IMG/VR virus record: IMGVR_UViG_3300012359_000046
Coordinates: 1 to 26,346 of that record
Strand: one strand, 5' to 3'
DNA length: 26,346 nucleotides
Origin: a virus
The number at the start of each line of letters is the position of its first letter. Within the stretch, counting starts at the first letter, position 1. The notes under the pieces were generated by a model. The model did not search any database, was not told the DNA's origin, and saw nothing but the letters and a program-made list of their open reading frames with translations. The position numbers and the translations under genes were made by a program. Below are positions 1-26,346 of the stretch, piece after piece.

Positions 1-1
1 C

Positions 2-772
2 ATCACGACGGAGCAGACCCCGGAGGGCCGGTTCGCGTACCGGCAGGCCGTGATCGAGGTGATGCGGCAGCAGGGCAAGACGGTGGACCTGCTGGCCATG
101 ATGATCCATCGCGCGCTGCGCCGGCCGGGGACGCAGATCGCCTACACGGCGCAGACCCATAAGGACGCGCGGAAGCGGCTGCTTGATACGTGGTGGCCGA
201 TCGTCGAGGGGTCGAAGCTGCGCCGGCTCATCGACGTGCGGCGGGGGTCGGGCAGCGAGGCGTACCTGTTCAGGAACGGTTCCATGCTGAGCCTGGTATC
301 CAGCACGCAGATCTCCGGGCACGGCGACTCACTCGACCTGGGCGTGATAGACGAGGCGTGGGCGCAGGCCGATGATCACCTGGAGCAGGCGATGCGCCCG
401 GCGATGATGACGCGGGACGCGCAGCTGTGGATCGTGTCGGCGGCGGGGACGGAGAAGTCGGCGTACTTCCGGGGGAAGGTGGAGGACGGCCGGGCCCGCG
501 CGGAGATGGGCGTGACGGAGGGCGGCTGCTACATCGGCTACTCGTTCGCCGACGATGAGGACCCGGCGGACCCGGTGACGTGGCGGCGGCGGATGCCCGC
601 GCTGGGGATCACGGTGTCCGAGGAGACGGTGAAGACGGACCTGGGGCTGATGGACCTGGCCGAGTTCCGCCGGGCTTATGGCTGCCAGTGGCCGGAGGTG
701 GCCCGCCCCGGCTGGGACATCATCGAGCAGGACACGTGGTCGGCGGCGGCTGCGCCGGGGGTGCGGCTGTGA
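2..772 (+). CDS. Terminase large subunit, ATPase part (5' end cut by window)
   Basis: This is the motor ATPase that pumps phage DNA into the prohead. The reading frame is open from base 2, so the protein starts upstream of the window; a GTG at 50 lies inside the gene and is not the true start. A Walker A-like motif RQQGKT lies near the left edge, as in the RQNGKT type of actinophage terminases, and a Walker B-type motif, VIDEAW, follows about 80 residues later. The chain stops at 770-772 straight after a WDIIEQDTW segment, the point where single-chain actinophage terminases normally continue into the nuclease domain. Here the nuclease is a separate frame that overlaps by 4 bases (GTGA). The ATPase identification is firm from the motifs and the portal downstream. 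Whether the split is natural or a frameshift is open. Confidence 0.9.
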   Translation: MTTEQTPEGRFAYRQAVIEVMRQQGKTVDLLAMMIHRALRRPGTQIAYTAQTHKDARKRLLDTWWPIVEGSKLRRLIDVRRGSGSEAYLFRNGSMLSLVSSTQISGHGDSLDLGVIDEAWAQADDHLEQAMRPAMMTRDAQLWIVSAAGTEKSAYFRGKVEDGRARAEMGVTEGGCYIGYSFADDEDPADPVTWRRRMPALGITVSEETVKTDLGLMDLAEFRRAYGCQWPEVARPGWDIIEQDTWSAAAAPGVRL

Positions 773-1278
773 GCGGCGAGGTCGCGTTCGGGGCGGCGAT
801 TTCGGAGGACCGGAAGCACTGCGCGATCGTCGCGGCCGGCCGTGAGCGGGGCGGTACCCGCCTGGTCGTGGACCTGGTCTGGTATGACCATCCGCGCGGC
901 GCGGTGGCGCGCCTGGCCGGGCTGTCGGAGCGGCATGACCCGGTGGATGTCGTGGTGAACCCGAAATCGCAGTCGGGGACGCTGGTCAAGCCGCTGGGCG
1001 AGGCCGGGATCCGGGTGACGCTGCTGACCGCGCAGGACGTGGCGGTGGCTCACGGGGAGTTTCTGGATGTGGTCCGCGACGCCGACCGTTTCGCTCACCT
1101 GGACCAGCCGCTGCTCACCGCCGCTGTCCGGGCGGCGCAGCAGCGGCCCCTGGCGGGTGCGCAGGCGTGGGACCCGAAGGTGGCGACTGATCAGGCGCCG
1201 CTGGTGGCGGCTACGGGGGCGTGCTGGGCGTTCGTCCGGTGGGAGGAGCTGTCCCAGCCGGGCGTGTGGGTGGTCTAG
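769..1278 (+). CDS. Terminase large subunit, separate RNase H-like nuclease part
   Basis: This 169-residue chain aligns by eye with the C-terminal nuclease domain of actinophage large terminases, which cuts concatemeric DNA at packaging. It starts at GTG 769, overlapping the ATPase stop, with a G-rich stretch at 757-761 that could serve as ribosome binding site. The order of conserved blocks is kept: VAFG..ISED, VVVNPKSQSG, LTAQDV, and a final TDQAPLVAAT. From memory of the family, the first block usually reads like AVDVSPD and the second like VVVD. Here the matching positions are Ala10 and Asn64, while the last Asp (Asp141) is kept. Two of three expected metal-binding acids therefore seem absent. 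The domain may be inactive, may use neighbouring acids such as Asp14, or may reflect a decaying gene. Confidence 0.75.
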   Translation: MSGEVAFGAAISEDRKHCAIVAAGRERGGTRLVVDLVWYDHPRGAVARLAGLSERHDPVDVVVNPKSQSGTLVKPLGEAGIRVTLLTAQDVAVAHGEFLDVVRDADRFAHLDQPLLTAAVRAAQQRPLAGAQAWDPKVATDQAPLVAATGACWAFVRWEELSQPGVWVV

Positions 1279-1363
1279 GGCCTAGCGCTGGTTAGGAAGC
1301 TCCTGCTCGTCAGCCGCTCGCCGCCAGCCCTAGGCACATCTGACGATACGCGAGGGAGATGAC

Positions 1364-1678
1364 ATGCGCCTGTCCGCCGCCCTCCTGCGCCTGCTGGTGG
1401 TCGTGCGCGCCCAGCTGGCCGCGTGGCGGGGCCAGGCCCGCCGTATCCGCGCCGGGTCCGGCCGGACCCTCACCTCCGTCCTGCTCGTCGTGGCGGGCCT
1501 GGCGGGGGCGCTGGGCGGCGGTGCGCTGGTGGGCCGGTGGTGCCTGGGCGTGGTGCTGATCGCGGAGTCGGCGGGCGCGGTGTGGGTGGGCCTGAACCGT
1601 GACGACGGGCAGCCGGCCCCGGCGCGGGGGGCGCGGACGGTCGCCGAGGTCCTCGAAGATCACCGGCACCTGCCGTGA
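1364..1678 (+). CDS. Small membrane protein between terminase and portal
   Basis: This 104-residue protein has an ATG preceded by a good ribosome binding site (GAGGGAG, 1350-1356). The first 35 residues are basic and amphipathic (many Arg, Leu and Ala). Residues about 37-72 form a long hydrophobic stretch, possibly two short membrane helices joined by a Gly-rich turn, and the C-terminal 30 residues are charged. It overlaps the portal start by 4 bases, so it is translationally coupled to it. I do not recognise the family. Small membrane proteins at this place are seen in other actinophages and have no settled role. A holin is possible from topology alone, but no lysin is nearby, so I do not call it one. 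Confidence 0.7.
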   Translation: MRLSAALLRLLVVVRAQLAAWRGQARRIRAGSGRTLTSVLLVVAGLAGALGGGALVGRWCLGVVLIAESAGAVWVGLNRDDGQPAPARGARTVAEVLEDHRHLP

Positions 1679-3117
1679 CGCGGCTGATCGACCGGCTGCT
1701 GTCCCGGGACGGCGGCTACAACGAGTACATGTACACCGGGGCGTACCCGGTCGCCGCCTACGATCCGTCCGGCCGGGGGAAGGAAGCCGCCGACGCTGCT
1801 GTCATCCGCACCGCGCGGGACGCGTTCCGGGCGAACGGCGTGGTGTTCGGGTGCGCAGCCGCGCGCCAGGCCCTGTTTTCGGAAGCCCGGTTCACGCTGC
1901 AGTCCACTGTCGACAAACGCTTGTTCGGGAATATGGGCCTGAGCTTGCTGGAGTACCCGTGGCCGAACGCGACCGCGGGGGAGCTCCTGGCCCGGCTGGA
2001 GCAGGACGGCGGGACGGCGGCGGGGAACGCGTACCTGCGCAAGGCGGTCCCGGCGGACGGCACGGACGCGCTGCTGATCCAGATGCGCCCCGACTGCGTG
2101 ACGATCATCAGCGAGGAGAAGCGGGACGACCTCGGCCGGGCGTACAAGCTGCCGGTCGGGTACTCCGAGGACCTGACGCCGCTGGGGATCACGGACCGCA
2201 GGCCGCAGTTCTACAGCGTGGACGAGGTGTGCCACTGGTCGCCGATGCCGGACCCTAACGCGTCGTACCGCGGGATGAGCTGGCTGACGCCGGTGCTGCG
2301 GGAGATCGGCGCGGACCAGGCGCTGACCCAGTACAAGACGGAGCACGTCAGGCGCGGCGCCATGCCGGGCCTGGTCATCAAGTACGCGAGCAAGCTGCAG
2401 CGGGCCACGATCGACGCGCTGCGGGAGCAGACGGACGCCAAGTACGGCGGCCCGGATAACGCCGGCAGGACGCTTGTCCTCGACCAGGGCGCCGATGTCA
2501 CCGTGGCGGGCAGCACCTTGGAGCAGCTGCAGTTCACCGCGGTGCAGGCGGCGGGGGTGGAGCGGATCTGCGCAGCGGCGCAGATGCCGCTGGAGATCCT
2601 GGGACTGCAGAAAGGTGACTACCAGCCGGCGGTCCGCCGGCTCGCGGACCTGTGGGCGCGGCCCGCGTGGCGGTCGGCGTGCGCATCATTGCAGCACCTG
2701 ATCGAGTTCGTCTCCCCGGACGGCACCTCGGCGCCGATCAGGCCGCCGACCCGGCTGTGGTATGACGTGGCGGACATCGCCGCTTTGCGCGAGGGGGAGC
2801 TGGAGCGGGGCCAGTCGATGCTGGTGCGGGCGCAGGCGGTGGCGTCGTTCGTGACGGCCGGGTACACGCGGGAGTCGGCGGTGGCGGCGGCGGAATCGGG
2901 TGACCTGGGCCAGCTGGTGCCGGACCCGCGGGCGATGCCGCCGGGCGTGGCGGGCCGGGAGACGACGACGGCGCGGGAGACGATCGGGCCGGGGGTGCGG
3001 CCCCCGCAGGCGGGCGTCCCGCAGGACCTGCCCGGGGTGGTGGCGAAGAACCTGCCTAACGCGAAGCCGGGGGCGTTCGTGCCGATGCCCGGCATGCCGA
3101 ACGGAGCGAGAGGTTAG
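1675..3117 (+). CDS. Portal protein (HK97 type)
   Basis: The portal is the dodecameric ring at the capsid vertex through which DNA enters and leaves. The 480-residue length is normal for the HK97-like Phage_portal family. Recognisable family segments are the central YRGMSWLTPVLREIG (after a CHWSPMPDP block), the following helix with TEHVRRGAMPGLV, and the segment ICAAAQMPLEILGLQKGDY that leads into the stem and wing. The last 80 residues are Pro/Gly/Ala-rich and probably disordered. The GTG start at 1675 overlaps the preceding stop. The protease gene follows after a 2-base gap, the standard terminase-portal-protease-capsid order. Confidence 0.93.
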   Translation: MTRLIDRLLSRDGGYNEYMYTGAYPVAAYDPSGRGKEAADAAVIRTARDAFRANGVVFGCAAARQALFSEARFTLQSTVDKRLFGNMGLSLLEYPWPNATAGELLARLEQDGGTAAGNAYLRKAVPADGTDALLIQMRPDCVTIISEEKRDDLGRAYKLPVGYSEDLTPLGITDRRPQFYSVDEVCHWSPMPDPNASYRGMSWLTPVLREIGADQALTQYKTEHVRRGAMPGLVIKYASKLQRATIDALREQTDAKYGGPDNAGRTLVLDQGADVTVAGSTLEQLQFTAVQAAGVERICAAAQMPLEILGLQKGDYQPAVRRLADLWARPAWRSACASLQHLIEFVSPDGTSAPIRPPTRLWYDVADIAALREGELERGQSMLVRAQAVASFVTAGYTRESAVAAAESGDLGQLVPDPRAMPPGVAGRETTTARETIGPGVRPPQAGVPQDLPGVVAKNLPNAKPGAFVPMPGMPNGARG

Positions 3118-3119
3118 CG

Positions 3120-5057
3120 ATGGCCCTGACGCATGAGGCCGGCCGGGCGGCGTGGGATGCGGCTGCCCACCCGCGCGCCCCTGCCGGCGGCGCTACGGGC
3201 GGGCAGTTCGCCGCGGGCAGCGGCGGCGCGGCCCCCACGAACGCCAGGCCGGTCGGCAACGGCGAAACCGGGAAGCGCGTCTCCGACCTGCAATCCCGCC
3301 TCAACGCGCTCGGGTTCAAGCCGCCATTGAAGGTCGACGGCAAGTTCGGCCCGAAGACCCTGGCCGCGGTGAAGGCGTTCCAGCGGTCGCACGACCTCAA
3401 GGTGGACGGGCTGGTCGGGCCGAAGACGACGGTGGCGCTCCGCAGCGGCAAGAAGGCCACGCAGCACGCCCCAGCGCACACCACGGCCAAGACAACTCCG
3501 CCGGGCAGCATCACGGCCGGCCAGCAGGCTGAGATCAGGCAACTGGTGAAGGACCGGAAGGTGCCCGGCCCGGACGCGGCCGACGCGACGGACCCGGCTG
3601 CGATGAAGGCCCTGTCCGGGTCTGAGGCGCAGGCGCTGATCAAGCACCTGCGCACGTTCCCGGCCCGCACCGCGACCCGCGCCCTGGCGCACGAGCCGCT
3701 CGGCAAGCCCGGCGGCCCCGGCCTGTTCCACCACAAGGGCATGCAGCTCCCCGCGTACATCCAGCACATCGCCAGGGACCTGATGGAGTCCCGTGGCATG
3801 CCGGAGTCCGAGGCCATCGCCACGGCGGTCAGCATGTGCAAGAAGTGGGCGGCAGGCGGAGAGGACGTCAAGCCGGACACCAGGGCGAAAGCGGCGGCGG
3901 CGGTCGCCGAATGGGAACGGCTGCGGGCCAGCGCGAAAGCGACGAGGAGCACGCCTGTGAGCGGCGGCTACGACGAGGACGGCCTTGACGGCTCCTGGGA
4001 CGGCGATTACGACCTGCCGGACCTGGCCGGCCTGGGCGTGGCCGACTTCGAGGCCGCCGACGGCCCCGCTGAGCCCGGCGCGTCCCGGGCCGCCAGGCTC
4101 GGCACGGGCACCAGGTTCGCCGCGCTGAAGGCCAAGCTCGCCGCGAAGGGCGTGTCCGACCCCGGGGCGCTCGCCGCCCACATCGGCCGGAAAAAGTTCG
4201 GCCGGGAAAAGTTCACCGCGCTCGCGTCGGCGGCGCGGAAGAAGAAGGGCGGCAGCATGTCCCGAGCCGAGCTGTGCCGTGATTACCCGCTCGAGGACTA
4301 CCACATGGTCCGTACCGGCGACGGCGACAGCACCGGCCGCGTCGTCGAGGCGTACATGACCGTATTCGGCGAACCCACCGTGATCAGCGACCGGCAGGGC
4401 GACTACGAGGAAGAGATCGACCGGTCCGCGTTCAACAAGCGAATCGCCGACCTGGAACGCTCCCGGAACGGGTTCGCCGCCGCGAAGGTGTTCTACAACC
4501 ACGGCATGACCATCCACGGGTCGCCGTCGGACCGGTACTCGATGCCGGTGGCGGTATGTGAGGGGATTCGCGCCGAATCCCGCGGCCCGGTCACCCGCTC
4601 CCGGTACCTGGACACCCCGCTGGGCAACGAGGTGCTGGAGATGTGGCGGTCCGGCGCGGTGACCGCGCAGTCGTTCACCGGCGCGATCATCCGGTCCTCA
4701 CCTGAGTTGCGCCGGGGCCAGAAGTACCAGCCGCGCATCCCGGGCGGCCCGCTGCCCCGGGTCCGCAGGCTGGAACTCGGTTTGAAGGAGTACGGGCCCA
4801 CGCCGTTCCCGGCCTACCAGGGCGCGGAACTGGTCGGGGTCCGCATGTCGCCGCTCGGCACCTGGCAGGCCGCCGACGACGACGAGATCGAAGAACTAGA
4901 AGACGAGGCACTTCCCCCGGATGAGGAAGCCGCCCCCGACGGGCCGCCTGACGTGCACCCGACCCGGGAACACGCGCACCGCCTGCTGGTGATGCGTACC
5001 GAGCAGATGTGCCGCGAGGCGGGCATCTCGGCCCTGAAGGGCGGATGGCAACGGTGA
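3120..5057 (+). CDS. Multidomain prohead protease with N-terminal peptidoglycan-binding domain
   Basis: Prohead proteases of the HK97/S78 family cleave the capsid delta domain and are usually near 200 residues; this one has 645. In order: residues 16-34 carry an HPRAPAGG..GGQFA motif; residues about 52-108 are a PG_binding_1 domain (VSDLQSRLNALG, VDGKFGPKT, VDGLVGPKT); residues about 200-275 are a helical module with GLFHHKGMQLPAYIQHIA; residues about 330-378 are a short module with AAHIGRKKFG; residues about 405-570 are the protease, with likely catalytic His461 (YNHG) and Ser518 (AQSFTG); an acidic tail follows. Two internal in-frame starts with ribosome binding sites are listed separately. 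The protease call is firm. The role of the sugar-binding domain is unknown, and it may be removed or delivered with the virion. Confidence 0.88.
   Translation: MALTHEAGRAAWDAAAHPRAPAGGATGGQFAAGSGGAAPTNARPVGNGETGKRVSDLQSRLNALGFKPPLKVDGKFGPKTLAAVKAFQRSHDLKVDGLVGPKTTVALRSGKKATQHAPAHTTAKTTPPGSITAGQQAEIRQLVKDRKVPGPDAADATDPAAMKALSGSEAQALIKHLRTFPARTATRALAHEPLGKPGGPGLFHHKGMQLPAYIQHIARDLMESRGMPESEAIATAVSMCKKWAAGGEDVKPDTRAKAAAAVAEWERLRASAKATRSTPVSGGYDEDGLDGSWDGDYDLPDLAGLGVADFEAADGPAEPGASRAARLGTGTRFAALKAKLAAKGVSDPGALAAHIGRKKFGREKFTALASAARKKKGGSMSRAELCRDYPLEDYHMVRTGDGDSTGRVVEAYMTVFGEPTVISDRQGDYEEEIDRSAFNKRIADLERSRNGFAAAKVFYNHGMTIHGSPSDRYSMPVAVCEGIRAESRGPVTRSRYLDTPLGNEVLEMWRSGAVTAQSFTGAIIRSSPELRRGQKYQPRIPGGPLPRVRRLELGLKEYGPTPFPAYQGAELVGVRMSPLGTWQAADDDEIEELEDEALPPDEEAAPDGPPDVHPTREHAHRLLVMRTEQMCREAGISALKGGWQR
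3944..3959 (+). promoter_or_regulatory. Internal ribosome binding site and GTG start inside the protease gene
   Basis: A GAGGAG (3944-3949) stands 7 bases before an in-frame GTG (3957, residue Val280). Initiation here would give a 366-residue protein without the peptidoglycan-binding and first helical modules. This resembles nested scaffold or protease genes such as lambda C/Nu3. It is inferred from spacing only. Confidence 0.4.
4245..4259 (+). promoter_or_regulatory. Internal ribosome binding site and ATG at the protease domain boundary
   Basis: AAGGG (4245-4249) lies 7 bases before an in-frame ATG (4257, Met380). Met380 begins the MSRAELCRDYPLEDYH segment, which looks like the natural N-terminus of stand-alone actinophage prohead proteases. 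A 266-residue protease could be made from here, and this may be the ancestral start before fusion. Confidence 0.45.
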
Positions 5058-6499
5058 CCCTCGACGAGATCATCGACGAGCAGAACACGATCCACGAGGA
5101 GCTCGAGCGGATGTCCGCCGACTCCTCGACCACCGAGGATGCCGACGGCGGGATCCGGGACACCCTGGTCAAGCGGTGGAAGGACCTCGACAGGGACCGG
5201 GAGCGGATCGTCGCGCGGATGGAGGAACTCAGCCTGATCCGCAAGGCATCGCAGGACCGGGGGAACACCGAGTCCGGCGACGGCGGCGGCGGGTGGGGCG
5301 GCGGCCGGTCCCCGGAGTTCATGGCCCGCCGCGACCCGCTGGCCGACCGGGAGACGAGCCGGGACTACGCGTTCCTGCCCCAGTCCGACGTGATCGCCCG
5401 CGCGTCGACCCTGGTGGAGCTGCACGACAAGAAGGGGTGGCTGTCGGACATGCGCGGCGAGGCGGCGACCCGCTCCGCGCAGACCCCGTCCATCGCCCGG
5501 CACATGCTGCTGTACGGCGCCGACGAGTATTACGACGCGTTCCGCGACTACGTCAACGACCCGACGGGTCCCGGGTTGCAGCGAGCTGCTGGCGCCCTGT
5601 CCCTGGCCGCAGCCCAGGGCGGGTACCTGCTGCCGTACTTCCTGGACCCCACGATCGTCTTGACCAGCGATGGCACCACCAACCCCTACCGGCAGCTCGC
5701 GTCAGTGAAGCAGATCACGACGAACGCCTACCAGGGGGTCAACTCCGCCGGGGTGCAGGCCGCCTACCTCGACGAGGCCGCCACCGCCGGGACCGCCGCC
5801 TACCAGGGCGTCGGGCAGATCCAGATCGGCGTGAAGAAGGCCGCCGCGTGGGTGTACGGGTCGCTGGAAGCCAACGAGGACACCAACTTCGCCGACCAGC
5901 TGCCCCGGCTGATCCAGGACGCCAAGGACATTCTCGAGGAAGCGAACTTCGCGGTCGGCACCGGCGGCACCGCCCTGAACTCGGGCGTGCCGCACGGGGT
6001 CGTGGCCACTTTGGGCACCGGGCAGCGGGTCGCCCCCGCCGGGTCCGGGGCCATCGCCGCCGGCGACGTCTACAACCTGGAAGCGGCGCTCGGCGCCCGG
6101 TTCCGCCGGTCCCCGAACGTGGGCTGGGCGGCGAACATCACCACGATCAACAAGGTCAGGGCCGCGTCGCCGTCTGGCGCGGGGTCGTCGTTCTGGGCGA
6201 CGCTGGGCGACGGGACCCCGTCGCGGCTGCTGAACCACCGGATCGAGGAGTCCCCGTCCGTCACGTCGACGGCGGGCACCGGCACCGCGTCGTCCGGCAC
6301 CGCGTCGGCGCAGATCGTGTTCGGCGCATGGGACAACTTCTACGTGGTCGACAGGATCGGCATGAGCATGCTCTTTGAGCCGATGGTCAAGGACGTCACC
6401 AGCGGTACCCCCAAGGGTCAACAGGGTTGGTTCGCTTTCTGGAGGTCCGGCTCGGATGTCAGCCATCCCAACGCATTTCGGTGGCTAGCGTACGCCTGA
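5045..6499 (+). CDS. Major capsid protein (HK97 fold)
   Basis: This is the main shell protein. I place the start at ATG 5045, which has GAAGGG just upstream and overlaps the protease stop by 13 bases; the longer frame from 5009 has no such site. The result is 484 residues. Residues 1-75 are charged and probably coiled-coil, the scaffold-like delta domain removed by the protease. A Gly-rich linker follows (about 80-95), and the HK97-like core begins near residue 150. Core features are a LPYFLDP entry strand, GSLEANEDTNFADQLPRLIQ (the long spine helix region), FAVGTGGTALNSGVPHG, and a C-terminal end with a strand around VFGAWDNFYVVDR. Its place after the protease supports the call. Confidence 0.9.
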   Translation: MATVTLDEIIDEQNTIHEELERMSADSSTTEDADGGIRDTLVKRWKDLDRDRERIVARMEELSLIRKASQDRGNTESGDGGGGWGGGRSPEFMARRDPLADRETSRDYAFLPQSDVIARASTLVELHDKKGWLSDMRGEAATRSAQTPSIARHMLLYGADEYYDAFRDYVNDPTGPGLQRAAGALSLAAAQGGYLLPYFLDPTIVLTSDGTTNPYRQLASVKQITTNAYQGVNSAGVQAAYLDEAATAGTAAYQGVGQIQIGVKKAAAWVYGSLEANEDTNFADQLPRLIQDAKDILEEANFAVGTGGTALNSGVPHGVVATLGTGQRVAPAGSGAIAAGDVYNLEAALGARFRRSPNVGWAANITTINKVRAASPSGAGSSFWATLGDGTPSRLLNHRIEESPSVTSTAGTGTASSGTASAQIVFGAWDNFYVVDRIGMSMLFEPMVKDVTSGTPKGQQGWFAFWRSGSDVSHPNAFRWLAYA

Positions 6500-6514
6500 C
6501 CTGCGTACTCCAGA

Positions 6515-7225
6515 ATGACGAAGCGGCTGGCCAGTACGGCCCCGGGGGACCAGGCCACCCCCGGGGCCAACCCGCTGGAAGCCTGGTTCCGCGCGAATCA
6601 GGGCCGGGCGGTCAACAAGTGGCCCCACTACTTCCCGGTCTATGACAGGCACCTGGCCCGGTACCGCGGTGGCGATGTGACCGTGGCGGAGTTCGGCGTG
6701 TGGCATGGCGGGTCGCTGCAGATGTGGCGGGACTACTTCGGCCCCCGCTCCAGGGTGATCGGGGTCGACATCGACCCCCGCTGCACGGCGGCCGCGGGTG
6801 AGGGCATCACGGTGGTCACCGGCGACCAGGAGGACCGGGAGTTCCTCGCCGGCCTGGCCGCCCGGGCCGGGCCGTTCGACGTGGTCATCGACGACGGCGG
6901 GCACAGCATGGCGCAGCAGCTCGCCACGTTCGAGGTGATGTGGCCGGCGCTCGCCGAGGGCGGCACGTTCCTGGTCGAGGACGTGCACACCTCCTACTGG
7001 CCGGACTACGGCGGCGGGTACCGGCGGGCGGGCACGTTCACCGAGCACGCCAAGGACATGATCGACCGGATCAACGCCTGGCATTCCCGCGACCCGGAGT
7101 TCCAGCCGGACTACTGGACTAAGACGGTCGCCGGGATGCACGCCTACGACTCGGTCATCGTGTTCGACAAGGGCACGCACGGCGAGCCCGGACCGCCCGC
7201 CGTCACCGGCACGGCCTCATTCTGA
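6515..7225 (+). CDS. Sugar O-methyltransferase, MycE/TylE-like
   Basis: This 236-residue class I SAM-dependent methyltransferase has motif I in EFGVWHGGSLQMW (about residues 62-75), the acidic end of strand 2 in GVDIDPRC, a DD pair in VVIDDGGHS (metal and sugar binding in relatives) and EDVHTSYWP. This combination is what I recall for the mycinamicin/macrocin sugar O-methyltransferases (MycE, TylE), which methylate a deoxysugar hydroxyl in a metal-dependent way. The start ATG is only 15 bases after the capsid stop, in the same frame, and has no clear ribosome binding site, so translation may depend on coupling to the capsid gene. The next gene is a methyltransferase-glycosyltransferase fusion, so a glycan substrate is likely. 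The exact sugar is not known. Confidence 0.8.
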   Translation: MTKRLASTAPGDQATPGANPLEAWFRANQGRAVNKWPHYFPVYDRHLARYRGGDVTVAEFGVWHGGSLQMWRDYFGPRSRVIGVDIDPRCTAAAGEGITVVTGDQEDREFLAGLAARAGPFDVVIDDGGHSMAQQLATFEVMWPALAEGGTFLVEDVHTSYWPDYGGGYRRAGTFTEHAKDMIDRINAWHSRDPEFQPDYWTKTVAGMHAYDSVIVFDKGTHGEPGPPAVTGTASF

Positions 7226-7234
7226 AGGAGAGCA

Positions 7235-8836
7235 TTGGCTCCGATCACCATCACGGTCCCCGACGACATCCCGTCCGCGATCACCGGGGAGGAAGCGGCC
7301 CGCCTCGCGTCGCTCGCCTCCGGCGGGGACGTGCTGGAGCTCGGCGCCTGGTACGGGTTCTCCACGGTGGTCCTGGCCCAGGCCGCCCGCAAGGTGACAT
7401 CCGTGGACTGGCATCAGGGCGACGGGTCCCTGACCGCGATGGGCCGGGCGGACGGCGACACGTGGGCGCAGTACCAGTCGAACCTGGCCCGGTACGGCGT
7501 TGCCGCCAGGGTCGATGCGCGCCGCGGCCGGTTCGAGGTCGTGCTGCCCGCGCTGAAGGCCCAGGGCGCCCTGTTCGACGGGGTGTTCCTCGACGCGCAG
7601 CATGACGCGGCGGCGGTGCAGGCCGACCTGGACCTGGTGCTGCCGCTGATCCGGCCGGGCGGGTGGGTCGCGTTCCACGACTACGGCCGCGGCCCGGAAA
7701 CGGGCCACCACGGGTTCGGGGTGACCGAGGTCGCCGACCGGTTCGGCGTGGCCGGCGTCGCCGGGCACCTGGCCTGGGGCACCGTCCCCGGCGCGTCCCC
7801 GGCGCGCGATGCGGCGGCGGACCGGGTACTGACGGTCGTCGGGCTGCCGTTCGCGCCGGACGGCTCCGGGTACTACCGGTTCTACCTGCCGTTCAAGCAC
7901 CTGTCCGCGAACAGCCGGCACGTGTTCGGGATCCCCGCGCCCGGCAGCCGGGTCCCGCCGCCGTCCCCCGCCGAGTTGGAAGACGTCGACGTGCTGGTGA
8001 TGCAGCGGCCCGCCCTGGTGCACGGGATGCGGCAGTTCGACCGGATCGCCGGCGCCGTCGCCCGCGTGTACGAGACCGACGATGACATCACCGTGATGGA
8101 GCCGAGCAACGCGGGGCACTTCGCGTGCGACCCGCGGGCCGCGGAATCGGTGCGGTATTGCCTGCGCCGCGCCGAGATGGTCACCGTGTCCACGCCGTAC
8201 CTGGCGGAACTGTACGCCCCGTTCAACAGCAACATCCGGATCCTGCCGAACTTCGTGAAGGCTGAGCTGCTCGACATGCCCCGCAAGCGGCGGGACCGGG
8301 TGACGATCGGCTACCAGGGCGGCACGTCGCACCTGGTCGACCTGTGCATGGCGCAGCCCGTGCTGCGGCAGGTCCTGGACGCCAACCCGGACGTTGACTT
8401 CCACTGGATCGGGGCGGATTTCTCGCCGCTGCTGTACGGCTACTGGCCGCTGCGCCGCGGGAACGCCAGGTTCACCCCGTGGTTCGATGACGTGGGCGAC
8501 TACTACCGGGCCGTGGACTTCGACATCGCCATCGCCCCGCTGGCCGACGTGCCGTTCAACCGGGCCAAGTCTCACCTGAAGGCCCTGGAGTCCGCGGCCC
8601 GGGGCATCCCCATCGTGGCCACCGACATGGAGCCGTACCGGGACTTCGTCAAGGACGGGGTGACCGGGTACCTGGTCCGCACCGAGGAGGAGTGGGCCAA
8701 GCGGCTCACCGACCTGATCCACGACGAGGCGGCCCGCGACGAGCTGGGCCGCAACGCCCGCGAGCTGGCGAAGGCCCACACCATGCAAGGGAACTGGCGG
8801 ATGTATCAGGACGCGTACGAGGAGGCGGCCCGATGA
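7235..8836 (+). CDS. Bifunctional methyltransferase-glycosyltransferase fusion
   Basis: The TTG start at 7235 is supported by GAAGGAGAG just before it. Residues 1 to about 210 form a Methyltransf_24-like domain: DVLELGAWYGFS (33-43), SVDWH (56-60), GVFLDAQHD, and a PGGWVAFHDYG strand. Residues about 215-533 form a GT-B glycosyltransferase resembling GT4: an N-terminal half with VLVMQRPA and YETDDD, then ILPNFV, IGYQGGTSH, and the donor-binding helix around Lys445-Glu452 (KSHLKALESAARGIPIV), with DGVTGYLV after it. One chain could thus transfer and methylate a sugar. It follows another sugar methyltransferase by 9 bases and overlaps the next small gene by 4. The fusion is read from one uninterrupted frame. 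Acceptor and donor are not identifiable. Confidence 0.85.
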   Translation: MAPITITVPDDIPSAITGEEAARLASLASGGDVLELGAWYGFSTVVLAQAARKVTSVDWHQGDGSLTAMGRADGDTWAQYQSNLARYGVAARVDARRGRFEVVLPALKAQGALFDGVFLDAQHDAAAVQADLDLVLPLIRPGGWVAFHDYGRGPETGHHGFGVTEVADRFGVAGVAGHLAWGTVPGASPARDAAADRVLTVVGLPFAPDGSGYYRFYLPFKHLSANSRHVFGIPAPGSRVPPPSPAELEDVDVLVMQRPALVHGMRQFDRIAGAVARVYETDDDITVMEPSNAGHFACDPRAAESVRYCLRRAEMVTVSTPYLAELYAPFNSNIRILPNFVKAELLDMPRKRRDRVTIGYQGGTSHLVDLCMAQPVLRQVLDANPDVDFHWIGADFSPLLYGYWPLRRGNARFTPWFDDVGDYYRAVDFDIAIAPLADVPFNRAKSHLKALESAARGIPIVATDMEPYRDFVKDGVTGYLVRTEEEWAKRLTDLIHDEAARDELGRNARELAKAHTMQGNWRMYQDAYEEAAR

Positions 8837-9036
8837 GCAGGCAGATCGTGCTGGAGGTCACCCAGCCGTTCCACAGGACCGGCACCGAGGTCCAGTACCA
8901 GCCGGGCGAGCAGTTCCCGCGCGGGACGGACCTGCCCGACGGGATATCCGTCAAGGAGGTCATCGCCGAGGTGCCGGACCCGCCGGCGAAGCCCGCGGCG
9001 AAGGCGCCGGAGGGCAAGGGCGCGGCCCAGAAGTGA
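8833..9036 (+). CDS. Small hypothetical protein
   Basis: This 67-residue protein starts at an ATG overlapping the glycosyltransferase stop (ATGA) and ends by overlapping the next start (GTGA), so it sits in a tightly coupled string. The first 40 residues look like a small beta fold (IVLEVTQPFHR, VQYQPGEQFP); the rest is a Pro/Ala/Lys-rich tail. I do not recognise the family. Similar short basic-tailed proteins occur downstream of actinophage capsid genes without known function. Confidence 0.6.
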   Translation: MSRQIVLEVTQPFHRTGTEVQYQPGEQFPRGTDLPDGISVKEVIAEVPDPPAKPAAKAPEGKGAAQK

Positions 9037-9305
9037 CTGACCTGTCCGCCCGGCCGCCGGTGAAGCCCGCTGGGCCGCTGGGCCTGTGCAACTCGTGCTG
9101 CGCGGCCCGCAAGGCCGACCCTGAGCAGCCGCTGCGCGAGGCGGTGACGCTGGTGCCCGCCCAGGTGCCGATCGCGGGCCCCGGCGGCCAGGTCATCGGG
9201 ATCGGGGTGGTGGCGCTGCCGCAGTGCTGGGAGCACATCCCCGGGCCCGCCCCCGGGCAGGGGTCCGGGCTGCTGATCGCCAACGGCAACGTGCCGCGCA
9301 CGTAA
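9033..9305 (+). CDS. Small Cys-containing hypothetical protein
   Basis: This 90-residue protein has a GTG start inside the previous stop. It contains a CNSCCA cluster near residue 20 and a lone Cys in LPQCWEH, an arrangement that could bind a metal ion, though four well-spaced ligands are not clear. The middle has beta-like strands (VTLVPAQVPIA, GIGVVALPQ). It is followed after 10 bases by a gene with its own ribosome binding site. Function unknown. Confidence 0.55.
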   Translation: MTDLSARPPVKPAGPLGLCNSCCAARKADPEQPLREAVTLVPAQVPIAGPGGQVIGIGVVALPQCWEHIPGPAPGQGSGLLIANGNVPRT

Positions 9306-9315
9306 GGAGACCAGG

Positions 9316-9510
9316 ATGCACCTGATGGGCGTGGCGCGGATCGTGCTGCCGCCGTGGGAACCGGACCAGGGCTGGCGGGTGCTGGACCCGGACGGGCACG
9401 TGGTGGACGCGGGCCCGCAGTCGGTCGCGCACGCGACCCTGGACCTGCTCGAAGCGAGCGGGGCGCTCGCGGGCATACCGCTGCTCGGCACCGGCAGGAA
9501 CGGCAGATGA
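9316..9510 (+). CDS. Small protein with a PDG..V.AGPQ motif, copy 1
   Basis: This 64-residue protein has ATG 9316 after AAGGAG (9304-9309). Its core, GWRVLDPDGHVVDAGPQSV, is repeated in the next, overlapping gene, so the two look like tandem paralogues. The pattern suggests a small beta hairpin domain. The last residues are Gly/Leu-rich. I do not recognise a family. It is coupled to copy 2 through an ATGA overlap. Confidence 0.55.
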   Translation: MHLMGVARIVLPPWEPDQGWRVLDPDGHVVDAGPQSVAHATLDLLEASGALAGIPLLGTGRNGR

Positions 9511-9626
9511 GCGAGCCGCCGGACGGCCCGGCCGGGTGGACCGTGACCGGCCCGGACGGCGAGGTCGTGGCGGCCGGCCCGCAGACCGTGACGGAAGCAT
9601 CCGCAGGCGCAAGCGAGGAGACATAG
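9507..9626 (+). CDS. Small protein with a PDG..V.AGPQ motif, copy 2
   Basis: This 39-residue protein begins at ATG 9507 overlapping the stop of copy 1. It keeps GW.V..PDG.VV.AGPQ.V from copy 1 but then ends in a short acidic Ala/Ser tail. Its stop is immediately followed by the ATG of the next gene. A probable ribosome binding site for that next gene (GAGGAG, 9615-9620) lies inside its 3' end. Function unknown; it could be a shrinking duplicate. Confidence 0.5.
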   Translation: MSEPPDGPAGWTVTGPDGEVVAAGPQTVTEASAGASEET

Positions 9627-10073
9627 ATGGCTAACGCGATCGACCAGACCCTCGTGTCCCTCATCCTCAACGCGCTGACGCCGACCGGGGCGGCGGGCAT
9701 CCCGGGGACGGCGCTCGGCACCCCGCTGGGCACCACCGCGATGAAACTCCGGCTGAACTCCACCGCGAGCTCGGCGTCGGCGGCGGGCACCGAGATCGTG
9801 AACGGCACCGGGTACGCGGCGGGCGGGTTCACCTCGCTGGGCGCGTCCACGACGTCATCGGCGGGATCAGCGGTCGGCGTGCCGCTTACCACCCAGTCGG
9901 CGACCGCCACCGCCGCGTGGTCGATCGTGTCGTTCGACCTGACCGGCAACTCGGGGACGCGGGGATGGTTCGGGAACTTCAACGGCCAGCCCATCGCCGT
10001 CGCCATCGGGAACACCTTCCAGATAACGGGTGGAAGCGGCGCGGCGGCCGGCATCCAGATCTCCCTGACGTGA
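9627..10073 (+). CDS. Phage structural protein, probably surface or decoration type
   Basis: This 148-residue protein has ATG 9627 after GAGGAG. It starts with a short helix (DQTLVSLILNAL) followed by Thr/Ser/Gly-rich beta strands. Segments such as MKLRLNSTASS, GTGYAAGGF and a late AWSIVSFDL resemble a family of phage beta-sandwich proteins seen among decoration and fibre-like genes. It has no Cys and no membrane segment. It lies between the sugar-modification genes and two other beta-rich proteins, which fits a protein displayed on the capsid. The specific role is inferred. Confidence 0.55.
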   Translation: MANAIDQTLVSLILNALTPTGAAGIPGTALGTPLGTTAMKLRLNSTASSASAAGTEIVNGTGYAAGGFTSLGASTTSSAGSAVGVPLTTQSATATAAWSIVSFDLTGNSGTRGWFGNFNGQPIAVAIGNTFQITGGSGAAAGIQISLT

Positions 10074-10084
10074 GGCACTGAATC

Positions 10085-10666
10085 ATGCCGTCAACCTTGT
10101 GGTCGGCCCCCTCCGACGCGGGCAACTCCGCCCCGTTCGTCCAGTCCACGATCACCGCCGCGGTCCTGGACATCTCGCCGGGAACGGTCCTCATCCCGGC
10201 CGGGTCGCTGGACGCGGGCACCCGGCTGCGGATCATCGCGTGGGGCAGCTACATCGCCACGACCACCGCCAGCACGATGGCGTTCGGGTTCTACATGAAC
10301 AACCCGGGCACCACGATCCTGACGACCCCGGCGGTCCTGACCCTGGGCCCGGCGATCACCGCGGTCGCGTCGACGATGCCGTGGATGCTGGAGTACTGGG
10401 GCATCATCGCCGCCGAGTCCACCACGACCGGCACCGCCGGGTCGATCGTGGGACGGGGCCGGTTCTCATCCCCCGCCACCAGCTGGACCACGGCCCCGTC
10501 GGAGTCCATCGCGCCGCAGACGGTGGGCGCGCAGACCGTGGCGCAGACAGCGACCGGGATGATCACCTACAACGAGCAGAACATCTTCGCCGGGTGCACG
10601 GTCACCACCGCCACCGGCCTGACCTCGATCACCTGCAACGAGCTGACCTGCGAGCTGATCGGGTAA
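10085..10666 (+). CDS. Beta-rich phage structural protein
   Basis: This 193-residue protein has ATG 10085, with a weak TGAGG 8 bases upstream. It is rich in Thr, Ala, Ile and Ser with alternating beta-strand patterns (RLRIIAWGSYIATTTAST, AFGFYMNN). The end carries two Cys residues in CTVTTATG and ITCNELTCEL. It looks like a jelly-roll or similar sandwich seen in phage surface proteins. No enzyme motif is present. The neighbours on both sides are of the same type, so a decoration or spike role is the most economical guess. Confidence 0.5.
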   Translation: MPSTLWSAPSDAGNSAPFVQSTITAAVLDISPGTVLIPAGSLDAGTRLRIIAWGSYIATTTASTMAFGFYMNNPGTTILTTPAVLTLGPAITAVASTMPWMLEYWGIIAAESTTTGTAGSIVGRGRFSSPATSWTTAPSESIAPQTVGAQTVAQTATGMITYNEQNIFAGCTVTTATGLTSITCNELTCELIG

Positions 10667-10694
10667 TGCCGGCCGCCTGACCCCGGAGGGCGGC

Positions 10695-12518
10695 ATGAGC
10701 TTCACCGTCACGGCCACGCAGGGCGGCGGTACCAACGCCGGGATGTGCCTGGCGGTCATCGTCCTGACGAACGCCGCCGAGGCGGGCGGCGCGAGCCTCG
10801 GCACCCAGCAGACCGGGGCCGCGCACGGCACCCTGACCCCCAACTTCTCCGGGTCGCTGATCTACTGGGCGATCTCGGACTTCACGCTCAACACCGCGTG
10901 GACGCTGGACGCCAGCAACTCCACGTCGGCGACCGGGCTCGGCGACTTCTCCGACGCCAGCCAGGGCGTCGAGTGCACGGCCGGCACCTGGACCGGGACG
11001 GTCACCTCCGGCACCGGCGTCCTGATCGGCGCGTCGGCCCCGGCAGGGAACGCCACGTCGATCGCCGGGTACGAGATCAAGGGGATCTCGGGCAGCCCGC
11101 TCGTGGATGCGTCCACCCCGGCGTTCACGGGCATCCACGCGACAGCAGCCACCAGCCCCGCGTTCACCCCGCCCGCCGGCGCGGTCCTGGTAGCGCTGAC
11201 CGCCTCCGCGACCATCTCCGGCGACCAGACGATCGCGATCACCGACACGTCCGGCCTCGGCCTGACCTGGACGCGGCGGGCGATCAGCGCCGCCACGGGC
11301 AACCAGGCCAACGACCTGTGCACGGTCTACACCGCGACGATCCCCGCCGCGGTCGTGCCGGCGCAGGCGGTTCCGGCGATCGCGCCCGGGTGGTTCCCCG
11401 GCGCCCCGGGGCCGCCGGGCGGCATCCCGTTCTACGTGCCGCCGGAGGCCAGCCCGCCCGGCGAGGCGGTCACCGTCGACTCGACGGGTTCGTCCCCGGC
11501 CGGGGCGGGTGCCGTCACCGCCGTCGCCACGCAGGACGCCGGCACGTCCACGTCCGCGGCCGGCGCCGGCACGTCCACGGCTGCCGCCACCCAGATCGCG
11601 GGCGCCAGCGCGGCCGGCGCGGGGTCGGTCACGGCGAAAGCCGTCCAGGCCGCCGTCGCGTCTGCTGCGGGTGCCGGGGCTGTCACTGACATCGCCACCC
11701 AGATCGCCACGGCCACGGCGGCCGGTACCGGGTCGGTCACTGCCGCCGGGTCGGTGTCGGGGCCGCTGACCGCCTCGGTGTCCGGTGCCGGGTCTGCTAC
11801 CGCGGTCGTCACCCAGATCGCGCCCGCCGCCGCGGCTGGCGCCAGCGCTGTCACGACAGCCGCCACCCAGGCGGCGAAGGCGACCACCGCGGGTGCCGGG
11901 TCGGCCGGGCCGGCACCGGTAACGCAGGCTGCCGTAGCGGCGGCAGCGGGTGCCGGGTCGGTCGCTGACGTAGCCACCCAGGTTGTCATCGCGTCTGCCG
12001 CGGGCGCGGGTTCGGTCACCGCGGCGGGCAGCGTCATCGGCGGTGCCTCCACCGGATCTGCCACCGCTGCGGGCGCGGCTGCTGCGGTGGCCACCCAGAT
12101 CGCCCCCGGGACCGCGGCCGGGACCGGGGCCAGCACCGCCGCGGCTACCCAGGCCGCGAAAGCGACCACCGCCGCCGCGGTGTCGGTCACTGCAGCAGGG
12201 CAGATCACCGGCACCGCCAGCATCGCCGGGGCGGGCACCGCAACCGCCAGGGCCGCCCAGGCCCCGGCCGCCGCGGCGGCCGGGGCGGGGGTCCTGTCCG
12301 CGCTGGCCGCCCAGCGGGCCATCGCCGCGATCACGGGCGCCGGGTCGGTCACCGCCGCCGGGGGCGTCCAGGTCGCGTTCACTATCGGCGCCCTCACTGC
12401 CGCAGACGCCCCCGGTGCCATCCTTACCGCGGCGGGCGCCAGCAGCGCCCTGACCGCGGGCACGGCGGCATCCGGGACGCTCACAGCCACCGACCAGCGG
12501 ACAGGAGGACCGGGTTGA
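10695..12518 (+). CDS. Repetitive fibre-like surface protein with 18-residue repeats
   Basis: This 607-residue protein has ATG 10695 after GGAGGG. Residues 1 to about 220 hold two beta-rich subdomains of a type common in actinophage structural genes (TLTPNFSGSLIYWAI; FTPPAGAVLVALTA; SGLGLTWTRR). A Pro/Gly hinge follows (about 225-255), with a short PGAPGPPGG stretch. Residues 267-562 are sixteen repeats of about 18 residues with the consensus AAGAGSVTAxATQxAxA, then a related tail. The repeats contain almost only Ala, Gly, Thr, Ser, Val and Gln, and have no Cys or aromatic residue apart from the last unit. This suggests an extended fibre. The density of Thr and Ser makes it a candidate glycan acceptor for the nearby glycosyltransferases. 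It overlaps the connector start by 4 bases. Confidence 0.7.
   Translation: MSFTVTATQGGGTNAGMCLAVIVLTNAAEAGGASLGTQQTGAAHGTLTPNFSGSLIYWAISDFTLNTAWTLDASNSTSATGLGDFSDASQGVECTAGTWTGTVTSGTGVLIGASAPAGNATSIAGYEIKGISGSPLVDASTPAFTGIHATAATSPAFTPPAGAVLVALTASATISGDQTIAITDTSGLGLTWTRRAISAATGNQANDLCTVYTATIPAAVVPAQAVPAIAPGWFPGAPGPPGGIPFYVPPEASPPGEAVTVDSTGSSPAGAGAVTAVATQDAGTSTSAAGAGTSTAAATQIAGASAAGAGSVTAKAVQAAVASAAGAGAVTDIATQIATATAAGTGSVTAAGSVSGPLTASVSGAGSATAVVTQIAPAAAAGASAVTTAATQAAKATTAGAGSAGPAPVTQAAVAAAAGAGSVADVATQVVIASAAGAGSVTAAGSVIGGASTGSATAAGAAAAVATQIAPGTAAGTGASTAAATQAAKATTAAAVSVTAAGQITGTASIAGAGTATARAAQAPAAAAAGAGVLSALAAQRAIAAITGAGSVTAAGGVQVAFTIGALTAADAPGAILTAAGASSALTAGTAASGTLTATDQRTGGPG
11493..12380 (+). 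repeat. Sixteen in-frame repeats of about 54 bp
   Basis: Units start at residues 267, 287, 305, 323, 341, 361, 379, 397, 416, 434, 452, 473, 491, 509, 527 and 545 of the fibre protein. Twelve are exactly 18 residues; the others are 19-21. The protein pattern is kept better than the DNA, so these are old repeats under protein-level selection and not a recent tandem slip. Confidence 0.75.
11661..12218 (+). repeat. Higher-order duplication, two blocks of 279 bp
   Basis: Residues 323-415 (11661-11939) and 416-508 (11940-12218) are both 93 residues and show the same order of unit variants: an ATQ-type unit, a GSVTAAGSV unit, a TQIAP unit, an ATQAAKATT unit and a divergent unit. This points to duplication of a five-unit block. 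Confidence 0.6.
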
Positions 12519-13405
12519 GCCGCTACCCGCTCGGGCAGCCCGTGCGCCAGTCCACCACCGTCCGGCAGCTCAATGTGGACGGCACCACGAGCCTGGTCAA
12601 CGCCACCACGCTCACCCTGGTCGTGAAGCTGGCGCAGGCTGACGGCACGCAGACGGTCACGGGCACCTACGCCAGCCCCGTCAATGACGGTACCGGCCTC
12701 TACCATCAGGACGTCCCGGCCGCCGACCTCGCTGCGGTAGGCCACTACCAGTACGCGTGGACCAGTACCGGCACCGGCGCGGGCGTCTCCTTCGGCGACT
12801 TCGACGTGTTCGACCCCTTCGAGACCGCCGTCCTGCCGCTGCAGGACGCCAAGGACGCGCTCAACATCCCGCAGGCCAGCACCGGCAGCGATACAGAGAT
12901 ACAAAGCTACATCGCCACCATCGAGAGCAACCTGGAGCGGGCCACCGGCGGGCCCATCGTCAACAGGACGGTCACCGAGCGGTCCGAGATCATGGGCTGG
13001 ACCGTCATCCCCGTCCGGCAGAGACCCCTGGTCAGCGTCGTATCCATCGCGTCAGCGTCCGGCGGGACGATCAGCACCGCCGACCTCGACCTCGACGTCA
13101 ACGCCGGGCTCATCCGCCGCAAGCTCGGCCTGCCGTTCTACGGGCCGCTCTGGGGGCTGCCCGTCTGCTACCCCACCTACGTCGCCGGGTGGGGCGTGAG
13201 CGTTCCGGCCGCGTTCAACAGCTTCGCCCGGGTCGTGCTGGCCCACCTGTGGGAATCCCAGCGGGCCGGCACCGCCGCCCTCCCCATGGGCGGCGGGGAG
13301 ATGACACTCATCCCGGGATTCGGGTTCATGGTCCCGAATGTGGCCGCCGAGATGCTCAACGGGTCAATGAACGGCATCCCGTTCCTGGCCGAAGCTTTTA
13401 TCTAG
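12515..13405 (+). CDS. Head-tail connector, gp6-like, with N-terminal beta domain
   Basis: This 296-residue protein has a TTG start at 12515 inside the fibre stop, with AGGAGG 6 bases upstream. Residues 1 to about 105 form an Ig-like beta domain (LVVKLAQADGTQTV, GLYHQDVPAADLAAVGHYQYAWT, FDVFDP). From about 110 on it is a gp6/gp15-type connector: LQDAKDALNIP, SDTEIQSYIATIESNLERATGGPI, a central RPLVSVVSI, YVAGWG, and the helical end VLAHLWESQ. Connectors bind below the portal and begin the neck. The fused beta domain at the front is less usual and could be exposed on the neck. The 3' end overlaps the minus-strand HNH gene by 8 bases. Confidence 0.8.
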   Translation: MSRYPLGQPVRQSTTVRQLNVDGTTSLVNATTLTLVVKLAQADGTQTVTGTYASPVNDGTGLYHQDVPAADLAAVGHYQYAWTSTGTGAGVSFGDFDVFDPFETAVLPLQDAKDALNIPQASTGSDTEIQSYIATIESNLERATGGPIVNRTVTERSEIMGWTVIPVRQRPLVSVVSIASASGGTISTADLDLDVNAGLIRRKLGLPFYGPLWGLPVCYPTYVAGWGVSVPAAFNSFARVVLAHLWESQRAGTAALPMGGGEMTLIPGFGFMVPNVAAEMLNGSMNGIPFLAEAFI

Positions 13406-13973
13406 CAGATTCCTGCCTGAGCAACTGAGCCTGCCGCGAGCAGACACGACCGCAGAAACGCTGCCGGGAATCTCCGGGCTTGTACGGCTGGCCGCAATGT
13501 TCGCACAGGCGCTCGGAGAGCGACCGTCTACCACGGGCGGCCTTTACCCGGCTGCAGATACGGCAGTACCTGACCTTGTACTTCCCGTGATAGGTATATC
13601 CGCTGTTCTCGGGCGTGTACTCATGGTCCTGCGGGCAGTGCGTGATAGCCGCGTGCTGGCGGCGGATGTTCTCCTGCTGGGTGACGGGTTCCAGGTGGGC
13701 CGGATTCACGCATGATGCGACGCGGCACAGGTGGTCTAGCTGCAGCCCCTCGGGGATCGGCCCGACGAACAGGATGTAGGCGACGCGGTGGGCGGCAAGC
13801 GGCCGTCCCTCGTAGTACATCCACGGGTAGCGGCCATCCCGGCAGTAGCCCAGCCACAGCCAGCAGGGGCCGAGTTCAGGGCGATGCTCCGGCACCGGGC
13901 CGTTCTTGTTGACCTTTGGCCAGAAACGCTCGGCTGGCGGACGGGACGGCCTATATCGATACTGTTTAGACAT
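13398..13973 (-). CDS. HNH homing-type endonuclease
   Basis: This 191-residue protein is encoded against the operon direction. The HNH_3-type core is clear: AHRVAYILFVGPIPEG (61-76), LDHLCRVASCVNPAHLEPVT (79-98) with the catalytic Asp80-His81, Asn90 and His93. Two Cys-rich patches follow: Cys113 to Cys140 (C..DH...C..C) and Cys157-Cys160 with Cys174-Cys178, probable zinc sites. Such free-standing HNH genes act as selfish elements in phages. The ATG lies 28 bases from the start of the tail terminator on the other strand, so their 5' regions face each other. It was probably inserted between connector and terminator. Confidence 0.88.
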   Translation of the reverse strand: MSKQYRYRPSRPPAERFWPKVNKNGPVPEHRPELGPCWLWLGYCRDGRYPWMYYEGRPLAAHRVAYILFVGPIPEGLQLDHLCRVASCVNPAHLEPVTQQENIRRQHAAITHCPQDHEYTPENSGYTYHGKYKVRYCRICSRVKAARGRRSLSERLCEHCGQPYKPGDSRQRFCGRVCSRQAQLLRQESAR

Positions 13974-14001
13974 AGGTACATGCTACCGGGAGGGCGTACA
14001 T

Positions 14002-14472
14002 ATGAGCACCACCCGGTTCACCGATGCCGTGGCCGCGCTGCTCGCCGCCTACCAGGCCGCGCCCGCCCTGGCCGGGGTGCCCGTCTACGACGGGCCGCAG
14101 CCGTCCGCCGCGTACGACGCCGACTTCATCATCGTCGGCCACGACGGCACCCTCACCGCCGACGGCACCCTGCAGGCCACCGCCCCGGCCGGGACCTACG
14201 CCCAGGCCTGGGCCGACAGCACCAGCGGGCAGGAGGAAACCGGGTCGGTGAACTGCCTGGCCGTCTCCCAGACCGGCGACACGGCGGACCTGGCCGGACG
14301 CCGCGCCCGCGTCAAGGTGCTGCTCGCCGCCGCCGAGGACGCTGCCGCCGCCGCGGTCGTGCCGCACCTGACGTTCGACGGGACTTCTGACGGCAGGTTC
14401 ATCACCCGGGGCGTGGCCGGGGTCGCCGTCATGTGCGCCTACCGGGTCACCTACTCCGCCCCGTGGGGCTGA
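14002..14472 (+). CDS. Tail terminator-like protein (gpU type)
   Basis: This 156-residue protein starts at ATG 14002 after GGGAGG (13989-13994); the longer frame from 13906 crosses the HNH 5' region and is not used. The pattern fits tail terminators: an N-terminal helix TDAVAALLAAYQAAPAL, GVPVYDGP, a DFIIVGHDG strand, an EETGSVNCLAV strand and a long Ala-rich helix ARVKVLLAAAED. These proteins cap the tail tube and join it to the head. Its place between connector and tail tube fits, though an HNH gene and small genes separate them. Confidence 0.65.
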   Translation: MSTTRFTDAVAALLAAYQAAPALAGVPVYDGPQPSAAYDADFIIVGHDGTLTADGTLQATAPAGTYAQAWADSTSGQEETGSVNCLAVSQTGDTADLAGRRARVKVLLAAAEDAAAAAVVPHLTFDGTSDGRFITRGVAGVAVMCAYRVTYSAPWG

Positions 14473-14527
14473 GGCCCGCGCCCCCGGGCCATCCTGCGGC
14501 AGTGGCCTGCGACACGTTCACCGGCAC

Positions 14528-14710
14528 CTAGGAGGGCTCGCGCCCCTCGGCCCGCCGCAGCTTCTCAGCCCGGATAGCGGCAGCCCTGGTAGCCGGGTCA
14601 TCCATCGCGCGCTTGAACGCCTGCCAGGACCTCTCCAGGTCGGCGCGTCGGCACGGGGCGTAGATGCTGCACCGGTCATGATTCCTGTGCCGCAGCCGGG
14701 GAAGGCGCAC
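14528..14710 (-). CDS. Small basic hypothetical protein
   Basis: This is a 60-residue minus-strand frame starting from a GTG that overlaps the stop of the gene before it (TAGTG, 14712-14708). An ATG further upstream at 14758 would overlap that gene by 49 bases and seems less likely. It is Arg-rich with Cys14 and Cys20 and a predicted helix ERSWQAFKRAMDDPATRAAAIRAEKLRRA. I do not recognise it. Confidence 0.45.
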   Translation of the reverse strand: MRLPRLRHRNHDRCSIYAPCRRADLERSWQAFKRAMDDPATRAAAIRAEKLRRAEGREPS

Positions 14711-14982
14711 TAATCGCCCAGCTCGGCCGTGATCCGGTCGATCTGCGCCTGCAGCCATGCCCGGCTGACCTCGTCCGCGTCGGTGCCCTCGACGACGTTG
14801 ACCACGTGATCGGTGATCTCGCCGGTATCCAGGTCATCGACCGCGTGGTGATGCCTGAGCGCGTTGACCAGCGTGCCGGCGAGGTTGTACCGCTTGGTCC
14901 TGGTGACCAGGGCCGCCATGTAGAGCAGCCGCCGGGTCTCGTCGAAGTCGGTCTTGTCGCCGTCGCCGATTGTCTTAGCCAT
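14710..14982 (-). CDS. Small helical hypothetical protein
   Basis: This 90-residue minus-strand protein has an ATG at 14982, 48 bases from the methyltransferase start on the other strand. It looks genuinely coding: balanced charges, a helical pattern (DETRRLLYMAALVTRTKRYNL, ending ADEVSRAWLQAQIDRITAEL) and a His-rich turn ALRHHHAVDDLD. No ribosome binding site stands out. It begins a two-gene minus-strand unit. Function unknown; neither nuclease nor DNA-binding motif is visible. Confidence 0.55.
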   Translation of the reverse strand: MAKTIGDGDKTDFDETRRLLYMAALVTRTKRYNLAGTLVNALRHHHAVDDLDTGEITDHVVNVVEGTDADEVSRAWLQAQIDRITAELGD

Positions 14983-15030
14983 CTGGACCGTCCCGTATCA
15001 GGTAGATGGATTGCCTAGGTCAGGAGAATA

Positions 15031-15630
15031 ATGCACCCGTCGGCGTACGCGTGGGCCAGCACGGCGCTGACCGCGGCCGAGGTGAAAGGCGCCCACGTCA
15101 TCGAGGCGGGCGCCTGCGACGTCAACGGCTCCGTCCGGCCCGCCGTCGAGGCGCTCGGCCCCGCGTCCTACACCGGCACCGACATGCAGGCCGGACCCGG
15201 CGTCGACGTCGTGTGGGACGCCGCCGACCTGTCCGGGCTCCCCGGCAGCGGCTATGGCGGGAAGGGTGGCGGGTTCGGCGCGTTCGGGATCGTCATCAGC
15301 ACCGAGATGCTCGAGCACGCGGAAGACTGGCAGGCGGCGATGACGGGGATGATCCGCGCGCTGACCCCCGGCGGGCTCCTCGTCCTGACCACCCGCTCCG
15401 AGGGATTCCCCTACCACGGCTACCCGGGGGACCACTGGCGGTTCAGCGTTGAGGCGATGGGCGAGATCATGGCCGCCGCCGCGATGGACGTCCTGGACCT
15501 GCGTGCCGACCACGACCCGGCGTCGCCCGGGGTGTTCGTCAAGGCCCGCAAGCCGGAGGGCTGGACGCAGCCACGCGGCATGCGGAAGGCGTGGGCGGCC
15601 ATCGCCGGAGTCACGGCGATGACCGGGTGA
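15031..15630 (+). CDS. SAM-dependent methyltransferase (Methyltransf_11 type)
   Basis: This 199-residue protein has ATG 15031 after AGGAGA (15022-15027). Motif I is VIEAGACDVNGSVRP (23-37), followed by YTGTDMQAGPGVDVV (strand 2 acid Asp51), IVISTEMLEHAEDW (motif IV and the usual EMLEH) and LTPGGLLVLTTRS. The fold is typical for small-molecule and sugar methyltransferases, and I recall similar DVNGSVR proteins beside glycosyltransferases. It lies between two minus-strand islands and upstream of the CgeB-like glycosyltransferase, so I infer a role in the same glycan pathway. Modification of DNA is unlikely because no NPPY or PC motif is present. Confidence 0.8.
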   Translation: MHPSAYAWASTALTAAEVKGAHVIEAGACDVNGSVRPAVEALGPASYTGTDMQAGPGVDVVWDAADLSGLPGSGYGGKGGGFGAFGIVISTEMLEHAEDWQAAMTGMIRALTPGGLLVLTTRSEGFPYHGYPGDHWRFSVEAMGEIMAAAAMDVLDLRADHDPASPGVFVKARKPEGWTQPRGMRKAWAAIAGVTAMTG

Positions 15631-15702
15631 GGGTGTCCTACGGAGCCCCGGCACGCGGAAGGCCAGTACGCGCAGACCAGCCAGCCGTGACCAGCCCCCT
15701 AT

Positions 15703-15776
15703 CCAGTGTGCACACCGGAACCGGGAGCTAACCCGGGGATCTTTCAGGGCCTCTCCCGATTTTCAGTCGGGTGGCC
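15703..15776. terminator. Cluster of three hairpins between convergent genes
   Basis: In the 165-base gap between the plus-strand methyltransferase stop and a minus-strand stop, three stem-loops follow one another: 15703-15718 (CCAGTGTG/CACACCGG), 15721-15736 (CCGGG, 6-base loop, CCCGG) and 15755-15771 (CCCGA, 7-base loop, TCGGG), the last flanked by GGCC on each side (15748-15751, 15773-15776). None has a clear U run. A bidirectional terminator is the simplest reading; a degraded tRNA-like element is an alternative. Confidence 0.45.
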
Positions 15777-15795
15777 ACGCCCGCAACACAGGAGT

Positions 15796-16077
15796 CTAAG
15801 CCCGGCGGACCCAGACCCGGACCCGGTTGTCCCCGAGCGGCTCGGCGTGGTCGATAGGGAACGCCCACTGCCGGTCCCCGCTGGTGATCCTGAGCGTCTC
15901 GCCCTCCCGGTACTGACCGGGCGGGTTCGGCTGATCAAAGGTGTCGATCACGACGGGCATCAGGTCAGGGACCGGGCCGGGCAGCGCGGCGACATCGACG
16001 TCGGGGCTGTAGGTGCCGGTGAACGTGCCGCTGGCCTCCGGCAGCCCGGCCACGTAATCCCGGGATCCGCTCGTCAT
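15796..16077 (-). CDS. Small protein with a tail-tube-like signature
   Basis: This is a 93-residue minus-strand protein starting at ATG 16077, which overlaps the stop of the gene before it (ATGA). Its start, RDYVAGLPEASGTFTG, closely matches the DANKVYVGGLPDASGDFSG segment of the tail tube protein at 17561-17989. The second half (GQYREGETLRITSGDRQWAF, then NRVRVWVRR) reads as beta strands. It may be a small tube-fold relative or a fragment of a tail protein reused on the other strand. No ribosome binding site is obvious, so coupling to the previous gene is likely. Function is not known. Confidence 0.55.
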   Translation of the reverse strand: MTSGSRDYVAGLPEASGTFTGTYSPDVDVAALPGPVPDLMPVVIDTFDQPNPPGQYREGETLRITSGDRQWAFPIDHAEPLGDNRVRVWVRRA

Positions 16078-16232
16078 CCATGGGGATAACCCCCGATTTC
16101 TCCCGGGCCCGGCTGCCACGGTTCGCCGGGGTCGCCGCCCGCATCCGGCAGGCCGTCCAGGAAGGCATGCGCCATCGCCTGGGACAACCCGTCCCGCTGC
16201 TCCTGGCTCAGCTCCGGAAGTTTTTCCGCCAT
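16074..16232 (-). CDS. Small hypothetical protein coupled to the tail-tube-like gene
   Basis: This is a 52-residue frame on the minus strand with ATG at 16232 and a TGA that overlaps the next ATG (ATGA). It opens with a charged helix (MAEKLPELSQEQRDGLSQAM), then becomes Gly/Pro-rich. The overlap with a convincing downstream gene is the main support. No strong ribosome binding site is visible. I do not recognise it. Confidence 0.45.
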   Translation of the reverse strand: MAEKLPELSQEQRDGLSQAMAHAFLDGLPDAGGDPGEPWQPGPGEIGGYPHG

Positions 16233-16245
16233 GACTGGGAGTGTA

Positions 16246-16284
16246 ATGCGCTGGCTGCTGATCCACCCCCGGTCGCAGGGCTAG
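16246..16284 (+). pseudogene. Remnant of a glycosyltransferase 5' end
   Basis: GGGAG (16237-16241), a 4-base spacer and ATG 16246 open a frame that encodes MRWLLIHP and then stops after 12 codons (TAG 16282-16284). The same RWLLIHP opens the glycosyltransferase at 16493. The two 20-base copies (16249-16268 and 16496-16515) differ at two bases, both synonymous. I infer the remains of a duplicated gene start. Confidence 0.5.
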
Positions 16285-16293
16285 GGCAGTGCA

Positions 16294-16494
16294 TCACCAC
16301 AAGGCCACGTGCTGCTGATAATGCCGGACCATACCTGAACTGCGCCAGATGTCATCGCGATCCTCGCGACCGTAATCCCGCAGCTCAGCGCCCTCGACGA
16401 TCTCATCGCAGTACCGGGTCACAGGCAGATCCTGCGGCATCTCCTGAAGCGCGCTGATCAGTTCACCGACGGTCATATCTGGGAGGTTAGCCAT
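16294..16494 (-). CDS. Small protein of the MTVGELI.AL type
   Basis: This 66-residue minus-strand protein has ATG 16494; the long upstream extension of this frame is antisense to the glycosyltransferase and is discarded. The sequence DMTVGELISALQEMPQDLPV followed by an acidic middle (EIVEGAELRDYG) matches a type of short phage protein I have seen in many genomes, usually annotated as hypothetical. Its start codon overlaps the proposed ATT start of the plus-strand glycosyltransferase by two bases, so the two genes run divergently from one point. Function unknown. Confidence 0.55.
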   Translation of the reverse strand: MANLPDMTVGELISALQEMPQDLPVTRYCDEIVEGAELRDYGREDRDDIWRSSGMVRHYQQHVALW

Positions 16495-16495
16495 T
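16481..16495 (+). promoter_or_regulatory. Ribosome binding site and probable ATT start
   Basis: GGGAGG (16481-16486), a 6-base spacer and ATT (16493-16495) precede the RWLLIHPGPSWSVADV sequence. The alternative GTG at 16532 has no ribosome binding site and would remove the conserved first strand. The upstream duplicate has ATG at the same place. Confidence 0.6.
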
Positions 16496-17548
16496 CGCTG
16501 GCTGCTCATCCATCCAGGACCTTCGTGGTCCGTGGCTGACGTTTTCAACGGCTGGTCCGAGGCCCTCACCGGACTCGGCGAGCAGGTCGAGGAATACCCG
16601 CTCGACGCGGCGCTGCGGTTCTTCAACAACGCGCTCGCCGAAACCGGGGAGGTCCGGCCGTGCGGCTGCCGTGAGGTGCGGAAGTACCTGGACCGCGACC
16701 AGGCCGCCCGGCTCGCCGTCGACCCGATCCTCGCCGCCGCGCACCGGTTCGGGCCCGACGTGATCCTGTGCACCTCCGCGTTCTTCATGCAGCCGTGGCT
16801 CCTGGAGATCCTCCGCGCCCGGCGCCACAAGATCGTCTTGCTGACGACGGAAAGTCCTTACCAGGACGACTACCAGCTGAAAGTCGCGGAGTACGCGGAC
16901 CTGACCCTGCTTAACGACCCGGTCAACATCGGCCTGTACCGGGACATCGGCCCCGCCGAGTACATGCCGCAGGCGTACCGGGAGTCGGTCCACTACCCGC
17001 CGCCGCCCGGCACCGTCCCGGAATACGACCTCGCGTTCGTCGGCACCGGGTTCCCGTCCCGCGTCAGGTTCTTCTCGGCGATGGACCTGGCCGGGCTGAA
17101 CGTCCGCCTGTCCGGCCTGTGGATGGACTTGGCGGAGGACTCGCCGCTGCGGGAGTGGACCGCCACTGAAGCCGACGACTGCGTCGGCAACCACGAGGTC
17201 GCCGCTATCTACCGGCGCAGCAGGACCGGCATCAACGTCTACCGGACCGAATCCGAGGCCGGGCACGCGGGCGAGGGATGGGCCTGCGGGCCCCGCGAGA
17301 TCGAGATGGCCGCGTCCGGACTGTGGTTCGCCCGCGACCCCCGCCCGGAATCGGACGAGCTGTTCCCGATGCTCCCGTCGTTCACCAGCCCGGAAGAAGC
17401 CGGGGACCTCATCCGCTGGGCCCTCGCCCACCCGGAAGAACGCGAGCAGGCGGCGCTGAAGGCCCGCGCCGCGATCGCGGACCGCACGTTCACCGAGCAC
17501 GCCAAGCAGCTGCTCCGGCTGCTCAGCCGGCAGCCCGTCACGATGTAG
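16493..17548 (+). CDS. Glycosyltransferase, CgeB-like GT-B family
   Basis: This is 351 residues if translation starts at ATT 16493 (338 from GTG 16532). The N-terminal RWLLIHPGPSWSVADVFNGW is the first strand and helix of the GT-B fold, as in phage glycosyltransferases that begin with HPGP.FSVADV. Further blocks are LLTTESPYQDD, LLNDPVNI, a central DLAFVGTGFPSRVRFF, GINVYR, and the donor-site CGPREIEMAASGLWFARD of the Glyco_trans_1_2 type. The C-terminal helix is FTEHAKQLLRLL. It would transfer a sugar from a nucleotide donor, and the tail tube gene follows after 12 bases. Its place next to a methyltransferase and the tail gene suggests virion glycosylation. Donor and acceptor are unknown. 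Confidence 0.82.
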   Translation: MRWLLIHPGPSWSVADVFNGWSEALTGLGEQVEEYPLDAALRFFNNALAETGEVRPCGCREVRKYLDRDQAARLAVDPILAAAHRFGPDVILCTSAFFMQPWLLEILRARRHKIVLLTTESPYQDDYQLKVAEYADLTLLNDPVNIGLYRDIGPAEYMPQAYRESVHYPPPPGTVPEYDLAFVGTGFPSRVRFFSAMDLAGLNVRLSGLWMDLAEDSPLREWTATEADDCVGNHEVAAIYRRSRTGINVYRTESEAGHAGEGWACGPREIEMAASGLWFARDPRPESDELFPMLPSFTSPEEAGDLIRWALAHPEEREQAALKARAAIADRTFTEHAKQLLRLLSRQPVTM

Positions 17549-17560
17549 GGAGAAACGCCA

Positions 17561-17989
17561 ATGCCATCCAGCAGGCGCCACGGCCGGAACGCGCAAATCT
17601 ACCTCGGCCTGACCACCGGCGCCGCCGCGGTGCCGCTGCCATTCCAGGCGGCCTGGTCAATCAACAAGGCCAGCGACAGAGATGAGGTCACGGCCTTCGG
17701 GGACGCCAACAAGGTGTACGTCGGCGGGCTCCCGGACGCCTCCGGGGACTTCTCCGGGTTCCTCGACGCGGGCACCTCCCAGACCTACGTCGCCGCCTCA
17801 GACGGACTGCCGCGCAACATGTATCTCTACTGGGATGCCGTCAACGATCCTTCGTCCTACTTCTACGGAACTGTGTTGTGCGATTTCAGCGCTGATGGCG
17901 CGGTCTCCGGCCCCGTGAACTTCAAGGCGACCTGGGCAGCAGCCGGTCCCGTCGTCCGCTACACGCAGTGGGGCGGCATCGGCACCTGA
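17561..17989 (+). CDS. Major tail (tube) protein
   Basis: This 142-residue protein has ATG 17561 after GGGAGA (17549-17554). It shows the tail tube pattern: a basic N-terminus, then AAWSINKASDRDEVTAFGD, YVGGLPDASGDFSGFLD (inner sheet and loop), NMYLYWD, GTVLCDFSADGAVSGPVNFKATW and a short end. These subunits stack as rings around the tape measure. The last 31 bases are shared with the 3' end of a minus-strand HNH gene. The short length is near the lower limit for siphovirus tube proteins. Confidence 0.8.
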   Translation: MPSSRRHGRNAQIYLGLTTGAAAVPLPFQAAWSINKASDRDEVTAFGDANKVYVGGLPDASGDFSGFLDAGTSQTYVAASDGLPRNMYLYWDAVNDPSSYFYGTVLCDFSADGAVSGPVNFKATWAAAGPVVRYTQWGGIGT

Positions 17990-18681
17990 GCCAGTTCCCG
18001 GTCCAGTTCAGCCGCTACGGCCGGGCTGTGCGCAGCTCCATGCGCCACCCGGGCCGGATCCCAGTGGATCAGCAGCTTGCCGCCCTTGCTCTGGTTGCAG
18101 GGCCGGCATGCGGGCGCGAGGTTGTACCTGGCCTCGTGGCCGCCGAGCGCGAGCGGCCGGATGTGGTCGACGTGCGTCGGAATGGCACCGCAGTAGATGC
18201 ACGGCCCTGATGCGAGCACTTCGATATAAACCGACCGTGGCACCGGACCCGCTACTTCGGCAGCTAGCTTCCGGGCGCGGCGGGCGTTGCCGTGCGTCCG
18301 CGCCCGGCCTGAGCAGGAGTCGCATTCCAGGGTCAGCCTGCGGTGAGTCTTTCCGCAGGCGGTGCACGCCCGGTCCGATTTCCGGCATTCCTGGCACTGG
18401 CTATTGGAGGCGCGGAACACGTGCTCGCAGGTGATGCAGGGATGCTCCGGGTACCGGCACGCTGAGCACTTGCGGTAGAGCCCGCGGAAGGTCGCGCCGC
18501 AGATCACGCATTCGCGGTCTGTCAGGCGGCAAGTCGGGCATAGGTATTGGGTGCCGCGATACACGCGGTCGCATGCGGTGCACTTCCGTCTCCCGATGGG
18601 GCGGCAACCGGGGCACTTACGGTACCGGCCAGTAAAGACAGTGCCGCATTGGACGCACACGCGGTCTGTACCCTGGGTCAT
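17959..18681 (-). CDS. HNH endonuclease with five tandem zinc ribbons
   Basis: This 240-residue minus-strand protein has ATG 18681 (the longer frame upstream is antisense to another gene). Five CxxC...CxxC ribbons repeat with a period of 24-25 residues: Cys9/12/23/26, 34/37/48/51, 58/61/72/75, 82/85/96/99 and 106/109/120/123. A basic linker follows (126-140). The HNH core is CIYCG (161-165), THVDHIRPLALGGH (169-182), YNLAPACRPCNQSKGGK (186-202), with Asp172-His173 and Cys161/164/192/195 as the structural zinc site. The ribbons probably read a DNA target. It overlaps the tail tube gene by 31 bases. It looks like an inserted homing endonuclease. Confidence 0.85.
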   Translation of the reverse strand: MTQGTDRVCVQCGTVFTGRYRKCPGCRPIGRRKCTACDRVYRGTQYLCPTCRLTDRECVICGATFRGLYRKCSACRYPEHPCITCEHVFRASNSQCQECRKSDRACTACGKTHRRLTLECDSCSGRARTHGNARRARKLAAEVAGPVPRSVYIEVLASGPCIYCGAIPTHVDHIRPLALGGHEARYNLAPACRPCNQSKGGKLLIHWDPARVAHGAAHSPAVAAELDRELAQVPMPPHCV

Positions 18682-18784
18682 ACCGGCCTGCTCTCTCAGG
18701 TCGTGCCCCGGGGTGCCTGAACCGCACCGCCGGGGCCTTTGCATCCGATCATATCCGCAGGTAGCGACATTCCAGGGAGGTGCT

Positions 18785-19252
18785 ATGGCGGGCCTGGCTG
18801 ACGCGGCGGCGGAACTGGAGGCTCTCGCGTTCCGGCTGCGCCGCGCCGGGGACGGCGAGCTCGTCCGGGAGGTCACCCGGGCGATGCGTGACGCCGTGAC
18901 CCCGGTGCAGGGCGAGATCCGGGCCGGGCTCAAGCCGGAACTACCGGACCGGTACGCGGCGGCCCTCGACGAGGACCTGCGGCTGGGCGTCAACGTCCGC
19001 ACGAACGAGCGGGACCCGGGCGTGTCCGTCACCGGGCAGGCCCGTAGCAAGGCCCGGAAGCTCCGCAACCTCGACGAGGGGCGGCTCACCCATCCCGTGT
19101 TCGGCAACCGCGAGGTCTGGCGCACGCAGGAGGAGCCGTCGGTGCAGCCTGGCTGGTTCACCGGCCCCGCCGAGGCGGCCGGGCCGCGGGTCCGCGCGGG
19201 AATCGAACGGGCGCTGGCGGACGTCGCCGATAAAGCAGTCAAGGGAGCCTGA
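18785..19252 (+). CDS. HK97 gp10-like neck or tail-completion protein
   Basis: This 155-residue protein has ATG 18785 after AGGGAGG. It starts with helices (DAAAELEALAFRLRRAGD, then LVREVTRAMRDAVTPVQGEI), has a basic middle (QARSKARKLRNLDEGRL), and the block HPVFGNREVWRTQ...PGWF, which is the clearest mark of the gp10-like family in actinophages. Gp10-like proteins join neck and tail. Here the gene lies after the tail tube instead of before the terminator, an unusual order. The stop overlaps the next ATG by one base (TGATG). Confidence 0.7.
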   Translation: MAGLADAAAELEALAFRLRRAGDGELVREVTRAMRDAVTPVQGEIRAGLKPELPDRYAAALDEDLRLGVNVRTNERDPGVSVTGQARSKARKLRNLDEGRLTHPVFGNREVWRTQEEPSVQPGWFTGPAEAAGPRVRAGIERALADVADKAVKGA

Positions 19253-19692
19253 TGAAGGTAACGATCGACGGCCAGGTCTACGAGTACGACGGCAGGAAAG
19301 GGCCGGTGCACGAGGCCCTGTGGATCGAGCACGTCTACAAGCGGAACTACGGCCAGTGGCAGCAGGACATGGCCGAGGGGTCGGCCAGGGCCTTCATCAT
19401 GCTCGCGTGCCTCATCTGGCGGCGCGAGGGACGGGACGTGGAGACGGCGTACCAGGATGTCCTCGACGGGAAGATCGACTTCGACATTGACGAGATGGTC
19501 CGGTCGCTGGCCGAGTCGGCCCTGGCTGAGGAGAAAGCGCGGGCCGAGGCGGACCCTACGACCCCCGGCGAGTCCCCGGACCCAGCTGGTTCACCTACGA
19601 CCGGCACCGGTACATCGGGGTCTTCGCCGAGCGGCTCGGGATCCGCCCGTGGGAAATCGGGCTCCTCGAAATCGAGGACTTCGAGGCCCTGA
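19252..19692 (+). CDS. Tail assembly chaperone, short form (G-like)
   Basis: This 146-residue protein has ATG 19252 after AAGGGAG. The first 100 residues are the folded part (TIDGQVYEYDG, EALWIEHVYKRNYGQWQQDM, FIMLACLIWRREGRDV, IDEMVRSLAESALAEEKARAEADP). The last 45 are Ser/Gly/Thr-rich and look like an out-of-frame reading of the T extension, which ends the short product at 19692. Chaperones of this type coat the tape measure before tube assembly. The ratio of short to long forms is normally set by ribosomal frameshifting. Confidence 0.75.
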   Translation: MKVTIDGQVYEYDGRKGPVHEALWIEHVYKRNYGQWQQDMAEGSARAFIMLACLIWRREGRDVETAYQDVLDGKIDFDIDEMVRSLAESALAEEKARAEADPTTPGESPDPAGSPTTGTGTSGSSPSGSGSARGKSGSSKSRTSRP

Positions 19693-19724
19693 TCGACTAC
19701 ATCGAGGACCCCGGCGGCGACTGA
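19530..19724 (+). CDS. Tail assembly chaperone, frameshift extension (T-like)
   Basis: In the -1 frame relative to the chaperone, a frame is open from 19530 (after TGA 19527-19529) to TGA 19722-19724. It encodes SWFTYDRHRYIGVF, RLGIRPWEIGLLEIEDFEAL and an acidic end, with the PWE motif typical of T extensions. The shift must take place between 19530 and about 19586. The best slip site is the run of five C at 19562-19566, where a Pro tRNA on CCC can re-pair with CCC one base back. A second candidate is the CCCC at 19574-19577. Confidence 0.65.
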   Translation, partial: GESAGRGGPYDPRRVPGPSWFTYDRHRYIGVFAERLGIRPWEIGLLEIEDFEALIDYIEDPGGD

Positions 19725-19728
19725 GCCG

Positions 19729-19812
19729 TCATGAGGAGATGTGGCTGAGGACCACGAAGATGACGGCGATGATGACGGCGGCCAGAACGAGCAGGACGAT
19801 GGTTCTTCGCAT
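19729..19812 (-). CDS. 27-residue membrane peptide
   Basis: In the 128-base gap between chaperone and tape measure, the minus strand encodes MRRTIVLLVLAAVIIAVIF followed by eight residues ending HISS. It has a basic start, one perfect membrane helix of about 19 residues and AGAGAAG (or similar purine run) upstream of ATG 19812. It could be a small membrane peptide gene. It could also be chance, since hydrophobic codons are common in this base composition. Function unknown. Confidence 0.35.
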   Translation of the reverse strand: MRRTIVLLVLAAVIIAVIFVVLSHISS

Positions 19813-19852
19813 GGCTTCTCTTTACCACGCAACCGGGAAGGGCGGGTGACCG

Positions 19853-22800
19853 GTGGCTGGCCAGTCGATCACCTTTGACTTCCTAAGTCGCGGGTCCGCG
19901 ACTGTCGCCGGGGACTTCCGCAAGGTCGGGGACAACGCGGCCCTGGCGTCGCGGGGCGCGAAGGTGCTTGCCGACGTCATCGGCAAGCTGGGGGACAAGG
20001 AAAACCGGACCGCCGCCGAGTCGAAGATCCTGGCCAGGGCGCTACGGGAAACCGGGGCCGCGGAGGACCGGGTTACGGCGCGGGCGGTCCTGGCTGACGC
20101 GGCGATCCGCCGTCTCGGCGACTCGATGAAGGACTCCCAGAAGAAAAGCGACGGGCTGGGTAAGGCGCTGGGCGGCCTGAAGCTGAACCCGGGGCTGGTG
20201 GGCCCGCTGGTGGCACTCGCCCCGGCTATCGCGACCCTGGGCGGGGTGGCTACCGGGGCCGCTGCCGGGCTGGGTGGCGCGTTCATCGCCGGGGGTGCGG
20301 CTCTGGCCGCGTTCGGGGCCGTCGCCAAGCCGGTCCTGTCCGACGCGAAGAAGGCCGCGACAGCCGTCGAGACGGCGCAGACCGCGCACGCCGCCGCGGT
20401 CGCGAAGGTCACCGGCCAGTACCGGTACGCCATGTCGGTCGCCAAGACGCAGGCGCAGCGGAACGCCGCGTACGCCGCGGAGCAGAAGGGGTTCAGCGCC
20501 GCCGGGCTCGCCCAGACCGCGGCCCTGTCCAAGGCGTACGCGAACCTGTCCCCCGCGCAGATTGCCCTGTCCAAGCAGATCGGGGCGATGGCGGACTCGT
20601 GGGACAAGGTGAAGGCCGCGCAGACCCCCGTCGTCGCGGGCGCATTGCAGCCGTGGCTGAAATCCGTCACCGACCTGACGAAGAACCTCGGACCGATCAT
20701 CGCCCACGTGTCCCCGGTCATCGCGAGCCTCGGCGGCCAGTTCGGCGGGCTGATCAATTCGTCCGCGTTCCGGGGGTTCCGGGACTTCATCGGGTCCACC
20801 GGGTCGGCGGCGGTCAGCGCCACCGGCAGCACCCTGATCGACTTCGTCAAGGGGTTCATCACCCTGCTGCCGAAATTCGACCCGCTGATCCGGGAGGCCG
20901 TCGGCTGGATCTCCCGCCTGGGGCCCGCCTTCGCGACGTGGGCCGCCAGCAAGAAATCATCCGACGAGATCCAGCATTTCATGCAGTGGTTCAGCCAGAA
21001 CGGCCCCGTCGTGGGCGGGCTGCTGAAGAACATCGGCGGGGCGCTCGCGGCACTGGCCCCCGGCCTGACCAGCGGGGGCGCGCTGGAGCTGAAGGTCGTG
21101 TCGGACTTCCTGGGGTTCGTCGCGAAACTGCCCCCGGCGGTAGCCAAGCCGCTGGCCGAGGTGGCCGGGGCGGCGCTGATCCTGTCCAAGATGGGCGGCG
21201 GGAAGGTCATCTCGTTCCTGGTCACCGGGGCACTGGGCGGGATCTTCGGCAAGGGCGGCGTCGCGGCGGCGGCGGGCGGCGCGGCACAGGCGGGCGGCGC
21301 GGCGTCGCTGTGGTCGAGGCTGACCCCTGGCGCGAGGCTGGCCGGGGGCGCCCTGGCGATGACCCTGATCGTCGACGCGGTCCTGAAGGGCACCCCGTCA
21401 GGGAAGGGGAAGAACTGGTTCGACAACCCGTTCGGGATGCCCGGCCCCAAGGACAAGGCCAGCGCGAACAACTGGCTCACCTCATGGTCGCCGTACATCA
21501 ACAGGTTCAAGACGAACATCAGCGACATGACCGCCTTCGTGTCCGGGTCCTGGACCAAGTTCACGGTCCTCCTGTCATCCGTGTTCGGCATCGCGAAGGA
21601 GCACATCAGGATCACCTGGGACCAGATCAAGATCCTGTTCCTGCAGGGCGAGGATTTCATCGTCCGGACGATGGGGAAGCTTCCCGGCCCGCTGGGCGCC
21701 CCGTTCCGCGCCGCGCACGCGTCGATCCAGGCGTCGATGGCCGCCATCCAGCGTGACGTCGGCGCCGCCACGAGGAACATCCAGGGCGATTTCGACCGGC
21801 TGCACGGCAAAACCGTCCAGATCCACATGAACGGCCAGGGACTCTACACGATCACCGGGTCGATCATCGCGGCGAGCCAGGGCAAGGGCGGGTCCGGCAA
21901 TGCGGCGGGCGGCTTGGCCCGCGGCGGTTTCATCACAGGGGGCACCCCCGGCCGTGACTCGGTGTTCGCCGCGCTGATGCCCGGTGAGGTCGTCGTCCCC
22001 ACGCGGATGGTCAAGGCCGGCGCGGTCGACCACCTGCGCGGCAGCCTGCCCGGGTTCGCCTCTGGCGGCCAGGTGTCCGGCCCGCTCACGGCCCCGTTCG
22101 TGTCCGGGATGTACTCCTCGTTCCAGAACCGGATGACGGGCGCTGAGGTTTCGGCGATGCGCGCGTCGCTGAAGATAGCCGAAGCGGCGGCAGTGGCAGC
22201 GGCTAAGGCGGCGGCATCCGCCGGCGTGTCCGGGGCCGGCCCGGTCGGCGGCGACGCAGCCGCGAACAAGGCGCTGGCCCGGCGGATGTTCCCCTGGAAC
22301 ATCTACACCCAGTGGGGCGCGTTCGACACCCTGGAGATGCACGAGGCCGGATACAACCGGTTCGCCCGCAACCGGGCCAGCGGCGCGTACGGCATCCCGC
22401 AGGCCCTGCCGCCGACGAAGATGCCGTTCGCCGCGCAGGCCGCCGGCGGGTCCCACGCCGGGCCGCAGCTGTCCTGGATGTTCAACTACATCCGGCAGCG
22501 GTACGGCACCCCGGCGAACGCCTGGGCGCAGTATTACGCCCACCCCGGCGGGGTCGGCTGGTACGCCAAGGGCGGACTGGTCCCCGGGTTCGCCTCCGGC
22601 GGCACCGTCGGCCAGCAGGGCGCCGCGTACCTCAGGGCGTGGCGGACCCGGCACGGCGGCGGGTTCGGCGCCGCCCACGGCCCGGTCGTGCTCAACGAGC
22701 AGATCGCCCGGATGTCCGCCGCGGCGGTCCGCGCGCAGGCCCTGGCCGGCGCGTCCGGGCTGTCCCCCGGCCAGCACCGGTTCTGGGCGTCGGCAGCCGC

Positions 22801-23398
22801 CGGGGAGAAGAAGCGGCTGGCCGTGCTGCACAAGGAGCTGACCACGGAGCGGGCGTGGCGCTACCAGCTGGAACTCAACGAGCTCGGCCTGGACAGGGAG
22901 ATCCGCGCCGCCGGGAACATCCCGTCACTAGCCGGGCCGGTCAAGGGCTGGAAAGCGGCGCTCGGCCGGGACAAGGCCAGGGTCGCCGCGATCTCCAAGA
23001 TGCTCGGCTACTCCGGTGCGTACCTCGCCGCGCACAAGCCCCCTCCGAAGGTGACGCCGCCCGGAGTGCCGGGGTCGATCCCGCACGCCGGCGCCTACAC
23101 CGACAGCACCGCCGACCTGATCAGGCAGCTGTTCGCCGCGGCGGCATCGTCCAGCCGGGTGGTGACCCTGGACTCCGGCGGCATGGTCATGGACTCCGGC
23201 GGGTGGCTGCGGCCCGGGTGGAACCCACCGTCGTTCAACGGGACCGGCCGGCCAGAACTCCTGCGGCCTGACCGCGGCGGCGGCGCGGGCGGCGGGACGG
23301 TCGTGCTGCAGAACCACGGCGTGATCGGGTCGCAGGCCGAGCTGGAAGACTGGCTCGTCCGGTCCTACGACAACCTCAGGCGCAAGCGGAGGATCTGA
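19853..23398 (+). CDS. Tape measure protein with lysozyme-like domain
   Basis: This 1181-residue protein starts at GTG 19853. Residues 1-110 are helical and charged. Residues 114-160 form a hydrophobic Gly/Ala-rich stretch (possible membrane insertion). A long helical part follows, with a second hydrophobic region near 440-510. Then comes the motif PGEVVVPTRMVKAG..DHL near 705-725, typical for tape measures. Residues about 805-905 are a transglycosylase-like SLT domain (GAYGIPQALP, FNYIRQRYGTPANAWAQYY) with likely catalytic Glu831 in MHEAGYN. The C-terminus is charged and coiled. The length suggests a tail of roughly 170-180 nm at 1.5 angstrom per residue. The enzyme would help DNA cross the cell wall. 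Confidence 0.92.
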   Translation: MAGQSITFDFLSRGSATVAGDFRKVGDNAALASRGAKVLADVIGKLGDKENRTAAESKILARALRETGAAEDRVTARAVLADAAIRRLGDSMKDSQKKSDGLGKALGGLKLNPGLVGPLVALAPAIATLGGVATGAAAGLGGAFIAGGAALAAFGAVAKPVLSDAKKAATAVETAQTAHAAAVAKVTGQYRYAMSVAKTQAQRNAAYAAEQKGFSAAGLAQTAALSKAYANLSPAQIALSKQIGAMADSWDKVKAAQTPVVAGALQPWLKSVTDLTKNLGPIIAHVSPVIASLGGQFGGLINSSAFRGFRDFIGSTGSAAVSATGSTLIDFVKGFITLLPKFDPLIREAVGWISRLGPAFATWAASKKSSDEIQHFMQWFSQNGPVVGGLLKNIGGALAALAPGLTSGGALELKVVSDFLGFVAKLPPAVAKPLAEVAGAALILSKMGGGKVISFLVTGALGGIFGKGGVAAAAGGAAQAGGAASLWSRLTPGARLAGGALAMTLIVDAVLKGTPSGKGKNWFDNPFGMPGPKDKASANNWLTSWSPYINRFKTNISDMTAFVSGSWTKFTVLLSSVFGIAKEHIRITWDQIKILFLQGEDFIVRTMGKLPGPLGAPFRAAHASIQASMAAIQRDVGAATRNIQGDFDRLHGKTVQIHMNGQGLYTITGSIIAASQGKGGSGNAAGGLARGGFITGGTPGRDSVFAALMPGEVVVPTRMVKAGAVDHLRGSLPGFASGGQVSGPLTAPFVSGMYSSFQNRMTGAEVSAMRASLKIAEAAAVAAAKAAASAGVSGAGPVGGDAAANKALARRMFPWNIYTQWGAFDTLEMHEAGYNRFARNRASGAYGIPQALPPTKMPFAAQAAGGSHAGPQLSWMFNYIRQRYGTPANAWAQYYAHPGGVGWYAKGGLVPGFASGGTVGQQGAAYLRAWRTRHGGGFGAAHGPVVLNEQIARMSAAAVRAQALAGASGLSPGQHRFWASAAAGEKKRLAVLHKELTTERAWRYQLELNELGLDREIRAAGNIPSLAGPVKGWKAALGRDKARVAAISKMLGYSGAYLAAHKPPPKVTPPGVPGSIPHAGAYTDSTADLIRQLFAAAASSSRVVTLDSGGMVMDSGGWLRPGWNPPSFNGTGRPELLRPDRGGGAGGGTVVLQNHGVIGSQAELEDWLVRSYDNLRRKRRI

Positions 23399-23399
23399 C

Positions 23400-25367
23400 A
23401 TGGCCTCCTCCAGGCCGGCGTTCCGGTTCTACGTCGACTGGAACAACGACGGCCTGTTCACCGGCACCTACGATGAGGTGACCGCCACCCCTGGCGGCAA
23501 CGCGCTGGCCGGCGATGGCATGACCATTGCCTACGGCCGCGATCAGGCCCGGGCGTTCTCCCCCGTCCGCGCCGGCGAGGCCGCGTTCAGGCTGAACAAC
23601 GCGGCCAGGATCTACTCCCCGGAGAACGCCGGCTCGCCCCTGTACGGGAACCTGGTCCCCGGGCGGCCCGTCAAGATCACCGCCACCCAGGACGCCGCCA
23701 CCACCACGATCTACCGCGGGTTCCTCGACAACTACACCGTCAGCCCGAACAAGGGCGACCGGGCCGTCACCATGTCCTGCCTGGACCTGATGGCCCGGTT
23801 CGCCCAGGCCAACCCCCTGTCCACCCCCCTGTACGCCAGCATCCGCACTGGGACCGCGATCGGCTACATCCTCGACGCCCTCGGCTGGCCGTCCGGTGCC
23901 CGCGACCTCGACCCCGGCGCGTCCACGATCCGGTGGTGGTGGGAGGAAGGCACCGACGGGCTCACCGCCCTGGCCCGGATGCTCGCCGCCGAAGGACCCC
24001 CCGCCATCTGCTTCGTCGACACGGCGGGGAACTTCGTCTACCGGGACCGGCACCACCGGCTCCTGGACGCCGCGTCCGTCACCGTGCAGGCAGTGCTGTC
24101 CAACGGCACGCTCGCCGAGTCGGACGCCGGGACCGCGCTGAACGCCAACCCGACGTTCGAGGCGGGGATCGCCAGCTGGACCGCGCAGAACAGCGCCACC
24201 CTCGCGTCGTCGTCCGCGCAGGCGCACGGCGGCACCAAGTCCATGTCCGTCACCCCGAACGGGGTCGCCTCCGGCCCCGGCGCGCTGAGCGATCAGGTCC
24301 CCGCCGGCCCGGGCCCCCTCTACACGGGGACGGCGTGGTTCTGGTCCGCGTCATCCTGGGCGACCGGGGTGCGGGTGCAGCTGAACTGGTACAACGCAGC
24401 CCACGCGTACCTGTCCACCACCACCCCGCCGGCGGTGCCGCTGCCCGCCACGACGTGGACACAGGCCACTGTCGCCGACACGGCGCCTGCGAATGCCGCC
24501 TACGTGCAGCTCGTCGTCTCCGCGTCGGGCACGCCCGGCGCCGGGCAGGTATTCTTCACCGACGACGCGCAGCTCATCACCGCGGGGTTCGCCACCTACT
24601 CCCAGCCGATGACGTACGACACCGGGTGGCGCGACATCGTCAACACGATCATCACCTCCGTCGACCAGCGGAACCAGCAGGCCCTGGGCGCGGTGTGGCA
24701 GACCGACGCCACGATCGCCGTGCCCGCCGGCACGTCCGTGACCGTCATCGCCCAGTCCGGCGACCCGTTCCTGAACGCCGTCACCCCGGTGGCGGGGACC
24801 GATTACACCCTGCTGGCCGGCGCGGCCACCGCCAGCCTGTCCCGCACGTCCGGGCAGAGCACCACCATCACGCTGACCGATTCCGGCGCGGGGAGCATCG
24901 TCACCGGCCTGCAGCTGCGCGCTAACCCGGTCACCGTGGCCCGCACCGTGCAGGTGTCGGTGACCGACACCGCGTCGCAGGCCGCGTACGGGCGGCGGGG
25001 CCTCCCGTCCGGCATCGACATTTCCGGCGCCACCGTCGAGGACACGGTCGCGGTCGCGACCATCTTCGTCACCCGGTACGCCCAGCGCAAGCCCATCGTC
25101 ACCATCCCCGTCGCCAACCTCAACGGCACCCGCCTCACCCAGCAGCTCGCCCGCGACCTGTCCGACCGGATTCACGTCACCGACACCGAGACCGGGCTGG
25201 ACGCCGACTTCTTCATCGAGCAGATCAGCCACGCCACGTCCGGCCACGGCCGGGTCCTGACCACCACGTTCGGCTGCGAGAAAGCCGACGCGACCAGCCC
25301 GGCTAACCTGTTCGTGTTCGACGACGCCACCAACGGCAAGTTCGGCACCGGGAAGTTCGGCACGTGA
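23400..25367 (+). CDS. Minor tail protein with inserted carbohydrate-binding-like module
   Basis: This 655-residue protein has ATG 23400 after GGAGG. Residues 1-245 are a baseplate hub-like domain (FYVDWNNDGLFTG, FRLNNAARIYSPEN, YRGFLDNYTVSP, TMSCLDLMARF). Residues about 248-393 are an inserted beta-sandwich resembling CBM_4_9 (LNANPTFEAGIASW, HGGTKSMSVTP, YTGTAWFWSAS, FFTDDAQL). Residues about 400-640 return to the hub fold, with LSDRIHVTDTETGLDADFFIEQISH near the end. The last ten residues are the repeat GKFGT twice. The inserted module may bind a host cell wall sugar. The distal tail position after the tape measure supports this. Confidence 0.8.
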   Translation: MASSRPAFRFYVDWNNDGLFTGTYDEVTATPGGNALAGDGMTIAYGRDQARAFSPVRAGEAAFRLNNAARIYSPENAGSPLYGNLVPGRPVKITATQDAATTTIYRGFLDNYTVSPNKGDRAVTMSCLDLMARFAQANPLSTPLYASIRTGTAIGYILDALGWPSGARDLDPGASTIRWWWEEGTDGLTALARMLAAEGPPAICFVDTAGNFVYRDRHHRLLDAASVTVQAVLSNGTLAESDAGTALNANPTFEAGIASWTAQNSATLASSSAQAHGGTKSMSVTPNGVASGPGALSDQVPAGPGPLYTGTAWFWSASSWATGVRVQLNWYNAAHAYLSTTTPPAVPLPATTWTQATVADTAPANAAYVQLVVSASGTPGAGQVFFTDDAQLITAGFATYSQPMTYDTGWRDIVNTIITSVDQRNQQALGAVWQTDATIAVPAGTSVTVIAQSGDPFLNAVTPVAGTDYTLLAGAATASLSRTSGQSTTITLTDSGAGSIVTGLQLRANPVTVARTVQVSVTDTASQAAYGRRGLPSGIDISGATVEDTVAVATIFVTRYAQRKPIVTIPVANLNGTRLTQQLARDLSDRIHVTDTETGLDADFFIEQISHATSGHGRVLTTTFGCEKADATSPANLFVFDDATNGKFGTGKFGT

Positions 25368-25675
25368 CCGCGTTCGCCCGCGCCTACCTCAACTGGGGCC
25401 GTTGGGTCGCCGACTGCGGGCGGCCCTATTGCAACGGCGCCGAACGGCTCGAACCCCGGCAGGCTCAGATCCACTGCTCGAACTGCCACTGGGAAGCCCC
25501 CGTGCAATGGCCCGCCGATGCGGACGCGATCTGGGAGGTGCTCGCCGCCCGGCCGGTGCCGGGCACCCGGAACTGGTTCCCCTCCGGGCACGAGCTCGCG
25601 CTGCGGTCCGGGTGCCCCCACGGGCAGAACATCGCCGACCTGGTGGCCGAAAACGCTGAATACGGGATCATCTAA
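25364..25675 (+). CDS. Small zinc-ribbon tail-region protein
   Basis: This 103-residue protein has a GTG start overlapping the previous stop (GTGA). It opens with AYLNWGRWVADCGRPYCNGAE, followed by QIHCSNCHWEAPVQWP. Four Cys residues in two pairs (CGRPYC and CSNC) form a probable zinc ribbon. A later Cys and His (GCPHG) may add to it. I recall similar NWGRWVADC proteins among actinophage tail genes, with no known function. A structural role is likely. Confidence 0.65.
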   Translation: MTAFARAYLNWGRWVADCGRPYCNGAERLEPRQAQIHCSNCHWEAPVQWPADADAIWEVLAARPVPGTRNWFPSGHELALRSGCPHGQNIADLVAENAEYGII

Positions 25676-25716
25676 CATCTAGATACTTGATAATCAGAAC
25701 GTGACGGGGTGATTAC
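25676..25716 (+). promoter_or_regulatory. AT-rich gap with a possible -10 element
   Basis: This 41-base gap is far richer in A and T than its surroundings. GATAAT at 25689-25694 matches five of six bases of the bacterial -10 consensus, but no good -35 is visible at the right distance. It could give the fibre-like gene its own promoter. Confidence 0.3.
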
Positions 25717-26250
25717 GTGGCGTGGTCGGCACCGATGACCGCGGTGGCGAATACTGTCTTCACGGCTGCGCAGTTCAACACCTACGTCCGCGACAACCTC
25801 AACGAGACCGCCCCGGCGAAAGCCACCGCGGCCGGGCAGATATTCGTCTCGACCGCGCCCAACACGATCGCGGCGCGGCTCGTCAACGCCGACTACATCG
25901 CCACGTCGGAGACGACGACCTCCACCACCTACGCCGACCTGGCCACGACCGGGCCGACCGTCACGGCCACCACCTCGGCCAGCGCTATCGTGGCCATCTT
26001 CTGCAACCAGCAGACCAGCGGCGGCACCGCCGCGTGGATGAGCTACGCCATCTCCGGCGCGACCACCGACGCGTCGAACGACAACCGGGCGATCCAGCTG
26101 CAGTCGACCGGCGGGCAGCGGCTCGGCGCGACGTTCTTCCACGGGGCGCTCCTCAACCCGGGCACCAACACATTCAAAGCCGAGTACAGAGTCTCCACGT
26201 CCGGGACCGGGACGTTCTCCGTGCGGCGGCTGATGGTCATCCCGATGTAA
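25717..26250 (+). CDS. Fibre-like tail protein
   Basis: This 177-residue protein starts at GTG 25717; only a weak GGGG lies upstream. The N-terminus WSAPMTAVANTVFTAAQFNTYVRDNLNE is a recurrent start of actinophage tail fibre-like and minor structural proteins. The rest is a Thr/Ala/Ser-rich beta region (ATSETTTSTTYADLATTGPTV and so on) ending with FSVRRLMVIPM, a pattern of trimer-type or lectin-like beta sandwiches. It follows the minor tail genes, so a receptor-binding or tip role is reasonable. The specific function is inferred. Confidence 0.65.
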   Translation: MAWSAPMTAVANTVFTAAQFNTYVRDNLNETAPAKATAAGQIFVSTAPNTIAARLVNADYIATSETTTSTTYADLATTGPTVTATTSASAIVAIFCNQQTSGGTAAWMSYAISGATTDASNDNRAIQLQSTGGQRLGATFFHGALLNPGTNTFKAEYRVSTSGTGTFSVRRLMVIPM

Positions 26251-26346
26251 GTGCCTGCGGATGGCCCGGCCGCATTCCGGGCACGGGCCCCGCCAGCCGA
26301 CCGGGAGCGGGACAGTGCATGTCAGGTTGTGCCCGGATGCGGTGAC
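26251..26346 (+). CDS. Possible start of a further gene (cut by window)
   Basis: A GTG directly after the fibre-like stop opens a frame that runs off the window (32 codons, Ala/Arg/Pro-rich). There is no ribosome binding site and no recognisable motif. It could equally be an untranslated spacer. Confidence 0.2.
   Translation, partial: MPADGPAAFRARAPPADRERDSACQVVPGCGD

Follow-up and report, generated by a model that had tools for sequence, protein, structure and literature searches.

Introduction

Phage virion glycosylation is known from a handful of mycobacteriophages, and it is often open which enzyme modifies which protein. Glycosylated virions have been described for Che8, Corndog and Myrna in work credited to Freeman et al. 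2023, with phage-encoded glycosyltransferases (GTs) and with capsid and tail tube both reported as glycosylated (PMC12363180, PMC11652166, PMC13313380, in their available parts). For Che8, the available text of PMC12363180 reports glycosylated proteins and credits gp110 for the capsid, gp108 being unmentioned there. In our own comparison, Che8 gp108 is a fusion of a GT with a Methyltransf_24/TylF domain, and GT genes 108-110 are grouped towards the right end of the record, with small genes and an HNH gene as neighbours. In Corndog (Cluster O), compared here by description only, gp35-gp38 comprise an O-methyltransferase and three GT-type genes in the virion operon, forming a single block between portal and protease, and its authors propose that the capsid is modified with methyl groups and glycans; the part of that description available mentions no tail-tube-linked enzyme (PMC4351075). 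The GT gp5 of Streptomyces phage Zuko also adjoins virion genes, lying before the terminase and next to a gene annotated as UDP-glucose dehydrogenase.

Here, we examined a 26,346-nucleotide stretch of IMG/VR record IMGVR_UViG_3300012359_000046 (the window), from a soil-bacterium virus that appears to bring along enzymes that add sugars to its particle and methylate them. The window carries phage-encoded GTs with methyltransferases among its virion genes, a feature of phage virion glycosylation systems. The general kind of system is already known, since Che8, reported to be glycosylated, has its own GT-methyltransferase fusion. Strict pairing of a GT with a tail tube protein looks like a new variant; we found no report of a tail-tube-linked GT in open-licence papers, and Freeman 2023 could describe one.

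Results

The first-pass annotation had placed three methyltransferase and two GT domains among capsid, connector and tail genes, and this observation holds. Each domain lies in an intact coding frame by Pfam match and codon-position GC (third-position GC 0.92-0.96 against 0.47-0.56 at second positions for P0001 to P0004; Table 1), and portal (PF04860), capsid, head-tail adaptor, major tail and tape-measure (phrog_305) neighbours are all recognised. Two corrections apply: the stretch from 6515 to 17548 also contains several minus-strand frames, and P0004 starts with ATT at 16493, where relatives aligned from residue 1 have ATG, GTG or TTG. In pairwise comparisons with close relatives, dN/dS is 0.27-0.36 for P0004 (five relatives), 0.36-0.47 for the P0002 fusion (four) and 0.22-0.40 for P0003 (three), so these three genes are not decaying. 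Reading by eye the frames of a contig that contains the last 60 bases of the window and continues 6.58 kb downstream, we recognised no further GT.

Table 1. Features of the window discussed in the text, with the match or property by which each was assigned
Feature	Position	Strand	Basis
Major capsid protein, HK97 type	5045..6499	+	PF05065, E 2.7e-28 (scanned as ORF 5009-6499)
P0001, MycE/TylE-like SAM/metal-dependent O-methyltransferase, catalytic domain only	6515..7225	+	Methyltransf_24 PF13578, E 2.6e-10
P0002, fusion of methyltransferase (~1-205) and GT4-like glycosyltransferase (~206-533)	7235..8836	+	Methyltransf_24 PF13578, 1.4e-20; Glyco_trans_1_4 PF13692, 1.7e-12
Three Ser/Thr-rich proteins, capsid-to-adaptor interval	9627-10073, 10085-10666, 10695-12518	+	23-28% S+T
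Head-tail adaptor	12515..13405	+	phrog_442, 8.2e-16
HNH endonuclease	13398-13973	-	second HNH gene just past its end
P0003, class I SAM methyltransferase	15031..15630	+	Methyltransf_23 PF13489, 4.5e-7; phrog_32762, 1.6e-16
P0004, GT-B glycosyltransferase	16493..17548	+	Glyco_trans_1_2 PF13524, 2.4e-13
Major tail tube protein, proposed P0004 acceptor	17561..17989	+	phrog_10528 major tail protein, 2.1e-7

P0001, situated between the capsid gene and P0002, bears out the proposed resemblance of one methyltransferase to the macrolide-sugar enzymes MycE and TylE. In phmmer searches of the PDB its residues 38-229 matched 3ssm (1.3e-35) and residues 26-229 matched the demethylmacrocin O-methyltransferase 8ia9 (1.1e-28); the entry 3SSN, identical in sequence to 3ssm, is named as MycE in the available part of PMC10117803. 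Taking MycE numbering as PDB chain index minus 20, D127, H130 and D156 of P0001 align with MycE Asp275, His278 and Asp304, residues whose active-site roles are described in the accessible portion of PMC9275233. P0001 thus shares with these natural-product sugar O-methyltransferases the catalytic domain and its Asp/His/Asp residues, but differs from them in two respects: it is 236 aa long, covers no more than chain residues 200-401 of 419 and lacks the N-terminal auxiliary domain, and it has no counterpart of the active-site Tyr208, whose position (same numbering) falls in a 7-residue MycE stretch missing from P0001. A viral parallel is Mimivirus R132, also MycE-like and proposed to methylate virion sugars, but from an unrelated virus whose fibril glycans come with sugar-nucleotide pathways (PMC10117803, available part).

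The window itself contains neither an epimerase (PF01370) nor a nucleotidyltransferase (PF00483) by profile search. Among relatives, PF00483 was found in 0/22 virus records and in both bacterial genomes, and PF01370 in 12/22 virus records, among which those of L018 and L021 look to be near-copies; NDP-sugar epimerases are additions in some relatives, one of which also has a C-methyltransferase-like gene. A sugar-nucleotide supply of the virus's own was considered and rejected on the absence of PF00483 from window and virus records and of PF01370 from the window. Since both families are missing from the window and the methyltransferases are optional partners (see below), the word "pathway" used in the first-pass annotation is too strong. 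The methylated glycan that it proposed is nonetheless plausible, given the MycE-type residues of P0001, the methyltransferase-GT fusions here and in Che8, and the epimerases of relatives.

P0002 also lies downstream of the capsid gene. It matched phrog_7162 (glycosyltransferase, 3.2e-45), and profile searches recovered O-methyltransferases (7cvu, 5n5d) and GTs (3mbo, 2jjm, 3c4q); its structure model is poor (pLDDT 55). In L016-L022 the two halves are separate genes. Zuko gp5 is the top phage tblastn match to the GT half (34% identity over 57% of the query), leaving the methyltransferase half uncovered. The fusion in Che8 gp108 is arranged unlike that of P0002, and direct homology with Che8, as judged from gp108, was rejected after hhalign gave no match to A1 or A3.

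To place the enzymes among relatives, we used home-made HMMs iterated on the fetched loci, with an E-value cutoff of 1e-4. Duplicates were recognised by identical keys of 200-250 bp rather than by contig name, so that close strains may remain. Loci lacking an adaptor and with less than 5 kb of sequence past the capsid gene were dropped from the capsid-slot counts, and methyltransferases were counted by any of three models, because the P0001 model also catches the methyltransferase half of the fusion. A GT between capsid and adaptor is present in 41/46 capsid-seeded loci, its family varying (20 of the 41 are P0002-type), and five loci have no recognised capsid-side GT; a capsid-side methyltransferase occurs in 23/46. 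Over all 58 fetched loci, a set that includes loci found with P0002 or P0004, GTs occupy the slot in 53, methyltransferases in 33 and epimerase-like genes in 10. Of these GT calls, 25/53 and 21/41 depend on a single family, phrog_34859 (two members scanned), for which Pfam support is weak or none. Within 6 kb upstream of the tube, each of the three methyltransferase models matched in 1/29 loci, and by gene order P0003 sits in the head block in some relatives and directly before P0004 in others.

P0004 directly precedes the tail tube gene. Its AlphaFold model (pLDDT 88) has a GT-B fold over the full length and matches BshA, PimA and MshA, the top match being BshA 3mbo (Z 24.9 over 316 residues, rmsd 3.4). 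At the sequence level it has no match in the PDB; Glyco_trans_1_2 of Pfam is its only named-family match, and none of 16 family members matched a PHROG. The model also matches the DNA-acting T4 alpha-glucosyltransferase (1y8z, Z 23.6), for which reason we retain as a low rival the reading that the GTs, and the methyltransferases with them, act on phage DNA to give hypermodified bases. P0002 moreover matches phrog_2675, labelled DNA methyltransferase (1.7e-10), although that PHROG is also hit by a protein that has a glycosyltransferase as its best PHROG. Against this stand the kinship of P0001 with sugar O-methyltransferases and the lack of the thymidylate synthase/hydroxymethylase family PF00303, found in none of 24 records (two bacterial records and 22 possibly fragmentary virus records of relatives), the window's own genome being incomplete. 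We regard DNA modification as very improbable.

The P0004 family is large and tied to one kind of tail tube. At least 579 stretches were confirmed in our scan, whereas tblastn with two family queries against 50,697 phage records found nothing. A cultured strain, Klenkia brasiliensis DSM 44526, carries the P0004-family gene and tail tube as a pair in a provirus whose locus (L167) also has a methyltransferase, and is itself the only carrier among 394 genomes from its class. Tube-seeded searches (the best 80 of more each) gave 132 distinct tail-tube-family genes among the matches listed, 127 of which have a P0004-family gene upstream in the same record: 125 within the fetched locus and two further upstream on the same strand. 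In those 125 loci, again among the matches listed, the distance to the tube is at most 120 bp in 106, 120-1000 bp in 14 and more in five. Of the remaining five tube genes, two begin at the very edge of their contig, and the other three, which directly follow the capsid gene, are paralogues; for two of these paralogues (L171, L190) the record was searched and holds no P0004-family match. Setting these five aside, all 127 testable tube genes among the matches listed have the partner.

Any core operon gene would be constantly present, as the adaptor family illustrates, which occurs upstream of the tube in 28/29 loci with at least 6 kb; the weight therefore falls on tube-type swaps and co-divergence. 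In 14 records the same slot holds an alternative tail tube, either of the PF25595 type or of a second type (~360 aa) that is recognised solely by its position; none of the 14 has the P0004 family. Among capsid-seeded loci, it is present in 6/6 with this tube against 0/13 with an alternative tube (Fisher p 3.7e-5, tube hits of 60 bits or less left out). P0004 and tube also co-diverge more strongly than either does with two other neighbours tested: their distances co-vary most (r 0.76, partial 0.59, n 54, among loci with all four genes and without short P0004 or tube hits), compared with partial correlations of 0.20 for the tube and 0.36 for P0004 with the gene after the tube. Swapped-tube loci may differ in further genes.

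Two rival explanations bear on this pairing. Remodelling of host glycans or receptors, blocking superinfection, is a common role of phage GTs. The enzymes here could remodel host cell-wall glycans in this way, and the GT families matched are classed as moron/host takeover in PHROGs, but strict pairing ties the P0004 family to a single virion protein, and the genes sit among virion genes, which makes this reading unlikely. P0004 and tube might instead be one recombination cassette, the enzyme acting on another virion protein (tape measure, fibre or a small tail protein). Genes here do swap in blocks, and P0004 co-varies also with the gene after the tube, as given above. P0004, however, is gone with the other tube type even though all 14 loci retain the gene before the slot, 10 retain the adaptor and five the gene after the tube, and the pair survives HNH genes between its members (L182, L207, L237); we consider a cassette of this kind a rather weak candidate. 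DNA modification, for its part, would not predict a tie between the P0004 family and a tail-tube type.

Discussion

The split into two blocks seen in the first-pass annotation is real and more meaningful than it had been taken to be, with one GT on the capsid side and the other strictly paired with one tail-tube family. We think it somewhat probable that the window encodes a two-module system of virion glycosylation, in which P0004 serves the tail tube, P0002 the head, and P0001 and P0003 supply additional O-methyl groups. In such a system, P0004, encoded with the tube, would move a sugar from a nucleotide-sugar donor onto the tail tube protein, while the GT4 half of P0002 would build a glycan on the capsid or another head protein and its other half would methylate a sugar hydroxyl. 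P0001 and P0003 would put on further O-methyl groups as optional tailoring, and donor sugars would probably come from the host pool. On the head side, we infer the major capsid protein to be neighbour and putative acceptor; the three Ser/Thr-rich proteins are possible extra acceptors, judged from composition. The benefit may be protection of the particle, including shielding, or a changed surface chemistry.

A stronger and distinctly tentative version is that P0004 and this tail-tube family are bound to each other as enzyme and substrate in an obligate pair, the tube being unable to assemble or work without its private sugar. If so, glycosylation would be a structural requirement rather than an optional shield across a large set of actinophage-like contigs, a group to which no isolated phage in the collection searched belongs.

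Gene order, together with the tail-tube swaps that occur naturally, leads to the prediction that each virion part in this large group has one enzyme of its own, and the cultured carrier Klenkia brasiliensis DSM 44526 makes that prediction testable. If true, a tail-tube family would have its dedicated glycosyltransferase.

Layout of the virion operon

The window, 26,346 bases long and 71% GC, comprises one IMG/VR virus record classed as linear. Its plus strand runs from the terminase end through the portal, a protease-like protein that also has a peptidoglycan-binding region, the major capsid protein, P0001 and P0002 to small genes, three Ser/Thr-rich proteins, the head-tail adaptor, a small gene, P0003 and P0004, and then to the tail tube, small genes, the tape measure and tail genes. 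The four proteins that the first-pass annotation had assigned to a glycan-building and methylating pathway (P0001 to P0004) hold up as genes, with open ORFs, coding-type GC3 and the domains stated for them. The two HNH endonuclease genes within this plus-strand operon (PF13392; PF01844 with Cys-pair repeats) have counterparts at comparable sites in some relatives, and in L006 and L011 a gap of about 280-330 bp separates the same two terminase parts between which the window changes reading frame.

Features of the window
Feature	Position	Strand	Observation
Terminase	about 757-772		terminase match changes reading frame
Head protein	3120-5057		protease-like; N-terminal region resembles endolysin PHROGs, later region phrog_80 head maturation protease
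P0001	6515-7225	+	MycE-like methyltransferase
P0002	7235-8836	+	methyltransferase-glycosyltransferase fusion
Repeat	7032-7054 and 17484-17506		exact, 23 bp, common to P0001 and P0004; encodes TFTEHAK in both
Adaptor	12515-13405	+	head-tail adaptor
HNH gene	13398-13973	-
P0003	15031-15630	+	small class I methyltransferase
93-aa ORF	15796-16077	-	tail-tube-like stretch DYVAGLPEASGTF
P0004 start	16247-16269 and 16493-16515		present twice, imperfectly, 246 bp apart
P0004	16493-17548	+	glycosyltransferase; start codon of the intact gene is ATT
Tail tube	17561-17989	+	major tail tube protein
HNH gene	17959-18681	-

The tail module

Pairing of P0004 with the tail tube was counted in tube-seeded loci only, which avoids counting what the search itself had put in. 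Among the matches listed, these held 132 distinct tube-family genes, and for 125 of them the locus included a P0004-family gene upstream, 106 times at no more than 120 bp, 14 times at 120-1000 bp and 5 times farther off. Of the others, two start at a contig end and three, in L171, L189 and L190, are tube-like paralogues that immediately follow the capsid gene, perhaps the tube fold reused in the head; the remaining two, in L188 and L236, have the P0004 family on the same strand of the same record but about 3.5 kb and 11 kb upstream. An initial count took in every fetched locus, those retrieved with P0004 too, and placed the family within 120 bp of 125 of 159 distinct tube hits and within 3 kb of 22 more, the other 12 being contig ends, paralogues, L188 and L236. 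Conversely, a tube lies downstream of 149 of 154 distinct P0004-family hits, and the remaining five have less than 600 bp left.

The adaptor is present in 28 of the 29 loci with 6 kb upstream; therefore, constant presence by itself is to be expected of any core operon gene. Across 54 loci, P0004 and tube protein distances gave the highest correlation (r 0.76; partial 0.59, bootstrap 0.50-0.70), compared with partial correlations of 0.20 for the tube and 0.36 for P0004 with the tube's other neighbour, and r 0.34 for P0004 with the adaptor. Further, some relatives carry an alternative tube in the same slot, either PF25595 (Phage_TTP_16; L261 member scanned) or a roughly 360-aa protein identified only from its position. 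In 14 such loci, searched together with the rest of each record, the P0004 family was found in none, while the gene preceding the slot was kept in 14, the adaptor in 10 and the gene following the tube in 5. Seven of the nine loci without this follower have less than 430 bp after the tube hit; in L005 (1.1 kb left) and L300 (3.8 kb left) no follower was recognised. Among capsid-seeded loci only, the P0004 family accompanied the window's tube family in 6 of 6 and an alternative tube in 0 of 13 (Fisher p 3.7e-5). The capsid gene of L005 is in two parts, and the gap separating them holds a group I intron (538-913; RF00028, 85 bits), the only above-threshold match among eight sources searched; gaps also occur in the capsid, tube or P0004 genes of other sources.

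P0004 had no PDB match by sequence, and its family had no PHROG match (16 members scanned). Its AlphaFold model (pLDDT 88) is a complete GT-B fold; the predicted structure comes closest to BshA, sucrose-phosphate synthase, PimA and MshA, and T4 alpha-glucosyltransferase ranks just behind them. Pairwise dN/dS was 0.27-0.36 for P0004, 0.05-0.13 for the tail tube, 0.22-0.40 for P0003 and 0.36-0.47 for P0002. The minus-strand 93-aa ORF aligned to the tail-tube alignment by hhalign (probability 82%, E 1.1e-5), and similar minus-strand genes occur in L011, L012 and L037.

The head module

P0002 fuses a Methyltransf_24 domain to a GT4-like glycosyltransferase. It follows P0001 after the capsid gene here; close relatives retrieved with P0002 mostly have it directly 3' of that gene, and in L016-L022 it is split into two genes. 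In 41 of 46 capsid-protein-seeded loci a glycosyltransferase gene of some kind lies between the capsid and adaptor genes: 20 loci have the P0002 type, and 21 have only a different, GT-A-like family that PHROGs labels glycosyltransferase and Pfam matches weakly or not at all. In the other 5 loci none was recognised there.

In agreement with the proposed MycE/TylE-type resemblance, P0001 matches the MycE catalytic domain (3ssm, E 1.3e-35) and demethylmacrocin O-methyltransferase (8ia9, 1.1e-28). It retains residues aligned with MycE Asp275, His278 and Asp304, but lacks the N-terminal domain and the stretch containing Tyr208 (residue roles from PMC9275233). A methyltransferase occupies the capsid slot in 23 of the 46 loci, and P0003 lies in either module among relatives. 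The methylated coat suggested at first pass is plausible, although its methyl part is optional across relatives and a protective role is hypothetical. Of 22 virus records of relatives, 12 carry PF01370 epimerase/dehydratase genes, which adjoin a methyltransferase in L073 and L276; L018 further encodes a GT17, a C-methyltransferase-like and a radical SAM/B12 protein; neither PF01370 nor PF00483 was found in the window.

Known systems, distribution and hosts

Glycosylated proteins are reported for mycobacteriophages Che8, Corndog and Myrna in PMC12363180 and PMC11652166, the former naming Che8 gp110 and Corndog gp38 as essential for capsid glycosylation. Che8 gp108, an annotated glycosyltransferase, is a fusion of GT-A and Methyltransf_24/TylF domains that parallels P0002, although with reversed domain order and a different glycosyltransferase type. 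PMC4351075 places an O-methyltransferase and three GT-type genes within the Corndog virion operon and suggests methyl and glycan modification of its capsid. From these precedents, phage virion glycosylation with methyltransferases is of a known kind; for the MycE-like Mimivirus R132, methylation of a virion sugar has been proposed (PMC10117803). The apparent novelty lies in how strictly a single glycosyltransferase family accompanies a single tail-tube family, apart from the head module.

By tblastn, 50,697 phage records gave matches to P0001 in 12, P0003 in 8 and P0002 in 142 (none covering 80% of its length), and no match to P0004, the tail tube or the Klenkia relative of P0004. The P0004 alignment matched at least 599 IMG/VR stretches, of which 579 were confirmed and the best 80 viewed. 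Among bacterial genomes it matched five contigs, from a Micromonosporaceae MAG, two Acidimicrobiia MAGs, an Actinomycetota MAG and cultured Klenkia brasiliensis DSM 44526. Over 6,351 bases the Klenkia locus matches IMG/VR record L210 exactly and is therefore taken as a provirus. From these matches, the hosts are probably Actinomycetota.

Taken together, we favour, with moderate confidence, a two-module virion glycosylation system as the best explanation. The predicted acceptor that follows from the P0004-tube pairing, together with the existence of a cultured carrier, makes the finding worth pursuing.

What the first reader, a model, noticed from the sequence alone, without database searches (positions are those of the whole stretch)
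17959..18681. HNH nuclease with an array of five zinc ribbons
Four-Cys ribbons repeat every 24-25 residues ahead of a canonical HNH core. Common HNH homing enzymes have one or two such fingers. Five in a row could read a long DNA site, like a natural modular DNA-binding array, or bind structured RNA.
Basis: partly seen in the sequence, partly recalled or inferred. Interest (0 to 1): 0.6.

Follow-up and report, generated by a model that had tools for sequence, protein, structure and literature searches.

The report
Phage nuclease with expandable zinc-ribbon array
A phage carries a mobile DNA-cutting gene whose recognition end is a string of near-identical zinc-binding modules, five here and up to fourteen in relatives, that are added, lost and swapped between two kinds of nuclease, which makes it a candidate natural 'beads on a string' nucleic-acid reader.

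Summary
Window 17959-18681 (minus strand) encodes 240 aa with five CxxC-x10-CxxC ribbons every 24-25 residues, then an intact HNH core. It interrupts the overlapping stop/start of a major-tail-protein gene and the next gene; at least seven relatives have that junction empty. It is a free-standing, homing-type insertion. Presence is scattered on the tail-protein tree (8 changes, the same as shuffled labels).

The array is a family, not an oddity. Relatives carry 6, 6, 8, 8, 11, 14 and 14 ribbons before the same HNH core. At the same tail site other relatives join two to four ribbons to an Endonuclease VII core, and the first three ribbons of one EndoVII protein match those of the 8-ribbon HNH protein. 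The window differs from its closest distinct homologue by one in-frame module. Module framework residues are almost invariant; ten other positions diverge between modules at near-neutral rates, yet stay constrained between orthologues. That fits per-module recognition, but DNA binding is inferred and no recognition code was shown.

Best reading: a homing-type nuclease with a modular, evolvable recognition array; a new variant of a known kind. In passing: its 5' leader is a covarying two-hairpin RNA, absent from Rfam, found in most Streptomyces genomes sampled.

The parts
17959..18681 (-). Ribbon-array HNH nuclease gene, 240 aa plus stop
   Evidence: translation; Pfam HNH; homologues
18304..18657 (-). 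Five zinc ribbons (residues 9-26, 34-51, 58-75, 82-99, 106-123) with linkers
   Evidence: AlphaFold of four ribbons pLDDT 91; shuffle test
18076..18201 (-). HNH core, residues 161-202 (C161, C164, D172-H173, N187, C192, C195, N196 conserved in all relatives aligned)
   Evidence: PDB profile match 4h9d E 1.9e-10
18679..18737 (-). Two-hairpin leader RNA ending in the ATG; hairpin 1 at 18736-18705, hairpin 2 at 18703-18684
   Evidence: covariance model match 38.9 bits; covariation; fold
17990..18784 (.). Inserted element: sits between TGA of the tail gene and ATG of the next gene, which overlap (TGATG) in empty relatives
17561..17989 (+). Major tail protein gene (host gene of the insertion site; its 3' end supplies the nuclease stop codon)
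   Evidence: PHROG major tail protein E 2.1e-7
18785..19252 (+). Next phage gene, downstream side of the insertion site
   Evidence: PHROG 11991 E 2e-19; conserved in relatives

Best explanation
A free-standing homing-type mobile nuclease of actinobacterial-type phages. Shown: intact HNH core; exact insertion at the tail-protein/next-gene junction with empty and differently occupied relatives; scattered presence; an array of small zinc modules that gains, loses and recombines units and is joined to either an HNH or an Endonuclease VII core. Inferred: the array is the recognition domain, each basic zinc module docking on nucleic acid with conserved positions holding the fold and backbone and divergent positions giving specificity; the HNH core nicks or cuts an element-free copy of the tail region, and repair copies the element in. 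Changing the number of modules would retune the site as phages diverge.
For: Empty junctions TGATG in L012, L013, L014, L016, L020, L025, L026 against 795 bp in the window. Same site occupied by array-HNH (window, L003, L011), array-EndoVII (L009, L010, L033, L035, L190, L193), another HNH_3 (L008) or nothing. Label changes on the tail tree 8, shuffled mean 8.1. Ribbon number 5, 6, 6, 8, 8, 11, 14, 14. Window versus L003: one in-frame module lost or gained at CVQ|CG. L011 (HNH) and L033 (EndoVII) ribbons 1-3 are 75, 70, 65% identical in order, median of all inter-protein pairs 38%. Framework dN/dS 0.006 and variable 0.91 between the modules of L233, with positions defined on other proteins; variable 0.31 between orthologues. 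Arrays are basic, net +18 to +52.
Against: No binding or cleavage data. Arrays of very different length sit at the same site, so the array need not read that site module by module. dN/dS of 0.91 between modules also fits relaxed constraint at solvent positions. Scattered presence also fits repeated loss. No PDB fold match for the ribbons (best E 0.79), so the nucleic-acid face is unknown.
Confidence: 0.6

Rival explanations
1. Mobile nuclease as above, but the ribbons bind DNA without sequence choice (affinity or spacing) and the site is chosen by the HNH core and linker.
For: Array length varies 2-8 at one insertion site; linker GNARRARKLAAEVAGPVP and core are well conserved between HNH-type proteins; dN/dS lower in the HNH part (0.094) than in ribbons (0.26).
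Against: Divergent ribbon positions are constrained between orthologues (0.31); arrays of 11-14 modules seem costly for plain affinity.
Confidence: 0.25
2. The array binds RNA, for example its own leader, a guide or a structured transcript, to regulate or target the nuclease.
For: Cx2C-x10-Cx2C spacing equals that of RanBP2-type fingers that read single-stranded RNA (recalled, not tested); HNH core is in the superfamily of IscB/Cas9 HNH domains (NCBIfam guided_IscB E 8e-8 for L214).
Against: The IscB and Cas9d matches are far below their cut-offs and cover little more than the HNH core; the leader occurs upstream of many genes without arrays and the long-array genes L198, L202, L214, L218, L233 have no leader match; no known RNA family found.
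Confidence: 0.08
3. An anti-phage or inter-phage defence nuclease rather than a homing enzyme.
For: PADLOC models of HNH defence proteins match the core weakly.
Against: Matches cover little more than the HNH core; position at one exact junction in a tail module with empty relatives is the homing pattern.
Confidence: 0.07

Closest known systems
Free-standing HNH homing endonucleases of phages (T4 mob genes; review PMC2988022)
   Same: HNH core, placed between conserved phage genes, absent in relatives, 5' RNA hairpins near the ribosome-binding site
   Different: Those have a distinct C-terminal region presumed to bind DNA; here an N-terminal array of zinc ribbons of constant period and variable copy number; antisense to the host genes
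Actinophage HNH nucleases with several zinc fingers (Gordonia phages GAL1, GTE8, IDyn)
   Same: N-terminal fingers followed by a related HNH core (GAL1 32% over 65% of the window protein); GAL1 shares the leader
   Different: In GAL1 and GTE8 about three fingers of a different, longer CxxC..CxxxC type, no regular 24-residue period
Phage Endonuclease VII family proteins (PF02945)
   Same: Array proteins at the same site have this core; E 1e-23 to 7e-26 for the three scanned
   Different: T4 endonuclease VII has no ribbon array (from memory); here two to four ribbons plus Cx4C/CxxH fingers precede the core
Tandem zinc-finger, TALE and PPR repeat proteins
   Same: Repeated module with fixed framework and divergent positions
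   Different: Other folds; no recognition code demonstrated here; no significant PDB match for the ribbon array

Membership tests
Free-standing HNH homing endonuclease | Intact HNH catalytic core | tested here: met
   DH, N, CN positions invariant in seven relatives
Free-standing HNH homing endonuclease | Gene inserted between conserved genes, with empty relatives | tested here: met
   TGATG junction empty in at least seven relatives
Free-standing HNH homing endonuclease | Horizontal spread at the site | tested here: inconclusive
   8 label changes, no clustering; repeated loss not excluded
Free-standing HNH homing endonuclease | Cuts or nicks the empty allele and is preferentially inherited | not testable with these tools
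   needs biochemistry and mixed infection
IscB / Cas9-like RNA-guided HNH nuclease | RuvC-type domain next to the HNH domain | tested here: not met
   only the HNH region matches, 24 bits against a cut-off of 175; Pfam finds no other catalytic domain
Pfam DZR double zinc ribbon | Score above the curated cut-off | tested here: inconclusive
   window 14.4 bits, below 27.3; relatives L218 44.9 and L214 31.0 bits, above
RanBP2-type zinc finger | Trp before the first Cys and Asn in the loop (signature recalled from memory) | tested here: not met
   spacing fits, but no conserved Trp or Asn; G5, F8 and G10 are conserved instead; no RanBP2 match in the PDB searches

The most novel reading that the evidence does not exclude
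The ribbons are a previously undescribed class of natural modular nucleic-acid reader: each 24-residue module contacts a fixed number of bases through positions such as 11, 12, 16, 17 and 20, modules combine freely, and phages retarget HNH or Endonuclease VII cores by adding, deleting or swapping modules (2 to 14).
Probability: 0.25. Interest if true: 0.9.

Novelty: new variant of a known kind. Interest (0 to 1): 0.62.

Why it matters
Phage homing nucleases are usually thought of as single-piece enzymes whose specificity changes slowly. An array that changes by whole modules and is shared by two catalytic families would show how such enzymes acquire new sites. If the modules read bases independently, it would be a compact (24 residues per module) alternative to zinc-finger and TALE arrays. 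The natural series of 5, 6, 8, 11 and 14 modules makes the question directly testable. The leader found on the way is a strongly covarying RNA structure that is not in Rfam and occurs in two thirds of the Streptomyces genomes sampled.

Tried and rejected
Scan of viral contigs for bare TGY spacing was swamped by cysteine-rich low-complexity repeats; a pattern with the G, F, R, G positions worked. Foldseek of the full model (pTM 0.34) gave no significant PDB match, mostly HNH domains; Foldseek of the ribbon model (pLDDT 91) gave nothing significant. Profile search of the PDB with ribbons: only FYVE and eL37 at E 0.03, not used. RNA-guided nuclease (IscB) considered because of NCBIfam hits and rejected: HNH region only. 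Leader-binding by the array considered and disfavoured: leader and arrays occur without each other. First covariance model R1 had a register error in hairpin 2 and was replaced by R2. Literature searches found no description of such arrays, but the library holds open-licence papers only.

Full report
OBSERVATION. The minus strand of window 17959-18681 encodes a 240-residue protein. Five exact CxxC-x10-CxxC ribbons start at residues 9, 34, 58, 82 and 106. Shuffling the same residues 20,000 times gives 0.02 such motifs on average and at most 2. Residues 161-202 are an HNH core above both curated Pfam cut-offs, with the DH, N and CN positions invariant in seven relatives; the best solved relative by profile is the HNH endonuclease 4h9d (E 1.9e-10). 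The record is an IMG/VR virus contig of 26,346 bases.

SITE. The gene runs antisense between a major tail protein gene (17561-17989) and the next phage gene (18785-19252). In relatives L012, L013, L014, L016, L020, L025 and L026 these two genes overlap as TGATG with nothing between. In the window 795 bases separate TGA from ATG, and the insertion supplies the next gene with an AGGGAGG ribosome-binding site (sequence). The nuclease stop codon lies 31 bases inside the tail gene, so the element ends without a stop of its own. A set of 59 tail-protein relatives shows that the junction is a hot spot: ribbon-array HNH (window and its 100% protein match L002; L003; L011), ribbon-array Endonuclease VII (L009, L010, L033, L035, L190, L193), an unrelated HNH_3-like gene in the other orientation (L008, assigned by eye), a small unrelated ORF (L015), or nothing. 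On the tail-protein tree, array presence needs 8 changes; shuffled labels need 8.1 on average. This is what mobility predicts, although repeated loss cannot be excluded.

ARRAY FAMILY. Ribbon numbers in HNH-type proteins are: window 5; L003 6; L198 in Streptomyces amritsarensis 6; L011 8, one of them degenerate; L202 in another Streptomyces 8, most of them Cx4C or CxxH variants; L218 on a 120-kb viral contig 11; L214 on a 154-kb viral contig 14; and L233 on a Rhodococcus plasmid 14, where the gene table lists no gene. They are rare: 2 of 393 Streptomyces genomes and 1 of 396 Actinomycetota genomes, the known one. The pattern scan of viral contigs found arrays of three or more such ribbons only in front of HNH or Endonuclease VII cores.

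HOW THE ARRAY CHANGES. Window and L003 differ by one module removed or added in frame at the CVQ|CG point. L011 (HNH) and L033 (Endonuclease VII) share ribbons 1, 2 and 3 in order at 75, 70 and 65% identity, against a median of 38% and a 99th percentile of 63% for all inter-protein pairs; the ribbons were therefore exchanged between two catalytic families, or the catalytic cores were exchanged behind them. Synonymous divergence between window and L003 is 0.34 in ribbons 2-5 but 1.0 in the HNH part (Fisher p 0.0005 on site counts), consistent with recombination inside the gene.

SELECTION. Positions 1, 4, 5, 8, 10, 15, 18 and 23 of the 24-residue module (C, C, G, F, G, C, C, R) form the framework; 2, 7, 11, 12, 16, 17, 19-21 and 24 are variable. 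Both sets were defined on L214, L218 and L198 and then tested on L233: dN/dS between its modules is 0.006 for the framework and 0.91 for the variable positions (dS about 1.2-1.4). Between orthologous ribbons of window and L003 the variable positions have 0.31. Each module thus keeps its own residues in descent but differs from its neighbours. That fits a role for each module in recognition; relaxed constraint between modules is the alternative. Arrays are basic, net +18 to +52.

STRUCTURE. AlphaFold of the window protein: mean pLDDT 76, pTM 0.34, highest in ribbons 2-5 (81-90). Four ribbons alone, aligned with other arrays: pLDDT 91, pTM 0.54, each module a beta hairpin with, in three of the four, a short helix at the second CxxC. 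No significant PDB match for the ribbons by sequence or fold. Among viral predicted structures the best matches are Gordonia phage HNH proteins IDyn and GTE8.

MECHANISM. Most likely a homing-type nuclease: the array docks, HNH nicks or cuts an empty tail region, repair copies the element. Insertion, core integrity, module turnover and core swapping are shown; binding, cutting and copying are inferred from the family (T4 free-standing enzymes, PMC2988022). Whether the array reads bases one module at a time is open.

LEADER. Upstream of the ATG lies a two-hairpin leader (18679-18737). On six leaders 8 of 17 pairs change on both sides, covariation score 0.46 against at most 0.06 when slid; on 49 matches 12 of 17 and 0.42 against at most 0.06 (that alignment was fitted to the model). 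It precedes array-HNH, array-EndoVII, Gordonia GAL1 and Microbacterium R1 nucleases, and also many small accessory genes: 135 of 199 Streptomyces genomes and 26 of 296 Actinomycetota genomes have a match. Rfam has nothing there. It is therefore a general actinobacterial leader that the nuclease uses, not part of the array system. Published start-associated sequences of cluster K phages (PMC3203893) are 13-bp motifs whose associated inverted repeats were judged not to form RNA hairpins; they differ.

NOVELTY. HNH homing nucleases and multi-finger actinophage HNH proteins are known kinds. Long, regular, shuffling ribbon arrays shared with Endonuclease VII cores were not found described in the library searched; the library is incomplete.

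Noticed in passing
window 18679-18737 (-); L238-L296: Two-hairpin leader RNA ending CGAC-ATG, strongly covarying, not in Rfam, in 135 of 199 Streptomyces and 26 of 296 Actinomycetota genomes, upstream of diverse small accessory genes and phage nucleases.
   Followed up: partly
L257 (Streptomyces genome): HNH protein of 401 aa with seven fingers of a different type (Cx4C..CxxHYxR), preceded by the same leader: a second, independent finger array on an HNH core.
   Followed up: no
L233:4767-6137 (Rhodococcus sp. USK10 plasmid NZ_CP076046.1): 14-ribbon HNH gene in a stretch with no listed gene.
   Followed up: partly
window 13398-13973 (-): Second HNH gene of another type (HNH_3, E 1.6e-14), also antisense within the structural gene region.
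   Followed up: no
window 6515-8836, 15031-15630, 16532-17548: Methyltransferase- and glycosyltransferase-like genes among head and tail genes; the glycosyltransferase-like gene directly upstream of the tail gene is conserved in most relatives.
   Followed up: no
L026 ATG at 7783 (+): The leader also precedes a protein with repeated RxYxAANRxK segments, possibly another nuclease, at a different site of a relative that has the tail junction empty.
   Followed up: no
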